From an uncultured Bacteroidales bacterium (GTDB taxonomy: Bacteria; Bacteroidota; Bacteroidia; Bacteroidales; F082), in contig CAJOIF010000001.1 of the NCBI GenBank assembly GCA_905234765.1, forward strand, positions 207,572 through 271,571: a DNA stretch of 64,000 nucleotides. Direction: 5' to 3'. The notes under the pieces were generated by a model that did not search any database, was not told the DNA's origin, and worked only from the letters and a program-made list of their open reading frames with translations. Made by a program: the position numbers and the translations under genes. Of this stretch, positions 1 through 64,000 are shown one piece after another. How positions within the stretch are numbered: position 1 is the first letter of the stretch; each line of letters begins with the position of its first letter.

Positions 1-3000
1 CCGCATCATACGCATAGTAGTCAATATGCCCATGACTATACGGTGCCTGTTCTTGAGAATAGTAGTGGCTGTTGCCGTTGCGCTTGAAGTTGATCCAATG
101 CGGGCTGCCTATTTCCGTGTTGCCCTTATATTTCGTGTACTCGTTGAAGCAGTAGAAGTCATATTCAGCATACGGAGTATTGTATGGGAAGTAGCCGTCA
201 TTGTCTTCTGTCGCTTCATAGAAAGGATATTCGGGCAACATGCCGCCAGAACCGGTATAAGGATCATAACTGGGGTCTTCCACTCCATCATTTTCGTCCA
301 CTCCGCTTCTAACGTAGTTGATTCCAAGCGGCGCAGCCTGCAAAGGTGTACTGAACATGTGCCAGTCGCGAGCCAAGCCGTTGACGGTGGATGTCAGGAG
401 CCCCTTGTTGTCGAAGGTGACGCCGACGTAGGTGTTGGCGTATTCGGACAGCTTGCCCGGGTTCAAGATTGCCGCATCCTCGTGGAGGGCCACCTTGGTG
501 GCATTGATTTCGACCGAAGTCAAGTTTTCGGTCACGTCACCATAGACATAAACGTCTTCCGAACGGCCAAGCATGGTGCTGAGTTCATGACCACTGCCAT
601 CGCGCACCGTACCGCCATACTGCAAAGCCGTACTGCCTGCCACGGTGGCCATGCTGCGGAATCCGCCTTGACCGATATTGTCGCTATCGTCATAGTTGTT
701 GAGCATCAGCACGGGATAGTCACCGTTGATTTCGGAGAGCGTCGGGCGGGCCCAACGGGCGTACTTGTATGCGCCGTCACTGAGTACCGATGCGCTGGTG
801 ATGTTGCTGTTGAGCACCTCAAACAGCGGCTTTGTGATCTCGCTCAAGGTCACGGTATTGTCTTCATACAAGTAACCGTAAGTGTCAGATGTGGCCACGG
901 AGGTGAAATAGGCGCTGTTCGTGATTGTTCCCACTACAGCCAACGAATAGGTGTTGTCGCCTTGGAAGCCGAAGCAGTTGTCCATGCTGTTTTGGTTGTT
1001 GTAGACAAGGCTACCGTATTTGCCGGCCGTCAGGTTGCTGCTCGTTTGCAGTCTGGCGTAGCAGTTCTTTACCGAACCTGTCTCGTTGACACCTACCAAG
1101 CCGCCTCCAGTGACGTTGGAAGACTCACTATTGATGTAGAACTTGGGATAGGCAAAGCTGTTGTTCAACTTGGGCGCGCCACTGCTGCTGACGATGTAGC
1201 CCACCAAGCCGCCGATCGTGTAGTAGTCGTCAGCATAGAAGACGGGCATGGCCATCGAGGAATGGATTTCGCCGCCTTTGAAGACACCCACCAAGCCACC
1301 CGAAGCATTCTGGGCAGCACCTGTCATGTTGGGGCTGTAGATGCTGATGACCGCCTCGCTGTTGGAGATGACACTGCTGCCTTCCATCAGGCCTACCAAG
1401 CCACCGATGTTGACGTTGCCCCTAGGTTGGATTTTTCCGCTGACCACGAAGGTGCGGTCGAGGGTGCCGCCGTTCAGGTGGCCGAACATGCCGAGGTTTT
1501 CTTGCTCGTATGTGCGGCTGCCCTCACCAAGGAACGCGATGTTGAGGTTCTTGATGAGGTGGCCTTGTCCGTCGAAGTTGCCGCTGAAAGAACGGAACTC
1601 GGTACCTATCGGCTCCCAAAGGTACTGGTTCAAGTCGATATCACTGGTGAGTTTGACATCGGTGCCAGACAAGGTGCTGGGCGTTTGGCCGTTCTCACCG
1701 TTCACGCGGCTGATGAGCCAAGCCAGGTCATGGGGCGAGTCGATAGCAGCGATTTCGAAAGCATTCGTCACATCTCCGCCCAGTTCACCAGCTGCCGGCT
1801 CCTTCCTCACCACGTTGGCCCACGTCCAGCCGAAATACACGGTATTGGGGTTGGTGGGATATTCTGTCTCCGTCTCACTGCTGTAATAGGTGGTTCTCGG
1901 CAAGTCGGAAGTATGTCCGTTGGTGAAGAACCAGTCTCGGTCGTCAGTGAAGTTACGATGCTTCCATGCCATCCGAGCCGTGTCGGCCGCGTGGTCCGAA
2001 GTTACGGCAACCGCCACCGGCGAGAAGGTGTTATCGGTATATTTCGCAGGATGAGTCCCATCCGTATTCCGTTTCCTGATGGGGCTGGTCACACCAATAT
2101 CAGTGTGTTCATCCATCTTGTTGGTCATGTTGAGATACGTGTCGAAGGTGGGCAGATACACATTGCACTCGATATCGCCACTACCCTTCTTCTGCCTGTT
2201 GTCTTCGATGGTCACCAAGCCTTCCACATTGACAGTGGCGTCTTTGTCCACATACAGGGCACCATGATAGACCTCGGTTTCAGGTGTATAGTCTGGGTTA
2301 TCATACCATGTCGCGCTGGCATCGGTGTTGTGGTAGCCACGCTTCAAGATGGTTCCATTTGTCACGGTTTCACCAGCGCTTTCAGTATGGGAACCCTTCA
2401 GGGTAATCCTGCCATTAGGAGCCGTGACCACCAAAGGCTTGGTAACATTAAACCTTTCCGTCGATGTATAAGTAGTAGGAATCTGCAACTGTCCCACTTC
2501 ACCATCGTAATCGGAGTACAAGCCATCCACCTCAACATTGTTCAGCACAAAGTTGCCAGACGTCTTGTTGGCATGGATCATCGCACCAGTATTCACACCT
2601 GGGCCTTTGGTTTCATCAGGATACGTACTACCAAAACCACCCCAAGCTGCTTCATCCGTAGGCGCGGTACCGCCGCCTGCATCCGTCTTGTCATTACTCA
2701 TCGGATGGCCGCCAGGATAACGGTACAAGCGCAAGGGATAAGTGGCCGACAAGTTCAGGTTGTCCCCTTCACTTAAGGCATCGATGGGTCCCACCACAAA
2801 GATAATATCTTCCGCTGGGTTGAATTTATATCCGATTCCATTCAACACTTGGTCAACGCAAATGCCACCCGAGTCAGCAGTACCCGTAATGGTCTTTTTG
2901 GGCTTGTCAGGATAATCGCCCCAACCATTAGCATGGGTTGCGTCTTTACCCCAGCCTCCATTGCCAATGCCTCTGCCGTCCACATACCATTTATGGCCCA

Positions 3001-6000
3001 GTGTGGCTGGCAATGCCCACAAACGATAGTCCTCCGCACCAAGCCGGTCACCCATTTTCGAGACCTTGCTGAGGTTGAAATACGGATATTGCTTCGTGTT
3101 GTTATAGTAAGTACCGCCATCGTTGCCACCAGGTTCAGGATAAGTGAATCCCAAGACCACCTGTCCAGCCGTTGTAAAGGTGTTTTTCTCATTATCGTAA
3201 CTCAAGAAACCACCGTCATCTGTGTTCTCAGGGGCTGTATGTTCAGCAATGCCATTGACTTTGTTCGTTAGCTTGACTCGGGCACGGGCGAAACTTTCCT
3301 CGTCATTAATCGAATAGGCATCGGCTCTCATACGGAAGAAACCTTGCAAGGCACCATAGTAGGTATGTCTGCCTGCATCATAGTGGCAATAGCGAACCAT
3401 GAGTTTCGACAAGCCGTTGAAGAGGATGACGTTCTCGTCGTCCGTCGACAAATAGTCGTCGACACCAGTTGAAGTCGAGGTGCGATACAGATGATTGTTG
3501 CTGTTCTGGATACCGACCAGCTCCCAATAGGTGTCATTGGTCGGGTCGTTATGGGCATAGGAAGTACCGGTCTTCAGATAGACGCTTCTGACCTCCTTGA
3601 TGGAGTCCATCAGGACCATACTTCCAGCTGTACCAAGCACCAAGCCGCTTCCGTTGGCCATGTAGAATCCTTCGTCCACCTCGAGGAGGCCGAACTTTCT
3701 CTCACCATAATTCTCGTATTGATGGCTGATATCTTCGGCACCTGACAGGATGATGTTGGAGTTGTCAAACAAGACCACACCGCCGCGCTGGATGGTGGTC
3801 AGGGCGCGGGTGGCACTGGTCATCTCCGTGTTGTCGCCTCCAATGCGTTGACGCGCGCCGTAGTTCCTGACATGGATCGCACGGCCGGTCTTTCCCGATT
3901 CGCAGTGGGTACCGCTACCATAGAGGCCGCCAGCGATGTTCATGTAAGGCAACGTTGTTGCACCCGCTTCATCGTGCTCGGTGTCGTAGCCCGTGCCGTC
4001 GAGATAGGTGGCGCTGGAGCCCTCAATATCGTATTGGTTCCAAGCCGTGGCGCCGCTTCCATAGTAGTAGGAGCCGTCAAACACGTTGCCTTTGATTTTG
4101 AGCAGCGCGGGAGTGGGGTCATCGTCCAAACCGTCACGATAGAAAGTGTTGCCCGAAGCAATGATGGTATTGGTCGAATTGACGGCAGAAAGGCCGATAT
4201 TGACACTCACTTTGCCGTTGACTTTGCCTTCGTAGCCAGCGCCATACACATGTCCCGTTGATTTGGCATCAGCAGGATCGCCGATGGTGCCGCCCGTGAT
4301 GTTGACGAAGGAAGACCAATTGGATACTCCCGTGCCTTCATTGGAGCTGTGGCTACTACCGTACACGTCACCCAAGATGGTGCCGCCGCGCACGTTCACG
4401 GTCTTCAAGTTGCCGTGGCCGGTGTAGAGCGTCGGCGGGGTGGTTGCGCTGTTCTCATCGGGGACGGCGTTACTACCGCCATACACGTCGCCCGTGTTTT
4501 CATTACCGGCAGTGCCAATGATGCCGCCGTTGACGTTGACGATTCTCTCTCTTGCCACGATGCCCATGTCGCCGCCACCAAACACGAAGCGCTTGACGGC
4601 GCCGCCATTGATGTTGACACGAGCCAGGCCATTCACACGACCGAAATTGGGACTGTAGTTGCCCAAGTTGTCTGCGTTTTGGTCGGGGTCGGCACCACGA
4701 CCGCCGCCGAACACGTTGCCTCGGTATTCGTTGGGATTATAGCCGATGGTGGCGTTTTCTTCAATGTTCACGGTGGCGTCATTAAGCACCCAGCCGTTTT
4801 CACTACCACCATACACCGAGCCGTTCACCGTGGCAGTGCCGCCGATGGTGACCGAGGTGCTTCTCACCTCGCCCAAACGGTTGTGGTCGTAACCTGTGGT
4901 TGACGAATTGGGCTGACCCTTGCCGCCGCCAAAAACATGGCCGATATAAATCTGTTGTTCAGGTAATGTCGATGTACCCGTGCCGACGGTGCCGCCGCTC
5001 ACGGTGACAGTGACATGGCCGTGGTTGGCGTCATCCACTGCGACACCGTTCACATTGACACCCGTCAAGGCTTGACGACCGCCGCCGAAGATGTTGCCTT
5101 TCAACTCGCCGCCTTCCATGGTAACCGTGATGTTGCCAGCCACGCGGCCTGCGGTGAGGTTGGTCGTCTGATAGTCGCGGCCGCCACCGAAGATGTTGCC
5201 ATCCCAGGAGGTGGTACCGTTGGTGCCGATGGTGCCACTATTCAGTGTCACCGAAGCGTTGCCCAAAACGTGACCGTCGGAGCCGCCACCGAAGAGCGAG
5301 CCATCAACATGGCCAGAGGTAAGCCCAACGGTGACCTGCGTGCTGTTGACGTTACCATAGTATTTGCGATACTCGTTCGGGTCGTTGCCTACACCCTTGC
5401 CACCGCCAAACACGTAGGCGTTCAAGCCGGTGCCGTCGAGCGGGCCGATAACAGCCGAGCCGCTGACATTGACCGTGGCCTTGCCGGTGGGCTGGTGCGT
5501 TATGGCGTCCTCAGCGGGTATCAAATCACCACCCATCTCTGTCCACTGCCACTGGCCCACGCTGGCCATCTCACCACCGCCGAACACGTTGCCACGGATG
5601 GTACCGCCCGTGATGGTGACATAGGTATTGCGGTACACATGCCCCGCCAAACCGTTAATGGAGTCCATCTGATCGTCAGAAGGATTGGCTAAGTTCAAGT
5701 TAAGGTAGCTGTCCGAACCATAGCTACCGCCGAAGACACTGCCGAAGCTGTAGGTGTCGGTTTCGCCAGTGGGCATGTTAGTACTGGGATTCAAAATATC
5801 TGCTATCAGATTCGTCTGTCCAATGGTACCGCTAGCAATAGTCACCCTAGCATCGCCCCACACGGCACCTTGCTCAGAACCGCCAAAGACAGAGCTGAGG
5901 ATATGACCGCCTGATGCACCATCCGTCATGCTAATGTTGACTTTCGTGGTGCGGCAGTGACCCTGTTCAGTGCCTACAACCCAATCATGACTATCGAGTT

Positions 6001-9000
6001 CTATTTCACCCTGACCGCCACCAAACACGTTACCCGTACGGGTATGGCCGATTCTTCTCCTATTGTTGATGGTTTCATATTGGGTATATTGGGGTAGCGT
6101 GGTTGCACCTTCCGCATACTCGAACTCTTTCTCCATTCCGATGGTCGGTGTGCCTGTGATGGTCACTTGAGTAAGGCCAGTATTTGTCGTATACCAGGAG
6201 GCGTAACTATTCCAATGGCCGACATTGGCCAATTGGCCGCCGCCAAAGACGGAACCATAAATGGTAGGACTCTCGCTGACGCTGACGACGGCATTGGCTG
6301 CACGACCCAAGTCATCCTCGCGGCGGCTCTGATAGCTACCGCGTCCACCGCCATAAACATTACCCGATTTTTCTCTACTCGCTAACATGGTCAAGCCGTT
6401 GTTGACGGGGTTGCCTATGATACCTCCACTGACCTCAACCGTGGTCGTGCCGTGGCTGACGGAATCGTACACTCGGCTCGCTCCAGTACCACTGATAAAG
6501 GAGTCATAGTTGCCATCCACGCCCACGCCGACACAGGCCACATAGCCGCCGCCATAGAGGTTGCCCAAGACCTTGCCGTCCGACATCGTAATCTGGGCTG
6601 TGCCACCCACACGACCGGCAGGACAGTTGTAGGTTAATGCAGTTGTGGAAACGAACTTGGTCGGATCACCCCAACCGCCGCCAAACACGTGGCCGTCATA
6701 ACCCGAGAAGCCCGTGCTGCCGATGATAGGTTTCTTGGCTGAGTTATCGGCCTTGACCAATACGCTGGCGTTGCCTATCACATGGCCTTGCTCAGCACCA
6801 CCGAGGACGGAGCCATACACCTTGGCACCATCGTTGACCGTCACTGAAGCGGTGTTCACGTTGGTCAAGGTATTGAAATTGTCGCGTGAGTCACCTTTAC
6901 CTGCGCCGTAGAGGAAACCTGGGACAGGATAAGACGTAATTTGGCTTGTGGAGCGCGGCACACCGACAGTGCCCTCCTTGATGGAGACAGTGGCCGTGCC
7001 GCCGTTCTTGCAGTAAAGCTCGCCCTCATGCACATCGGAATGGAGTGCGGTGTAGGCAGCATCGGCAATGCCGAAGTCGCCCACATCAGCCAACTCGCTG
7101 CCACCATACACGCATGAAAGGATATGGCCGCCCGTAATAGTCACATTGGAGTTGCCGTACACCTTGCCCGACTCGGGGTTCCAATGGGACACATAGTTAG
7201 GATTTAATTCTGTACCTTCATTCTTGATATAAGGCAGGAAGCCCGAGCCACCGCCAAACACGTTGCCGTACCAAGTCTTACCGTCGGTAGGTTTGTAGGT
7301 ATCAACAGAGGCGCCACTGTTCTGGCCGTTGTAAATCGCCACAAGGTCGAAGGGACGAAGGGTGCTGGGGTCGTAATCCCAGTGGTAGGTGGGATTCAAA
7401 CGTTTGCTTGCATTGGCATCATCGTCAAGATTAACAGAAGAAGCATCGACAAACTCATCGTACGGGTCAAGATCGGCCGTGCCGCTGTTGCCTGCGCCGA
7501 TTTGTCCACCCGCAATGGTCACGTCGGTGTCGAACATGACGTGGCCGCAGGCCGAACCGCCATACACCGAGCCTTTCACCCAAGGTTTGTTCGACGTCGC
7601 CGCATCGTTTTCGACGACCACTGAGGTGGAACCGCAGGTGGCCATGAGGTCGAGCAGGTACCTGTTGTAATGATCGCCGTTGATAATGACATCGATGTCT
7701 TGACTGCCGTATGTCGCGGGGTCGGCAGAGAGGCCTTTACCACCGCCGAACACGTTGCCGACGGGGTTGGTTGCCGGCAGGAAAGTACCTGGTTTCAGCG
7801 CATAGCTCATCACCATCCTCTTCACACCAATGCGACCACCCTTGATGGTGACATTGGTGTTGCCGGTGCCATCCAGCAGGGTGAGGTCGGAAATCACGTT
7901 ACCAGTCAAAGTCCAAGTGTAATGGCCCACTGTGCCCACCTCGCCGCCGCCATAGACGGTGTTGAGGACGTAAGTGGGAACACTGGTGGCCTGCGAGATT
8001 TCCACATTGGTATTCTTCACCAAGGCGATGAGCAGTGCCGATGCTGCGGGGCGCCCAGGAGCGCCCACTATGCTGCCCTTGCCACCGCCATACACTTCGC
8101 CGATAGGTCTGTCGAGGTAGGAGGTCACGAGAGGCTTGTAGCCCACGGTGCCGCCTTTCACCTTGACGGTGGTCTGGCCGTGGATGTCGGAGCCGTTATC
8201 GTCACGCATCGTCATGCCGTCCAAGCCGGTGCCCGTCGTGGCGTGACGGCCGCCGCCGAAGATGGCGCCATAGACACAGCCGTTGTTCATCTCGATTTCG
8301 GTGTTGCCCGCCACACGGCCTGCGCCGTAGTTCAGCTTGAGGAAGTTACGTCCGCTGCCGAAGATGTTGCCGCCCCAGCCGGTGATGGTATTTCCTGTGG
8401 CATCATAAGTGCCGATAAGACCGCCATTGAGGACGACCTTGGTGTCGCCCAGCACGTGGCCGTCGGAGCCGCCGCCATAAACCGAGCCGTAGATACGGCC
8501 GTCGGTGGTTGAACTCCAAAGCGCCTCGGGGTCATCTGCCTCGTGGTTCATACCACTGTATGTAAGATCGACCGTGACCTCCGTGCTGTTGACGTTACAG
8601 TAGGCGTTGCGGAGATAATCAGGGTCGTTGCCGATGCCCTTGCCGCCGCCAAACACGTAGGCGTTCAGGCCGGTGCCGTCCATGGGGCCGATGATGGCCG
8701 TGCCGCCGACGTTCACCGTGGCCTCGCCCGTGTTGGCCACAGGCGCGAAGTCGATAACGGCAGAAGTCGGGTTTGTTGGGTCTGCATGGACTGCCGTCCA
8801 ACGTCCCGTGCTGGCCATGTTGCCGCCGCCGAACACGTTGCCATAAATCTGGCCGCCCGTGATATCGACGCGGGTGTTGCCATAGACGCGGCCCGCGATG
8901 ACATTGGCCACAAGGCTTGGATCCACCGAGATGGAGTCGCTAACCTGTGAGATGATTTGAATGCTGTCCACACCATAGCCGCCGCCAAACACGTTGCCGA

Positions 9001-12000
9001 AGCTGTAGGTGCCAGTGGTGCCAGTGAATTGATAACCGCCAGTACCATTAGGTTCTACTTCACGCGAAACCAGGTTTTCCTTTCCGATGGTGCCGCCTTC
9101 AATCTTGACGCGGGTGTTGCCAGCCAACGTGCCTTGCTCGGCACCGCCAAAAACAGAACTCATGATGGTAGGAGTGTCCTTGATATGCACATAGGCATCC
9201 TTCGAACGGCCCATCGACACCCATGAAGTGCTAGTGGTCACCGCCGCATCGCCTTGGCTGCCGCCAAAGATGTTGCCCGAACAGGTGTGGAACAACCTCG
9301 CCATATTATTGATGGTATCCATGACAGTCCAGTCGGTCGGGTTGGCCATATAGCCCTCAGAGAATTCCAATGAGGTTCCGATGGTTGCCGTGCCGCCGAT
9401 GGTCACGCTGGTGACACCGGATTTGTCGTAGAACTTTTGTTTGCCGTCCACGGGTCTCCAATAGCCCACGCCGGCCATCTCGCCGCCACCGAACACGGAG
9501 CAGTAAATGGTAGGACTGCCCGAAACGGTGATTTTGGCGTTGGCCACACGTCCGGCCAACACATCCGAATAGTTCTCAATGTCGCCCTGGCCGCTGCCGA
9601 AGATGTCGCCGATGCTGTAGTCGCTGTTCAACAAGGCACGGCCCAGCGCATCAGTGCCGCCGACACCGATGGTGCCGCCGCTGACTTCAATTTCGGCCAG
9701 ACCGTGGTAGTTGAGGGAGTCATACACTGTGGTAGAGCCTGACAGCAGATACGGATCGCCGTTCGCATCCACGCCGGTGAGGGCAAGTTTGCCGCCGCCG
9801 TAGAGGCTGCTCATAGCAGTGCCTGCCGACATCGTTATCTTGGTATTGCCGCCCACACGTCCGGCGGTATGGCTGCCGTCAGTGCCCCAGCCGCCGCCAA
9901 ACACATTGCCGTCATAGCCCGAGAAGCCCGTGCTGCCGATGACAGTGGTACGAATATCTTCATTGATGCTCACCGTGGCATTATGCACCACATGGCCCAT
10001 CTCGGCACCGCCAAACACAGAACCATAGATGATGCCGCCCTTGATTTGCACATTGGTGGCATCCACGTTGGTATTGTCATCGAAAACATCTCTCGGGTCG
10101 CCGGCACCGCCGCCGAAGACGTAGCTGGTGGTGGGTTGCAACGCAATTTGTTCGGGGGTGCGCGGCACACCGATGGTGCCGCCTTTTATCGTGACGGTGG
10201 CCGTGCCGCCCACGTTGGTCGACTCGTTGGCGCCATACACGTTGTTGAGGATATGGCCACCCTCGATGATCACCTCAGTGTTGCCCCATACCTTACCCGA
10301 AAGCGGGTTCCAGTGGGATTCAAAATTGCCTGCCGTAGTTCCCGTGACGTAGGGGAACCAGCCCGAGCCGCCGCCAAACACATTGCCGAACCACGACCTA
10401 CCGTCGGAAGGAACGTAACCATACTCAGAATGCTCGATATCATACTGGTTTCTAATTTTAGCAGGGTCGAAAGGATTGTAAACCGTAGTTCCGCTACCAT
10501 CGTCAACACCATAAGCCCAGTGGTATGTTCCGTTTAAGGTGTTATTAGTGGGTGTGGTGGTGACAGGAGTCGTTGCCGGGTTGATAAACTGGTTGGTAGA
10601 GCCACCCGTGCCGTCGGTGTAAAGCACATCGTTCGTGCCATCATCGCCAGCGCCGATTTGTCCGCCGCTGATGGTCACCTTGGTGTTGCCCCTCACGTGG
10701 CCGCTTTCGGAGCCGCCAAACACGGAGGCTTTCACCCAACCACCACTGACTTTCACTTCGGTGCTTTGCACCGTGGCGATGAGGTCGACAAGTCTGGTTT
10801 TGATGAGGGGGCTGGCGCTTTCTTGAATTTCCACATAGGATTCCGGATTGTCCGACCAGCCTTCACCACCGCCATACACGTAGCCGAGGTCGTCGTTGTA
10901 CATGGAATACCAGTTTGTAGGATCTTCAGGATGCGCAAGCTGGTATCGCATCTGCGACCTGTCGCCGCCGATGGTGCCGCCGCTGACGGTGACCTTAGTT
11001 GCGCCCGTGCCGTTTGCAACCGCGATATTGGTGATTTTTTCAGGATGCTCGGTATCGTCATGGGACAGGGTGTACTTGCCCACGCTGGCCAACTCGCCGC
11101 CGCCCAACACGATGCCATAGACATGAGTGTTGTTGCCCAAGTCGTTTGAGATTTCCACCTCAGTGTTCTTGGTCAGGCCCAAGAGCAAGGCCGGTTCCGC
11201 CTTAGAATAATCACCAGGATGGTAATAATCAAGGTAGCCCTTGCCGCCGCCATAGATGTTACCCATACTGAAATCGGTAAAGTTCACGATTTCAGTCGCG
11301 TTGCCCACCGTGCCGCCCTTCACCAAGACTTTGGTGTTGCCGTAGGTCTTGGCTTCGTTCACTGCAGGTGTTGTGGGGTCGTCTGGGATGTCGTCCATCA
11401 TGACACCGTTCTCGTCAACACCAGTGAGGGCGAGACGACCGCCGCCATAGATGTTGCCCAAAACGGTGCCGTTTCTCATATCAATCTTGGTGTTGCCTTC
11501 CACTCGGCCAGCGATAAAGCTACTTTCAGTGCCTTTACCACCGCCATAGATGTTACCGTCCTCACCACTCTTGCCATTGGTGCCGATGGTACCGCTGAAC
11601 ACATTCACGCAGGTATTACCCACAATAGGACCCAACTCACCGCCACCATACATATCTTTATTGACATTGGCAACGTAATCTGTTGTACTCCATGAAGTAC
11701 CTGTCCAGCCTGGAGTATGTTTAATGATGGTGTCATAGAGTTTATCCATAAGATCACCTTCTGTGCCATACACTCCCAAGTCTGCATAGTAGCCCATATT
11801 GACCTTAGGACTGGCTGTAACGGTAGCCAATTCACCCTTGCCGCCGCCAAACACATCGCCTTGCACCGTGCCGTGGATGATGTTGATTTCGGGCGAGATA
11901 AACTCTGTACCTGGCGTGGTGATGGGCGTATAGGCAGTGTTGCGGCTCGCGCCATACAGATTCTCCAAGTCAAGGTTACAGGTGGTGCCTGCGTTAAACA

Positions 12001-15000
12001 CATTGACCTGGATCTTGCCCTCGATGTTGCCGTTGGCATCGCTGCCGCCGAATGCCGCCTCATTGATGGTGCCACCAAAGATGTTGAGGGTGACATTGCC
12101 GCCGTGGCCGCGAAGGTCATTCCCTGCGTCGTATTCGGCTTGCATATATTGATACACCCTATACATCTCACTTGTCGGTTCGCCCCACGCTGATGGATCT
12201 GGTATTGTACTGGGGAACCGCTTGATGTCGGCAGGTATTGCCGGAACAGCCGGTTGATAATTTGGGTCGCCAGGCTCACCTACTGCAGCTTGGGCCGCTT
12301 GTCCCATTGAGCCGGCAAAGAGGTTGTTGTAGGTAGCACCAAAGATGTTGACGATCACATCGCCATAGATGTTGGCTAAGCGGGTGCCGCCATAGAAGTT
12401 GCCATATATGGCATTGCAACACTCAACCGTAGCGACCACGTCGCCGAGCACCAAGGCAGCATTGCCGCCGCTGAACACGTCTTCGATATACAAGGGGCAG
12501 CTGCCTCCTTGGTTGATATTCAAGTTGATTTCGTCAATGACGCCGTTGCTGTTGCTGCCGCCAAACACTTGGTTGATGAGGCCTCCATTAATTTCCGTGT
12601 TGGCCGTGCCATGAATGTCGGACGCCACCAGCTCGCCGTTGCTGCCTCCGAAGATGCGGTAGAAGCGGCCACCGTCAATGGTGACCTCGGTATCGATGTT
12701 GACGTCTGTCGTGCCCACGTGTGCAGCATTGCAGCCGCCATACACGTCACGAATGGTGTTTTCGTTGCATCGCCACACGTGCACCGTGGCTTTCTTTCCC
12801 GCAACGGGAGTGTAGTCAGCCTGGTTACTGCCACCATACACAGCCTGAATGGCGAAATTCTCTTCCCCGTAAGGCTGTATGGCCAACCATGCCAAGATTT
12901 GCTCTTCTGTCAAACCAGGAGGTATTGTGGGACATTTGTCGTCGTCGGTATGCGCCGTCTGATACACATTCACCTCAACATTGCCCAAAGGTGTACCAGC
13001 GAGGTTGTTGGCACCATAGACGGAGCCTTTGAAGGTGGCGTTGCCAGTGTAAACGTCAGTGCGGGTGCTGTGCGAGCCAATGTTTACAAGGACATTGCCG
13101 CCTACATAGGCGAAAGAAGCTCCACCATACACATCTCCCTTGATAGTGCCGCCAAGCACATCGACATAAACGTCGCCATACACACGACCTGCCAACAAAT
13201 CAGATCGAACATTGGTGGAGTCGTTGGTGTGTGTGACATTGTCGTCATCGTCATCGGAGCCGTAGCCTGCACCATGCACATAACCGAAATAATATGGATT
13301 AGTTGCTCCGCTGCCTTGGTTCACTAAAGTGCCGATGGCGGTGGGATGGTTGTCAGGATCCGTCTCTTTAATAACGACTCGAGTGTCGCCTGTAACCGTG
13401 CCTTGTTCCGAACCACCAAAGACACCACTCATGATGGTGCCGCCATTGATGGTGACTGTGGCCGTCTTCGAACTGCCCATCGAGACCCAAGCAGGTTTCG
13501 TAATGTCAATATCACCCTGGCTTCCACCGAATACGTTACCCGTACAGGTATGGAGCAGTTTGCCGTCCTCGTCGTAAATGGTCCACTCACCAGGGTTATT
13601 ACTTTCAGTATAGGCCAATTCACCAACACTGCCGATGGAACCACCGTTGATGGTAACGGTAGTTTCGCCTTGACCAGAATAGAATTTGTTGCTGCTATTC
13701 CTATAGCCGACACCTGCCATCTCACCGCCACCGAACACACTACCATAGATAGTGGGACTGCCGGATACCGTGATTTGGGCATTAGCGACACGACCGGCCA
13801 ATGCATCTTCATAGTTGTCCACATCACCGCGGCCAGCACCAAAAATGTCGCCCACGCTGAAGTCGCTCTCCAACAAAGTTGCTGTAATACTGTTACCTAT
13901 CGAACCACCACTGACCTCAATGATGGCCTTACCGTGGTTGTTCTGGTCGCTGGTATAAGGATCGCCGTTTTCTTTCACACCAGTAAGGGCGACACGACCG
14001 CCGCCGTAGATGGTGCCCATGAGAGTGCCTCCATCCATGGTAATGTTGGTGTTGCCACCCACACGACCGCAGTGCTTGAAGACCTCAAACTTGCCAGTAG
14101 TGGTATTGACATCACCACTACCCTCGCCACCGCCAAACACACAGCCGTCCCAAGAAGAGACGCCCAAAGTGCCGATAGTAGCACCGGTGTGGATGTCAAT
14201 GTCAGTGCTGCCCAAGACATGGGCATCACCAGCGCCACCAAAGACAGAGCCGTAGATACGACCACCAGAAACGTCAATGCTGGTCGTATTGACATTGCAA
14301 TAGAGTTGGTAGTCTCCATCAGGATCATCACCTTCACCCTTACCGCCACCGAACACATGGCCGACATCGGTACGCGAAGGATCATTATGATTGTAATAGG
14401 CTGGCACAGTAGCATACGTTGAATTCGTTTCACTGTAGTCGTTTGCATCGCCAATGGTGCCACCCTCAATGGAGATGGTAGTCGTGCCACCACTCGTGCA
14501 GCTGAGGACACCTTCTGAAACGGTGTAAGTACCTACCGAAGCCAACTCGCCGCCACCGTACATTGAGCCTTTGACAGTACCCGTACTGCTGAGGGTCAAT
14601 TGCGTGTTGTTCTTGACAAGTCCTGCCCACTGAGCGGGGTTCACCACTGTTGTTGTTGCAGTAGAGGAGCCAGTGAGGACATAGAGGTTGCCATTGTGAG
14701 CAGCATCAATAATGTCGCTACCATGGCCGCCACCGAACACGTCGCGCATGATGGTGCCGCCTTCAATGGAAATGACGGCATCCTCATAGACCGTACCCAA
14801 CTCGCCGCCGCCATACACACTGCCCTTGATGGTACCGTTGGTGATGGTCAAATTGGTCTTCTTCACTTTCGCCAAGTTCGGCCATTGCGTGTTGAGGGTT
14901 GTTCCATCGATTTGCTCAAGACGACCCATGCCGCCGGCAAACACATTGCCACCCTTATTCTCAATCGGACCCGTATAGTCGTTGCCGATGGTGCCGCCAC

Positions 15001-18000
15001 TGATGGTCATGGTGATGTGACCGTGAGTGTCGGTTGAGCTTCCATCAGGAATCAGCTGACCGTATGTGGGGTTGTGAATCATGGTGCCCGGGTTAGAGGG
15101 GTCATCAATTTCAGCAGGCACAAGATAGGTACCCACCGAGGCCAGACGGCCGCCGCCATAGATGGAGCCGAGCATGGTGCCACCACCGATGGTCATCGTG
15201 ACATTGCCCTTCACCACGCCTGCGGTGAGTGCATTGCCGTTGTAACCACGACCGCCACCAAACACGTTGCCATCCACGTAGGAATAGCCCAAGGTGCCGA
15301 TGAGGGTCTCCTTACCTGCATCTTGACCAATGTTGACTTCAGCATCGCCGAAAACGTGACCATCCTCGCCGCCACCGAAGACGGAACCGAAGATGGTGCC
15401 GCCCGTGACGCTAACCACCGTACTAGCCACGTTAGTCCATGTGTTGAACATGACACGCTCATCGCCCGTGCCTGCACCGAAGAGGTAGCAAGTGACGGGG
15501 TGTGAGTGGATTTGGTCGTAAGTGCGCGGCACACCGATGGTGCCACCCTTCATTTCAACCGTACACGTGCCCATGACGTCGGTGGTCTCATTACCGCCAT
15601 AGACGGAAGTGAGGATGTGGCCGCCCGTGATTTCAACATGGGTGTCGCCCCATACACGTCCCGCCGAACGACGCCAAACGCCAGGCTTGATAGGATAGTA
15701 ACCCGAGCCGCCGCCAAACACGTTGCCGAAGAAGGAGTGGCCGTTCGAACCCTGAGTGGAACCACCTTGAGCATCGTATCCAGTGGTACCAGCGTAGATG
15801 TCGTACACAGCATAAGGGGCCTGATATGGGAATGCGTCGCACTCGTGGAAAGGATTGGAATAGGTTGTGCCTATTGTACCTGCATTGACGGCGTCTATGG
15901 CATCAGCCCACTGCGCATCGGTATAAGCGGGATCCCAATTATTTCCACCCCTATATCCTGTACCAATCTGGCCAGCCATAATCTTCACATGGGTATTGCC
16001 CAACACCAGACCGTTCTCGCAGCCACCATAGACGGAGGCCGTGATGACAGGTGCCGTTTCACCGGTTTGACTGATTTCCAAATAAGTACTGCCCACGATA
16101 CCCAGCAGGTTGGCTTTGGGGTTTTGTCCACCAGTGGTGTCAACCAAGGCACCACAGCCGCCAGCGAACACGTAGCCATAAACATTATCATCGGGACTAC
16201 TGGAAGGAGTAGGCATTTTCTCTCCACCTTCCTGACCCACTCGACCGCCTTTGATATACACCGATGCCAAGCCGGTATTTTCCGTGCAGCCCTTGGGTTC
16301 TCCCAAGACATGGCCTGCATTGGCAGGAAGCAGGAGTTCTTCGGCAGTGTAATAAGGCAAATTGGGGTCGGAACTCGTTGGGTTTGCGGGATCGATATAG
16401 GTTCCCACATTGCCCAGCTCGCCGCCGCCATAAACGCTACCTATCACATGGCCACCCGTCATGTCGACGGTTGAATTGCCCAGCACCAAAGCTGCCTTTT
16501 CGTCAGTCAAAACGCCCTTGCCGGCGCCGTAAACGTTGTTATCTGCCGTACCGCCGTCAACGTAAGCGAAAGAGTTGCTCTTCACCTGCCCGATCTCGCC
16601 GCCGCCATACAAAGTGCCGCGGATATGGCCTCCCGTGTAGAGGTGCGCTTCTGAAGCCTTTGCGGAGGCATATCTGCCGATGTTATCGGTGGTAGCAATG
16701 TCAAGGTTACCGCGTCCTGCGCCAAACACGTCGCCGCCATAGAGATATTCGTTGGTTTCTCCTTCAAACACTATGGTACCGATGGTGCCGCCATAAACGT
16801 TCACTTGACAGCGTGAAGTGCCAGGATTATAGGTTGAATTGGCTACTGGAGGCGGGCCCACGGAAGCCATGGAACCACCGCCATACACGTTGCGGTAGAT
16901 GGTGCCGCCGTTGACGGTCACCGTGGTGTTGAGGGTGACCGAACCAGCCGAGCTGCAATACTCGCCTGCATGTGGTAGGCCTGATGCAATCTTGTCGATA
17001 CCACGACCTGCGCCATAGACGTTGCCGCGATACAACCATTCATCCGTGGTGGAGTATGCTTCGGCAACGCATTCCACACCAATGGTGCCCTTGTTGACGG
17101 TGACATCGGTGTGCCAACGCACGTGGCCGTCTTCGCCGCCGCCAAACACCGAGCCTTTAACCGCAGGAGTGGTAGCAACTGTGGCGTCGCCAATGGTGAC
17201 CTCTGTCTTGTTGGCATAACCAAGGAAGAAGTCGCGGCTATAATCGTAGCGCGCAGAACCTGGTTTCTGATCGACAGTCGGATAGACCACACCTTTCGAC
17301 GAGCCGTACACAGAGCCGTTGTTGATATTGTACTGGTCATGATAGCCGTTGGTACCGATGGTGCCGCCTTTGATGGTGACAACGCATCTACCAGCGTGAT
17401 CAGTAAGACTGTAAGCAGGGCCGCCAGAAGCTTGGGAGGTCATTTCGCCATAGCCAATATAGTTACCCTTGCCTACCGAAGCATACTCGCCGCCGCCGAA
17501 CACATTGTGCTGGACGACACCATTGTTCATGGTAACCTCGGTGTTGCCGAACACTTTGCCAGCGGTGATGCTGTGGACTTGGGTGAGGTAATAGGTCTCT
17601 GCCGATCCGTCCCAGGACTTCAGGTAGTCCCAATAGGTATCCTTACCCTTGCCGCCGCCAAACACCGTGCCTCCAATGAGGCCATCGTCGATGGTGACTT
17701 GGGTATTTTCATACACGTGACCGTTCTCGCCACCGCCGAACACTGAATTGACGATGAAATTGCCGCCGGCAGTAGGAGTTGTTGCCGGATTGGAATAGTT
17801 AATACTGACAACACTCTCTTTCACATTGGCATACTTGACGAAATAATAGCGATCGCCAACCATACCTCTTGAACCGCCAAACACATCGCCACTGTTGCCG
17901 AGAGCATAGAGGTTATCCCAATCATCATCACAATAAGTGCCAATGTGACCGCCAGTGACGGTGACTTCGGTTTTACCTGTCGTCACAGCAGCGTGATTCG

Positions 18001-20473
18001 CATCATAAATATCGGAATATTCGAATTCATAAGGCCAACTGAGCGCAAAGGTAGTAGCAGGGTCTTCATGTGGCTCTCCAACCGAATACAGACCCACCGA
18101 GGCCATGGCGCCGCCGCCATACACGCTGCGGCTGATGTAACCGCCATAGATGTTGACCTTGGTGTTGCCTTGCGTGATGCCAGCCAAGGGGTTGTATTTT
18201 CCTATTTTGATAGGATCCGTGGTTCCAGGATACGTGGCAGGGGTAGGGGGTTCAGTTCCCGGAACCTTGAGAGTCTCCCAACCATATTCATCGGTACCGC
18301 AACCTGCGCCATACACGTTGCCACGATACGGGAACTTCGTGGTCTTCCACGTTGCGTCATACGTTGGTGATGAGGGGTTTGCATAACTCTTGTATTCGTC
18401 AAGGTCGCAGCCGATGGTGCCGGCGAAGACATTCACCACAGATTCCAAATAGACGTGGCCGTTCTCGCCCGAGCCATAGACCGAGCCTTTGATTTTGGCA
18501 TCGCCGGAAATACCAGAGACAACCCCAGTTGTTTGATTGACCGTGCCCGTACCAATATTGACCTCAGAATAAGCCACATACGTCACGTAATCGAGGAAAT
18601 TGCCAGGTTCAGCGATTTGACCACGGCCTGAACCGAACACCATGCCGTTGTTGTTGCCGTCGGTACCGATTTCGCCGCCCGTGATGGTGACTTTGGCGTG
18701 ACCGCCTCCAATATAGGGGTATTCGGGATTCACCAAGTTGGAAGCGTTGTAGGTGCCCACCGAGGCGATGGCGCCGCCACCGTACACGTTGTGCAAAACC
18801 TTGCCGCCCGTGATTTCCACCTCGGTATCGCCGAACACGCGGCCTGAGGTGATGCTCAGATGCTTGACGGGAACTGGAGTACCGCCGCCGGAGGGCGTTT
18901 CCATCATCGTATAGCGTGCCGTGCCGCCGCCGCCGCCGTACACGTTGCTGTGCCATGCGCCGAGGCCCGCAGTGCCGATATAGGTAGTATTCGGTGTTGT
19001 CTCCTTAATGAGGACTTTGGTGTTGCCCTGCACGTGGCCATTGGCCGATCCACCATACACGGAGCTCTTGATGACCGCGCCGTCGATGGTGACGTGGGTG
19101 TGGCCCACGTAGGCCAAATCAATGGCCTGATGGATAGGCAAGAGAGGCTCGCCCTCTTCCCGTACTCTGCCCACCACGCCACGACCGCCTCCATACACTT
19201 CGCCGTTGTTGTAGCTGTTGGTGCCAATCTGTCCACCCGTGATGGTGACGAAGCAGTGACCCGTATCCTTTTCGTCTTTCTGGACAATGCCAGTGATGGC
19301 ATGTGGATTGTTTGTGTCTGTACGTTGGAAGGTGCCCACCGAAGCGATGGTACCGCCGCCATACACCTTATTATATACAGTGCCGCCTTGGATTTGGACG
19401 GTAGCATTGCCATACACGTCACCGGAGGTATAGCTGTATTGTTGCACAGGTGGTTCTTGTCCGAGGAGCCACGGGACGAAATCGGTGCCCTTGCCGCCAC
19501 CGAACACGTTGCCACGGAAGACACGACGGCCTACGCCGTAGTCGTCTTCGTAGAGTTCATTGACGCCGCCCTGAATCAAAGCACCTGCATACTTAGACCC
19601 CTCAGGTACAGTATAAGGATAAGCATAATCGCCAGTACCGCCGAGCAGTGGAATGCCGCCGATGACGGCACTGCCCTGAATGAGGACGCTGGTACCTTTC
19701 TGCACGTGGCCATTCTCGCTACCGCCAAACACGTTGCCCGCCACAGTGACGTTGCCTCGGATGATGACCTCGGTGGTGTCGACAAAGGAAAGCTCTTTCA
19801 CCTCGTCACCCGAAAGACCTTGGCTTCCACCGAACACCATACCTTCGTTGCCGCCGAGATACTTGAAAGCGGTGTCAATTACGGGTTGGGTTAAGTCATT
19901 GCCTTCATCGTCTTTTGTCAAGTCGGCTTTCGTGGGACCGATGAGGGCGTTGCCCTCGATGGTGACCGTAGTCTTGCCTCCTGTGGTGTAAGTGGCTGTT
20001 GTGCCATCATCATTGATCGTACACACACCCACCGTACCCAAGTTGCCGCCGCCATACACGGCATGGCGCACCACCGCGTCACCCTTGATGGTGACGGATG
20101 TGTTGCCCTGCACTCGGCCAAGGTTCCTATCGATGCTGGGCGCACTTTGACTGTAATCCGTTCCATCATAGCCATTGCCGCCACCGTAAACGTTGCCATA
20201 TCTGATGCGTTTGACTTGTCCATTTTCGTCGACCTTTCGGTCCGCCAATGGAATCTTGTCGCCGATGGTACCACCATTGATGGTGACGGCAGTATTCCCC
20301 TTATTTCCTTCCGTGTCTACTTTCACTTCTCCCAGCTCGCAGCCGCCAAACACGTTGCCTTTGATGAAAACCTGTGCCGAGGCCATGCTGCCACTCAGTA
20401 GCATAGCCATCAAGAGAAACATTTTGCGCCTCGCATTCCGTACTTTCATTCTATGTATATGCTTGTATTCCAT
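1..20473 (-). CDS. Giant secreted GGGN-repeat protein with C-terminal GLUG region (3' end outside window)
   Basis: An uninterrupted frame of 6824 codons from ATG at 20473 runs off the window edge without a stop; I translated both ends and several inner parts and found the same frame. Residues 1-34 form a signal peptide (start could also be the ATG at 20449) ending SMASAQ. Repeats begin at once (VFIKGNVFGGCELGEV) and fill about residues 35-5490, core [FY]GG[GCS]N; about 150 copies by extrapolation. A roughly 700-residue non-repeat stretch follows, then a GLUG region (about 6215-6525; motifs such as NFDGQGHLIKNLNI and several GGLVG units) and a C-terminal module from about 6705 beginning WHMFSTPLQ. 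Last gene visible in the four-gene operon, 53 bp after its neighbour. Family knowledge: GLUG and beta-helix-like repeats are typical of surface adhesins. Inferred: a surface-exposed parallel beta-helix. A type IX sorting domain may lie beyond the window. True function unknown. Confidence 0.85.
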   Translation of the reverse strand, partial: MEYKHIHRMKVRNARRKMFLLMAMLLSGSMASAQVFIKGNVFGGCELGEVKVDTEGNKGNTAVTINGGTIGDKIPLADRKVDENGQVKRIRYGNVYGGGNGYDGTDYSQSAPSIDRNLGRVQGNTSVTIKGDAVVRHAVYGGGNLGTVGVCTINDDGTTATYTTGGKTTVTIEGNALIGPTKADLTKDDEGNDLTQPVIDTAFKYLGGNEGMVFGGSQGLSGDEVKELSFVDTTEVIIRGNVTVAGNVFGGSENGHVQKGTSVLIQGSAVIGGIPLLGGTGDYAYPYTVPEGSKYAGALIQGGVNELYEDDYGVGRRVFRGNVFGGGKGTDFVPWLLGQEPPVQQYSYTSGDVYGNATVQIQGGTVYNKVYGGGTIASVGTFQRTDTNNPHAITGIVQKDEKDTGHCFVTITGGQIGTNSYNNGEVYGGGRGVVGRVREEGEPLLPIHQAIDLAYVGHTHVTIDGAVIKSSVYGGSANGHVQGNTKVLIKETTPNTTYIGTAGLGAWHSNVYGGGGGTARYTMMETPSGGGTPVPVKHLSITSGRVFGDTEVEITGGKVLHNVYGGGAIASVGTYNASNLVNPEYPYIGGGHAKVTITGGEIGTDGNNNGMVFGSGRGQIAEPGNFLDYVTYVAYSEVNIGTGTVNQTTGVVSGISGDAKIKGSVYGSGENGHVYLESVVNVFAGTIGCDLDEYKSYANPSSPTYDATWKTTKFPYRGNVYGAGCGTDEYGWETLKVPGTEPPTPATYPGTTDPIKIGKYNPLAGITQGNTKVNIYGGYISRSVYGGGAMASVGLYSVGEPHEDPATTFALSWPYEFEYSDIYDANHAAVTTGKTEVTVTGGHIGTYCDDDWDNLYALGNSGDVFGGSRGMVGDRYYFVKYANVKESVVSINYSNPATTPTAGGNFIVNSVFGGGENGHVYENTQVTIDDGLIGGTVFGGGKGKDTYWDYLKSWDGSAETYYLTQVHSITAGKVFGNTEVTMNNGVVQHNVFGGGEYASVGKGNYIGYGEMTSQASGGPAYSLTDHAGRCVVTIKGGTIGTNGYHDQYNINNGSVYGSSKGVVYPTVDQKPGSARYDYSRDFFLGYANKTEVTIGDATVATTPAVKGSVFGGGEDGHVRWHTDVTVNKGTIGVECVAEAYSTTDEWLYRGNVYGAGRGIDKIASGLPHAGEYCSSAGSVTLNTTVTVNGGTIYRNVYGGGSMASVGPPPVANSTYNPGTSRCQVNVYGGTIGTIVFEGETNEYLYGGDVFGAGRGNLDIATTDNIGRYASAKASEAHLYTGGHIRGTLYGGGEIGQVKSNSFAYVDGGTADNNVYGAGKGVLTDEKAALVLGNSTVDMTGGHVIGSVYGGGELGNVGTYIDPANPTSSDPNLPYYTAEELLLPANAGHVLGEPKGCTENTGLASVYIKGGRVGQEGGEKMPTPSSSPDDNVYGYVFAGGCGALVDTTGGQNPKANLLGIVGSTYLEISQTGETAPVITASVYGGCENGLVLGNTHVKIMAGQIGTGYRGGNNWDPAYTDAQWADAIDAVNAGTIGTTYSNPFHECDAFPYQAPYAVYDIYAGTTGYDAQGGSTQGSNGHSFFGNVFGGGSGYYPIKPGVWRRSAGRVWGDTHVEITGGHILTSVYGGNETTDVMGTCTVEMKGGTIGVPRTYDQIHSHPVTCYLFGAGTGDERVMFNTWTNVASTVVSVTGGTIFGSVFGGGEDGHVFGDAEVNIGQDAGKETLIGTLGYSYVDGNVFGGGRGYNGNALTAGVVKGNVTMTIGGGTMLGSIYGGGRLASVGTYLVPAEIDDPSNPGTMIHNPTYGQLIPDGSSTDTHGHITMTISGGTIGNDYTGPIENKGGNVFAGGMGRLEQIDGTTLNTQWPNLAKVKKTNLTITNGTIKGSVYGGGELGTVYEDAVISIEGGTIMRDVFGGGHGSDIIDAAHNGNLYVLTGSSTATTTVVNPAQWAGLVKNNTQLTLSSTGTVKGSMYGGGELASVGTYTVSEGVLSCTSGGTTTISIEGGTIGDANDYSETNSTYATVPAYYNHNDPSRTDVGHVFGGGKGEGDDPDGDYQLYCNVNTTSIDVSGGRIYGSVFGGAGDAHVLGSTDIDIHTGATIGTLGVSSWDGCVFGGGEGSGDVNTTTGKFEVFKHCGRVGGNTNITMDGGTLMGTIYGGGRVALTGVKENGDPYTSDQNNHGKAIIEVSGGSIGNSITATLLESDFSVGDIFGAGRGDVDNYEDALAGRVANAQITVSGSPTIYGSVFGGGEMAGVGYRNSSNKFYSGQGETTVTINGGSIGSVGELAYTESNNPGEWTIYDEDGKLLHTCTGNVFGGSQGDIDITKPAWVSMGSSKTATVTINGGTIMSGVFGGSEQGTVTGDTRVVIKETDPDNHPTAIGTLVNQGSGATNPYYFGYVHGAGYGSDDDDDNVTHTNDSTNVRSDLLAGRVYGDVYVDVLGGTIKGDVYGGASFAYVGGNVLVNIGSHSTRTDVYTGNATFKGSVYGANNLAGTPLGNVEVNVYQTAHTDDDKCPTIPPGLTEEQILAWLAIQPYGEENFAIQAVYGGSNQADYTPVAGKKATVHVWRCNENTIRDVYGGCNAAHVGTTDVNIDTEVTIDGGRFYRIFGGSNGELVASDIHGTANTEINGGLINQVFGGSNSNGVIDEINLNINQGGSCPLYIEDVFSGGNAALVLGDVVATVECCNAIYGNFYGGTRLANIYGDVIVNIFGATYNNLFAGSMGQAAQAAVGEPGDPNYQPAVPAIPADIKRFPSTIPDPSAWGEPTSEMYRVYQYMQAEYDAGNDLRGHGGNVTLNIFGGTINEAAFGGSDANGNIEGKIQVNVFNAGTTCNLDLENLYGASRNTAYTPITTPGTEFISPEINIIHGTVQGDVFGGGKGELATVTASPKVNMGYYADLGVYGTEGDLMDKLYDTIIKHTPGWTGTSWSTTDYVANVNKDMYGGGELGPIVGNTCVNVFSGTIGTNGKSGEDGNIYGGGKGTESSFIAGRVEGNTKIDMRNGTVLGNIYGGGRLALTGVDENGVMMDDIPDDPTTPAVNEAKTYGNTKVLVKGGTVGNATEIVNFTDFSMGNIYGGGKGYLDYYHPGDYSKAEPALLLGLTKNTEVEISNDLGNNTHVYGIVLGGGELASVGKYTLSHDDTEHPEKITNIAVANGTGATKVTVSGGTIGGDRSQMRYQLAHPEDPTNWYSMYNDDLGYVYGGGEGWSDNPESYVEIQESASPLIKTRLVDLIATVQSTEVKVSGGWVKASVFGGSESGHVRGNTKVTISGGQIGAGDDGTNDVLYTDGTGGSTNQFINPATTPVTTTPTNNTLNGTYHWAYGVDDGSGTTVYNPFDPAKIRNQYDIEHSEYGYVPSDGRSWFGNVFGGGSGWFPYVTGTTAGNFESHWNPLSGKVWGNTEVIIEGGHILNNVYGANESTNVGGTATVTIKGGTIGVPRTPEQIALQPTTSYVFGGGAGDPRDVFDDNTNVDATNVQIKGGIIYGSVFGGAEMGHVVHNATVSINEDIRTTVIGSTGFSGYDGNVFGGGWGTDGSHTAGRVGGNTKITMSAGTAMSSLYGGGKLALTGVDANGDPYLLSGSTTVYDSLNYHGLAEIEVSGGTIGVGGTDALGRALLNSDYSIGDIFGSGQGDIENYSDVLAGRVANAKITVSGSPTIYCSVFGGGEMAGVGYWRPVDGKQKFYDKSGVTSVTIGGTATIGTSLEFSEGYMANPTDWTVMDTINNMARLFHTCSGNIFGGSQGDAAVTTSTSWVSMGRSKDAYVHIKDTPTIMSSVFGGAEQGTLAGNTRVKIEGGTIGKENLVSREVEPNGTGGYQFTGTTGTYSFGNVFGGGYGVDSIQIISQVSDSISVDPSLVANVIAGRVYGNTRVDITGGQIYGNVFGGGNMASTGRWTAVHADPTNPTSAVIDFAPVANTGEATVNVGGTAIIGPMDGTGLNAYVFGGGKGIGNDPDYLRNAYCNVNSTEVTVDLTYSGMNHEADDPEALWSSTTDGRIYGSVYGGGSDGHVLGDTKVVLNGGLIGTYDATGNTITGWGGNIFGSGRNFLKLNYGAGRVAGNTEIEMNNGCVYGAIFGGGRHATTGTGLDGMTMRDDNGSDIHGQTTVKVKGGTVGYKPLVTSYLDRPIGEVYGGGKGSIVGAPGRPAASALLIALVKNTNVEISQATSVPTYVLNTVYGGGEVGTVGHYTWTLTGNVISDLTLLDGTGNTNVTIKGGRIGVKRMVMSYALKPGTFLPATNPVGNVFGGGKGLSADPATYGSQDIDVIINGDHYNRYLLDLMATCGSTSVVVENDAATSNKPWVKGSVYGGSACGHVMFDTDVTIAGGQIGAGNSGTADLDPYDEFVDASSVNLDDDANASKRLNPTYHWDYDPSTLRPFDLVAIYNGQNSGASVDTYKPTDGKTWYGNVFGGGSGFLPYIKNEGTELNPNYVSHWNPESGKVYGNSNVTITGGHILSCVYGGSELADVGDFGIADAAYTALHSDVHEGELYCKNGGTATVSIKEGTVGVPRSTSQITSYPVPGFLYGAGKGDSRDNFNTLTNVNTASVTVNDGAKVYGSVLGGAEQGHVIGNASVLVKADNSAKKPIIGSTGFSGYDGHVFGGGWGDPTKFVSTTALTYNCPAGRVGGTAQITMSDGKVLGNLYGGGYVACVGVGVDGNYDSFISGTGASRVYDSVSHGTTTVEVSGGIIGNPVNNGLTMLASREKSGNVYGGGRGSYQSRREDDLGRAANAVVSVSESPTIYGSVFGGGQLANVGHWNSYASWYTTNTGLTQVTITGTPTIGMEKEFEYAEGATTLPQYTQYETINNRRRIGHTRTGNVFGGGQGEIELDSHDWVVGTEQGHCRTTKVNISMTDGASGGHILSSVFGGSEQGAVWGDARVTIASGTIGQTNLIADILNPSTNMPTGETDTYSFGSVFGGSYGSDSYLNLNLANPSDDQMDSINGLAGHVYRNTYVTITGGTIRGNVFGGGEMASVGQWQWTEMGGDLIPAEDAITHQPTGKATVNVSGSAVIGPLDGTGLNAYVFGGGKGVGNDPNEYRKYYGNVNSTQVTVGLTSGHVDGSLFGGGSDGHVLGNASVTLNSGTIGTNGTTSWDGNIFGGGRDYQTTNLTAGRVAGNITVTMEGGELKGNIFGGGRQALTGVNVNGVAVDDANHGHVTVTVSGGTVGTGTSTLPEQQIYIGHVFGGGKGQPNSSTTGYDHNRLGEVRSTSVTIGGTATVNGSVYGGSENGWVLNDATVNIEENATIGYNPNEYRGNVFGGGRGADPDQNADNLGNYSPNFGRVNGLARVNINGGAVKRFVFGGGDMGIVARERIVNVNGGIIGTAGNENTGDVYGGSNAVPDENSATTPPTLYTGHGNLKTVNVRGGTILGDVYGSSHSSNEGTGVSNWSSFVNITGGTIGDPADAKSTGHVYGAGYEGKVNGKVSVNIGLSAVNSTNTIIASGNTFYRDGLDDDPTPALLKIKGNVFDGSYYYGSGATAWNQYDIEGSSATYLDGTGYDTEHDEAGATTLPYMNIAGGLYGSGTHCESGKTGRAIHVRNYGARQRIGGDNTEMTSATRALTTIQRGGVVLFDNSNIILSGAEDISHQYENYGERKFGLLEVDEGFYMANGSGLVLGTAGSMVLMDSIKEVRSVYLKTGTSYAHNDPTNDTYWELVGIQNSNNHLYRTSTSTGVDDYLSTDDENVILFNGLSKLMVRYCHYDAGRHTYYGALQGFFRMRADAYSINDEESFARARVKLTNKVNGIAEHTAPENTDDGGFLSYDNEKNTFTTAGQVVLGFTYPEPGGNDGGTYYNNTKQYPYFNLSKVSKMGDRLGAEDYRLWALPATLGHKWYVDGRGIGNGGWGKDATHANGWGDYPDKPKKTITGTADSGGICVDQVLNGIGYKFNPAEDIIFVVGPIDALSEGDNLNLSATYPLRLYRYPGGHPMSNDKTDAGGGTAPTDEAAWGGFGSTYPDETKGPGVNTGAMIHANKTSGNFVLNNVEVDGLYSDYDGEVGQLQIPTTYTSTERFNVTKPLVVTAPNGRITLKGSHTESAGETVTNGTILKRGYHNTDASATWYDNPDYTPETEVYHGALYVDKDATVNVEGLVTIEDNRQKKGSGDIECNVYLPTFDTYLNMTNKMDEHTDIGVTSPIRKRNTDGTHPAKYTDNTFSPVAVAVTSDHAADTARMAWKHRNFTDDRDWFFTNGHTSDLPRTTYYSSETETEYPTNPNTVYFGWTWANVVRKEPAAGELGGDVTNAFEIAAIDSPHDLAWLISRVNGENGQTPSTLSGTDVKLTSDIDLNQYLWEPIGTEFRSFSGNFDGQGHLIKNLNIAFLGEGSRTYEQENLGMFGHLNGGTLDRTFVVSGKIQPRGNVNIGGLVGLMEGSSVISNSEAVISIYSPNMTGAAQNASGGLVGVFKGGEIHSSMAMPVFYADDYYTIGGLVGYIVSSSGAPKLNNSFAYPKFYINSESSNVTGGGLVGVNETGSVKNCYARLQTSSNLTAGKYGSLVYNNQNSMDNCFGFQGDNTYSLAVVGTITNSAYFTSVATSDTYGYLYEDNTVTLSEITKPLFEVLNSNITSASVLSDGAYKYARWARPTLSEINGDYPVLMLNNYDDSDNIGQGGFRSMATVAGSTALQYGGTVRDGSGHELSTMLGRSEDVYVYGDVTENLTSVEINATKVALHEDAAILNPGKLSEYANTYVGVTFDNKGLLTSTVNGLARDWHMFSTPLQAAPLGINYVRSGVDENDGVEDPSYDPYTGSGGMLPEYPFYEATEDNDGYFPYNTPYAEYDFYCFNEYTKYKGNTEIGSPHWINFKRNGNSHYYSQEQAPYSHGHIDYYAYDA
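11640..13020 (-). repeat. Higher-order repeat block, copy in largest protein
   Basis: Encodes a characteristic order of units: a cysteine-free variant of the GCNN unit (ANNLAGTP), a YQTAH segment, SNQADYTP, KKATVHV, FGGSNG, FGGSNSNG, LNIFGGT, YGASRNTAYTP and VNMGYYA. The same order appears in the other two repeat proteins, so it looks like an ancestral duplication of about ten basic repeats. Boundaries are approximate. Confidence 0.6.
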
Positions 20474-20526
20474 CTTTATCAATATGTATTATTCTTATTG
20501 TATGACTAGATTGTTTTCTTTCATTA

Positions 20527-23500
20527 TCATGGTGTCGGTGTTGATGGTACAATGATGACATTGGTGTTTCCTTCGACATTGCCCAGGTTGGCACCGCCAA
20601 AGACGCTGCCTTCGATGATGGTGGAAGGCTTGCCCTCCGCATTGGTCGTGCCTTGTATGATGACCGTGGGGTTGCCCACCATGTCAGCCGCATTGCCGCC
20701 GCCATAGACATTGCCTTCACCTTGCGGGTGAGTCAAAATGCTATGGAGCGGACCACCAATCCTTACCTTGTGTGTGGCATCGTCCTTGTCGCCTATCACC
20801 ACCTTGGGATTGCTGACCACTCGGCCGTTGCCCCACTGATGTGAGGGATTGCCGCCCATACTGCCGCCAAATACGGCACCGTTGACGTGTCCGTTTTTGA
20901 TGAGCACCAAGGGCGACTCAATGGTCGGATCCAAAGGTGTATATTGTGACAACCTGTTACCACCAAAGACATAGTCGATATCGAGTCGGCAATCAGTCTG
21001 GGTAGAATCAACTATGATTGTAATCGTACCCTCAACATTGCCTCTAAAGTCGCATCCGCCAAACACATTACCAATCGTTCCACCATACAGATAAAGCGTG
21101 ATGTTACCGCCTGTACCCCCGAGGTCTGTACCATTTTCATCCAACACACTATTCAAATATTCTATCAATTCGGGATCATAGGCACTACTATTGGTTCGCC
21201 AATCGGCTGGATATTTTTTCACATCGGCTTGAATATATTGTGAACCTTCACATCCGCCAAACAAATTACCAATTTCACCTCCATTGACCGTGAGTTCAAT
21301 GTCGCCATACACGGTAGCCAAACGGCTGCCTGCATAAACGTTCTTGTAAGCAAAATTACTATTACAGCCAATAGTCTGTTCCGATCCGGTCAAACCTCCA
21401 TAAATTGTGGCCATATTGGCACCAAAGTAATAGTTTTCAACGACCACAGGCTGATCTTCGCAAGGACAATCGCCAGATGTACATCCCGTTGTTAAGTGAA
21501 TGGCATCTGGATTGCCACTCGCCACTTGGCCATGCATATTACAACCGCCAAAGGCCCAGCCAATGCGTCCGCCAAGGATGGTAAGATTAACTTCATTGTG
21601 CACGTTAGCCGCTGATGCCTGGCCATTGCCGCCACCAAAGACGAATTTGTAACGACCACCCTCCACGGTGACATTCGTAATATTGACATCTGCGGCATTA
21701 CCGCCACCATAAACATACTCGATGGTATTCTCGCAATAATGTACATATACATGGGGCGTTTTGGCGTTTCCAGGATTAGAATCTGGCGCATAGTTGGCCT
21801 CGTTGCCGCCGCCAAACACATTGGCGATGGCGTATTCCTCGACATGTTGAGTAGGTAATTCTTGAATGTAAGTATAGACATTATATTCAGAAAGGTGTGC
21901 CGTTTGATACACATCCACATACACATTCTCTTGCGGTGAGCCATACGCGTTGTTGCAACCGTAAACGTTGCAGTGGACGAGGTCGGCTTGGCCCGTGGGT
22001 GTGGTGGCCGGTGACACGGCATCCGCACCAATGTTGACATGCACCTCTCCATATACCTTGGCGGGATGGTCATGAACGGCATCGCCCAAACCGCCGCCGT
22101 AGATGTTGCCACCGAATTGGACAGGATAACCTCCGATGGTATGCTCCACATAACCGAAGGAGCCGTTCAGCACATTGACGGTAGTGGTATTACTACTATT
22201 GGTGTTGACCGTACCGAGCGCCGAGCCACCGTAAAGGTCGCCATAGAGTTTGGGATAGATATAGTGTGTATCATCCGTGTCAGTACCGAAGTTGACTGTT
22301 ACGTTGCCCGTAATTCCAGTGGCAGAACCATAGCCGCCGCCGTGTATGCTGATGGGGTTTCCATTCGCAGCCGCAACTGCCTGAAGTGCGGCCAGTGAGC
22401 TGATGGTGGTGTTGCCGTCGGCGTTGGTGACATTGACGGTAATGTTGCCATTGACGGTGCCACTAGTGTTGCATCCTCCATAAACGCCTGCATCGGTTGT
22501 AGCAGTACACACTTGGCCGCCACTAATGGTAACCACAGGGTTGCAGGAAATGGTTGAAGAACCAATGTTGGCCGCATTGCCACCACCCACCACCTTGTTG
22601 GTCACTTCACCGCCTTTGACGTTGACCGCAGGGGAGTTGATATTGTTGGTTGTTGGAATATAGTCTGCCACGTTGCCGCCGCCGCAAACATTGGTGACGG
22701 TACCGCCCTCAATATTCACCGTGACGGTGCTCTTCGGAGTGCCGCTGTTGTTGTTGCAGCCGAACGCGGTAGTAGCCGTGCCACCTTCAACCGTGACCGT
22801 GATGGGGCCATACACATCGGCATCCTCGTTGCCGTCGGGGCCGTGGCCGCCGCCGTAGAGATTGCCGTGGACGGTGCCAGCAGTCAAGGTAACATCGGTT
22901 TTTGAAGTTCCACTCTGTGAGGTGCCATTTTCGGTATTGACTTTGCCCTTGGCCGAGCCGCCGTAGACGTCGCCATAGACACCGCTTCCATCGACCGTGA
23001 CATCCACATCGCCTTTCACCTTGGTGTCAGGTCCGAGACCGCCGCCGTAAGTGTTGGCGGTGTTGTCGGCATCGGTACCGATGGTGCCGCCAGTGTAGCT
23101 CACCGTGGCGTTACCCAACACAATGCCATTGACATTACAACCACCGAAGACAGCTGCTTTGATGGCATTTTCACCTGTGCCCCAAGCAGCGCCCTTGGCA
23201 TTGCCGCCTTCGATAGCTACCTCGGTGGAACCAGAGACCGTAGCGGAATAGGCCGGAATAGCCGGATTGGTGGTGTTGTCTTCCAATTGTCCCTTGCCGC
23301 CGCCGAAAATCGTACCGTAAACCGTGCCAGCCTTGAGGTTGACCGTGGCTGTTTTGCCATCGGCCCCCACTTCTCCGAAAGCGGAGCCACCGTAGACATC
23401 GGCGTAAACAGTGGGATCTGTGCCATCGCCAATGGTGACAGTGACATCGCCAGAGGTTTGGGTTAAATTACCCTTACCGCCGCCGAAGATGCCGTCGGTC

Positions 23501-26500
23501 ATCGATGCGACACTTGTACCCAAGGTGCCGCCGTAGATGTTGACATTGATGTTGCCATCAATCTCACCATTGTCGTTGCAGCCGCCATAGATGCCCGAAA
23601 CCACCGTTCCGTTGTCCCTCATATTGACGACAGGGTTGCCTGTCACACCGGCTTGGTTGCCGCCGCCGAAGACGTTGCCGCTGACGTAGCCGCGCGGGAA
23701 TCCTGAAGGCTGGGTATAGCCACAAGCCGTCAGAATACTTGCCATCGTAGCCGCATCATAGCCTATATTGACCTGCGGGCTGGCCGTCACGGAAGCCTGG
23801 TTGCCACCGCCGTAGACGTTGCCTTGAATACCTTGAAGACCTAAAGCACCATTAGTTTGTGCGATATGAATCACGTTGACAACAGGGGAAATCGTTGTAC
23901 TGCCAGCGGTAGGTGTATAATCCGCCAAGTTACTGGCGCCATAGACATTGGTGAGGTCGAGAGCCTCGGAAGTACAGGTAGCATCCTCTACGTCAAGCAC
24001 ATTGACGGTAATCGTACCTGTGATATTGCCGTTATAGTTGCTTCCACCATAGGCATTGGTAACTACGCCGCCGAACAGATTGAGGGTGACATTGCCAAAG
24101 ATATTGGACGCTTTGTCGGTATGTCCTGTCCCAGGTAAACTGGCCAAGTCGCCCTTCGAGCCAGCAAACACCTGCGTATGCACACCGCCATAAAGGTTCA
24201 GCGTGACATTAGCATTGGTCGATCCTTCCCTTCCGATATCAGCCAAGTTGGATCCGCCATACAATTCGCCAATCTCTCCCACTCCACACAAAATGTTGGT
24301 GGTAACGCTGCGGTTGTAGTCAGCAGCGTTGGCGCAACCGAACACCTTGCCGTAGACCTGATGGTTGCAACTATTGGTCAAAGAGGAATTGGTGGGATTC
24401 GACATGGTGAGGTTGATGGCATCGACATCGCCTTGTCGGTTGGCACCTCCATACACCTCATTGATGAGGCCAGCATAGACCGTGGTGTAGGCTGTACCAA
24501 AGATGTTGGCAGCCGGCTTTGACAAATCCTCACCGTTGCCGCCGCCAATCACGCGATGGATGCGTCCGCCCTCAATATAGATATAGGTGTCAGCTCTTCG
24601 TGTGATGGTAGTGCTAGAGGAAGTGGAGGTTCCAACGCCCACATCGGCCGCATTGCCGCCGCCGAAGACGTCTTCGATGGTGTTGTCGCAGTTGTACACA
24701 TGTACCGTGGCTTTCTTGTCAGCCAGCGGTTGATATGCCGCCAAGTTGCCGCCTCCGAAGACGGATTTGATGGCGTAGGCTTGCGTAGTTGCATTGGTAT
24801 TCAGTGTCGTGACATTCCACCCGCCTTCAGGAAGGGTTGGATAATAATTGTTTTGTGGGGTAGTGGCATGATCCGTAGCATAAATGTTCACATTCACATC
24901 GCCCAAAGGCGTGCCGTAGGCGTTGTTGCAGCCATAAATGCAACCACCACCAGTGTTGCCGTCGCTGGGGGTGCCATCGTTGTAGTTGGCATTGCCAGCA
25001 GCATCGTTGAACACACCACCATAAATATTGACCTCAACATTGCCAGAGACCTCGGCAGCAATAGGATCAACCGCTGGAGTGATAATAACAGTTGGGTCTT
25101 CCGGATCATATACAGCAGCCACACCTTGCTGTCCCAATCCGCCGCCATAGACGTCGCCATTGACGGTGCCTTTGTAGAAGTTCACCGTCGTGGTTTTGTT
25201 ACTGGCGCTCACTTGGCCGAGAGCCGAGCCGCCATAGACCTCGCCGTTGATGGTTGCTGTTCCGGAATAGGTCGGTGCCTCTTCTCCATCGGTTGCGCCA
25301 ATGTTCACGGTAACATCACCCGAAGTATGAGTAGCTGAACCATAGCCGCCGCCATGGACATTGGCACGAGCCGAGGTGCTGGCACCGATGGTGCCGCCCG
25401 TGACGTTAAGCACGATATCGCCCGTGACGGTGCCTTTGGCGTTGCTGCCGCCATAGATGCCGGTGGTCACCGTACCGCCGCTGACGTTCGACAAAGTGGC
25501 TTCGCTACCGCAGGCATTGCCGCTGGCGTAGAGGTTGGCCGCCGTTCCAGCTGTCATATCCACACCCGATTGGACACTGTTGGGCGCCGTGATGGGATGC
25601 TCAGACGTGCCTGAGGCAATCAAGACATTGCCCGTCGTATATACATTGTTGTATTCATAAATGTAGTCGCCGTTGCCGCCGCCAAACACATTGCCGACGG
25701 TGCCGCCCGTGACAGCCACGCGCGAGAAGCCGCTCACCGTGCCGCTGATGTCGCTGCCGCCATAGAGGGGTACGTTAAGGAAATTGCCACCTTCGGCGAG
25801 GACGAGGCTGTTGCGCGTCACGCCGTTCATGCGGCAGCCGCCGTAGACGGCTTCCTTCACCTTGGCCGTAACGCTGACAGCACCACCCGTACCGGACGGA
25901 TTGGACGGGTCATAGGTGTTGCGCAAGCGGACATAGCTGCCGATGTCCTCGTAACCGCCAATGGTCTTAAGGTTACCGCTGTTAGTGGAATTCGAGCCTG
26001 CCATCATGGCACCTTGGTTGCAGCCGCCATAGACGGTACCCACCTGTCCATGCAACAAACGGATGTCAGGTACAATCTCAATGTTACCTTTGTTGTTGCC
26101 GCCGAAAATGGTGTCCACATTGGTGTAGTCTTGAGCTGGTTCCGGCTCAACGATGTTCATAAACACGATGGCACCGCCACGCACGGTAACACCGTTACCG
26201 CCGCCATAAACCGTGCCGATTTTTCCTCCGCTTGAGCCTCCGGCGAGGTGGATGTCCACAAAGGTAAAGGGCTGGATGGGATGACTCGGGGTATCACCAC
26301 AAAATGGAATGCCGCCTTCGCCGCCATAGGTGTAGTCGCCGTTGCCACCGCCATACACGGTGCCAATCCGGGCATTGCCCGAAACGCCTACAAAGGTCAT
26401 CACGCCTTCATTCGTCAATGAAGTTTCGTTATCGGAAGCGACCGTATAGCCGTAACCCGTAGGCAGTTTACGATTGGTTCTTTCAGCCACTTGGCCGGCG

Positions 26501-29500
26501 CGGTCGTTGCCTCCATAGAGACCCTTCACGATGGTACCCCCCGACACCTTCACCTCGTTACGGCCAAAGATGGAAGCCATATTGCCGCCGCCATACACGT
26601 TCTGCTCTACCCTACCGCCAGTCATGACCACCGTAGCCATACCGACAAGCTCAGGGTAGCCTCTGTAGAAGCCGGTGTTGTCAAAGAAACCGACAGGAGC
26701 CAAGTTGCCTCCCGCATATACATTGCCTTTGACGGTAGTGCCGGCGGTCACCACCACGTTGGTCTCGTTGTGGGTGGGAATGTCCATCCCTGCATAAAGC
26801 GTCTCAGGATAACCGAAGAGTTCGTCCTCATTATAGTGAATGCCGTCACTGCTGCAATGGTAGTAGCCATTGCCACCCGCGAAGAGGTCTTTGTAAACGA
26901 TGAGGTCGGTATCGCTGCCACCATCACCCGTCTGCACGTAGGTGGCGCCCTTCACCCGCTGTTCTTCCAGGTTTTGAGGATAAGTCTCTCCGCTGGGATA
27001 GGGATCATAGAAGCGGGTGCTGCCCACGTCGCCGCTGATGTTGCATCCGCCATAAACGGTGCCCACATGGCCTTTCTTCAGTTCCACCCAGGTGCTGTTG
27101 AGCACATCGCTCATGCGGCAGCCGCCATAGATATAATCGGTCAGGATTTGGTTACTATTCAACACCACGTGGGTGCCATACAACACCGTATTGCCATTGA
27201 TAGTGGTGGAGGCCGATCCCATCATGTCGCCCGCATTGCCGCCGCCATACACGGTGCCAACGCTTCCTGAAGTGAGCGTAACAGTCGGCACCCTCTGCAT
27301 TTCGGCCTCATTGTTGCCGCCATAAAGTGCGCGCACATTATAAATGCCCGAGTGACCATCCCAACCGTAATTCGCAAAGATGGTGTTTTCACCGATGGTT
27401 CCTTGCGCCGGGATTCCTGATGTGGAATAATTATCGGGGTCAATAGCATTGGTATAGGTATTGCCAAAGGTATAATTGTTTTCCGTGGACATGGTGCCAA
27501 GTGAGCATTCCACCGTCACATTGGCATTATAGACGTCAGCCGCATTGCCTCCAGCAAACACTTCATCCAACTGACCACCCTTGATATGGATATCGGTGGT
27601 CGAGCCAGCCACCTTGTTGCCGCCACCAAAGAGATAGCGGATGCCAAAGTCGTGACCATAGCCTGTTGTAGTGGTGTTGTTGATGTTCGCGGTCAGATTG
27701 GTGGTGGTTCCGTTGACCTCAATATGATGTATGCCATACCCTTGGCCCCCTCCCCAGTTGTTGCCGCCAAACACAGCAAAGACAGTGCCGCCGTTGATCA
27801 CAATGGAGTCGCCGTCACCGCTGTTGGCGGTCAGGAAGGCGTTTTTGGCACCGCCAAAGATGGAGTCCACCTTTACGAGGTTGTTGGTCGCTATGATGGC
27901 CGTATTGGTAATGGAGGGGAAATTCAAGGTTTTGGGTGCAGCGCCATCGTTGGTCCAAACGACATCGCCCACCTGATGGAACTGGGTCATGGCCTTCACG
28001 CTGGACCCTACCGCCACGGTCTCAGAGGTGTAACTGCTTGTGGCCGGCACGAAAGAGCTACCGTTGTAGGCATAGTAGCCGTTGCCGCCGCCATACACCG
28101 AGCTGACCCTGACTTTGCCATTGTTCGGGGTGGTGCCGTATGATGCGTATGTGCCGCCGGCATCAACACCCAAGGTAATGTTTGCTCCGGCGAAGCCAGC
28201 CTCATGGTTGGCACTGATGGTATCCAACACTGTTCCCGCGATGTCGTTGCCGCCAAAGATGGCTCCGATGCTGTCGCAGTTGACGACGACCACCTCGGTC
28301 ATGCCGCCCACGTCGGCCATACGGCCGCCGCCAAAGATGGCGCCTAAAACCACCATACCCGGTTCTTTCAATGTGGTGAAATCGAACTGTGAAGGGTCCT
28401 CCAACTCAGTTCCATTGCAGAAAGCCGCAACCTTGTAATAATAATGCTTTTGGAATTCCAAATTGGTGAATGTGTAGGAATTGTCATCGTTCACAATCAC
28501 TGAACTCCATTCGGAATCTCCGTCTTTTTGCCAATATATCTTGTATTGGTCGGCAGTGTGATACCACGATACCGTTACCCCTGCATGGGTGACTACAGGG
28601 TCGGCCTCTTGTCCGGGATTTGCACATGGCGTCTTCGCAACGACCGTAGCCGTTTCTGTTTGGGTGATGCCATTACTGTAAGTCACGGTCAAAGTGATGG
28701 TAGCTGGCTTATGGCCTGTGCTGTTTTCAAGACGATAGTATAATGTGGGGCTTTCAGAATTAGAAGTTAAAACAGAGCCCTCATCATAGAACGAAAGATA
28801 GCCTGATCCATCTCCTGAGATAGTCCAAAGATAACTCTGAACAGTCGCATTGGTGAGGTTTCCTAATTCCGGTATGCTTGAATTGTTGTCTGTTCCGTTG
28901 TAATAGTTGTGCGTGTTGTTGTCAAAGAAGTATGTGGTATATGCAGGTCTATATTGACATGTATAATTACTAAGTGAAGCGGTCAGTGCTACTCCATCGG
29001 TGGGCCACTCCATTTCCGCTGGAACGGTAATACCAGCCAAACCACCTGTCGCTCCAGGCGAGACTTCTACGCCATGTTCGGTGATTGTCACGGGATAGTA
29101 CCTGCCGCCGCCCGAGGGAACCTCGTCCAAATCGTAGTATTTCCCGGAAAGCTTCCAAGTAGCATCAATGTAAGCCACCCAATACACGTCCCAGCATTGA
29201 CCCTGTCCCCAAACATGGCCACAATTATCAACACAAGTAACTGAATCATTGGCGCAATCGCCATAATACTGGACACCACGACCCAAACCGCCATCCCATT
29301 TATAGAAGTAATACTGCGCTTCGGGGGTGCTGAGTTGATTGCCTGGAGGCAATGAGGGGGACAGGTCAAGTGCTCCACCGGCCGTAAAATTCGGCGCAGC
29401 GAGGAAGTGAGGGGTATTCCCTTCCATGAAATAATAGTTGCGGTTGGTGCCACCTTGGGTATGGGTATTGTCCGATGTCCAAAGGACATTGGGGCTGAAC

Positions 29501-29694
29501 TGGGTGGCATCGCCGAGTGCATTGCCCGCATGCGACAGATAGTGAACCTGTTCAGAGACTGTCGTCTTGATGACGAACTGTCCGTTGGTCTGCGCCATCA
29601 GGCTTCCGGCCATGAAAAAGAGCAAAAGGCAGCCCGCGGCCACGCGCCGTGCTGTTTTCGCTACACCTATTACATATATGTTGTTTCGTATCAT
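20527..29694 (-). CDS. Giant secreted GGGN-repeat protein, 3055 aa
   Basis: Signal peptide at residues 1-35 (hydrophobic core CLLLFFMAGSLMAQ). Residues about 36-355 form a non-repeat N-terminal region rich in Tyr, Trp and Cys; about 358-438 resembles a fibronectin type III domain (VSWYHTADQYKIYWQ ... HYYYKVAAFCNG). From about residue 455 to the end I counted about 67 imperfect repeats with cores such as TVYGGGNAGDM, NVFGGGNQAGV and YVYGGGNAADV; Cys often replaces the third Gly (GGCN). It ends just after a repeat (SVFGGANLGNVEGNT) with PSTPTP and no sorting domain. It contains two copies of a roughly 1.1-1.3 kb higher-order block. It starts 30 bp after the stop of the preceding gene, so co-transcription is likely. 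Inferred to be an exported, elongated beta-helix surface protein; ligand and anchoring are unknown. Confidence 0.88.
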   Translation of the reverse strand: MIRNNIYVIGVAKTARRVAAGCLLLFFMAGSLMAQTNGQFVIKTTVSEQVHYLSHAGNALGDATQFSPNVLWTSDNTHTQGGTNRNYYFMEGNTPHFLAAPNFTAGGALDLSPSLPPGNQLSTPEAQYYFYKWDGGLGRGVQYYGDCANDSVTCVDNCGHVWGQGQCWDVYWVAYIDATWKLSGKYYDLDEVPSGGGRYYPVTITEHGVEVSPGATGGLAGITVPAEMEWPTDGVALTASLSNYTCQYRPAYTTYFFDNNTHNYYNGTDNNSSIPELGNLTNATVQSYLWTISGDGSGYLSFYDEGSVLTSNSESPTLYYRLENSTGHKPATITLTVTYSNGITQTETATVVAKTPCANPGQEADPVVTHAGVTVSWYHTADQYKIYWQKDGDSEWSSVIVNDDNSYTFTNLEFQKHYYYKVAAFCNGTELEDPSQFDFTTLKEPGMVVLGAIFGGGRMADVGGMTEVVVVNCDSIGAIFGGNDIAGTVLDTISANHEAGFAGANITLGVDAGGTYASYGTTPNNGKVRVSSVYGGGNGYYAYNGSSFVPATSSYTSETVAVGSSVKAMTQFHQVGDVVWTNDGAAPKTLNFPSITNTAIIATNNLVKVDSIFGGAKNAFLTANSGDGDSIVINGGTVFAVFGGNNWGGGQGYGIHHIEVNGTTTNLTANINNTTTTGYGHDFGIRYLFGGGNKVAGSTTDIHIKGGQLDEVFAGGNAADVYNANVTVECSLGTMSTENNYTFGNTYTNAIDPDNYSTSGIPAQGTIGENTIFANYGWDGHSGIYNVRALYGGNNEAEMQRVPTVTLTSGSVGTVYGGGNAGDMMGSASTTINGNTVLYGTHVVLNSNQILTDYIYGGCRMSDVLNSTWVELKKGHVGTVYGGCNISGDVGSTRFYDPYPSGETYPQNLEEQRVKGATYVQTGDGGSDTDLIVYKDLFAGGNGYYHCSSDGIHYNEDELFGYPETLYAGMDIPTHNETNVVVTAGTTVKGNVYAGGNLAPVGFFDNTGFYRGYPELVGMATVVMTGGRVEQNVYGGGNMASIFGRNEVKVSGGTIVKGLYGGNDRAGQVAERTNRKLPTGYGYTVASDNETSLTNEGVMTFVGVSGNARIGTVYGGGNGDYTYGGEGGIPFCGDTPSHPIQPFTFVDIHLAGGSSGGKIGTVYGGGNGVTVRGGAIVFMNIVEPEPAQDYTNVDTIFGGNNKGNIEIVPDIRLLHGQVGTVYGGCNQGAMMAGSNSTNSGNLKTIGGYEDIGSYVRLRNTYDPSNPSGTGGAVSVTAKVKEAVYGGCRMNGVTRNSLVLAEGGNFLNVPLYGGSDISGTVSGFSRVAVTGGTVGNVFGGGNGDYIYEYNNVYTTGNVLIASGTSEHPITAPNSVQSGVDMTAGTAANLYASGNACGSEATLSNVSGGTVTTGIYGGSNAKGTVTGDIVLNVTGGTIGASTSARANVHGGGYGSATHTSGDVTVNIGATDGEEAPTYSGTATINGEVYGGSALGQVSASNKTTTVNFYKGTVNGDVYGGGLGQQGVAAVYDPEDPTVIITPAVDPIAAEVSGNVEVNIYGGVFNDAAGNANYNDGTPSDGNTGGGCIYGCNNAYGTPLGDVNVNIYATDHATTPQNNYYPTLPEGGWNVTTLNTNATTQAYAIKSVFGGGNLAAYQPLADKKATVHVYNCDNTIEDVFGGGNAADVGVGTSTSSSTTITRRADTYIYIEGGRIHRVIGGGNGEDLSKPAANIFGTAYTTVYAGLINEVYGGANRQGDVDAINLTMSNPTNSSLTNSCNHQVYGKVFGCANAADYNRSVTTNILCGVGEIGELYGGSNLADIGREGSTNANVTLNLYGGVHTQVFAGSKGDLASLPGTGHTDKASNIFGNVTLNLFGGVVTNAYGGSNYNGNITGTITVNVLDVEDATCTSEALDLTNVYGASNLADYTPTAGSTTISPVVNVIHIAQTNGALGLQGIQGNVYGGGNQASVTASPQVNIGYDAATMASILTACGYTQPSGFPRGYVSGNVFGGGNQAGVTGNPVVNMRDNGTVVSGIYGGCNDNGEIDGNINVNIYGGTLGTSVASMTDGIFGGGKGNLTQTSGDVTVTIGDGTDPTVYADVYGGSAFGEVGADGKTATVNLKAGTVYGTIFGGGKGQLEDNTTNPAIPAYSATVSGSTEVAIEGGNAKGAAWGTGENAIKAAVFGGCNVNGIVLGNATVSYTGGTIGTDADNTANTYGGGLGPDTKVKGDVDVTVDGSGVYGDVYGGSAKGKVNTENGTSQSGTSKTDVTLTAGTVHGNLYGGGHGPDGNEDADVYGPITVTVEGGTATTAFGCNNNSGTPKSTVTVNIEGGTVTNVCGGGNVADYIPTTNNINSPAVNVKGGEVTNKVVGGGNAANIGSSTISCNPVVTISGGQVCTATTDAGVYGGCNTSGTVNGNITVNVTNADGNTTISSLAALQAVAAANGNPISIHGGGYGSATGITGNVTVNFGTDTDDTHYIYPKLYGDLYGGSALGTVNTNSSNTTTVNVLNGSFGYVEHTIGGYPVQFGGNIYGGGLGDAVHDHPAKVYGEVHVNIGADAVSPATTPTGQADLVHCNVYGCNNAYGSPQENVYVDVYQTAHLSEYNVYTYIQELPTQHVEEYAIANVFGGGNEANYAPDSNPGNAKTPHVYVHYCENTIEYVYGGGNAADVNITNVTVEGGRYKFVFGGGNGQASAANVHNEVNLTILGGRIGWAFGGCNMHGQVASGNPDAIHLTTGCTSGDCPCEDQPVVVENYYFGANMATIYGGLTGSEQTIGCNSNFAYKNVYAGSRLATVYGDIELTVNGGEIGNLFGGCEGSQYIQADVKKYPADWRTNSSAYDPELIEYLNSVLDENGTDLGGTGGNITLYLYGGTIGNVFGGCDFRGNVEGTITIIVDSTQTDCRLDIDYVFGGNRLSQYTPLDPTIESPLVLIKNGHVNGAVFGGSMGGNPSHQWGNGRVVSNPKVVIGDKDDATHKVRIGGPLHSILTHPQGEGNVYGGGNAADMVGNPTVIIQGTTNAEGKPSTIIEGSVFGGANLGNVEGNTNVIIVPSTPTP
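20860..21980 (-). repeat. Higher-order repeat block, second copy in 3055-aa protein
   Basis: Units in order: YGCNNAYGSPQENV, YQTAH, FGGGNEANYAP, VYGGGNAADV, FGGGNGQAS, FGGCNMHGQV, FGGCDFRGNV and FGGNRLSQYTP. The order matches the other copies but the tail is shortened near the protein end. Approximate limits. Confidence 0.55.
23690..24960 (-). repeat. Higher-order repeat block, first copy in 3055-aa protein
   Basis: Units in order: YGCNNAYGTPLGDV, FGGGNLAAYQP, KKATVHVYNCDNTIEDVFGG, GGGNGEDL, YGGANRQGDV, TLNLFGGVV, YGASNLADYTP and VNIGYDAATM. This is the fullest copy in this protein. Confidence 0.6.
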
Positions 29695-29724
29695 ATCGAA
29701 ATATTCCTTACTCTTTGATATTGA

Positions 29725-32700
29725 TTATTGATTCGCTCCATTCACAATAACCTTCGTGTTTCCTGTGACCTCTCCCATGTTGCCGCCACCATAGACGTTG
29801 CCGAACACCTTGGCACGATTGCGGAGGAAGATGGCCGTGTTGCCCTCCACCTGAGCCGCGTCACCGCCACCGAAGACACTGCCCGCGACAATGGCGCGAG
29901 GCGCGATGAGCAAGGACGAGTAACTACTCACATAGGATGCGGGAAGATATCCGTTCATGCTGGCATCATACCCGATGTTCACCAATGGGTTGGCTCTGAC
30001 ATTCGTTGGAGGTACAGCACCTTCCGCACCCTTCGAGCCACCATACACATTGCCGCTGATGCCGTACTTGGCATGCACCACATTGACGATGGGGCTCACA
30101 AGGCTGGGCTCGGTAGGTTCGGTAGGTTGATAATCCGTCAAGTTGCTACCGCCATAGATGTTGGTGATATAGAGAGGACAAGTAGTGCTCTCAACATCAA
30201 GCACATTGACTTTGACAACCCCAGTGATGTTGCCGTTGACATTGCTACCGCCAAAGACATTGGTGATGGTGCCGCCAAACAAGTTGAGGGTGACATCGCC
30301 ATCGATGTTGGCAGCCTTGGCTGAAACAGCGGGTTGATAACCTGGATCGCCAGGCTCACCTACCGCAGCTTGGGCCAAACGTCCTTTCGAGCCGCCATAA
30401 ACGTAATCATAAGAACCACCATACAGGTTAAGTGTGACGTTACCTTCGATATTGGCCTGGTTGCAGCCACCGTAAAGACTGGTGATGTGCATTCCATCGC
30501 TACAATCGATGGTGGTTGTCAAATCCTCCGTGATGTCAACGAAATTGCCACCGCAGAAGAATTCATCAATATTCAAGCTTTCGCAAGGCCCATTACTATC
30601 AACTTCCGTGGTGATCTGTCCTGAAATAGTACCATTTTGGTTACTGCCACCGTAGAATTCTCCAACGGTGCCTCCATGGATATACAATTGAACAGTGCCA
30701 TTGACATTGGCTCCAGTGCCTGATTCACCGTTACCGCCACCGAAGACCTTGTTCATGCGGCCGCCCTGAATATCGGTTACCAAACTGGGAGTAGCCGCCG
30801 CGTTGCCGCCACCGAACACGCGTCCAATGGTGTTTTTACAACCATAAACATTCACGAAGGCTTTCTTACCCGATACAGAAGGCGCAAAATTGGCTTGGTT
30901 GCCGCCACCGAACACGTTGGCGATGGCGTAACCCGCGTCATCAATAGTATTGACACCAACAGTATGCGCCGTTCCGTAAATGTTCACGGTAACATTGTCC
31001 TGAGGCGAACCATTAGAATTATTGCAGCCATAGACATTACCGCCGATGATGGCATTGCCCGAATGTTCTTCAAGTGCCGATGTACCAGTTGTCTCACCAG
31101 CAGCCGCACCGATATTGACGGTCACCGCGCCACCCTCTTGGGGCGCATGGGAACCGTCGCCCAGGCCACCACCATAGACATCGCGAGTAATCGTACCGCC
31201 CATGATGTCAACCGTGGTGGCTCCCGTGTTGGCCAAAGCACCGCCGCCATAGACATCTTGACCGACAGAACCTGTAGTCACAGTCACATGGGTAGCACCA
31301 TTCACAGCGGCCTCACTGCCGCCACCGAAGACATCATGACCGACAGAACCGCCATTGACATGAACCACAGGATTGCCCGTGACGGTAGCCGTTGAACCCA
31401 AACCGCCACCATACACATCGGTGGTAACGAGACCGTTAAGGATATTCACTTCGGGATAATTGGTATATACAGTTGTACTTTCGGGAACAAATGGCGCAGT
31501 ATAACTCGCAAGGTTGCCGCCTCCATAGACGTTGCCGACGTACCATATACAGGGTTCAGGTTCAACCTTTTTATTGATATTGACAGTGATAGTACCCGAG
31601 ATGTCTCCATCCTGGTTATTTCCGCCAAAGACATTGTTGATCTTTCCTTCGGTGATATTCAACACGATGTCGCCGGTAATATCGGCTTGGTTGGCACCAC
31701 CGTATACATAGTCGATACCGTCGTCATCGCCAGTGCCAGTGCAGCGGATGTCAATGCTTCCAACCTGACTCGCTGCAAAGTTGCCACCACCGTACAACTC
31801 GTTAAGGTGCAACGTACAGGTGCCAGACTTGTTGACCAAAACGCTGATACCGCCTGGGTTGCCCCCGTTAATGGTTCCGGCACTATTAGAGCCACCGAAT
31901 ACCTTATTAATTTCACCACCGTTGATGGTGACGCTGGTGCTGGTCTCCACATTGGCGGTGATTGGGTCGGGGGTATGGTCTTTGTCGCCATGGCCGCCGC
32001 CGAACACCATGCCGTGGCCTGTACCAGTGATGGTGCCGCCCGTAACGGTGACGCTGGTAGTGCCGCCTACACCTGTGTTCTTGACAACATCAGCCGCGTT
32101 ACCTCCGCCGTACACATCACCGTTGATAATGGTATTGCATTTCTGCACAAGTACATCCGTGGTCCCCACCACATTGGCCGCATCTCCGCCGCCATAGACA
32201 TCACCGCTGACGGTAGCTATATAATCAGCATGTTCCAAGTCGCCAACGGTGACTTTCGGGTTACCGGTAACAATGGCCGTTCCACCCAGACCGCCACCGA
32301 AAACGCTGCCGCTCACCGTGCCCTTATTAATGTTCACCTTCGGATAGTCAGGACTCCCGGAAGGAGCAGCATAGGCAGCCAAGTTGCCACCGCCATAGAC
32401 GTTGTTGAGCGTCATCGTGACACCAGACAAATCGTTTTCGACATTCACCGTAACGGTGTTTTGGGGAGCGCCATAGAGATTGTTGCAACCAAAGACGCTT
32501 CCCGTGACGGTTCCGCCTTCAATGGTCACGGTCACAGGACCGAGAACATCGGCTGCCACTTCATCACCAAGTGTATTATCCCCCAGTCCACCACCGTATA
32601 AGTCGCCTTTTACGATGCCTCGCATGAGGGTGACACTGGTGGACTTGCCGGAAGTGAGGGTGGTGCCGTCGGTGGTATTCACCTTGGCCAAAGCTCCCCC

Positions 32701-32901
32701 ACCATAGACATCATGCGATATCGTGGCATTGTCCTGATTGATGATAACGGTGCAGTTGCCCCCCACCATGGCCTCATTGCCGCCGCCGAAGACGCTGCCG
32801 CCCACGGTGACGCTGGAAGGGGTGTCGGTGCGTTGTGCCATCGCCGCACCGCCCATCAGCATAAGTACCAAAGTCAATATGTAGGTAAATGTCTTGTTCA
32901 T
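29725..32901 (-). CDS. Secreted GGGN-repeat protein, about 1058 aa
   Basis: I chose ATG 32901 because it begins a clean signal peptide (MNKTFTYILTLVLMLMGGAA, then MAQ). An upstream in-frame start at 32994 would overlap the preceding gene and add 31 polar residues. After the signal peptide the whole protein is repeats: about 31 cores by my count (SVFGGGNEAMV, DVYGGGALAKV, NVYGGGNLAAY ... NVYGGGNMGEV). It ends directly after the last repeat (GNTKVIVNGANQ), with no sorting or anchor domain. It carries one copy of the higher-order block found also in its two downstream neighbours, including the segment AAVGEPGDPGYQPAV that recurs nearly unchanged in the largest protein. It lies 58 bp after the preceding gene and 30 bp before the next. 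Exported; function unknown. Confidence 0.87.
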   Translation of the reverse strand: MNKTFTYILTLVLMLMGGAAMAQRTDTPSSVTVGGSVFGGGNEAMVGGNCTVIINQDNATISHDVYGGGALAKVNTTDGTTLTSGKSTSVTLMRGIVKGDLYGGGLGDNTLGDEVAADVLGPVTVTIEGGTVTGSVFGCNNLYGAPQNTVTVNVENDLSGVTMTLNNVYGGGNLAAYAAPSGSPDYPKVNINKGTVSGSVFGGGLGGTAIVTGNPKVTVGDLEHADYIATVSGDVYGGGDAANVVGTTDVLVQKCNTIINGDVYGGGNAADVVKNTGVGGTTSVTVTGGTITGTGHGMVFGGGHGDKDHTPDPITANVETSTSVTINGGEINKVFGGSNSAGTINGGNPGGISVLVNKSGTCTLHLNELYGGGNFAASQVGSIDIRCTGTGDDDGIDYVYGGANQADITGDIVLNITEGKINNVFGGNNQDGDISGTITVNINKKVEPEPCIWYVGNVYGGGNLASYTAPFVPESTTVYTNYPEVNILNGLVTTDVYGGGLGSTATVTGNPVVHVNGGSVGHDVFGGGSEAAVNGATHVTVTTGSVGQDVYGGGALANTGATTVDIMGGTITRDVYGGGLGDGSHAPQEGGAVTVNIGAAAGETTGTSALEEHSGNAIIGGNVYGCNNSNGSPQDNVTVNIYGTAHTVGVNTIDDAGYAIANVFGGGNQANFAPSVSGKKAFVNVYGCKNTIGRVFGGGNAAATPSLVTDIQGGRMNKVFGGGNGESGTGANVNGTVQLYIHGGTVGEFYGGSNQNGTISGQITTEVDSNGPCESLNIDEFFCGGNFVDITEDLTTTIDCSDGMHITSLYGGCNQANIEGNVTLNLYGGSYDYVYGGSKGRLAQAAVGEPGDPGYQPAVSAKAANIDGDVTLNLFGGTITNVFGGSNVNGNITGVVKVNVLDVESTTCPLYITNIYGGSNLTDYQPTEPTEPSLVSPIVNVVHAKYGISGNVYGGSKGAEGAVPPTNVRANPLVNIGYDASMNGYLPASYVSSYSSLLIAPRAIVAGSVFGGGDAAQVEGNTAIFLRNRAKVFGNVYGGGNMGEVTGNTKVIVNGANQ
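29870..31045 (-). repeat. Higher-order repeat block in the roughly 1058-aa protein
   Basis: Units in order: YGCNNSNGSPQDNV, YGTAH, FGGGNQANFAP, VYGCKNTIGRVFGG, FGGGNGESG, YGGSNQNGTI, TLNLFGGTI, YGGSNLTDYQP and VNIGYDASM. At DNA level the stretch near 30340-30375 is almost identical to 12265-12300 in the largest gene, which suggests recent duplication or gene conversion. Confidence 0.6.
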
Positions 32902-32959
32902 ATGTCGTATCTCGTTGGATCGTTCCTTCATAATTGTAGTTGTGTCTTTCGTTGCCTGA

Positions 32960-35900
32960 TTATGGTTCTGGTGTAACAGAGGGTTCTGCTTCAATGGTTA
33001 CTGAGGAATTGCCGCTGACCTCACCCTCATTGCCACCACCGTAGACGTTGCCGAGAACGTGGGCGCTACCCTGGAGTTTGACGGTGGTGTTGTGTGTAAC
33101 GGCACTTTGGTCGCCGCCACCATAGACGTTGCCAGTGTTGGCTTCTCCTTCGGTACCAATCACACTGCTGCCTTTGATGGTGAGGGTGACATTGCCACTG
33201 ACTGTGCCGAGGTTTTGAAGTGATATTGTTGTAAAAAAGTAGTTGATTCCATCGCCATTGGGATTGAGAACGGCAGGACTATTAGTGCTGAGCGAAGTGC
33301 CACCAAGAGAGGTCTCGTTAGTCCATGTATAGGTCGTTTTGGTGCCTTCCAACTGTGGCGTAATAATGCCCGTATGGATATCAATGGTGGGAGGGGTTTT
33401 ATCCCTATTGTAAATTGTTACTTGAGGGATGCTGGCAGAGAAACCCGCACCAAAGGCCAAACTATCGACCTCCGTATCAGTCAACTCAGAGATGACATCA
33501 CCATATACACCGCCCAAGTTACCCGCGCCATAAAAGTTCTTCAGCACTTTGCAACCCGTAAGGGTATTCGAGATGGGACCCGTATTGGTGGCCGAGAACT
33601 GCGCGGCATAGAAATAGGTACGGCACACCGCCTCACCACTTTCCGTTCCTGCCGATGTATTGACTATCTCCATGTCATAGTCAGCCATATAATTATTGCC
33701 TCCATTTCGATAAGCACCTGGATTATAGTTGTTTAAATGACCTTGATTATTTCCAGTTCCATTCCAATTATAAGTGCCAGTACTAACACCATAATCACCT
33801 GTTACATCGGTTTTATCATACTGCACATAGCTCGTGCCACCGTTGCCTCCTCCATAATAGTAAGTGAAGGTAGTGCCTGTGGCACGGGTGGTGATGGTCT
33901 TGCTATTCGCGGGGTTGGCCTCGTCATAAACCATGTCACCAAACTTGGGTCCGCCGCAGTATTTCACCACAATGCTGCTGTCTATGGTGACATCAATGTT
34001 GCCTTTCACTGTCTTAAAGTTATCGCCACTGCTTTGGTCCATCGTACTACCGCCGTAGAACTCCCATATTTTAGAATGGTTGATTTTGAAATAGACATCG
34101 CCATTAATGCCTTCCTTGCCGGCAGCGGCCACATGTTTTATTCTACAGCCGTCAATATAGCAGTGGGGGTTATCTGTGTTAGGCGTGACATTATCGTTGT
34201 AGTTGCCTGTGAGATATAGATTATCAATGCTGCCACCGATGACATTGACCGCGCAATGACGAGTGGGTTTATTGGCATTAGCATTGACGTGAGCCCCCGG
34301 TGTGAATGACGGCATTCTTACATTGCCGCCAATGATGATATAGTTAATCTTATCATTAGCATTGCCCATAGCATTACCATTGGTACCTTTGGTATATTGA
34401 TCAAAAATGCCACCATTCAAAATGAGCGGAGCGTAAAGAGAGCGGTCTTTATTACTAAACTCGAACTGGCCGAAGTGTATAAGCGAAGTCTCTGTCACCT
34501 CAAAGTGGCCGAGGGGACGATAGCAGCCGAGAGAGTAGTATTGGGTGGAGCCATCCTCTTTCATGGCCAAGCCAATTTCCACAACGGGCAGGAAGTCGAA
34601 GCGGATGGGGCAGAAACTCTGTCTGTCATATTTTTTACCCAACTGCCAAATCAGGCAGTGGTCAGGCTCCTCGTCAAAGTCGAAGTCGGCACTAATAACG
34701 GTAAATCCTTTCGTAGAAGAAGTTTCTCCGATATTTTCGCTAGTGTTTCCTTCATGGTGACGATATTGGTGATTGCCCACAAGCACCACAGCATATTCGT
34801 AAATATTATCTCCTATATAATCATCAGTTTTTGCTAAATCTCTAAGATTAGCAGTACTGACCGTCTTCCCGTTGCCAAGCGTTTCAGGTCGGGTACCAGC
34901 TGGGGCGAAATGGGTACCAGGTTTGGAGCCTGACATATTAACTCGGTCATAGCTATGGTCGGTATTGTCAAAATAAACGGCTTGAGCCCACTGGGCGGTA
35001 ATGGTGATATTGTTCACCCCATTGGGCACATAATAGTAGCCACCTTGGGCAAACACGCGGTTGGCATCCTTGGCTGTGCAGTTACGGTCTGCGAAGTTGT
35101 AACCGGTCTGCCAGTTTTCGGTCAATGTACCCACAGTGCCTTCTGATGTGCTGACTTTCCAGCCTATCACCACATAGTCGCCGTAGTTGCCGCCATACTT
35201 TGCTGCCCATGTGTCACCGTCGGGATTGCCGAAAACGGTATTGTAATAAGGCAATTGTATCTTGCGGTAACAATAGTCGCCATGAATGGTGTCCATGTCG
35301 GTGATGACAAATGCAGGGTGATTATTTGTGCCATCATAAACAATACTACTTATTCCATTGGGAGCTTGGTTTCCCGGATTGACAGTGACATTTAAAGTTC
35401 CCAGTTTTTTGCCTTCCCACTTGTTAGCAGTTTCGCGCCACGAGGCATCGGCATCGATGTTGACAGGCGAGGAATACTTGCCGAAGGGTTTCAAAATGGG
35501 ATAAGGGGCTATACTTGGGTCGAGCACCCACTTGGCCATGAGCGAGGCATCCTTTGGCACAGCCTGAACTGCTGTAGTTGCCATAGTGGAAGGGGCAGAA
35601 GGGGCACCCACCCACCAGCCGCACAATTCACGGTTGCTGTTGAGCAGGTTGCGGTGGAACTCGTAACGGGTGAGGTATTCTAACTGGGCAGGCCATGAAC
35701 AATTGTAACCCGTCAAAGCCGGGGAGAACGTACAACCTACGCTGTAGAAATTGTAGTTGTTAATGGCATTGGCTCCCTTATTGCTAATCTTCTGCCCTCC
35801 ATAAACGGGATAGATGGTCGAAGCGGAAATGTTACCGTAGAATATACAGTTGACTACCATGGTGCGGAGATGGGTGTATTTATTTGTACCTGAAACATCC

Positions 35901-38287
35901 TCAACCTCGGCAGTGCTGGCAAAGGTGTTGTTGCCCACAATGCCCGCTGCAGTGGTTACGGCACTGACATCGGCATAGCTGAAGCAGTTGACCACACGCG
36001 AGTCGTCTTCCAGACCACCCACGATACCACCAGCACAGTTGCCCGTCGTGGTAACGTAGGGATGAGTACCTGCTGGGAAATTTGCGCTATTGGGCAAGAT
36101 GCCACAATTATAGATGCGGCTATAGCCCTTGGCGGTGCCAGCAATAGCACCCACAGCATCAGCAGAACTGCTTATTTCAACGCCATTTAGCATCACGTTC
36201 TTCACCGTGCCATCGTTAACTGTGTTGAAGAGAGGGTTGGAGAGACCTGTAATAGTGTGATAATTACCGTCGAAGATGCCCGTAAACGGCTCGGTGATTT
36301 CCGCAACTGCGGTTACGTCGGCCTCGAGAATATAATGATAGGAAGCTCCGTCTGTGTCATTGGCCATATCCACAAATACCTCAAAGTCGGTTTGATTAGT
36401 AATGTGACGTTTTCCTTCTCCATCAGGTTCAAGTTCGTCATAGATGGTTTTTGTGGCCACATCAGAAGTTTCATACCCAGAGGCCGTGGCAATAGCTTTG
36501 ATGACATCACCTAAGCTAACTTGTATAGGAATCGAGTATACATCACTGGAAGTTGTGGGATCTCCTCCGTTTATTGTATAATAGATAGTGACTCCACTTA
36601 CTGGGAAAGCACAGCTGATAGTAGCATTGTCTCCGTTTTTAGAAATAATGGGCTTTGCGCACTTCAGGGTTACCGAGCCTGAACCGACAGTAGAATTAAT
36701 CAAGCCCTCTTTAACGGCAATGGCCTTAATGGTGACACCAGACACATTCTCTGTCAAAGGGACAGTGTAAAGTGTTGAAGCTGTGGTAGGTGTGGTACCA
36801 TCTGTAGTGTAGTAAATGGTTGCACCTTCAGTAGTACTGGTTATGGAGATGGCGTTCGAGCCATTGTTTTGGATGGTCGGTGTGGCCACTTGATTGAAAG
36901 ACACTGTCTCCACCGGTGAATCGTCATAACCTGTTTTGGTGGCAATGGCCTTGATGGTAACGGTAGATGATACATCAAACGGACCTTCATAGAGTGTTCC
37001 TACAGTGGAGGAAGGCACGGTCACACCATCTGTTGTATAGTGGATATCGGCATCAGCTGGCGTAGCTGTGATGGTGATTTTCCCCGTTGAGCTAGAGTAA
37101 GTGATGCTGTTAATGGCACATGACATGGGATAAACCGTGATCGCAAAAGTCCAGTGAGCGTAATTATCATTCTCATTAATAGAAACTCTACCTTTTATTA
37201 TTCCCAAATTGGCTCCATCGGATACAGTTTTTATGCCTAAACTATTGCTATCCCAAAGATTTCCAATGAGTAATTTGGGAACAATCATGTAACACTCAAC
37301 AGAATTATTATTTACAACTCGTGCAGCTCGAACAACGAAGAACTGATAGCGGTCTTCATTTTCACTTGACTTTACCTTAACTTCAACAGCATTAGTCTGG
37401 TCACCGGTGCTAACGGTACCTCTAAAATACATATATTGGTCTTCAGCCGCAGGATTGATGATATAATAGTATTTTAGTTTCATGGGATTTAATACAGCAT
37501 CATCCTCATACGGTGCTTCTTTAAAATACCATGCCATGTCGTTACTTTCAGTAGTTGCATTGGTTACATACTTTGGAGTGCCGGAACCCGTAGAAACATA
37601 ATATGAATTATTCCTTATATTACGTATCCTGTAGTAAGTCTTAGATTCGCCTGGCGAAAGGGTAAATGGAGGATTCGGCCAACTGAAATTATTATCAAAA
37701 GCAATGAAATCCCATTTTGAGTTTGCATCATTGATATAATGATTGTTATCATCATTAGTCAATCTAATTGGATACTGTGAACTTATACTGCCACTTCGTT
37801 TATTCAAGCCAATCCACTCCGATCCATTTGGTTTGATACAGATATTATAAAATCCCGTTGTTCCGTTCGTGGTATTCTCAACAAGCTTAAACTTGAACTT
37901 ATCAGTTGAACTTGGATCAAAATTTGCAATTTGAATGGTTCGACCTGGTGTGGAATAGTCGGTATTACAAATATACTTTCCCGTACTGTTGTTGACAATG
38001 TAGTAGTATTGTGTGCCATTATCATTCTCCGCTTCCAAAAAATACCACAGCATACTAACGTGAGGAAGATTCGCGGTACTGACATTATTATTCTGAGGTA
38101 CCATGTAGAAACTCTCGACCTGTTTTGTCCGTATCAAATAGAGATGCTTATCATTGAGGTCGGTTGTAGGGATAATCTGTCCCCATCCCACCAAAGGCAT
38201 AAGGAAGAAGAGGGCGAGAATGAGGCGGCTTGGGAGCCTTTTATTTTGTTGGCCTTGGAGGGCCGATGTGTTGTTCAATTGTGGCAT
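32960..38287 (-). CDS. Secreted multidomain surface protein: chitobiase-C-like repeats, GLUG region, terminal GGGN repeats
   Basis: First gene of the giant operon, 1775 aa. The signal peptide ends near residue 37 (LILALFFLMPLVGWGQ). Residues about 40-390 contain two aromatic-rich segments (KHLYLIRTKQVESFYMVP; KTYYRIRNIRNNSYYVSTG) that resemble beta-trefoil/ricin-type folds, as a guess. Three chitobiase/hexosaminidase C-terminal-like repeats follow at about 400-600 (IHYTTDGVTVP, IYYTTDGTTPT, IYYTINGGDPT). A GLUG-like region lies at about 660-830 (FTGIFDGNYHTITGLSNPLF; AGGIVGGLEDDSRVVNC). A long beta-rich stretch follows, with a few GGGN-type cores (EFYGGSTMDQ, NVYGGGDQSAV, NVYGGGNEGEV) at the end, which is TPEP. 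A promoter match lies 60 bp upstream. Such modules are known in Bacteroidota adhesins and glycan-binding surface proteins; the actual ligand is unknown. Confidence 0.85.
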   Translation of the reverse strand: MPQLNNTSALQGQQNKRLPSRLILALFFLMPLVGWGQIIPTTDLNDKHLYLIRTKQVESFYMVPQNNNVSTANLPHVSMLWYFLEAENDNGTQYYYIVNNSTGKYICNTDYSTPGRTIQIANFDPSSTDKFKFKLVENTTNGTTGFYNICIKPNGSEWIGLNKRSGSISSQYPIRLTNDDNNHYINDANSKWDFIAFDNNFSWPNPPFTLSPGESKTYYRIRNIRNNSYYVSTGSGTPKYVTNATTESNDMAWYFKEAPYEDDAVLNPMKLKYYYIINPAAEDQYMYFRGTVSTGDQTNAVEVKVKSSENEDRYQFFVVRAARVVNNNSVECYMIVPKLLIGNLWDSNSLGIKTVSDGANLGIIKGRVSINENDNYAHWTFAITVYPMSCAINSITYSSSTGKITITATPADADIHYTTDGVTVPSSTVGTLYEGPFDVSSTVTIKAIATKTGYDDSPVETVSFNQVATPTIQNNGSNAISITSTTEGATIYYTTDGTTPTTASTLYTVPLTENVSGVTIKAIAVKEGLINSTVGSGSVTLKCAKPIISKNGDNATISCAFPVSGVTIYYTINGGDPTTSSDVYSIPIQVSLGDVIKAIATASGYETSDVATKTIYDELEPDGEGKRHITNQTDFEVFVDMANDTDGASYHYILEADVTAVAEITEPFTGIFDGNYHTITGLSNPLFNTVNDGTVKNVMLNGVEISSSADAVGAIAGTAKGYSRIYNCGILPNSANFPAGTHPYVTTTGNCAGGIVGGLEDDSRVVNCFSYADVSAVTTAAGIVGNNTFASTAEVEDVSGTNKYTHLRTMVVNCIFYGNISASTIYPVYGGQKISNKGANAINNYNFYSVGCTFSPALTGYNCSWPAQLEYLTRYEFHRNLLNSNRELCGWWVGAPSAPSTMATTAVQAVPKDASLMAKWVLDPSIAPYPILKPFGKYSSPVNIDADASWRETANKWEGKKLGTLNVTVNPGNQAPNGISSIVYDGTNNHPAFVITDMDTIHGDYCYRKIQLPYYNTVFGNPDGDTWAAKYGGNYGDYVVIGWKVSTSEGTVGTLTENWQTGYNFADRNCTAKDANRVFAQGGYYYVPNGVNNITITAQWAQAVYFDNTDHSYDRVNMSGSKPGTHFAPAGTRPETLGNGKTVSTANLRDLAKTDDYIGDNIYEYAVVLVGNHQYRHHEGNTSENIGETSSTKGFTVISADFDFDEEPDHCLIWQLGKKYDRQSFCPIRFDFLPVVEIGLAMKEDGSTQYYSLGCYRPLGHFEVTETSLIHFGQFEFSNKDRSLYAPLILNGGIFDQYTKGTNGNAMGNANDKINYIIIGGNVRMPSFTPGAHVNANANKPTRHCAVNVIGGSIDNLYLTGNYNDNVTPNTDNPHCYIDGCRIKHVAAAGKEGINGDVYFKINHSKIWEFYGGSTMDQSSGDNFKTVKGNIDVTIDSSIVVKYCGGPKFGDMVYDEANPANSKTITTRATGTTFTYYYGGGNGGTSYVQYDKTDVTGDYGVSTGTYNWNGTGNNQGHLNNYNPGAYRNGGNNYMADYDMEIVNTSAGTESGEAVCRTYFYAAQFSATNTGPISNTLTGCKVLKNFYGAGNLGGVYGDVISELTDTEVDSLAFGAGFSASIPQVTIYNRDKTPPTIDIHTGIITPQLEGTKTTYTWTNETSLGGTSLSTNSPAVLNPNGDGINYFFTTISLQNLGTVSGNVTLTIKGSSVIGTEGEANTGNVYGGGDQSAVTHNTTVKLQGSAHVLGNVYGGGNEGEVSGNSSVTIEAEPSVTPEP

Positions 38288-38320
38288 TTGGTTCTTATTA
38301 TTATATATATTTATTTATAA

Positions 38321-38340
38321 TTTACGCGGGAGCGCGTAAA
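38321..38340 (-). promoter_or_regulatory. Perfect hairpin at predicted 5' end of giant operon mRNA
   Basis: Eight-base inverted repeat TTTACGCG / CGCGTAAA around a GGAG loop. Measured from the promoter just upstream, transcription should start at about 38340, so this hairpin would be the first thing in the message. It could stabilise a very long mRNA; that role is inference. Confidence 0.55.
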
Positions 38341-38346
38341 AGCCTG

Positions 38347-38376
38347 CAAAAGTAGGCATTTTTACCCACATGGCAA
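38347..38376 (-). promoter_or_regulatory. Promoter of the giant surface-protein operon
   Basis: On the minus strand, TTG (38376-38374), exactly 19 bases, then TACTTTTG (38354-38347). This fits the established Bacteroidota consensus TTG-N19-TAnnTTTG. It gives a leader of about 50 nt before the first ATG at 38287. It lies in the 326-bp gap between the divergent operon and the YfcC-type gene, the only geneless stretch over 300 bp in the window. Confidence 0.7.
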
Positions 38377-38410
38377 GGCCTTTCCCCAGCATATTTTGAC
38401 TAAAAAATAT

Positions 38411-38419
38411 GGGGGGGGG
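38411..38419. repeat. Homopolymeric G9 tract between divergent genes
   Basis: Nine consecutive G on the plus strand, about 35 bp upstream of the -33 element of the giant operon. Tracts of this kind can change length by slippage. Its position is suitable for altering promoter activity, but no variation can be seen in a single sequence. Confidence 0.6.
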
Positions 38420-38496
38420 TAAAATAATGACAATCAACTTGTTACAAAAACGAAAAATTTACGGAAATGCAAGGCATCAAAAGCCCCTCGGACCAT

Positions 38497-38542
38497 TGCA
38501 TTATTTCGTATAAATTCAATTTCTATACTGCATTATTTCGTA
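38497..38542. repeat. Two direct copies of TGCATTATTTCGTA upstream of the transporter
   Basis: Copies at 38497-38510 and 38529-38542, spaced 32 bp (about three helical turns) apart, 72 bp before the transporter start. Possible paired binding site for a regulator. Confidence 0.5.
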
Positions 38543-38600
38543 CAAAATAGCCTTCTGAACTGCACTAAAACTTGGTGGAAAACTTTTTTGAAATTTTTCC

Positions 38601-38608
38601 TATTTTTG
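38601..38608 (+). promoter_or_regulatory. Possible -7 element of the transporter gene
   Basis: TATTTTTG matches TAnnTTTG and lies 6 bp before the ATG at 38614. The nearest usable TTG gives a 26-base spacer, longer than the usual 19-22, so the match is partial. If used, the message would be nearly leaderless. Confidence 0.35.
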
Positions 38609-38613
38609 CAGGC

Positions 38614-40227
38614 ATGAAAAAGCGCAAGGTACCACATACTTTCGTCATCGTTTTCTTTATCATCGTCGTCGCAGCGATACTCACTTGGATCATCCCTCCG
38701 GGGAAGTATGTTTCTGAACAAGTTGGTGACGAAACCGTAATGACTTTTTATTATGCTGACCAACTGCCAGAGTCAGTTGGCGACATTGAATTCCACGCCG
38801 AGCCACAGACCTGGCAGGTGTTTTCGGCCTTCTACAAGGGCTTCGTCAAGCAGAGCAACATCATCGTGTTCATCCTCATCATCGGCGGCGCCTTCTGGAT
38901 CATGAACAAAAGCCGCGCCATCGACATGGGCATCCTGTCGTTCCTCAAGTTCACCAAACGCCTCGAACGCAGCCCATTGATGCGAAAAATCGGGGTGAAC
39001 AATATCGTCATCATCCTCATCATGCTGCTGTTCAGCCTCTTCGGGAGCGTGTTCGGCATGAGCGAGGAGACCATCGCTTTCACGCTGATTATCATACCCT
39101 TGGCCATCTCGATGGGCTACGACAGCATCGTAGGTTTGTGCATGGTGTATGTGGCGGCGCACATCGGTTTTTCGGGGGCCATGCTCAACCCCTTCACCAT
39201 CGGTATCGCACAAGGCATTGCCGACATCCCGCTCTTCACGGGCATCGGCTATCGCGCCGTCTGCTGGGCCATCCTGACCGTGGCGGGCATCGTGTTTGTG
39301 TTGCTTTATGCCCACAAGGTGAAGAAGCACCCGCAGTCGTCCATCATGTACGAAGACGACGCCTATTGGCGCAAGATGGCCGAAGTGCCCGAGGAGGCAC
39401 TGGAACGCCACACACCACGCATGGCTTGGTGGGTCTTCGCCTTCCTGACAGCGGTACTCATCACATTCTCAATACTTTACCCACAGACCACCCTGAAAAT
39501 CGGCAATAACGAGACCACCCTGCCTCTGCTGCCCATCGGGACAGCGGTGTTTGTCCTGCTGAGCATCGTCACCTTGCGCAAGACGGTGCATTATTTCGTA
39601 CTCACGCTACTCTTCGCCACGGTGTATTTCCTCGTGGTGGGCGTACTGGGCTATGAGTGGTACATCATGGAGATCGCCTCACTGTTCCTGGTGTTGGGCA
39701 TTGCCAGCGGATTGGCGGTGGGCAACACGGCCAGCGACATCGCCAAGCTGTTCCTTGAGGGCATGGGCGACATCCTCTCGGCGGCGGTCATCGTGGGCTT
39801 GGCGGGCGGCATCGTCATCATCCTGCAGGATGGCGGCATCATCGACACCATCCTCTACGGCCTGTCCAAGTCTATGAGCGACATGGGCAAGATCGCTTCT
39901 GCGGAAATCATGTACGGCATCCAGACGCTCATCAACATCGTGATTCCCAGCGGTTCCGCCAAGGCCGCCATCACCATGCCCATCATGGCGCCTTTCAGCG
40001 ACCTCATCGGCATCTCGCGTCAGGCCACGGTGGTGGCCTTCCAGTTCGGTGACGGCTTCACCAACATGATCACCCCCACCAGCGGCGTACTGATGGCCGC
40101 CCTCGGCGTAGCCCGCATCCCGTGGGACAAATGGGTACGCTTCATCTGGAAGTTCATCCTCGTGCTGGTCGTCATCGGCGCCTTGCTGCTGATTCCTACT
40201 GTGACGATGGAGTTGGCGGGGTTTTGA
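38614..40227 (+). CDS. YfcC family (DcuC-superfamily) inner-membrane transporter
   Basis: A 537-aa polytopic membrane protein. It begins MKKRKVPHTFVIVFFIIVVA, the usual N-terminus of this family, with the first membrane helix at about residues 8-26 followed by WIIPPGKY. About 12 hydrophobic segments follow; conserved-looking loops include AHIGFSGAMLNPFTIGIAQG and PSGSAKAAITMPIM, which resemble the re-entrant substrate regions of the DcuC/ion-transporter superfamily. I chose ATG 38614 rather than the TTG at 38572, because the extra 14 residues do not fit the family. Related proteins are annotated as putative amino-acid/peptide or dicarboxylate carriers; the substrate cannot be told from sequence. 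Transcribed divergently from the giant operon and alone on its strand until the ATPase gene 160 bp downstream. Confidence 0.88.
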   Translation: MKKRKVPHTFVIVFFIIVVAAILTWIIPPGKYVSEQVGDETVMTFYYADQLPESVGDIEFHAEPQTWQVFSAFYKGFVKQSNIIVFILIIGGAFWIMNKSRAIDMGILSFLKFTKRLERSPLMRKIGVNNIVIILIMLLFSLFGSVFGMSEETIAFTLIIIPLAISMGYDSIVGLCMVYVAAHIGFSGAMLNPFTIGIAQGIADIPLFTGIGYRAVCWAILTVAGIVFVLLYAHKVKKHPQSSIMYEDDAYWRKMAEVPEEALERHTPRMAWWVFAFLTAVLITFSILYPQTTLKIGNNETTLPLLPIGTAVFVLLSIVTLRKTVHYFVLTLLFATVYFLVVGVLGYEWYIMEIASLFLVLGIASGLAVGNTASDIAKLFLEGMGDILSAAVIVGLAGGIVIILQDGGIIDTILYGLSKSMSDMGKIASAEIMYGIQTLINIVIPSGSAKAAITMPIMAPFSDLIGISRQATVVAFQFGDGFTNMITPTSGVLMAALGVARIPWDKWVRFIWKFILVLVVIGALLLIPTVTMELAGF

Positions 40228-40299
40228 GGAAATTGCCTGCCTGCCGCTTGATTTCGTAGAATACCATATTAAACATTGAAATATAAAAATATCCAAATT

Positions 40300-40352
40300 T
40301 TTATAGTTTCAAATATAAAAATCATTGATTTCTTTATAGTTTCAAATATAAA
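40300..40352 (+). repeat. Direct repeats in the ATPase promoter
   Basis: TTTATAGTTTCAAATATAAA occurs twice, identically, at 40300-40319 and 40333-40352 (33-bp period). A weaker third copy (ATTGAAATATAAAA) lies near 40275. The second copy ends 3 bp before the -7 box, so a protein bound there should affect transcription. Confidence 0.6.
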
Positions 40353-40355
40353 TCG

Positions 40356-40363
40356 TATCTTTG
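40356..40363 (+). promoter_or_regulatory. -7 promoter element of the ATPase gene
   Basis: TATCTTTG fits TAnnTTTG and is followed by GCAG, 24 bp before the ATG. No TTG lies at the ideal spacing; the upstream direct repeats may compensate through an activator. Confidence 0.5.
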
Positions 40364-40387
40364 CAGCGTCATTAATTGCACGTCCTT

Positions 40388-41593
40388 ATGGATACCTCTG
40401 AATTACAGCCTCTTTTCGACAAATATCACCGCAAGTTGGCCAAAATCGACCTGCGCTTCAAACGCTACCTTTACCCCAAAATCAACTGGAATGCCCGCTT
40501 CATCGGCATCAAAGGACCCCGTGGCGTAGGCAAGACCACCATGCTGCTGCAAAACATCCTGGAACGCTATCCCGACATCGACCAAACGCTCTATGCCTCG
40601 CTCGACGACCTGTGGTTCGCCTCGCATTCACTGATAGACCTTGTTGACTGGGCATGGCAGCACGGCATCATGCGTCTTTACCTCGACGAAGTGCACCGCT
40701 ACGACCAATGGTCGGTCACCCTGAAAAACATCTACGACGACTACCCCGACATGAGTATCGTCTATACCAGCAGCTCGCTCCTCATCATGGACAATGCCAA
40801 GGTTGACCTCTCACGCCGTCAGACCGTTTACACGCTTTATGGTATGTCGTTTCGCGAATATCTCGAACTTGAAGGTATTGTCAACCTCGATGCCATTCCG
40901 CTCGAAGAGCTGCTGCAAAACCACGTCAGCCACGCCATGCGCATTACCAGCTCCATCAAGGTGGCCCCGCTGTTCGAGACCTACTTGCGCAGCGGCTACT
41001 ATCCCTTCTATCGCGAGTCGATAGAGGATTTCCCCATCCGCCTTCGCGAGACGGTGGCAGTGGTGATCGACAACGACCTGCCTGCCGTCGAGAAAGTGAT
41101 GTTCGAGACGCTCCAGAAGGTGAAACGCCTGCTGATGATCATCAGCGAGCAGGTTCCGTTCGAACCAAACATGTCGGAACTCTGGAAACAGCTCGACACC
41201 AACAACGAACTGGGACTGCGCATGCTCTACGCCCTCGACAAGGCCCAGATTCTAGGGCTGCTCACCGCCAAGGCCAAAAACTACAAACAACTCTTGAAGC
41301 CCGACAAGATTTTCTTGGGCAACACCAACCTGATGCACGTGCTTTGTTCGCATGTCGATAAAGGCAACGAGCGCGAGACGTTTTTCTACAGCCAGCTCAT
41401 CGTGAAAAACCAAGCAAGATATCCCAAAAAAGGCGACTTTCTCATTGACGACAAATACCTCTTCGAGGTGGGTGGCAAAGGCAAGACATTCGAGCAGATA
41501 GCCGATGTACCCAACAGCTTTCTTGCTGTCGACGATACCGAAGTGGGCCACGGCAACCGCATCCCTCTCTGGATGTTCGGACTACTGTATTAG
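40388..41593 (+). CDS. AAA ATPase with DUF4143-type C-terminal region
   Basis: 401 aa from ATG 40388 (a TTG 12 bp upstream is less likely). Walker A GPRGVGKTT at residues 43-51 and Walker B LYLDEVHRY at about 97-105 place it in the AAA_14 family. The C-terminal part (KIFLGNTNLMHVL, then RETFFYSQL, and a final EVGGKGK stretch) matches the DUF4143 half that usually follows. These proteins are abundant and multicopy in Bacteroidota; their cellular role is not established, although a toxin/defence-like or DNA-associated role has been suggested. Here it stands alone with repeats in its promoter and a strong terminator after it. Confidence 0.85.
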   Translation: MDTSELQPLFDKYHRKLAKIDLRFKRYLYPKINWNARFIGIKGPRGVGKTTMLLQNILERYPDIDQTLYASLDDLWFASHSLIDLVDWAWQHGIMRLYLDEVHRYDQWSVTLKNIYDDYPDMSIVYTSSSLLIMDNAKVDLSRRQTVYTLYGMSFREYLELEGIVNLDAIPLEELLQNHVSHAMRITSSIKVAPLFETYLRSGYYPFYRESIEDFPIRLRETVAVVIDNDLPAVEKVMFETLQKVKRLLMIISEQVPFEPNMSELWKQLDTNNELGLRMLYALDKAQILGLLTAKAKNYKQLLKPDKIFLGNTNLMHVLCSHVDKGNERETFFYSQLIVKNQARYPKKGDFLIDDKYLFEVGGKGKTFEQIADVPNSFLAVDDTEVGHGNRIPLWMFGLLY

Positions 41594-41603
41594 GGTGACA
41601 AAA

Positions 41604-41635
41604 AAAGGCCAGTGCGCAAGCACTAGCCTTTTATT
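41604..41635. terminator. Bidirectional terminator between convergent genes
   Basis: Stem AAAGGC + AGTGC paired with GCACT + GCCTTT around a GCAA tetraloop, with A-rich sequence before and T-rich sequence after. It serves the ATPase gene on the plus strand and plausibly the aminotransferase on the minus strand. Confidence 0.75.
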
Positions 41636-41672
41636 AGTTGAGGGTTGATAGTCGGTTGAGAGTTGATAGATT

Positions 41673-42947
41673 CTACATAATTGCAGACTTTATCATCTCA
41701 ACAATGTACTTTACGTCCTCATCCGAAACATACGGGCCCGCTGGCAGACACATACCCACCTTAAACATTGCCTCGCTTACACCATTCAAATATGCTGGTG
41801 CATCCTTATACACAGGCTGTTTGTGCATGGGTTTCCACACAGGTCTTGCCTCGATGCCAGCAGCGTCCATGAAGACACGAAGAGCCTCTACGTTGTCGTT
41901 GGGCTGACAGTCGGTAACGGCTGATGAAGCGGCATGAATAACACCAGCGGCACCACCCACGGCACCCGTCACGATGGTCTTATAGGCGTTCTCTTGGCCT
42001 TTGATGCAAACGTTCTCATCCAATGTGATTGTGCAGAGCCAATAGTTACTGTCGTATTCGCCAGTAGTGGGTTGAGCGTGAACATGGATACCCTGAACGT
42101 CTTTCAGTAAATCCTCGTACATCTTCTGAACCTTCTTATGGTGAGCGATATGGTCATTCACCACCGTCATTTGGCCTCTTCCTATACCAGCGCAGATGTT
42201 GCTCATACGGTAGTTGAAACCAATCTTCTCGTGCTGATAGTAAGGATAACTTTCGCGATACTGCGTAGCGTACATCATAATCTCGCGCCACTCCTCCTCG
42301 TTGGCCGTCACCAAAGCACCGCCACCGCTGGTGGTAATCATCTTGTTGCCATTGAAACTCAAAACGCCATACTTACCGAAGGTGCCCAGCACCTGGCCTT
42401 TCCAGCGGCTGCCGAAGCCCTCTACGGCATCCTCAACCACGGGGATGTCATAACGGTTGGCAATCTCCATGATGCGGTCAACGTTGTAAGGCATGCCGTA
42501 CAATGCCACCGGCACGATGGCCTTCGGTTTCTTGCCCGTTTTCGCAATACGGTCTTTAATAGCCTCCTCCAGCAACTCAGGATCCATATTCCAGGTATCC
42601 TTCTCGCTGTCGATAAACACAGGCGTTGCCCCCAGATATGTAATCGGATGCGAAGAGGCACAGAACGTGAAGCTCTGCACACACACCTCATCGCCCGCCT
42701 TAACCCCACAATTAATCAACGCCAAATGCACCGCAGCAGTTCCCGAACTCAATGCAACAACCCGCTTTGCGAGCTTTTCGTTTTCGTTTTGGTTTTCGTT
42801 GACGAACTCTTCGAGGTCCTTCTCAAACCCATTGACATTAGGACCAAGCGGAACGACCCAATTGGTGTCGAAGGCTTCTTGGATATACTTCTGTTCAAGG
42901 CCTGCTTCGCTCATGTGGGCTAGGCAGAGGTAAATACGGTTTCTCAT
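41673..42947 (-). CDS. PglE-like sugar-nucleotide aminotransferase (DegT/DnrJ/EryC1/StrS), copy 1
   Basis: A 424-aa PLP-dependent aminotransferase. The PLP lysine is K202 in SFNGNKMITTSGGG. The N-terminus (HMSEAGLEQKYIQEAFDTNW) and C-terminal ARPVWKPMHKQ ... YLNGVSE resemble Campylobacter PglE, which makes UDP-4-amino sugars for glycan synthesis; the exact sugar here is inferred. Its start overlaps the stop of the phosphoglycosyl transferase by 4 bp (ATGA), so the two are translationally coupled. It is roughly 75-80% identical by eye to the aminotransferase at 60629-61882, but has an extra eight residues within NENQNENEKLAK, coded by four near-perfect hexamers (42777-42800). It is longer than PglE because of a Gly/Ala-rich loop (GAVGGAAGVIHAAS). 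No PglD- or PglF-like gene is present in the window. Confidence 0.9.
   Translation of the reverse strand: MRNRIYLCLAHMSEAGLEQKYIQEAFDTNWVVPLGPNVNGFEKDLEEFVNENQNENEKLAKRVVALSSGTAAVHLALINCGVKAGDEVCVQSFTFCASSHPITYLGATPVFIDSEKDTWNMDPELLEEAIKDRIAKTGKKPKAIVPVALYGMPYNVDRIMEIANRYDIPVVEDAVEGFGSRWKGQVLGTFGKYGVLSFNGNKMITTSGGGALVTANEEEWREIMMYATQYRESYPYYQHEKIGFNYRMSNICAGIGRGQMTVVNDHIAHHKKVQKMYEDLLKDVQGIHVHAQPTTGEYDSNYWLCTITLDENVCIKGQENAYKTIVTGAVGGAAGVIHAASSAVTDCQPNDNVEALRVFMDAAGIEARPVWKPMHKQPVYKDAPAYLNGVSEAMFKVGMCLPAGPYVSDEDVKYIVEMIKSAIM
42777..42800 (-). repeat. Hexanucleotide tandem repeat inside aminotransferase copy 1
   Basis: Four TTCGTT units on the plus strand (one is TTGGTT), read as N-E/Q pairs on the minus strand. 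The paralogue lacks them. Unit length keeps the frame, so slippage would only lengthen or shorten a surface loop. Confidence 0.65.
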
Positions 42948-43594
42948 ACGATTTCTCCTCCATATTCAAAATGTTTTCCAAAAATTGTAGCAAATATCAA
43001 TTTGATGTCCATCCAAAACGAATAGTTATGCAAGTAATACAAGTTGATACGTACCTTGTCGGGATAGATCACCGTGTCGTTATACTCCACAGCGATTTCC
43101 TGTGCATCGCGCGTGTCGCCTTCTTTCTGTCTTTGGGCGACGTATTCAGCAATCATCTCATCTTCGAGCCTGTATTTCAACGTGGCAGGACCCGTGATGC
43201 CAGGACGTAGCTTCAGCACGTCGCGGTCATCGCCTTGCAACTGGTCGGCGTAGCCGGGCACATCGGGGCGCGGGCCGACGAAGCTCATGTTGCCGATGAA
43301 GACATCCCATAGTTCGGGCAGTTCATCCAGTTTGTAATGGCGCAACTTAGCACCAAGAGGCGTGATACGCTCCTCCCCTGCAATGCTGACAGGAAACTCA
43401 TCATAACCCACCTCCATGGTGCGGAACTTATGAATCTTGAAAGGCTTGCCGCCCTTGCCGATGCGTTCCTGCACAAAGAAGACCGGCTTGCCAATCTTGG
43501 TCCTCACCAGTAGTGCGATGACGAGCAGCACGGGCCAGAGGAGAAACAAGCCCACCAAGGCAACGGTTCTATCGAAGAGGGGTTTGAGAAACAT
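42944..43594 (-). CDS. PglC/WcaJ-type phosphoglycosyl transferase
   Basis: 216 aa, the length of the small monotopic family. A re-entrant hydrophobic segment lies at about residues 5-30 (FDRTVALVGLFLLWPVLLVI). The conserved VFFVQERIGKGGKPFKIHKFRTM, catalytic LDELPELWDVFIGNMSFVGPRP and PGITGPATLKYR motifs are all present. This family transfers a phospho-sugar from a UDP-sugar to undecaprenyl phosphate at the inner membrane, the first step of many capsule, O-antigen and glycoprotein glycans. Coupled by a 4-bp overlap to the PglE-like gene, which suggests that the transferred sugar is an amino-deoxy sugar. A -7 element (TACTTTTG) lies about 20 bp upstream, just after the terminator of the preceding cassette. 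Confidence 0.92.
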   Translation of the reverse strand: MFLKPLFDRTVALVGLFLLWPVLLVIALLVRTKIGKPVFFVQERIGKGGKPFKIHKFRTMEVGYDEFPVSIAGEERITPLGAKLRHYKLDELPELWDVFIGNMSFVGPRPDVPGYADQLQGDDRDVLKLRPGITGPATLKYRLEDEMIAEYVAQRQKEGDTRDAQEIAVEYNDTVIYPDKVRINLYYLHNYSFWMDIKLIFATIFGKHFEYGGEIV

Positions 43595-43612
43595 TTGTGG
43601 TGTTTAACAGGG

Positions 43613-43620
43613 CAAAAGTA
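43613..43620 (-). promoter_or_regulatory. -7 promoter element of the glycan gene pair
   Basis: TACTTTTG on the minus strand fits TAnnTTTG, 18 bp before the ATG at 43594. I see no TTG at ideal spacing. Its place right after the preceding terminator supports an independent transcription unit. Confidence 0.45.
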
Positions 43621-43636
43621 TGAAAAAAACCTTTTG

Positions 43637-43674
43637 GCATAAATAAAATAAGGTCTCCGCCTCAGCGAAGACCT
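43637..43674 (-). terminator. Terminator of the lysis-like cassette, overlapping a stop codon
   Basis: Stem AGGTCT + CGC paired with GCG + AGACCT around a short loop, followed on the minus strand by TATTTTATTT. The TGA of the lipoprotein-like gene sits in the hairpin, so the ribosome's release point and the terminator coincide. Confidence 0.7.
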
Positions 43675-44153
43675 CTTTTGAATCGTATCAATAACACCAA
43701 GGCGATAATCGCCATTAGCAAGAAGAATCCCCATTTCAGGATCTGTGCCACTCGGTTGGTGTGTTTGGTGATGTTGCCGTCTTTGTCAATGTCAACCTCT
43801 GGACCGGCTACCGCAACCATCTTTTTAGCCTCTTTTTCCATATACACCGTGTCGGTTCGGACAATGATTTTCTCCTGAACGTCGTGGTAGCGGTTGCGGG
43901 TGGAGGCTTTCGAGCGATCTGTCACTATTGTCATGCGCACCGTGTCGCCAACTTCGTTTTCCCGAACAGTGATGGTGGTCACTTCTTTGATGGTGTCAAA
44001 TATTGTGACCACCACTTGTTCACTTACGGTGTCGCTGACCTCAAGCCTCTGGCTGCTCTGAGTCGTGTTTACCGCTTTTCTACTGCTCCAGCAATTCGTC
44101 AAGCACAGGGCACTCAGCAATATAAGGGCAAACTTGGATTTTGTGTAGCACAT
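43662..44153 (-). CDS. Lipoprotein-like protein with C-terminal membrane helix
   Basis: 163 aa from ATG 44153; an earlier in-frame ATG at 44186 would add 11 polar residues. The N-terminus (TKSKFALILLSALCLTNC) looks like a signal sequence with a weak lipobox, LTNC. The middle is Thr/Val-rich (EVTTITVRENEVGDTVRMTI). A hydrophobic helix lies near the C-terminus (ILKWGFFLLMAIIALVLLIRF) before a basic tail. It overlaps the upstream coiled-coil gene out of frame by about 70 bp, an arrangement seen in phage spanin gene pairs. Family not recognised; a spanin-like role is inferred from position only. Confidence 0.6.
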   Translation of the reverse strand: MCYTKSKFALILLSALCLTNCWSSRKAVNTTQSSQRLEVSDTVSEQVVVTIFDTIKEVTTITVRENEVGDTVRMTIVTDRSKASTRNRYHDVQEKIIVRTDTVYMEKEAKKMVAVAGPEVDIDKDGNITKHTNRVAQILKWGFFLLMAIIALVLLIRFKRGLR

Positions 44154-44388
44154 CTTGCATTTGGTTGAGTTTGTTACGCAGTTCATTCACGTCGTTACGC
44201 AGACGTTGCGCTATGGTGCGGTCATATTCGTCAACGTATTTCTTGGCGAGGTCCATCTCTTTGTGTTGGTTGTCGTTTTTCATTCCCTTCACGGTCTCTT
44301 TGTGCTTCTTGCGGTCGAAAAACCAACCGAAGCCGTTCAGGAAAGTCAGCAACGCCAGAATGATGCTGGTAAAATCTATAGTTCTCAT
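44080..44388 (-). CDS. Small membrane/coiled-coil protein, holin- or spanin-like
   Basis: 102 aa with one N-terminal hydrophobic segment (FTSIILALLTFLNGFGWFF) and a long charged, helical remainder (MKNDNQHKEMDLAKKYVDEY, then NDVNELRNKLNQMQDVLHKI), ending in a short Cys-containing tail (CPYIAECPVLDELLEQ). This layout recalls inner-membrane spanin subunits or small holins, but there is no clear family match. It is preceded by AGAAAGGAG at good distance, a strong ribosome-binding site that is rare in this window. It lies between an M15 peptidase and the overlapping lipoprotein-like gene. Confidence 0.65.
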   Translation of the reverse strand: MRTIDFTSIILALLTFLNGFGWFFDRKKHKETVKGMKNDNQHKEMDLAKKYVDEYDRTIAQRLRNDVNELRNKLNQMQDVLHKIQVCPYIAECPVLDELLEQ

Positions 44389-44405
44389 GTTGTTACTCCT
44401 TTCTG

Positions 44406-44870
44406 TTATTTCTGTGAGACCCCTAACCTTTCTCTCTGAGAGATGACGATATAGCCCGCTGGGGTTTTGCGGAGCACCTTGTGACGGTTCTCGCCGTTAC
44501 GTTTCCAGCTAACGTGGATGAAGGTGGGGTATAAGATAATCTGGTCGTAGTTACCCTGTTCCACAAGGATGCTAGCCAACTTGGCGTTGTCCGAGCAACT
44601 GATGTCAGCAGCCTCTCCTACCAAGTGTTGCGAGTTTGGCACACCGCCTACTGCCTTGTTTTTCAGCTCACAACGATATCCCGAATTCACCTTTATAGGC
44701 TTGCCCAACTTCTCACGTGCAGGATCCAGCACATGCTCAACGAGGGCAATAGCGTTCATAATCACTTCTGACGACACTTTCATGATAGTGCTCTCGTCGT
44801 ACCCGTAGCGTTGGTCTCGGCAATGGCCATCAACGCAAGGGATTAATTCACTTATTCCAAAGTATTTCAT
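44406..44870 (-). CDS. M15 family peptidase, endolysin-like
   Basis: 154 aa, a single catalytic domain with no signal peptide. The zinc motif HxxGxAxD is present (H82 to D89 in SQHLVGEAADI), with SGYRC at about 63-67 and a second zinc histidine in FIHVSW at about 119. This is the M15A/M15_3 type that cleaves peptide cross-bridges in peptidoglycan. Similar single-domain enzymes are phage endolysins, and homologous modules also sit near capsule loci in Bacteroidales. The lack of a signal peptide fits release through a holin. Strong ribosome-binding site AGAAAGGA seven bases before the ATG. Confidence 0.85.
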   Translation of the reverse strand: MKYFGISELIPCVDGHCRDQRYGYDESTIMKVSSEVIMNAIALVEHVLDPAREKLGKPIKVNSGYRCELKNKAVGGVPNSQHLVGEAADISCSDNAKLASILVEQGNYDQIILYPTFIHVSWKRNGENRHKVLRKTPAGYIVISQRERLGVSQK

Positions 44871-44905
44871 TTTTTGTTCCTTTCTGTTTTTTTGTTGCTA
44901 TTTGA

Positions 44906-44940
44906 ATTCCTCATTCCAGGCTTGACCCAGAATGAGGAAT
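44906..44940 (-). terminator. Inverted repeat after the 301-aa gene
   Basis: A perfect 11-bp inverted repeat (ATTCCTCATTC / GAATGAGGAAT) with a 13-base loop, followed on the minus strand by an A/T-rich stretch. It may be a partial terminator or mRNA-end stabiliser that separates the first gene of the cassette from the peptidase. Confidence 0.5.
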
Positions 44941-44963
44941 CCTTATCTTTACTGCGAGTCACC

Positions 44964-45869
44964 TCACTGCTTGGCCCTGGCGAATCTCATATCGGAGAGG
45001 GTGTTCATCGGGTTAAGGTACACCTCTTTTGGAGTAATTCCACCATAGCTGGCTGCGCTGGCAAGCATGGCCTCTTCGCCTTGATAGCGTGCCAGGATAT
45101 CGCTCACCGTCACCATGCGCTGGGTACTCACCTGAGTGCAGCCGTCCGACAGGTTGCGGCTGTGGATGTACGAAGCCGAAGCGTTGTTCAAAGCCTCGCT
45201 CATGCCAAGCACGTTGCCCTGTCCGGCTACTGAAACAGTAGCGAAGCCCTTTGCCGAAACCTCATTCCAGAGCTTGGTCTGGTTTGTGGTGCTCAGTGTC
45301 ATACGATACGAGTTCATCGTGGCACGGGGCACGCCCTCGGTGTCAATCCACTGGGTGGCCACGAAGTAGGTCAGCTGGTCGTCTTCCTCCCAATCCTTGT
45401 TGTTGTCCATCAAGGCTTGCGAGAACTCCGCCACCGTAGTGTTGGCGTTGATCACCAGGTTGCCGAGGTTGAGGTTGGTCACCAACACACCTGCATCAAG
45501 ACCAAGGCCGATGGGGTTCAACGAGCCGCGCGAGTACTGGTAGTTGCCCAGCACACAGCCACGGGCCGCACGCTCCTGCTTGGTGATGAAGACAGGGCTC
45601 TTGCCGTAGTTCACGGCAACGAAGATGTTGTAATCGTTCTGTCCAGGGTTCTTGCCCTCGAAGGCCTCGGTGAGCATACCCTGAAACAGGCGGAAGTTGG
45701 CACCCGAATTGGCCATCTGGCAGCGCATGTTTGCCTGCTTTTCGCTGCGGCGAGTAGAGCGACGCTTAGGGTTGCGGACCAGAAAAGTGCCGTGGTCCGT
45801 TTGGCGGGTCTGGAACATCTCGTCCAGCTTGCCGCGTGTTTGGCTTAAGAAATCGGTTGTTCTTGCCAT
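44964..45869 (-). CDS. Unknown 301-aa protein heading the lysis-like cassette
   Basis: A soluble protein with no signal peptide or membrane segment. The N-terminus is basic and polar (FLVRNPKRRSTRRSEKQANM) and is followed by NFRLFQGMLTEAFEG and VAVNYGKSPVF. This order loosely resembles the DUF6266 group of Bacteroidota, but I cannot confirm it. The C-terminal half is Asn/Ser/Thr-rich and may form a beta structure. It has a strong ribosome-binding site (AAAGAAAGGA), is first in the cassette, and a hairpin follows it. The site and the company of a peptidase suggest a phage-derived structural or DNA-associated protein; that is inference. Confidence 0.6.
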   Translation of the reverse strand: MARTTDFLSQTRGKLDEMFQTRQTDHGTFLVRNPKRRSTRRSEKQANMRCQMANSGANFRLFQGMLTEAFEGKNPGQNDYNIFVAVNYGKSPVFITKQERAARGCVLGNYQYSRGSLNPIGLGLDAGVLVTNLNLGNLVINANTTVAEFSQALMDNNKDWEEDDQLTYFVATQWIDTEGVPRATMNSYRMTLSTTNQTKLWNEVSAKGFATVSVAGQGNVLGMSEALNNASASYIHSRNLSDGCTQVSTQRMVTVSDILARYQGEEAMLASAASYGGITPKEVYLNPMNTLSDMRFARAKQ

Positions 45870-46030
45870 GATCTTTTTCCTTTCTTTGTTTTAATGTGAA
45901 ACTTATTTTTTTTGATCCCCTGTCTGTTCCGCCCATGTGCACCTGAGGGGTCCTTCGTGGTTCACGCTGCAAAGAAAAGCATCAACTTTCCGGCCTATCC
46001 GTAAAGTTGTTTTTTCTTGGAAAAAAATCT

Positions 46031-46065
46031 AAAAAAAAGCCGGACCCCCTTCTCGGGAATCCGGC
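46031..46065 (-). terminator. Rho-independent terminator after the WYL regulator
   Basis: On the minus strand GCCGGA + CCC-type stem closes around a short loop and is followed by eight T. It lies about 60 bp after the regulator's stop and insulates the cassette below. Confidence 0.8.
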
Positions 46066-46066
46066 C

Positions 46067-46090
46067 TAATATATTACTAGTAATATATTA
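46067..46090. repeat. Perfect 24-bp palindrome
   Basis: Self-complementary sequence centred on ACTAGT (46076-46081), with arms made of TAATATATT. It sits directly beside the terminator hairpin. It could be an operator for a dimeric protein or extend the terminator structure. Confidence 0.55.
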
Positions 46091-46123
46091 CGATGCAATT
46101 ATTTCTTTATTATCTGTGTGTAA

Positions 46124-47176
46124 TTATTCTTGTGGCTTGTTCAATTCAAGTATTTTCTGTGCGCGGGTATAGAGTTCTTGGCGCAAGCTCTGTGGCTCTA
46201 TCACCTCGCAGCGGTTGGCGTAGGTGAGTAGCTGCTGCACCAGCTCCTCGTTGGGAATCACCTCAAGGGCGAACACCATCCAGTCCTTCTCCTCCTCCAC
46301 ACGCTGCTGGCTCCAGTGAATGGGCTTAGTGTCGATATACCACGCATCGGGCTTCCATGCCTTGAACCTTACCGTCACCGGCTTGCCTTCGGGCAACAAG
46401 CTCACACCCACAATGTGCGTGAAATGCTCCCTGATGGCCTCCGCCGCGCCCTCCGGGACCTCATGAACCCCTTGAACCTTTGAACTCTCAACTTTCGAAC
46501 TGACTCTCAACTCTACACTCTCAACTCTCAACTCCTCTATCCGATCTATCGGCACCACCACATACTTCAGCCGCGGCAGCTTCTCAGGCTCACAGCCCAC
46601 CACATACCACCTATTATTATATTGTTTCAATTGGTAGGGCATCACCGTGCGGGTGCGGTTGGGACGGCCAAAGCGGTGATACTTCAGCACCACCACCTGC
46701 TCCGCCACAATGGCATCGAACAGTTGCCCGAACCACTCCAGCCCCTGCAGCCGCTCGCACTGTTCCAGCGCCACAGTGCCCTTGGGCGTGCCGTCGATGG
46801 CAAACTTCTCCTTCAGCGTGGCCAGCAACGGTTCCAGCCAGCCGAATTTGGGAAGCCCTTTGATGCCGCTCAGCGTATCGATGGTCTGACGCAGCTGGCG
46901 GGCCTGCTCCTGCGTGAGGGGCATGTTCATGATGCTGAACGAGGGGTCGCGATACAGCAGCAGCTTCTTGTGGCCATACTGCCGCCGCTCCAGCTCGATG
47001 TTCCAGCCCTCGCTGCTCTCCATGAAGGCGATGTCGTCGAGCACGGTGTTCTTGCCCACGCGGTAGCGCAGACGCTCCTCAATCTCGTCCATCAGTTCGT
47101 CAATCGTGTGGCCCCCGCTGCGGAACATCAAGTCCAGCACCAGGTAGCGTCTCATTGCATTCTTGTTAGCAGGCAT
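46124..47176 (-). CDS. WYL-domain transcriptional regulator
   Basis: 350 aa from ATG 47176; the upstream in-frame start at 47212 would be coded by intergenic repeat sequence. An N-terminal winged-helix region (RRYLVLDLMFRSGG, then TIDELMDEIEERL) is followed by the WYL core (YNNRWYVVGCEPEKLPRLKY) and a C-terminal WCX-like part (ALEVIPNEELVQQLLTYANR). WYL proteins often sense nucleotides and control defence operons (for example BrxR and CapW). Between WYL and WCX there is an odd segment, RVESVELRVSSKVESSKVQG, that is coded by a degenerate tandem repeat of the type seen between genes. It may be a loop insertion. All neighbours run in the same direction and a terminator follows. Confidence 0.87.
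   Translation of the reverse strand: MPANKNAMRRYLVLDLMFRSGGHTIDELMDEIEERLRYRVGKNTVLDDIAFMESSEGWNIELERRQYGHKKLLLYRDPSFSIMNMPLTQEQARQLRQTIDTLSGIKGLPKFGWLEPLLATLKEKFAIDGTPKGTVALEQCERLQGLEWFGQLFDAIVAEQVVVLKYHRFGRPNRTRTVMPYQLKQYNNRWYVVGCEPEKLPRLKYVVVPIDRIEELRVESVELRVSSKVESSKVQGVHEVPEGAAEAIREHFTHIVGVSLLPEGKPVTVRFKAWKPDAWYIDTKPIHWSQQRVEEEKDWMVFALEVIPNEELVQQLLTYANRCEVIEPQSLRQELYTRAQKILELNKPQE
46466..46540 (-). repeat. Intergenic-type degenerate repeat inside the WYL gene
   Basis: Runs of CTCAACT/CTTTCGAACT-like units (for example CAACTCTCAACTCCTC), as found between genes in this window (41637-41666). It stays in frame for about 25 codons. Confidence 0.6.
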
Positions 47177-47213
47177 TTTTCTAATTGATAATTGATAGTT
47201 GATAATTGACAAT
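47177..47213. repeat. Degenerate AATTGATAATTGATAGTTGA spacer repeat
   Basis: Short imperfect tandem units fill the space between the WYL and four-helix-bundle genes. Comparable spacers occur at 47562-47600 (TCAATTGTCAA units) and 48951-48992 (TTAAGCA units). Confidence 0.6.
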
Positions 47214-47561
47214 TTATTTTTCTTTCAAAGTCTTAATTATTGCGGTCAACATTTTTATAAGTTCAACGCAATCATCATTCAAGGAATTGAACATCTTATC
47301 ATCCAGATAATCAGTAGCATGAAGCAAATCAAGCCAATATTCGGTTTCGTCTGCTTCTTTTAGGGCTATGTTTAGTTTATTGAGGAAATCCATCCTCGAC
47401 TGAGCGTTTTTGCTTTCACGTGTATTGGCACCAATACTCGTACCACATCGCAGCAACTGCTTCGAAATCACAAATTCTTTCTTGTCTTCAGTCAAGTATT
47501 TGTAGCAGTTTATAATTCTTATTGCGAAATCGCGACTTTTATCTTTGATTGCGTTAGCCAT
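47214..47561 (-). CDS. Four helix bundle protein (23S rRNA intervening-sequence type)
   Basis: 115 aa from ATG 47561. It carries the family's features: DFAIRIINCYKYL near the N-terminus, then QLLRCGTSIGANTRESKNAQ (conserved SIGAN motif), SRMDFLNKLNIALKEADETE and YWLDLL. The family was first found in intervening sequences of 23S rRNA but is common as a free-standing gene in Bacteroidota, often near mobile or defence genes; it forms a pentameric four-helix bundle of uncertain function. Here it is not within an rRNA gene. Degenerate AT-rich spacers flank it on both sides. Confidence 0.9.
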   Translation of the reverse strand: MANAIKDKSRDFAIRIINCYKYLTEDKKEFVISKQLLRCGTSIGANTRESKNAQSRMDFLNKLNIALKEADETEYWLDLLHATDYLDDKMFNSLNDDCVELIKMLTAIIKTLKEK

Positions 47562-47598
47562 AATTATCAATTTTCAATTGTCAATTGTCAATCCTCAA

Positions 47599-48945
47599 CT
47601 ACTCCTCCCTCATCATCATCCTATAATGCGCTTCATGACCCAACTTCACAAATAAACGCTCGAACACTCTCAGATACTTTTCATTCATTTCATAGCTATT
47701 GACTGCATACAGGTCTTCGGCAAATCCATGACTACCCTCGTCAGCCCATCTAGCCAATGAGTTAACGATTGTCATTTCATCAGGGTCGTCACTGAAATTA
47801 TCAGGTATCAGTTTCCGTTTATTGTAGCCACCCATTATTACAAAATAAGACTCAATAATCCTTCTCATAACATTTTGAATACTAACACTACAATCCCCAT
47901 CATAGTGGAACTTTCTTATTACGTCCCACAACATTTCGTATTCACTGCGTATAGGATTTTCCTTGCCGTACTCTCTCACAATACTCACTTCTTTTCGTTT
48001 CATCAACTTCCAATAGCGGGTATCGTCTCTTTGCTGACGTTCGGTTATCTGCTTATAGAAATACACATTATGTGTCAGAACAATAATCTGCAAGATCCCT
48101 TTTACCGGAAAAATCATATTAATTTTTCGTTTTCCAGTATCAACATCCAAAGAAAACGACCATTCTGGCACACTAGTTCTAGGTGTTTTCCTTCCCCTAA
48201 CAGAATCAATAATCTGTTGTATCAATTCACTCACCACAAACATCACGTCGGCATCCAGGCTACATACCGGATCATCAATTACAATCACCCTGCCTGCGAT
48301 ATTGTCACCATTATTTCCCCCACTATAAACCATCTGCATAAAATAGAGAAAAGTGATAAACGTCACCTCCCCCTCGCTCAGTGATTCTTCTACAAGAGAA
48401 CCATCATTGCGTCTAATCTGATAGCTATAGGCATTCTCTGATGACATTTGGATATTGAAGCCGCCAAATTTTGATAATCGCAACATTCTGTTAACATTAT
48501 CAACAGCAGGTTTTAACGACACAAATCCGTCTAAAATATCATCCTTTTTTTTCTCTAACCGTTCAATTTCTTCTTTGGCAATCTTATCTCCCCCTCTTTT
48601 CGATAATTGTTTAATCTTTCTCTTCAGCATCCATATTTTTATTGAATCCTTTGGAGCCTTTTTAAAAACATCTTCACTAAAGGTGAAAACTCCAGGCATA
48701 GCCTCCTTCAGATAGCGTTTTTTGAAGTCTTGATTATATACCAACACTTCAACCGGCTTATCGTCCCAATCGACTTTACAACCAGGAAATTCCACAGTTG
48801 GTGAACTGCTCGCCAATAGTCGACTAATGGTAGTCTTCCCCGTGCCGTTACCCCCATATATGAAGTTGACCTTCTGCAAGTCTGCGAAGGTCACTCCATC
48901 GTGGTCGTATGATGCTATATCTTTGAGAACAATTTTCTTAATCAT
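47599..48945 (-). CDS. AAA_13 ATPase with PrrC/RloC-like R-x3-E...H arrangement
   Basis: 448 aa from ATG 48945 (MIKKIVLKDIASYDHDGV); earlier codons come from a spacer repeat. ABC-type motifs: Walker A GGNGTGKT at about 31-38, signature SLSEGE at about 188-193, Walker B VIVIDDP at about 220-226 with SLD after it. The insertion between Walker A and the signature is short, so there is no long zinc-hook coiled coil. The C-terminal part has R361-x3-E365 (RRIIE) and H406 (EGSHG). PrrC uses an Arg-x3-Glu and a downstream His to cut the tRNA anticodon loop, and PrrC/RloC genes sit with type I restriction systems, as here. Function as an anticodon nuclease is therefore plausible but inferred; a plain defence ATPase is the alternative. 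A decayed upstream gene lies 36 bp away. Confidence 0.8.
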   Translation of the reverse strand: MIKKIVLKDIASYDHDGVTFADLQKVNFIYGGNGTGKTTISRLLASSSPTVEFPGCKVDWDDKPVEVLVYNQDFKKRYLKEAMPGVFTFSEDVFKKAPKDSIKIWMLKRKIKQLSKRGGDKIAKEEIERLEKKKDDILDGFVSLKPAVDNVNRMLRLSKFGGFNIQMSSENAYSYQIRRNDGSLVEESLSEGEVTFITFLYFMQMVYSGGNNGDNIAGRVIVIDDPVCSLDADVMFVVSELIQQIIDSVRGRKTPRTSVPEWSFSLDVDTGKRKINMIFPVKGILQIIVLTHNVYFYKQITERQQRDDTRYWKLMKRKEVSIVREYGKENPIRSEYEMLWDVIRKFHYDGDCSVSIQNVMRRIIESYFVIMGGYNKRKLIPDNFSDDPDEMTIVNSLARWADEGSHGFAEDLYAVNSYEMNEKYLRVFERLFVKLGHEAHYRMMMREE

Positions 48946-48950
48946 AATCT

Positions 48951-48992
48951 TTAAGCATTTAAGCACCTAAGCCGTAAGCAATTAAGCAATAT
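48951..48992. repeat. Degenerate TTAAGCA/CCTAAGC spacer repeat
   Basis: Units such as TTAAGCATTTAAGCACCTAA recur; a related spacer lies at 49688-49716. It reaches into the end of the preceding reading frame. Confidence 0.5.
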
Positions 48993-49651
48993 CCAAACAA
49001 CAATGTTCCCTGATAAACTCCGCCAGCCTCGGATGAGGCTTGATGAATTCATCGAATGCCTCTTGGGCGTAAGGGGCAATCCAACTTTCGCTGCCCTCGG
49101 GTGGTTCCATATTCATATCCCTGTAGTCCATATAGTCCGATGCCATCATATATGGTCCGTTCAGGTAGAAGTTGAACGACAGATGCAACAGCATTATTTG
49201 ATTCAGGATGATGGAAGCGTTTTTCAATTCCTTCTCCCTGTTGTCAATATGAATGTCCTGACAGTTCAGTAGTATGCTCCTGTAGCTGCTGGCATGCACA
49301 TGATTGTCTAAAAGTGACCTGTTCTTCTTCAGATACGTGTCCCATCCAAACATTGGATACAGGTCTTTTGTCGATTTCGATTCCTTCAAGACGCTCAGTA
49401 TCTTTTCCGTCTTGGGGATCCAGTGTCCTTTTCTCAGCCATTCATCCACATCCTTCACTACGATGCACTTCATCCGGAAACTTTGAAACAATATGGTTTA
49501 GTTTATCACCAGCAATATAAGCCTCTCTAAACGGGATTAGACAATCCTGCACAAAACTCCCTACCTTGCTATAGTCAAATACATAGAAGGTTAAACCCGA
49601 ACCCGGATACAGCGTCGAATCTGGACTGAAATAATCAGAAATAATACCCAT
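48982..49651 (-). pseudogene. Frameshifted unknown gene upstream of the AAA_13 ATPase
   Basis: Two overlapping frames together look like one protein of about 220 residues. The first (from ATG 49651) runs MGIISDYFSPDSTLYPGSG ... LNHIVSKFPDEV and then hits TGA at 49442. The second continues IVVKDVDEWLRKGHWIPKTE to 48982 but has only a TTG at 49491 as a start. Removing one base near 49465-49475 would join them. No known domain recognised; the C-terminal part is rich in Met, Tyr and acidic residues. It might alternatively be two coupled genes with a 50-bp overlap. Position directly before the ATPase suggests a partner or immunity-type gene. Confidence 0.55.
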
Positions 49652-49727
49652 TTATCAATTATGTGCCCTTACTTTTCCTCTCTTGTAAGCCGTAAGCTCA
49701 TAAGCACCTAAGCCATCACCACCTCGG

Positions 49728-49767
49728 CCAAAACAAATAACTGCAAAACTGCCAAACGCCACTCAAT
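49728..49767. repeat. Sequence shared by the 3' sides of both WbuC genes, copy A
   Basis: CCAAAACAAA followed by the 18-base GCAAAACTGCCAAACGCC (49743-49760). The same two elements, at the same spacing, follow the second cupin gene. Confidence 0.7.
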
Positions 49768-49777
49768 ACTTTTTTCA

Positions 49778-50173
49778 TCATTTCTCCATTAACTCATCGG
49801 GCACAAGTGGTTTATAGACACCGTCTTTGCTTTCCATCAATACAGAACCACTCTCTAAGCATTCTAACGAATGCCAGCGGGCTTTCTCCACATTGATACA
49901 GCGTACTTCGCCATTGGCATCCAACACTATGCTTTCAGTTTCATTCCCTGCGTCATCATAGAAATGCCAGCAGATCTTGCCGCGAAGCAAAACCACAGTT
50001 TCGCTTGATGCCAAATGCCGGTGAATAGGCATTATGGTGCCAGTCTCCAAGGCATTCAGCATACGCTGGGAATTATCCTCTAGAGTATTGCGCAAATCGT
50101 AAGCCTGGCGCAAGCGGGGCGAAGCCTTGGCTTGGGCTGATAAATCGTCTAATAGTTTCTTATCGATGATCAT
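49778..50173 (-). CDS. WbuC family cupin, copy 1
   Basis: 131 aa from ATG 50173; earlier codons come from a GAAACCT-type spacer repeat. A typical WbuC order: helical N-terminus (KLLDDLSAQAKASPRLRQAY, DLRN), then the cupin with metal ligands IMPIHRHLASSETVVLLRGK and a C-terminal RWHSLECLESGSVLMESKDG. WbuC proteins occur in O-antigen and capsule clusters and are predicted metal-binding cupins; the substrate is not known. It is clearly homologous to the gene at 59128-59538, including the tail after the stop codon. It is out of place among defence genes, which suggests rearrangement. Confidence 0.87.
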   Translation of the reverse strand: MIIDKKLLDDLSAQAKASPRLRQAYDLRNTLEDNSQRMLNALETGTIMPIHRHLASSETVVLLRGKICWHFYDDAGNETESIVLDANGEVRCINVEKARWHSLECLESGSVLMESKDGVYKPLVPDELMEK

Positions 50174-50251
50174 GAAACCTGAAACTTGAAACCTGAAACT
50201 ACTAAGCAACTCTAAACCCTAAACTCTAAACTTTAAAGTGCAAGACGGCTT
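50174..50251. repeat. Degenerate GAAACCT and CTCTAAAC spacer repeats
   Basis: Two different short-unit tracts: GAAACCTGAAACTTGAAACC (50175-50194) and CTCTAAACCCTAAACTCT (50212-50229). They separate the cupin from the WYL fragment. Confidence 0.55.
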
Positions 50252-50536
50252 TCACCGTAAACTTACGAAGAGGCTGAAGTTGGGGTCGCGATAGCGGTAA
50301 TACACACGGTGGCCGTCGTAGAGCTTTTCAATCTCTATGTCCTGCCCGCCGATGGCCTCGCTTTCGAGGCGCACCAGGTCGGCCCGCAGGGTGCGCTCGC
50401 TCACATCCTCCTCGCCGTGGTTGCGCAAAGCCTCGTTCACCGCATCCAGCAGGTCGTAGAAGAAATACTTCCTCTGCCTGTTGCGCAGGCAAGCGTCCAA
50501 CGCCTTATACCTTATATGTGCATTACTATGATTCAC
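50252..50536 (-). pseudogene. N-terminal fragment of a WYL regulator
   Basis: 94 aa corresponding only to the winged-helix part of a WYL regulator (YKALDACLRNRQRKYFFYDL; RTLRADLVRLESEAIGGQDI; YRYRDPNFSLFVSLR). The full-length WYL protein in this window has the equivalent stretch LLYRDPSFSIMNMPL and then about 250 more residues. No continuation is visible in any frame before the spacer repeats. Probably a truncated remnant, although a stand-alone DNA-binding protein remains possible. It lies 34 bp downstream of the AAA-TOPRIM gene. Confidence 0.75.
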
Positions 50537-50570
50537 AACTCAATAACCTATAACAATTAAAAATCGCCCA

Positions 50571-52271
50571 TCACGGCATCGTCAATGTCTGTTCCAACAA
50601 ATCGAGCAACACCTTGAAATCTTCCATATCTGCGGCTTGTGCCACTTGGCTGAAATTGGGTAACAAAATTTTCTTCAAGTCATCCCTAACAGCAGGAAAA
50701 CCCTTATAATTTTTGCCTTGGTATTCAGAATCAATATAATTCTTGGTCAGATCCCTGATTTTATCCGCCTTGAAATAGTCTTCAATGATAAAAGGTGTAT
50801 TGCCATTTGCTCCAGGTTTTATGGGAAGCATAACGACCAAGCCATTCTGTATAGTTGGAATTGTCCTTGCAGAAGAATAATCCGTTGTTTTTAGACTATG
50901 ATTACCCAACAAGATATTGGCACATGTCAATCCAGAGCCATCTCTATCAACCAAACGTATAATCTTCCTTCCCTGCAATGTTGTTATTTTTGACATGAAA
51001 GCCAAATCAGCATTACCATCGGTACCACTCAGTTCGATAAACTCTGTTTGACCTGCCAATGTTGGATAGTTCGTGCTGAAAAATGAAATAGCCTTCTGAA
51101 TATAGGCAATATCGGTCTTCCCCTCTGTCAAAATCAAATGCTTGTTAGTGAAAAGCATATTGATCAAGGTCACGTCCGAAGCCAGTTTCTTACCAGCCTC
51201 AATCTGATCGCCTACTGATTCAGGTTTGCCGTTGTTCATCAGCACGATGGACTGTGCCTCAACATCCCCGCACACCGAAGGGGAATGTGATGTGATAAAT
51301 ATATGGCGGTTTTGGCGGAACTGCTTGATAGAGTCGATAATCACTTTCTTGTTATCGACATGCACATGGGCGTCAGGCTCGTCAAGCAAAAACAACGTAT
51401 TCTCATTGCCAGCCAACTCAAGTGCAGCCCTTATTAGCAGACGTTTTTTCAAGCCTTCACTCATCATTTCAATGTTCAGCCCGCCATTAAACGTCACCTC
51501 AATATGCTCTATTATTTTGCTGTTTTTAGGCGAATATGCTATATACAGGTATTCAAACAGTTGTTGGGCATCGATGTTTAAACTGGCAAGTATCTGTTTG
51601 AAATCTTGGAGACTGTAATCCTGTCGGCCATCAATGTTTTTTACAAACTGAAGCACCGGGCTCACAGCAAAAGAGCTGTATTGCTGAGGGTCTTTGAATG
51701 TGAACCTGATATTGTCAACCTGGGCAACCTTCAGGTCGCTTCGCAGAAAATCAATCACATCGGCACTGTCGGAGCAAAGTAATGAAAGCAGAGCCAAATC
51801 CCAATAATACTTGTTCAAATAGAGTAGCCTGGGGAAAACTCCGCTCACATTGACCGCGCCTGTCTGATTCTGATTAATTGTGTTTATGAAATTGAAATAA
51901 AACGGCATATAGAAGTTCTGCCACAATCTGTTCGATTCTCCACTGTAAATGGCTATCACCCGTTTAGGATAGTCCATCGTGTTGGTCACACTTTTCAGTT
52001 GGCCGTCATGCTTCTCGGTTAAGTGGCCATTGTTGAACCACACCTCGTTGCGATGGCCGTCAACCTCCCACTCTATCTCAAAGTTTTTGTCGAACAGCAC
52101 ACTCCCACTCAGCAGGTTGCTGAACACGCCGCTGATAAACTCCAGCACATTGCTCTTGCCGCTGCCGTTGTTGCCTATGAACAACGTCAAACCGTCATGC
52201 TGGCTGAAATCGAAAGTCTGGTTTTTTATATTCTTGAAGTCCTCAACCTTCAGTCGGTTTACCCGTATCAT
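50571..52271 (-). CDS. OLD-like AAA ATPase fused to a TOPRIM nuclease domain
   Basis: 566 aa. Walker A GNNGSGKS at 33-40, ABC signature MSEGLKKRLLI at 270-280, Walker B LFLLDEPD at 293-300 and the SHS switch at about 328-330 form the ATPase half. The C-terminal half begins with TNKHLILTEGKTDIAYIQKA (TOPRIM Glu in EGKTD, 383-387) and has DRD at 442-444. This is the layout of OLD-family nucleases and of Gabija GajA; fused PARIS AriA-AriB proteins are also similar, and the EGKTD form might fit DUF4435. No GajB-type helicase is nearby. Its start overlaps the HsdS stop by 4 bp (ATGA), so it is the last full gene of the methylase operon. Likely anti-phage role, inferred from family and position. 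Confidence 0.85.
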   Translation of the reverse strand: MIRVNRLKVEDFKNIKNQTFDFSQHDGLTLFIGNNGSGKSNVLEFISGVFSNLLSGSVLFDKNFEIEWEVDGHRNEVWFNNGHLTEKHDGQLKSVTNTMDYPKRVIAIYSGESNRLWQNFYMPFYFNFINTINQNQTGAVNVSGVFPRLLYLNKYYWDLALLSLLCSDSADVIDFLRSDLKVAQVDNIRFTFKDPQQYSSFAVSPVLQFVKNIDGRQDYSLQDFKQILASLNIDAQQLFEYLYIAYSPKNSKIIEHIEVTFNGGLNIEMMSEGLKKRLLIRAALELAGNENTLFLLDEPDAHVHVDNKKVIIDSIKQFRQNRHIFITSHSPSVCGDVEAQSIVLMNNGKPESVGDQIEAGKKLASDVTLINMLFTNKHLILTEGKTDIAYIQKAISFFSTNYPTLAGQTEFIELSGTDGNADLAFMSKITTLQGRKIIRLVDRDGSGLTCANILLGNHSLKTTDYSSARTIPTIQNGLVVMLPIKPGANGNTPFIIEDYFKADKIRDLTKNYIDSEYQGKNYKGFPAVRDDLKKILLPNFSQVAQAADMEDFKVLLDLLEQTLTMP

Positions 52272-53632
52272 GATTTTTCAAAAATTTGTGATTCAAATTC
52301 TTTTAACGCTTTTGTACGCTCTGTGGCAATGAATTGGTTGGCATCCCACAGTTTACGTTGGTTTTCTTTGAAGTATTTGCCCAGCTGTCTTTTCATTTGC
52401 ATGGGCGGGGCGGGCACACGCACTTCAAGGAAATCGGAAGGATTCACCCTTGGCAATCCTGTACCTGTGATGTGTTGCTTGATTTGGGCTTGCACCAAGT
52501 CGGACGAAAGTACATATTCGAAATAATCCTTTTGTTCATCCTCTTTGATGGAAAAAACCATGAATTCCGTAGAACACACAATATTGTACAAATCCTTGCT
52601 TTCGTTCCTCCAATACTTGTTCAGGTTTGGCCTCAACCGTCCGAAAAGGAAGAATCCCAATGGTATTCTCAATGCCGAACTCTTGATCTCGCCTCCCTGT
52701 TTCAGTTTGTCGCAAGTCAGTTTGCCTATGCCTTTCTCAATATTCTCCATACCCACATACAGAAACTCCTTGTCGGGCGTAAGTTTGGGAACCATGCGCA
52801 GAGAATTTCCCTCACCATCCCACATGAACGAATCAACGAAATCGCCTATTTTCCGCATCGGATAATCGGAAGAAACAATCATTGCATTCACGGTACTTTC
52901 AACGCTCCAGTTTTTAGTGTTACTGAAAGACACCGCTCTCAATCCTTGACCTCCCTCAGCCTTTTTTATACGCACCCCGGTCGTTTCATTCAGTTTCTCC
53001 TGCATTCGCTTTGGGAGGGTTTCCAACTCATGCTCTCTCTTCTCTATTTTCCTATTGGAATCGTGATAAGTCTTCAGCATCTGTTTCTGCTCATCCAATG
53101 AAGGCAACGGAATTCGAATTGCTCGGAATGTGGCCACATCCAAACGTTTACGGTTGGTGCTGCCACGCACAATACTCTTAATGTAGTCCGTAACGCTCTC
53201 GGATGACATTACCAACTGCAGGTATTCAGGCAATACCAACTTTTTATCAACATCAAACACCGGAAACTCAGCAGTGACGATAGCACCGTCCAAATGCTGT
53301 GGTATAATGCCGACAGCCCCGTTGCGGGCATCAATCTTCGAAAAGATAAATTGACCAGCCTTCACTTTGGTCTGCCTTCTGGTCTTCAACTCCCTGCCAC
53401 TTACCTTCTCCTCGCTGCGAGCCTCCACACCTCCCCCGTTGGTTTTCACCTTCAACTGGACATAGTTTTCCTCATTGTTGATGACAATATGCTGGTCTCT
53501 CAAATCCACCAAACTACCCACCGGCACCATTTCGTACCGGCTTTTGTAAGGGATTTTTTTCTGCGAAAGAACCATCGATATGCTCCACGCATGAAGAAGG
53601 TCTTTGAATCGGATGCTGCTCAGTCTGCTCAT
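52268..53632 (-). CDS. hsdS: Type I restriction-modification specificity subunit HsdS
   Basis: 454 aa with the usual two half-repeats. The first target-recognition region ends in LDVATFRAIRIPLPSLDEQK and a coiled coil (YHDSNRKIEKREHELETLPK); the second contains IPLGFFLFGRLRPNLNKYWR and ends in LPRVNPSDFLEVRVPAPPMQ plus a second helical spacer. HsdS chooses the DNA sequence methylated by the HsdM partner. It starts 3 bp after the HsdM stop and overlaps the AAA-TOPRIM gene by 4 bp. No second hsdS or recombinase gene for specificity switching is present. Confidence 0.93.
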   Translation of the reverse strand: MSRLSSIRFKDLLHAWSISMVLSQKKIPYKSRYEMVPVGSLVDLRDQHIVINNEENYVQLKVKTNGGGVEARSEEKVSGRELKTRRQTKVKAGQFIFSKIDARNGAVGIIPQHLDGAIVTAEFPVFDVDKKLVLPEYLQLVMSSESVTDYIKSIVRGSTNRKRLDVATFRAIRIPLPSLDEQKQMLKTYHDSNRKIEKREHELETLPKRMQEKLNETTGVRIKKAEGGQGLRAVSFSNTKNWSVESTVNAMIVSSDYPMRKIGDFVDSFMWDGEGNSLRMVPKLTPDKEFLYVGMENIEKGIGKLTCDKLKQGGEIKSSALRIPLGFFLFGRLRPNLNKYWRNESKDLYNIVCSTEFMVFSIKEDEQKDYFEYVLSSDLVQAQIKQHITGTGLPRVNPSDFLEVRVPAPPMQMKRQLGKYFKENQRKLWDANQFIATERTKALKEFESQIFEKS

Positions 53633-53635
53633 CGC

Positions 53636-55147
53636 TTACCAGAGTTGGTGTTGTTTCTTATATTCGTCAATATCAGCCAGCAAGCCAACAAGCTCGTTTT
53701 CGCACTCGCCGCCAATGGAGTTGATTCCAGCCTTGTCCACTTTGGCCATCAGTACTTCATAGTCAAAAGCCGATTTCAGCTGTTCGTTGGCCTCATCCTT
53801 GATTTGAGCCTTCAGCTTTCTCATTTTCGCCCTGAGTTTCTTTTTGTTGTCTGCGTCGGCTTTCTTTATCTTAGCCTGCAAGGTGTCAAGCTCCGATTGA
53901 TGCCTTTGTTCGGCGCTTTCTTGTGCCGCAACCTGTGCCTGACGGTATTGATCGGCCTCTTCCAAAGTAAATTTCTTCAGGAAAAGAATACTCGGCTTCA
54001 CGTTGGCACCAGCGGCCATAAACACATCGGTGGGCAATGAAACCACCAAAACAATTTTGGCCCGCCCTTCCACATAATGGCGCACCGACTCCAGTTTCTT
54101 GTTATTAAGCACACCTTCGGGCAACACCACACCCATTCGACCTCCCGGCACAAGCAAATCAAGACAACGATCAAGGAAGAGGGTCTCGGTAAGGTTAGTG
54201 TATTTGCTAATCTTGAACAAATCAAGCAATGGGGTGTCGATATGCTTGTCTATCTGTTCTAACGCCTTATTATACCGCTCGCCATACAATTTCTGGTATT
54301 CCTTTATTTTGGCCGCATCCGTAAATCGGTCACTTTCGGTTATCAGCAGTTTTTTGCTCACCTTGCTACCAAACGGGGGATTGGTCATAATCACATTGAA
54401 ACGCTCCTCAAAAATGCCGTTTACATTCAAAAAGCCGTCGTGATGGTGTACACCGCTATGGCCATCGCCGTGCATCATCATATTCATTTTGGCAGTTCGC
54501 GCCATTCGCGGATTGGCATCCACACCATAGATGCATTTCGATGCCAGTTTTCTTATTCTAGCCTCTTTGTTGTTGGCCGACCCATGGATGATTTCGTCCC
54601 TTACATGTTCAAAAGCCTTGATCAGAAACCCACCCGAACCACAGCAGGGATCGCAAATCAGCTCATTCTCACGTGGGTCGAGCACCCCCACCATGAAGTT
54701 CACAACACTGCGGGGAGTGAAGAATTGTCCCAACTCGCCCCTGAATGTTCTGCCCAAGAAACGTTCAAAGGCAATGCCTCTCACATCATCGGAAGCTGAA
54801 GCCAAATTCAACCCCGACATGGCAGAAAGGATGTCGCGGAAACTGCTTTCGCGAATGTTCAGCTTCTCATTGCGGTCAAATATCTTGTCGGTCTCAAAAT
54901 GCTTGCGGGTTTCATAGAAAAGCACTTGGTAATAGCCCGGTGTGGGTGCATCGGCATTTTCCTCATCAAACTTTTCGAGGGTATATATTTCACCCGTTTT
55001 ATTCTCCTTCCACATCTTGACAAACAACACCTTGCTGATTTCATCGAAAGCAGCCTCAGGCGACAACTTGTCGTTGTTTCTGATGATATTGTGGCACTTC
55101 GTCAGAACACGAGTGAATTCTTCTCTTTCAAACTGGTTATCTATCAT
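53636..55147 (-). CDS. hsdM: Type I restriction-modification methyltransferase subunit HsdM
   Basis: 503 aa from ATG 55147, which overlaps the preceding stop by 4 bp; a start 15 bp earlier is less likely. An N-terminal helical domain (FTRVLTKCHNIIRNND) is followed by RGELGQFFTPRSVV, the SAM-binding motif DPCCGSGGFL at about 166-175 and the catalytic NPPF at about 256-259, which mark an N6-adenine methylase. A long charged coiled coil near the C-terminus (LDTLQAKIKKADADNKKKLR) is longer than in most HsdM proteins. With HsdS it forms a DNA methylase. No HsdR gene occurs in the operon or window, so restriction must come from elsewhere or from the unusual operon partners. Confidence 0.94.
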   Translation of the reverse strand: MIDNQFEREEFTRVLTKCHNIIRNNDKLSPEAAFDEISKVLFVKMWKENKTGEIYTLEKFDEENADAPTPGYYQVLFYETRKHFETDKIFDRNEKLNIRESSFRDILSAMSGLNLASASDDVRGIAFERFLGRTFRGELGQFFTPRSVVNFMVGVLDPRENELICDPCCGSGGFLIKAFEHVRDEIIHGSANNKEARIRKLASKCIYGVDANPRMARTAKMNMMMHGDGHSGVHHHDGFLNVNGIFEERFNVIMTNPPFGSKVSKKLLITESDRFTDAAKIKEYQKLYGERYNKALEQIDKHIDTPLLDLFKISKYTNLTETLFLDRCLDLLVPGGRMGVVLPEGVLNNKKLESVRHYVEGRAKIVLVVSLPTDVFMAAGANVKPSILFLKKFTLEEADQYRQAQVAAQESAEQRHQSELDTLQAKIKKADADNKKKLRAKMRKLKAQIKDEANEQLKSAFDYEVLMAKVDKAGINSIGGECENELVGLLADIDEYKKQHQLW

Positions 55148-56940
55148 CGTTGGTTCCCCCAAATTTTTTCTGTTAGTCCGCCTATCACCTTGTCCCTCTC
55201 TTGGATAAACTGCAACATACTATAATCCTTGCTGTCTTCACCCATCTCAGACAGATAGCCGTCAGCCATCAATTTCTGTAATTTTTGCTCGTTGTCAAGC
55301 AATTCCAAGGCATCCACATCACGTCTCCGCACCAAACAATAGTTGGCCACCGAATTGAGGTAGGCCACCACTGCGGGATTCTCTTCCTGGTCAAGATCTT
55401 CGTCGGTGAAAATCCTGTATAGCACATACGACGACTGCTTGCGCGAGCGCAGCAAGTCCTTGAAATCGCCCTTTCCGTTCGACAGCCAATAAAGCAGTCG
55501 GGCAAAGAAATATTGGAAATAGCCCCAGTTGTTCATCGGCTGCAAGCGTTCAAAGAACTTCTCATTGCCACCAAGCATACGTTCCACCTCAGTGTCGAAA
55601 TACTGCTGCAAATCGCCCGAACCCATATTGCGGATGGCTTTCACCGTTTCGTATATCAAGTTGCGGATGGTGCTTTGGGTAATGCTCTTGTGCGTAAGGG
55701 TGCGTATATTGGTGAATTGGTCGATATATTTGGCCACGATGCCTATCTTTCTGTCAGTCTCAACCTCATCGTCAGTTTTGGTGACAGCTGACATATAGAG
55801 CGGATAGGTCAACGAATCGGCTATAGTGTAGAAATTGTTTACGTAGAGCAATTCAAACGGGGCATTCGCCACCATTTTGTATTTGAACAGGCGAAGATAC
55901 AGACTGGAATAGAAATCGAAGTCCGATTTGATAAAATAGTAGTAGTCATCGGCACGGCGCAGATTCAGCCTGTTGGTGTTGTTTTTCACCCATACATGGA
56001 ATTGCGTACTTATTTTCTCAAAGTCCTCGTTTTCGGCTCCTATCTTCGCCTTGCGCTGTGTTTCGGCATAACGACCGCGCAGCCAAGCCCTGAAGAACTC
56101 CATATCGGCAATGTCAGACCCCACAGTGATTTTGATTTCCTGAATACGGCTGTTCCAAAAATCGTTGGCTTTCTGTGCCTTCTCGTCATTTTCAGCATGA
56201 TTCTCCACAATTTTCGACAGCAGATAGCCTTTCAATATCTCGGTTGGCACCAAGCTCAGCCCTCGGTCGTTCATAGTTTCAAAAATGGTGTAGGCACTGT
56301 CCATGCTGTTAGCCCTCACCTCCACCAGTGTCACCTTCTCCATCATCCATTCGATGAAGATGGGTAAAACTTCGGGGGTTTGCAGTTCAACGGGGAATAG
56401 GTAGTTGATGTTCTCGTAGCAAGAAATGATATTCTGCACTGACTCGCCTACCTCGTCGAACTGCTGAAAAGAGCTCACTCCTTGTGGATTGTCCATCAGA
56501 AAGTCCATCACCTCATTACGCGACTCCACATTTACCGTGTAGGTGGTTTCGCCCTGCTTCTGCACAAAGATATAATTGGTCAGGTTCTTTTGCAAACGCT
56601 CCGACACTTGACACTCGCGCTGCTTGTGATGCAGATAGATGAGCAACAACGTGAACGAGGTGAGGCGTTGCTGACCGTCAACAATCGAAAGATCGCCATA
56701 CTCATCTTCGCACAAGACCACCGGCCCCATGTAGTAGTTGTCGTATGAGTTGTAGTCCTTGATAGTATCACCGTTTTGGTAGCTTTTTTGGAAACAGCCC
56801 GTCACATCACTGATCAATGCCTCAATCTGTGGCCTCTTCCACCGGTATTCACGCTGAAACACATCAATCCTGTACCTCTTGTTGAATAGCATGTCGGCCA
56901 GGCTTTTGTCCTTTGCTTCTATTTTGTTAAACCGTTTCAT
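55144..56940 (-). CDS. DUF262 protein (GmrS/ParB-like fold)
   Basis: 598 aa. The DUF262 signature is clear: YRIDVFQREYRWKRPQIEAL at about 23-42 and SIVDGQQRLTSFTLLLIYLH at about 85-104, followed by IFETMNDRGLSLVPTEILKG. DUF262 forms the ParB-like GTP/NTP-dependent part of GmrSD type IV enzymes and of BrxU and SspE, which usually have a DUF1524 HNH nuclease domain at the end. I see no HNH motif in the C-terminal 250 residues, so this copy may depend on another nuclease. Start and stop each overlap a neighbour by 4 bp, so it is made together with the HEPN-motif protein and HsdM. A role in sensing modified or unmodified DNA is inferred. Confidence 0.88.
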   Translation of the reverse strand: MKRFNKIEAKDKSLADMLFNKRYRIDVFQREYRWKRPQIEALISDVTGCFQKSYQNGDTIKDYNSYDNYYMGPVVLCEDEYGDLSIVDGQQRLTSFTLLLIYLHHKQRECQVSERLQKNLTNYIFVQKQGETTYTVNVESRNEVMDFLMDNPQGVSSFQQFDEVGESVQNIISCYENINYLFPVELQTPEVLPIFIEWMMEKVTLVEVRANSMDSAYTIFETMNDRGLSLVPTEILKGYLLSKIVENHAENDEKAQKANDFWNSRIQEIKITVGSDIADMEFFRAWLRGRYAETQRKAKIGAENEDFEKISTQFHVWVKNNTNRLNLRRADDYYYFIKSDFDFYSSLYLRLFKYKMVANAPFELLYVNNFYTIADSLTYPLYMSAVTKTDDEVETDRKIGIVAKYIDQFTNIRTLTHKSITQSTIRNLIYETVKAIRNMGSGDLQQYFDTEVERMLGGNEKFFERLQPMNNWGYFQYFFARLLYWLSNGKGDFKDLLRSRKQSSYVLYRIFTDEDLDQEENPAVVAYLNSVANYCLVRRRDVDALELLDNEQKLQKLMADGYLSEMGEDSKDYSMLQFIQERDKVIGGLTEKIWGNQR

Positions 56941-57782
56941 TTCAATTCTTTTATTAAGGTTCTCAAAATACCGTAGGCATATTCATAAATATGGCTGTTG
57001 GCCACCGTGGGATCCACTTCGCCGTGAAACAGTATGCAACGCAATCCATAAACTATTTCAACCACCGCCTTCGCTAAATCCTCCACGTTGTTCTTCAAAT
57101 ACAATTTGTGCGCCTTGTCAATCTCGATGGCTCCCGCCGGAACTGTTTCTTTCCCGTTCTTGTTTTTCACCGTTGCCAAAAGACTAACTTTTTTATTGGG
57201 GCTTACCTCGTTGAGGCATCTTCTCAGTTCGTCCTTCCATTCGTCTCGTTCTACATTCACAAAATCGGCATTGGCCTCCAACTCGGCGGCCTGACAATTG
57301 TTCAATTCAATCAAGGCAACAGAATTGCCGTTTGAAGACTTCAGCACTTCCAAACGACAACGGAGCGTGGTGCGCGGTTGGTTGGGGTTGAACTGCGCAC
57401 GAAACAGGTAATGCCCTTTGGTCACTTGATAGGTGTAGGAAGTGTTGCTCATGATGCTCACATTGGCAAGCGATAGTTTCTCATGCTCGTTAGGCACGGG
57501 GTGTGAGCGCAGTTCCATCTCCAGCTTGCCCAACAACTGCTTGAACTCCATTGATACTGCATCCTTGCCCCGCAGCAGGCTCTTAATGCGACGGGTGAAG
57601 GTGTTGTCGTTGGCCTTGATGTGGTTGATGATGGCACGGTCGGTCATCATGCCTGTGGTTTCGTCATAGAAGTTCGTCATATACCAGGCGTTGAAAGGAA
57701 TCCACGCCTTGATGAACATCAGGTAGAAATCAGGCTCCGCCCTGTCAATCCAATTACCTATATGTGAAATGGTTCCATACAT
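56937..57782 (-). CDS. HEPN-motif protein of the methylase operon
   Basis: 281 aa, soluble. The C-terminal part contains R248-CILF-H253 in YGLRCILFHGEVDPT, an Rx4H arrangement typical of HEPN ribonucleases and Apea-like HEPN proteins, in a helical context (EDLAKAVVEIVYGLR; YEYAYGILRTLIKEL). The N-terminal half is less clear (FYLMFIKAWIPFNAWYMTNF) but is also largely helical. It overlaps the DUF262 gene by 4 bp and follows the PIN gene after 31 bp. HEPN proteins commonly act as RNA-cutting effectors in defence and toxin-antitoxin systems; that function is inferred from the motif alone. Confidence 0.72.
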   Translation of the reverse strand: MYGTISHIGNWIDRAEPDFYLMFIKAWIPFNAWYMTNFYDETTGMMTDRAIINHIKANDNTFTRRIKSLLRGKDAVSMEFKQLLGKLEMELRSHPVPNEHEKLSLANVSIMSNTSYTYQVTKGHYLFRAQFNPNQPRTTLRCRLEVLKSSNGNSVALIELNNCQAAELEANADFVNVERDEWKDELRRCLNEVSPNKKVSLLATVKNKNGKETVPAGAIEIDKAHKLYLKNNVEDLAKAVVEIVYGLRCILFHGEVDPTVANSHIYEYAYGILRTLIKELK

Positions 57783-57813
57783 CGTGTCTGATTTGATTAC
57801 AATTGTTTATCTC

Positions 57814-59031
57814 TTATTTCGGATTATCCTCACCTTTAGTATTACCATTGGATGGATTATCAAATTCATAACCCGTGACAAATGTTTTTCCTTCGGGAAT
57901 CTCGCCATATAAACTAAATCCATTGCCCATAGCCAAACCATCGCTTGGATCCAACGGGTTGGTTCTAAACACACTCCTAAGTGAACGGCCATCATAAGAA
58001 CCTCTCAAAAAACCGCCGTTTCTCAGCCTATAGGGGTCGTAACCCATGGGGTTATCCCCCACACTTCCCAACACAGAGTTGGGCTGAAGCGATGCATAGC
58101 CCATTGAATCATTACCCATTCCAAACATGGTCATAAACTGACCATAGTCAAAGGAACTTGTCTCCTCGGCCTCACGGATGGAAGAGTCTGATACCTGAGC
58201 ACCATCGAGTTCTTTCGCCATCTCCATAAACTGATGAGGCTTGTACATCAAGAAGCCATGACCACCCGTCTCCTTATCGAATTCCTTTATCAACTCCACA
58301 CGCGGGCCAATTGTCTTACCCGATACCTTATACCACCAATCCTCTTTTCGGTCGTCGGTAACTATAACCAAGTCCTTGTTGTTTGCTTTGGCATAGTCAA
58401 TAGCCTGCTTCCACCAAACCAAATCGCCAAATGCATGACGCTTGCTTTTCTTCTCCTTTTCTTTCCAATCCGCATACCCAGGGGGTATATTCTCTTGGTA
58501 TCGTTTCTCACCCGTCTTGTAGATGTTATCCAAATCATACGCCTCATAGTCATCGCCCACTTTGCCATCATAAAGAGCCAGTATCTCTTCCAACAAAGCA
58601 TCATTATCATTCCCTTCAAATTCGGTTTTCCATTTCCTTATTTTTGCTGCTGTGCGATTTTTGAAGTTTTTGATATCCTTTCTGATTTGGTCTATGTTCA
58701 GAGCAGTGTCAGGTCTGAATTCTTTTAACTTCAGTTCCTTTTCGAGTATATCATCCATTTTTGAAACGTTAGTCAAAAGACCGTCAAAACCTTTTCTTAT
58801 ACTTTCAATAACGCTTATGCGGTTATTGAAAAACTCCATAGCCACCTGATAGGGCAACCAAAGATTGTCTTTGTGGGTTTTGAGGATTGCGAGCAGTTCA
58901 TCGCTACTCTGTTTTGAATAACGGCACATATTGAGAAGCGCGTTTGCATCAAGCACAAACACGCCTTCGTTCCATATACGTTTCCTTTCATCGTCAGATA
59001 AAGGAATATACTCTTTCAGCTTAGTCCTCAT
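57814..59031 (-). CDS. PIN-like nuclease-domain protein (PIN_8 type)
   Basis: 405 aa. PIN-type acidic residues appear in order: D28 in VFVLDANALLNM, E66 in YQVAMEFF, D203 in FGDLVWWKQAIDYA and D226/D227 in LVIVTDDRKEDWW. A charged helical insert lies at about 85-140. This fits the PIN_8 (DUF4935-like) family seen in defence loci. The last 110 residues are unusual: low-complexity, Gly/Asn/Ser/Asp-rich (GMGNDSMGYASLQPN; DPYRLRNGGFLRGSYDG) and probably disordered. First gene of the operon with HEPN, DUF262, HsdM, HsdS and AAA-TOPRIM. No convincing promoter motif seen upstream. Likely metal-dependent RNA or DNA nuclease. Confidence 0.83.
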   Translation of the reverse strand: MRTKLKEYIPLSDDERKRIWNEGVFVLDANALLNMCRYSKQSSDELLAILKTHKDNLWLPYQVAMEFFNNRISVIESIRKGFDGLLTNVSKMDDILEKELKLKEFRPDTALNIDQIRKDIKNFKNRTAAKIRKWKTEFEGNDNDALLEEILALYDGKVGDDYEAYDLDNIYKTGEKRYQENIPPGYADWKEKEKKSKRHAFGDLVWWKQAIDYAKANNKDLVIVTDDRKEDWWYKVSGKTIGPRVELIKEFDKETGGHGFLMYKPHQFMEMAKELDGAQVSDSSIREAEETSSFDYGQFMTMFGMGNDSMGYASLQPNSVLGSVGDNPMGYDPYRLRNGGFLRGSYDGRSLRSVFRTNPLDPSDGLAMGNGFSLYGEIPEGKTFVTGYEFDNPSNGNTKGEDNPK

Positions 59032-59077
59032 AAAACGAATGTATCAATGATTTACTTTATCTTCCTCCCCATCGTGA

Positions 59078-59117
59078 CCAAAACAAAAAGCAGCAAAACT
59101 GCCAAACGCCCTTCAAA
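59078..59117. repeat. Sequence shared by the 3' sides of both WbuC genes, copy B
   Basis: CCAAAACAAA followed by GCAAAACTGCCAAACGCC (59093-59110), as at 49728-49767. It lies between the second cupin gene and the PIN gene. Confidence 0.7.
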
Positions 59118-59127
59118 ACATCTTTCA

Positions 59128-59538
59128 TTACAACTTCAATATATCAGCATCTGTTAGCGGTTCCCATGGTCCATCCTTGCTTTCCAGCAAAACGGTATTC
59201 GGCTCCAAGCACCTCAACGAGTGCCACTGCCCGGCAGGAACATTTACAGCAACCACTTCGCCATTGGGCGACAGCTCGATCGAATCCGTACAAATCCTTT
59301 CCAGTTCGTCATAAAACTCAATCACAAACCGACCTCTGAGGCAAGCAATGGTCTCGGAGGTCTTTTGATGCCGATGGATGGGCATCACTGTGCCAGGCTC
59401 AATCGCGTTGAGCATACGCTGGCTCTTATCCTCAGCCGAGTTGCGCAAATCATAGTTCATCCTGAGCCGTGGCGATACCTTGGCTTGCTCTGAAATAGTA
59501 TCTAATAGTGCTTGCGTTATTATAATATTCGTGTTCAT
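59128..59538 (-). CDS. WbuC family cupin, copy 2
   Basis: 136 aa (MNTNIIITQALLDTISEQAK). It has the same layout as copy 1: VSPRLRMNYDLRN, VMPIHRHQKTSETIACLRGR with the metal-binding histidines, and GQWHSLRCLEPNTVLLESKD. Predicted metal-binding cupin of the O-antigen/capsule type; substrate unknown. It follows a decayed nucleotidyltransferase and a PglE-like gene, a setting more typical for glycan modification than that of copy 1. The matching sequence after both stop codons shows that the two copies share ancestry beyond the coding region. Confidence 0.88.
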   Translation of the reverse strand: MNTNIIITQALLDTISEQAKVSPRLRMNYDLRNSAEDKSQRMLNAIEPGTVMPIHRHQKTSETIACLRGRFVIEFYDELERICTDSIELSPNGEVVAVNVPAGQWHSLRCLEPNTVLLESKDGPWEPLTDADILKL

Positions 59539-59553
59539 TCGTATAATTCGTGT

Positions 59554-60642
59554 TCAATTTAATGTTGGATTCTTGTCAAACAGAAACCCAGTAGCTTGTA
59601 TCCATAAAGCATGAGGCATTGAAATAGGTGAAAAATAATGATACTTCCATCCAGCTCGTAATGTATTACCGACTAAACCTAATTTCCCTTTCACGCCATG
59701 AAGCGTTTTATGCAAAGCCAAAGAAGCCCAAATGTCGGCCAGCATTTTCTTTTCGGGCTTCGATAATGCGTCTTCCGTAATCTCACCTAACAGCAACCTG
59801 CCCATCTGCTGATAGGCATCATAAAACTTACGAAACTTAAATTCATCAATCAAGGCATCAAGTACGTACCAGTCAATTTCATCCTTGTGCTTACGACTAA
59901 ACATCAACCAGTCCAACACATGCCGCTACGTCAGCCCTTCGTGAAGAAAATGAGAATAAGCATGTTCTATCAGAAACAGTGCTGATACCATAGCTGAAGG
60001 ATGCCATAATTCAGTCCCTTCAAACCGAACATCCTCATTCCGGCCTTGAGCCGGAATCTCCCTTATCATTCCCTGTAGCATCACTTCCAATCTACGTAAA
60101 ATCTTGTTGCCACGAAATGGCACCATGTACCGATGGCTTTCCACGGCAAAGCCTGGCATATAAAAAGCACTATTTTTATAAAATCCACGCTCCACTTTAA
60201 ACCCACCTTCTTCCATCAACTGGTTACCTTTCTCCCACACCTCCTCGTCACCTTCTTCGGGCAAAAGAAAACAATCCACATCAGAGCTTATTCTATGTTG
60301 CGGTTTTGGGTAACATTCCGAAACCACAAAGCCTTTCAGTATGTATGTTCGGATATTGTTCTGATGGAACAACAGTGCCATTTTGCAGGACTCGTTCCAC
60401 TGATGGTTGAAGCGTTCCTCTTCCAACTGTACCTCCCCTATCCATCGCAACCAGGTTGTCAACGGAGGACGTAAAGCTGACGGCAATTGTTCAACGCCAT
60501 CAAACACAACGGCAAAAAGCCCTTGTTGCTTAGCAAGAGCTTCGACTGGTTCTCAGTCAATGTCTTTTGAGATTTTCGCGTCTTTCGATGTTCCAATCCC
60601 AAATCTGACAAGTTGCAGTAAAGCGTCTTTAGATGATAGCAC
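59554..60642 (-). pseudogene. Nucleotidyltransferase-family gene with two in-frame stops
   Basis: One frame of 363 codons reads as a typical NTP_transf_5-type protein but is broken twice. From GTG 60642: KDALLQLVRFGIGTSKDAKI ... KDID, then TGA (60553-60555) where Trp is expected, then EPVEALAKQQGLFAVVFDGV, TYILKGFVVSECYPKP and the nucleotidyltransferase acidic motif RISSDVDCFLLP. A TAG (59926-59928) interrupts HFLHEGLT-RHVLDWLMFSRK, and the frame then runs to 59554. The same phase is kept throughout, so these are two nonsense changes rather than frameshifts. It overlaps the end of the upstream aminotransferase. Neighbouring genes use TGA and TAG as ordinary stops, so recoding is unlikely. The family is often in glycan clusters. 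Confidence 0.85.
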
Positions 60643-61882
60643 TCTTGATAGTATCAACTATATATCTCACTTCCTCTTCGCTGACGCACGGCCCTGAAGG
60701 CACACACAAGCCTACTTTGAAGAAATGCTCCGAAACGCCATTCACGTATGCAGGTGCATCTTTGTAGCACGGCTGCTTGTGCATAGGTTTCCACAGTGGA
60801 CGGGCTTCCACCTGAGCTGCATCAAGAGCCATACGAAGAGCTTCGACATTGGTGTTGGGTTCACAGTCAGTATGGGCATTGTCGGTGGCATGAACCAGTC
60901 CTGCCGCACCACCGATGGCACCTTGAACCACCTGCTTGTAGGCGTTTTCCTGGCCTTTCACTTTTAAAGTCGGGTCAACGGTCAGCGTAATCAACCAAAA
61001 GTTGCTGTCGTAACGCTCATCAGGGTTGTCATGAACCTCAATTCCCTTTACGTCTTTCAGCAATTCCTTATAGAGTTCTTTCAATTTCTTGTGATGTGCA
61101 ATATGGTCATCCACCACGGTCATCTGCCCGCGACCAATGCCAGCACATACGTTAGAAAGCCGGTAGTTATAACCTATTGCCTCGTGATGATAATAAGGAT
61201 AAGCCTCACGTGCTTGGGTGGAGTACCACATAATCTTGTTCTTGTCCTCTAACGTCTCGCAAATCAAAGCACCGCCACCGCTGGTGGTAATCATCTTGTT
61301 GCCATTAAAGCTCAACACGCCAAACTTACCGAATGTACCTAACACACGACCTTGCCAACGGCTTCCAAATCCTTCAGCAGCGTCTTCAATCACAGGGATG
61401 TCATACTTCTCTGCTATGGCCATAATCTTGTCAATCTGATAAGGCATACCGTACAGCGCAACAGGAACTATTGCCTTGGGCTTCTTGCCTGTCTTAGCAA
61501 TCCTATCCTTAATAGCTTCTTCCAGCAAATCAGGATCCATATTCCATGATTCCTTTTCAGAGTCCACAAAAACAGGCGTAGCGCCAAGATAAGTAATCGG
61601 GTGCGAAGAAGCGCAGAACGTAAATGATTGTACACAAACCTCATCGCCAGCTTTTACGCCACAAGCAATCAAAGCCAAATGGACAGCTGCCGTACCAGCA
61701 GACAAAGCCACCACATCGCGGTTTTCACCTGCAAATTTCTTTAAATCTTCTTCAAAGGCGTTCACATTTGGGCCCAACGGTACAACCCAGTTGGTATCAA
61801 AAGCTTCCTTGATGTATTTCTGTTCAAGTCCTGCTTCGCTCATGTGAGCCAAGCAGAGGTATATACGTTTTCTTTCAGACAT
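60629..61882 (-). CDS. PglE-like sugar-nucleotide aminotransferase, copy 2
   Basis: 417 aa, PLP lysine K196 in SFNGNKMITTSGGG. HMSEAGLEQKYIKEAFDTNW at the N-terminus and EARPLWKPMHKQ near the C-terminus match copy 1 and resemble PglE. It lacks the Asn/Glu hexamer-coded loop of copy 1 (it has AGENRDVVALSAG there). Predicted to make an amino sugar nucleotide for surface glycans. It starts 42 bp after the AbiH gene and its end overlaps the decayed nucleotidyltransferase. No glycosyl or phosphoglycosyl transferase is beside it, so it may act with the PglC-like enzyme 18 kb away or be a leftover of a reshaped glycan locus. Confidence 0.9.
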   Translation of the reverse strand: MSERKRIYLCLAHMSEAGLEQKYIKEAFDTNWVVPLGPNVNAFEEDLKKFAGENRDVVALSAGTAAVHLALIACGVKAGDEVCVQSFTFCASSHPITYLGATPVFVDSEKESWNMDPDLLEEAIKDRIAKTGKKPKAIVPVALYGMPYQIDKIMAIAEKYDIPVIEDAAEGFGSRWQGRVLGTFGKFGVLSFNGNKMITTSGGGALICETLEDKNKIMWYSTQAREAYPYYHHEAIGYNYRLSNVCAGIGRGQMTVVDDHIAHHKKLKELYKELLKDVKGIEVHDNPDERYDSNFWLITLTVDPTLKVKGQENAYKQVVQGAIGGAAGLVHATDNAHTDCEPNTNVEALRMALDAAQVEARPLWKPMHKQPCYKDAPAYVNGVSEHFFKVGLCVPSGPCVSEEEVRYIVDTIKSAII

Positions 61883-61924
61883 ATTATGTTTGTTTAATTG
61901 ATTAATTCTTTGTGAGTAACCTAA

Positions 61925-63160
61925 TTACTTTATTCCCAACGGGTCTTTAGTAATGTCAATTAAAAGGTTCTTTGCCTTATAATGACGTGGTTGAAAAAGT
62001 CTCCCCACATGGGCTTCTAACAGACGCGAATCGAACCCCGAAATGGTTTGCCGCTTCGGTGCTGGTACTGCCACCTTACCTTCTTTCTGGAACACCGCCA
62101 TCACATTCTCAAAATTATCTTGCAGATTCTCTTTCTTGGGATTATTAAATATGTTTTGCGAGCCTGGATTGTTACAAAAATTGACGTAAATTCGGTTCTC
62201 ATAATCCTTGTAACTTTTCTCGTCAATGCCAATGGCTGCCATTAATTCGCGTTTGCGCTTTCTTTTTAAAGTGTGCTTCTGTATCTCCGCCAATTGCTCT
62301 ATTCCCTTTTCATAGGTGAAATACAATATCCTAACAGTATTATCAACCTTTATTCGCTTTCCTATTTCATTCCACCAGCTCTGGTCGGTCATCCCAAGTG
62401 ATACGCCATAAATTGAAATAATACCGCTTTGAGCAATTACTTCACGGCATTGACGGTCTATCATGGTTCCAAGATTGCTGTTGGTTTGTGGCTTGACAAG
62501 CAGGTCAAGCACACTTTCCTCTGCGGCCAGTTTCTTGTTGGCTATTTGATCCACATTGTCAACGCCAAGAACAATATTCCGGTTTTTTATGTCTTGATGG
62601 ATATGTAGACATCCGTCAAAATGAAAAGTCATGGCACGATCTAAACCCAACACACCACCGACACCTATTTTTTCCATATCAGCAATACGGTTGAACGTAT
62701 CGGTGTAATTGAAACTCAATATTCTTACGCGATTGTCGTTTACCCGAACAAACAGTTTGTTAAAATCCTCTATTTCACTCGGTGTCAGATGCAGCCAAGG
62801 TTTCATCAGGTCTTGATATAATGTCTTGGTAGGATTGTCAAAATTTTCCACATCTGAAAAACGATAGGCATAATCAATATACTCCATCAAATGATTATAC
62901 ACGTCCATGTAAACTGTATTGTAATCCTCTGCTGAATCGTATTCTTCAGTCACCTTGCCTAAAGCAATTTCCATGTCCGACCATAATTCCGTACGATGCT
63001 CCAAGAGGGCATTATACAAATTGATACGAAACTTGTTTACAATCTCTGGTTCATCATCATTTGGAACTAGCTGCAGATAATATTCATAAAAATGGGCATA
63101 CGAAGTAGGAATGCCCTGGTTGATATCGAAACCATTCCCTATTATATGTGTTATATTCAT
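61925..63160 (-). CDS. AbiH family abortive-infection protein
   Basis: 411 aa. The family signature is at the N-terminus: MNITHIIGNGFDINQGIPTS followed by YAHFYEYY. RVRILSFNYTDTFNRI and MTFHFDGCLHIHQD in the middle and IISIYGVSLGMTDQSWW after it are also typical of AbiH. AbiH proteins stop phage growth at the cost of the host cell; the mechanism is not well known. It lies between an AAA_13 ATPase and the PglE-like gene, all in one direction, and belongs to the defence island. The basic stretch LKRKRKREL at about 315-325 is notable but of unknown use. Confidence 0.9.
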   Translation of the reverse strand: MNITHIIGNGFDINQGIPTSYAHFYEYYLQLVPNDDEPEIVNKFRINLYNALLEHRTELWSDMEIALGKVTEEYDSAEDYNTVYMDVYNHLMEYIDYAYRFSDVENFDNPTKTLYQDLMKPWLHLTPSEIEDFNKLFVRVNDNRVRILSFNYTDTFNRIADMEKIGVGGVLGLDRAMTFHFDGCLHIHQDIKNRNIVLGVDNVDQIANKKLAAEESVLDLLVKPQTNSNLGTMIDRQCREVIAQSGIISIYGVSLGMTDQSWWNEIGKRIKVDNTVRILYFTYEKGIEQLAEIQKHTLKRKRKRELMAAIGIDEKSYKDYENRIYVNFCNNPGSQNIFNNPKKENLQDNFENVMAVFQKEGKVAVPAPKRQTISGFDSRLLEAHVGRLFQPRHYKAKNLLIDITKDPLGIK

Positions 63161-63240
63161 TCGCTTTATTTAGTCTTGAGACATAAACGTGGAATTCTAA
63201 TTATGAATTAATTATTTTCAATTCATGACACAATCACCGA

Positions 63241-64000
63241 CTATAACGGGCCAAGGCTATTCTTGAATCCCTTGATTTCATTCTCAATAGTTTCAAGTAA
63301 ATTCATAGCACTCTCAACTTCTTTCTGGTTGAAATTGGGCATCGGAGCCGAACCGTGAGACAATGAATGAATTAACATTTTTTCGTAGAAATGAAACTCC
63401 TTCACAAAACTAACTATTTTTTGCAAGTCAGCATTTGTTGAATACTTCTGTATCTCATCAGTTATTTTTTGCACCTTGTCGGCTGGTGTATCTGTTCCTT
63501 CGGCAATATCTTTAATCGCCTTGACCAAATCATTGGCATCATATAATTTCCCACTATGTTTTTTTACATACAGGGATTCGGACTTTACTAACCTAGCAAC
63601 AAGATTGGTAGCCATATGCACTTCCCCTAACTGGATGATTTTCGCCAGTTCATATATCACAGCCTCAAATCGTTTTCTTATCTCGTTGCCAACAGAATTT
63701 TGTTGTAAATATCCCTTGCTATACTCTAGCTTTATCGCACCTGTTGTCTTTAACTCCCCAAAATCGTAAATCTGTGGCCCACGTTGTGTCAGATACAGAT
63801 TATAAGTAAGCCAAGCTCCTAACTCATGTTTCTCTTCAATGCACTGATACAGCATATTATTGAAACCGATGCTATGAGTAAACAGTACCTTCTGGAATCC
63901 AGTGAACTTCGACAAAATGAATCTTGCCAAATAAAGCCGGTTACTATTATCCAAACTCGAAACCAAGTCATCAAGTACCAATAGTTTTTTCTTACCATCA
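63241..64000 (-). CDS. AAA_13 ATPase, C-terminal part (5' end outside window)
   Basis: The frame is open to the window edge and reads DGKKKLLVLDDLVSSLDNSN at the start, which is Walker B plus the D-loop; Walker A must lie beyond 64000. The visible 253 residues include FQKVLFTHSIGF (switch His), then IRKRFEAVIYELAKIIQ with R-x3-E, and LIHSLSHGSAPMP with a His-Gly near the end. The R-x3-E ... H order is the same as in the AAA_13 protein at 47599-48945, but the gap is longer. This is the RloC/PrrC-like ATPase group; a nuclease role is inferred. 80 bp precede the AbiH gene, so co-expression is possible. Confidence 0.78.
   Translation of the reverse strand, partial: DGKKKLLVLDDLVSSLDNSNRLYLARFILSKFTGFQKVLFTHSIGFNNMLYQCIEEKHELGAWLTYNLYLTQRGPQIYDFGELKTTGAIKLEYSKGYLQQNSVGNEIRKRFEAVIYELAKIIQLGEVHMATNLVARLVKSESLYVKKHSGKLYDANDLVKAIKDIAEGTDTPADKVQKITDEIQKYSTNADLQKIVSFVKEFHFYEKMLIHSLSHGSAPMPNFNQKEVESAMNLLETIENEIKGFKNSLGPL

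Follow-up and report, generated by a model that had tools for sequence, protein, structure and literature searches.

Restriction-modification (RM) systems are known to carry accessory DUF262 or HEPN ribonuclease proteins, of which RloF and PrrC/RloC are examples; PrrC is an ABC-ATPase/HEPN fusion. The DUF262 protein RloF sits between hsdS and hsdR (PMC4619093), and PrrC is restrained by a type I system, whose inhibition sets it free (PMC3710099). The latter source also lists one family of HEPN proteins whose genes share operons with those for a ParB nuclease and a DNA methylase, and PMC12839542 gives HEPN, PIN and TOPRIM proteins as backup effectors of BREX loci. HEPN and DUF262 also occur together in PD-T4-2, which is listed with both domains in PMC10952713 and whose deletion in the native strain led to more T4 plaquing, as reported in PMC9519451. 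Given these precedents (PD-T4-2, PrrC, RloF, the HEPN-methylase operons and BREX), both the parts of the locus described here and the general idea of an RM system with a HEPN partner are already known.

The operons of RloF and PrrC/RloC retain the nuclease of the RM system, unlike the locus found in the window, by which we mean the whole 64-kb stretch of DNA (64,000 nucleotides) that was analysed. Here, a Bacteroidales methylation system appears to have lost its DNA-cutting part and to have joined a travelling pair made up of a putative toxin and a putative sensor. We lean towards reading the locus as a mosaic phage-defence cassette, in which a HEPN-DUF262 pair stands upstream of a methylase, specificity subunit and AAA/TOPRIM protein (M-S-AAA) and the methylase is without its built-in nuclease. 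In the literature searched, no instance was found in which loss of the fused nuclease is conserved and goes along with a stable HEPN partner, nor any paper on this gene combination; with most subscription papers outside the search, absence from the literature is unproven.

Organization of the locus

The locus is a head-to-tail run of six open reading frames, all on the minus strand, from position 59031 to position 50571, followed directly by a short frame:

57814 to 59031, minus strand: PIN-like nuclease (PIN_8), 405 aa; Pfam PIN_8, 1.5e-54; membership in the operon unsupported
56937 to 57782, minus strand: HEPN-type protein, 281 aa, assigned by its motif R248-x4-H253; putative RNase effector
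55144 to 56940, minus strand: DUF262 (GmrSD_N) protein, 598 aa, DGQQR intact; GmrSD_N, 1.4e-30, without GmrSD_C
53636 to 55147, minus strand: N6-adenine methylase (M), 503 aa from ATG; N6_Mtase, 7.8e-43
52268 to 53632, minus strand: HsdS-type specificity subunit (S), 454 aa; Methylase_S, 5.1e-19, in two stretches
50571 to 52271, minus strand: OLD-like AAA ATPase (AAA) with TOPRIM-like E and DxD motifs, 566 aa; AAA_15/AAA_21
50252 to 50536, minus strand: 94-aa truncated relative of WYL-type regulators (by eye), directly downstream of the operon

The coordinates bear out the six tightly spaced genes of the preliminary description, with gaps of 3 to 31 bp or overlaps of 4 bp. The PIN and HEPN genes are separated by 31 bp and M and S by 3 bp, and overlaps of 4 bp join HEPN to DUF262, S to AAA and, provided that M begins at the ATG at 55147, DUF262 to M. 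The frame of M extends to an upstream TTG (55162), which gives 508 aa instead of 503; the ATG is most likely the true start, since 19 of the 22 full-length close homologues measure 503 to 505 aa. The protein types proposed from the letters (PIN, DUF262 without an evident HNH domain, methylase, S and AAA) agree with the Pfam matches.

A methylase without its fused nuclease

The lack of an hsdR gene in the window, already remarked on in the preliminary description, was confirmed by tblastn of the 64 kb with six restriction-nuclease queries, which gave only chance matches (E of 0.36 or worse) for hsdR or for a detached HSDR_N_2 domain; in the same search a control piece recovered M at 9e-179. We therefore rejected the idea that the nuclease domain stands apart from M at another place in the window.

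Relatives of M bear the nuclease (HSDR_N_2) on the methylase itself, which makes this absence normal for the family. The nine nearest M relatives (main segments 52 to 56% identical) measure 739 to 866 aa, and both of the close relatives that were scanned bear HSDR_N_2 at the N terminus; the window M begins just behind the position of this domain. Of 31 M proteins aligned from the two M groups, 30 retain the D..ExK residues, as judged by eye; L086 does not.

The loss is shared by a whole clade. Among 7998 homologues scored, the nearest 24 of the best 120 are all without PF13588 (HSDR_N_2). Of these, 22 are full length (503 to 513 aa, 73 to 99% identical); the remaining two are a fragment of 352 aa and a chimera-like protein of 536 aa. 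The other 96 carry PF13588, measure 747 to 783 aa and are 52 to 54% identical. Since the 24 nearest homologues share the loss, the nuclease-less M represents a conserved clade and not damage in one genome. The short kind was absent from 393 genomes, where the 21 matches with E ≤ 1e-50 were all open frames of at least 667 aa, and viral contigs held no M relatives.

These observations change the classification of the locus. An organization of M and S without hsdR also occurs in type IIB enzymes of the BcgI/BsaXI kind, in which the fused RM protein works with S, and one of the 10 PDB entries matched by M is RM.BsaXI. We take the likeness to BcgI to lie in the relatives of the window M, which have nuclease and methylase in a single polypeptide. 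Unlike the type IIB fused RM enzymes, however, the window M and its clade are without the nuclease domain that the relatives have fused at the N terminus. From type I systems (HsdRMS) the locus differs in that a separate helicase-nuclease HsdR was not found in the 64 kb, although an HsdS-type subunit is present. The term "HsdR-less type I" used earlier therefore has to be given up, together with the idea of a type I RM system that has dropped hsdR: in close relatives the nuclease is part of M, and it is this fused HSDR_N_2 domain that the window clade has lost.

The AAA protein belongs with M and S. At nine close M loci, S and AAA come next in six and AAA alone in one, the other two ending at a contig border, so that AAA follows M (or M-S) in all seven readable close relatives. 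No such AAA was found at 11 more distant M loci, and HEPN was absent within six genes of M at all 20. At two loci (L078 and L080) a DUF262 gene lies further downstream of M, and the one scanned, at L078, has an intact GmrSD_C. The Walker A, LDEPD and H-loop columns of AAA are invariant across eight aligned sequences. Its TOPRIM motifs were recognized by eye, no TOPRIM profile matched, and the PADLOC matches to GajA and AriAB reach residues 396 to 447; the PADLOC matches comprise PtuA, mad3, AriA and GajA.

MADS, the methylation-associated defence system, has eight genes, of which MAD2, MAD5 and MAD3 resemble the window M, S and AAA, respectively. Membership was rejected, given that the NCBIfam scores are far under the curated cut-offs (MAD2, 247 against 720 bits; MAD3, 31 against 420; MAD5, 45 against 400). 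The alignment of MAD2 with the window M starts only near position 173 of MAD2, whereas that with M relatives takes in its N-terminal part as well. The HEPN-DUF262 pair of the window is a further difference from MADS.

The HEPN-DUF262 pair

The R-x4-H motif of the HEPN protein (R248-x4-H253) is invariant in all 28 aligned sequences, and structure prediction gave a helical model of high confidence (pLDDT 91.6) that contains a beta insert. No Pfam HEPN model matched the protein, and profile scans of the 28 homologues returned weak, unrelated matches only. Fold searches gave nothing significant; the VIA list was filled with matches to the beta insert and is therefore uninformative on HEPN structures. 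RNase activity is accordingly putative and is suggested by the motif.

The DUF262 protein has the DGQQR motif and shares its fold along the chain with SspE, DndI and BrxU. There was no match to GmrSD_C (DUF1524 HNH) and no histidine is invariant across 22 aligned sequences, yet the C-terminal part has the fold of the SspE C terminus despite the lack of a recognizable HNH. Apparently, the NTPase/sensor half of SspE, DndI and BrxU has been kept and the HNH half is dead. The protein thus has the DGQQR and fold of the DUF262 proteins SspE, DndI, BrxU and GmrSD, but differs from them in this apparently degenerate half and in having a methylase as its neighbor instead of phosphorothioation genes.

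Relatives of HEPN were found on 41 genome contigs and two viral contigs, which gives 43 loci. A DUF262 gene follows HEPN immediately at 22 of them (at L039 behind a HEPN fragment). At 19 others HEPN adjoins S or M-S without that DUF262 gene; these include one where it precedes a fused M-S protein (L016), one whose contig has an S piece only (L029) and one with a fragmentary HEPN (L043). The remaining two (L024 and L040) end at a contig border on one side. Searches of 173, 399 and 250 genomes of three families found HEPN in two, one and two genomes, all distant and mostly at loci already known.

At sixteen of the 22 HEPN-DUF262 loci, similarity to the window M and S revealed no adjacent RM gene, a minority of the neighbors having been scanned for domains as well. 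The other six are joined to RM systems of three types: at L001, L002, L004 and L005 to a fused RM protein with S, at L013 to HsdM, HsdS, an ATPase and HsdR, which make up a true type I system, and at L027 to a type ISP enzyme. In the HEPN tree (39 rows), the 17 rows with M-S only form one group (98/97), and the seven rows with DUF262 plus RM require five gains or losses, a count equally low in 31 of 500 shuffles. With four of these five changes forced by well-supported branches, HEPN-DUF262 seems to be a module that has repeatedly joined RM systems. The RM nuclease is kept at all six RM-joined loci of other genomes, which indicates that nuclease loss is not a general consequence of joining. 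Compared at the domain level only, the window pair has the same HEPN and DUF262 types as PD-T4-2; unlike PD-T4-2, it is joined to M-S-AAA.

Co-inheritance of HEPN and the nuclease-less methylase

The window HEPN belongs to a clade of 23 proteins that are 72 to 99% identical. When the longest contigs reported for this clade were compared with those of the nuclease-less M clade, seven matched exactly, five of them with a full-length M and two with the fragment and the chimera-like protein. Seven control comparisons (other HEPN with the M clade, the HEPN clade with other M, other HEPN with other M, and PIN against all four lists in turn) gave no match. One contig is reported per cluster, and 17 of the 24 M-clade entries have no longest contig in common with HEPN; even the clusters to which the PIN, HEPN and M of the window belong (271571, 37335 and 9900) are mutually unmatched. 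For this reason zeros in this comparison are weak, including those for PIN, and exact matches are strong.

Moreover, the distances among HEPN proteins follow those among M proteins. For the window pair and the seven matched pairs (n = 8) the Mantel r is 0.948, a value reached by 4 of 40,320 permutations; two of these eight pairs are near-identical. HEPN and nuclease-less M have thus stayed together through divergence to about 73 to 74% identity, as a transferred unit or by host descent; their co-divergence could also reflect plain descent of both genes with the host. The five-gene order itself is seen in the window, and the DUF262, S and AAA genes are presumed in the other clade members.

According to the preliminary description, the locus might be one composite defence system linked to methylation, and independence of its genes in homologous loci would have spoken against this. 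Part of that proposal stands, in that the locus is composite and methylation-linked, encodes several putative nucleases, and has a HEPN and a nuclease-less M that are co-inherited and diverge in step; in relatives, however, HEPN-DUF262 and M-S-AAA are separable modules, and PIN was seen in neither.

Proposed mechanism and alternative explanations

From the observed architecture, domain loss and co-inheritance of HEPN with nuclease-less M, we infer each of the following biochemical steps. Judging from their families, M together with S would most likely act as a methyltransferase and mark host DNA at a bipartite site. DUF262 may sense modified or wrongly modified DNA or, in a guard logic comparable to that of PrrC, an M-S complex that a phage has disabled. 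It would then release the HEPN RNase, which would kill by RNA cleavage. HEPN is the likely effector, because the HNH half of DUF262 seems dead and the adjoining HEPN motif is intact. The AAA-TOPRIM protein may be a DNA-directed partner carried over from the ancestral module. In the RM relatives, cutting would occur in cis by M, and here the lethal response would be delivered in trans.

Most likely, then, an RM-derived system would have traded its built-in nuclease for a HEPN-DUF262 suicide module acting in the guard manner of PrrC. The more specific proposal of restriction by suicide, with a HEPN ribonuclease under a nuclease-dead SspE-type sensor replacing in trans the DNA-cutting domain of the methylase, is put forward tentatively, as conceivable but short of probable. 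If it were true, methylation status or methylase integrity would be read out as cleavage of RNA and not of DNA. The clade amounts to an experiment made by nature: the cutting domain of a restriction enzyme is gone and the locus persists to about 73% identity, with the same new partner on the contigs wherever visible (seven contigs). It makes testable the idea that toxin modules use RM complexes as sensors or as guarded hubs, and the question of why DUF262 proteins so often occur in RM operons, for which the HEPN-DUF262 pairs joined to several RM types are ready comparisons.

The strongest competitor, though rather unlikely, is that two independent systems share one transcript, an autonomous HEPN-DUF262 pair resembling PD-T4-2 and a separate M-S-AAA in which AAA-TOPRIM would cleave DNA. 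Each module is indeed found elsewhere without the other, and the OLD-like AAA is constant in close M relatives. Against this, M without nuclease is confined, among the homologues listed, to the HEPN-linked clade, where HEPN and M diverged in step, and DUF262 and M overlap by 4 bp in the window.

A solitary methylase, with M-S in an epigenetic or anti-restriction role and the neighbors as ordinary passengers of a defence island, would account for an M without nuclease in a window without hsdR, and for the AbiH and AAA_13 genes around the locus. The persistent co-inheritance with HEPN and the retention of an AAA-TOPRIM gene coupled by a 4-bp overlap make this explanation improbable.

That all six genes form a single system with PIN as a third effector, as first described, is very doubtful. 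In its favor, PIN shares the orientation of the other genes at a distance of 31 bp upstream, and the gap before it contains a terminator-like stem, of a kind no commoner in the region than in shuffles. However, tblastn (E 1e-4) found no PIN at any of the 43 HEPN loci, and the three PIN relatives found in 295 genomes (33 to 37% identical) are without any of the remaining five genes on the stretches examined, two of which are short contigs. PIN was therefore rejected as a core member. It also shares no longest contig with HEPN or M in 55 of the 120 listed PIN homologues, a weak test, and viral contigs held no PIN relatives.

An hsdR elsewhere in the genome that serves this M-S is highly improbable, as close relatives need none, their nuclease being fused to M.

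Surroundings of the locus

No plasmid DNA matched the locus, Rfam gave no match within 45000 to 64000, and promoter-like sequences and terminator-like stems in the region were as numerous as in shuffles. The DcuC protein encoded in the window shares 91% identity with one from a genome sampled within the order to which a Paludibacteraceae MAG belongs, which makes Bacteroidales the probable order of the host. Other defence-type genes, AbiH and an AAA_13 gene, lie nearby. The 94-aa frame at 50252 to 50536, for which no Pfam family exceeded its cut-off, resembles by eye the N terminus of the WYL protein encoded at 46124 to 47212.

Genes beside the module and the methylase operon in other genomes

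At two loci where the HEPN-DUF262 pair is joined to a restriction-modification system, it is followed by two related genes at 3- to 6-bp spacing, which are possible further members of the module. A domain scan of the L001 pair returned GNAT-like and weakly ASCH-like matches, below cut-off. In the true type I operon of L013, hsdS and HEPN flank the gene for an 822-aa ATPase; this ATPase displays NACHT-like and HSDR_N_2 similarity, every match being under Pfam cut-offs.

L001:12646-14545, two genes after HEPN-DUF262
L005:12646-14503, two genes after HEPN-DUF262
L013:6985-9453, ATPase

DUF262 genes also occur near methylase-specificity subunit (M-S) loci. At L078 and L080, a 129-130 aa protein and then a DUF262 protein are encoded 3' of the M-S-AAA operon, and the GmrSD_C domain is intact in the L078 DUF262 protein. 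On a Klebsiella conjugative plasmid (L106), a gap of ~0.5 kb separates M, S and a HEPN relative from two DUF262 genes downstream.

L078:13769-16206, small protein and DUF262 protein
L080:13831-16307, small protein and DUF262 protein
L106:3562-11516, M, S, HEPN relative, two DUF262 genes

Surroundings of the cassette

The cassette is enclosed between two WbuC-family cupin genes, within a surface-polysaccharide region that includes a sugar transferase and two DegT aminotransferases. The two cupins share 73 of 131 residues, and the 3' flanks of their genes appear alike by eye.

The window also encodes an AbiH-family abortive-infection protein (Pfam, 2.8e-37), a 23S rRNA intervening-sequence-type protein (Pfam, 3.9e-29) and a match to AAA_13, the Pfam family of RloC/PrrC-type ATPases. 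The AAA_13 protein is apparently shortened, since it has only 455 aa and matches chiefly the end of the profile.

47214-47570, intervening-sequence-type protein
47599-48966, AAA_13 protein
49778-50209, WbuC-family cupin
59128-59538, WbuC-family cupin
61925-63160, AbiH-family protein

VYGGG-type repeats were read by eye in at least three of four giant proteins (those at 20527-38287).

2-20482, minus, 6827-aa open frame running to the window edge
20527-29694, minus, with repeats
29725-32994, minus, with repeats
32960-38287, minus, with repeats
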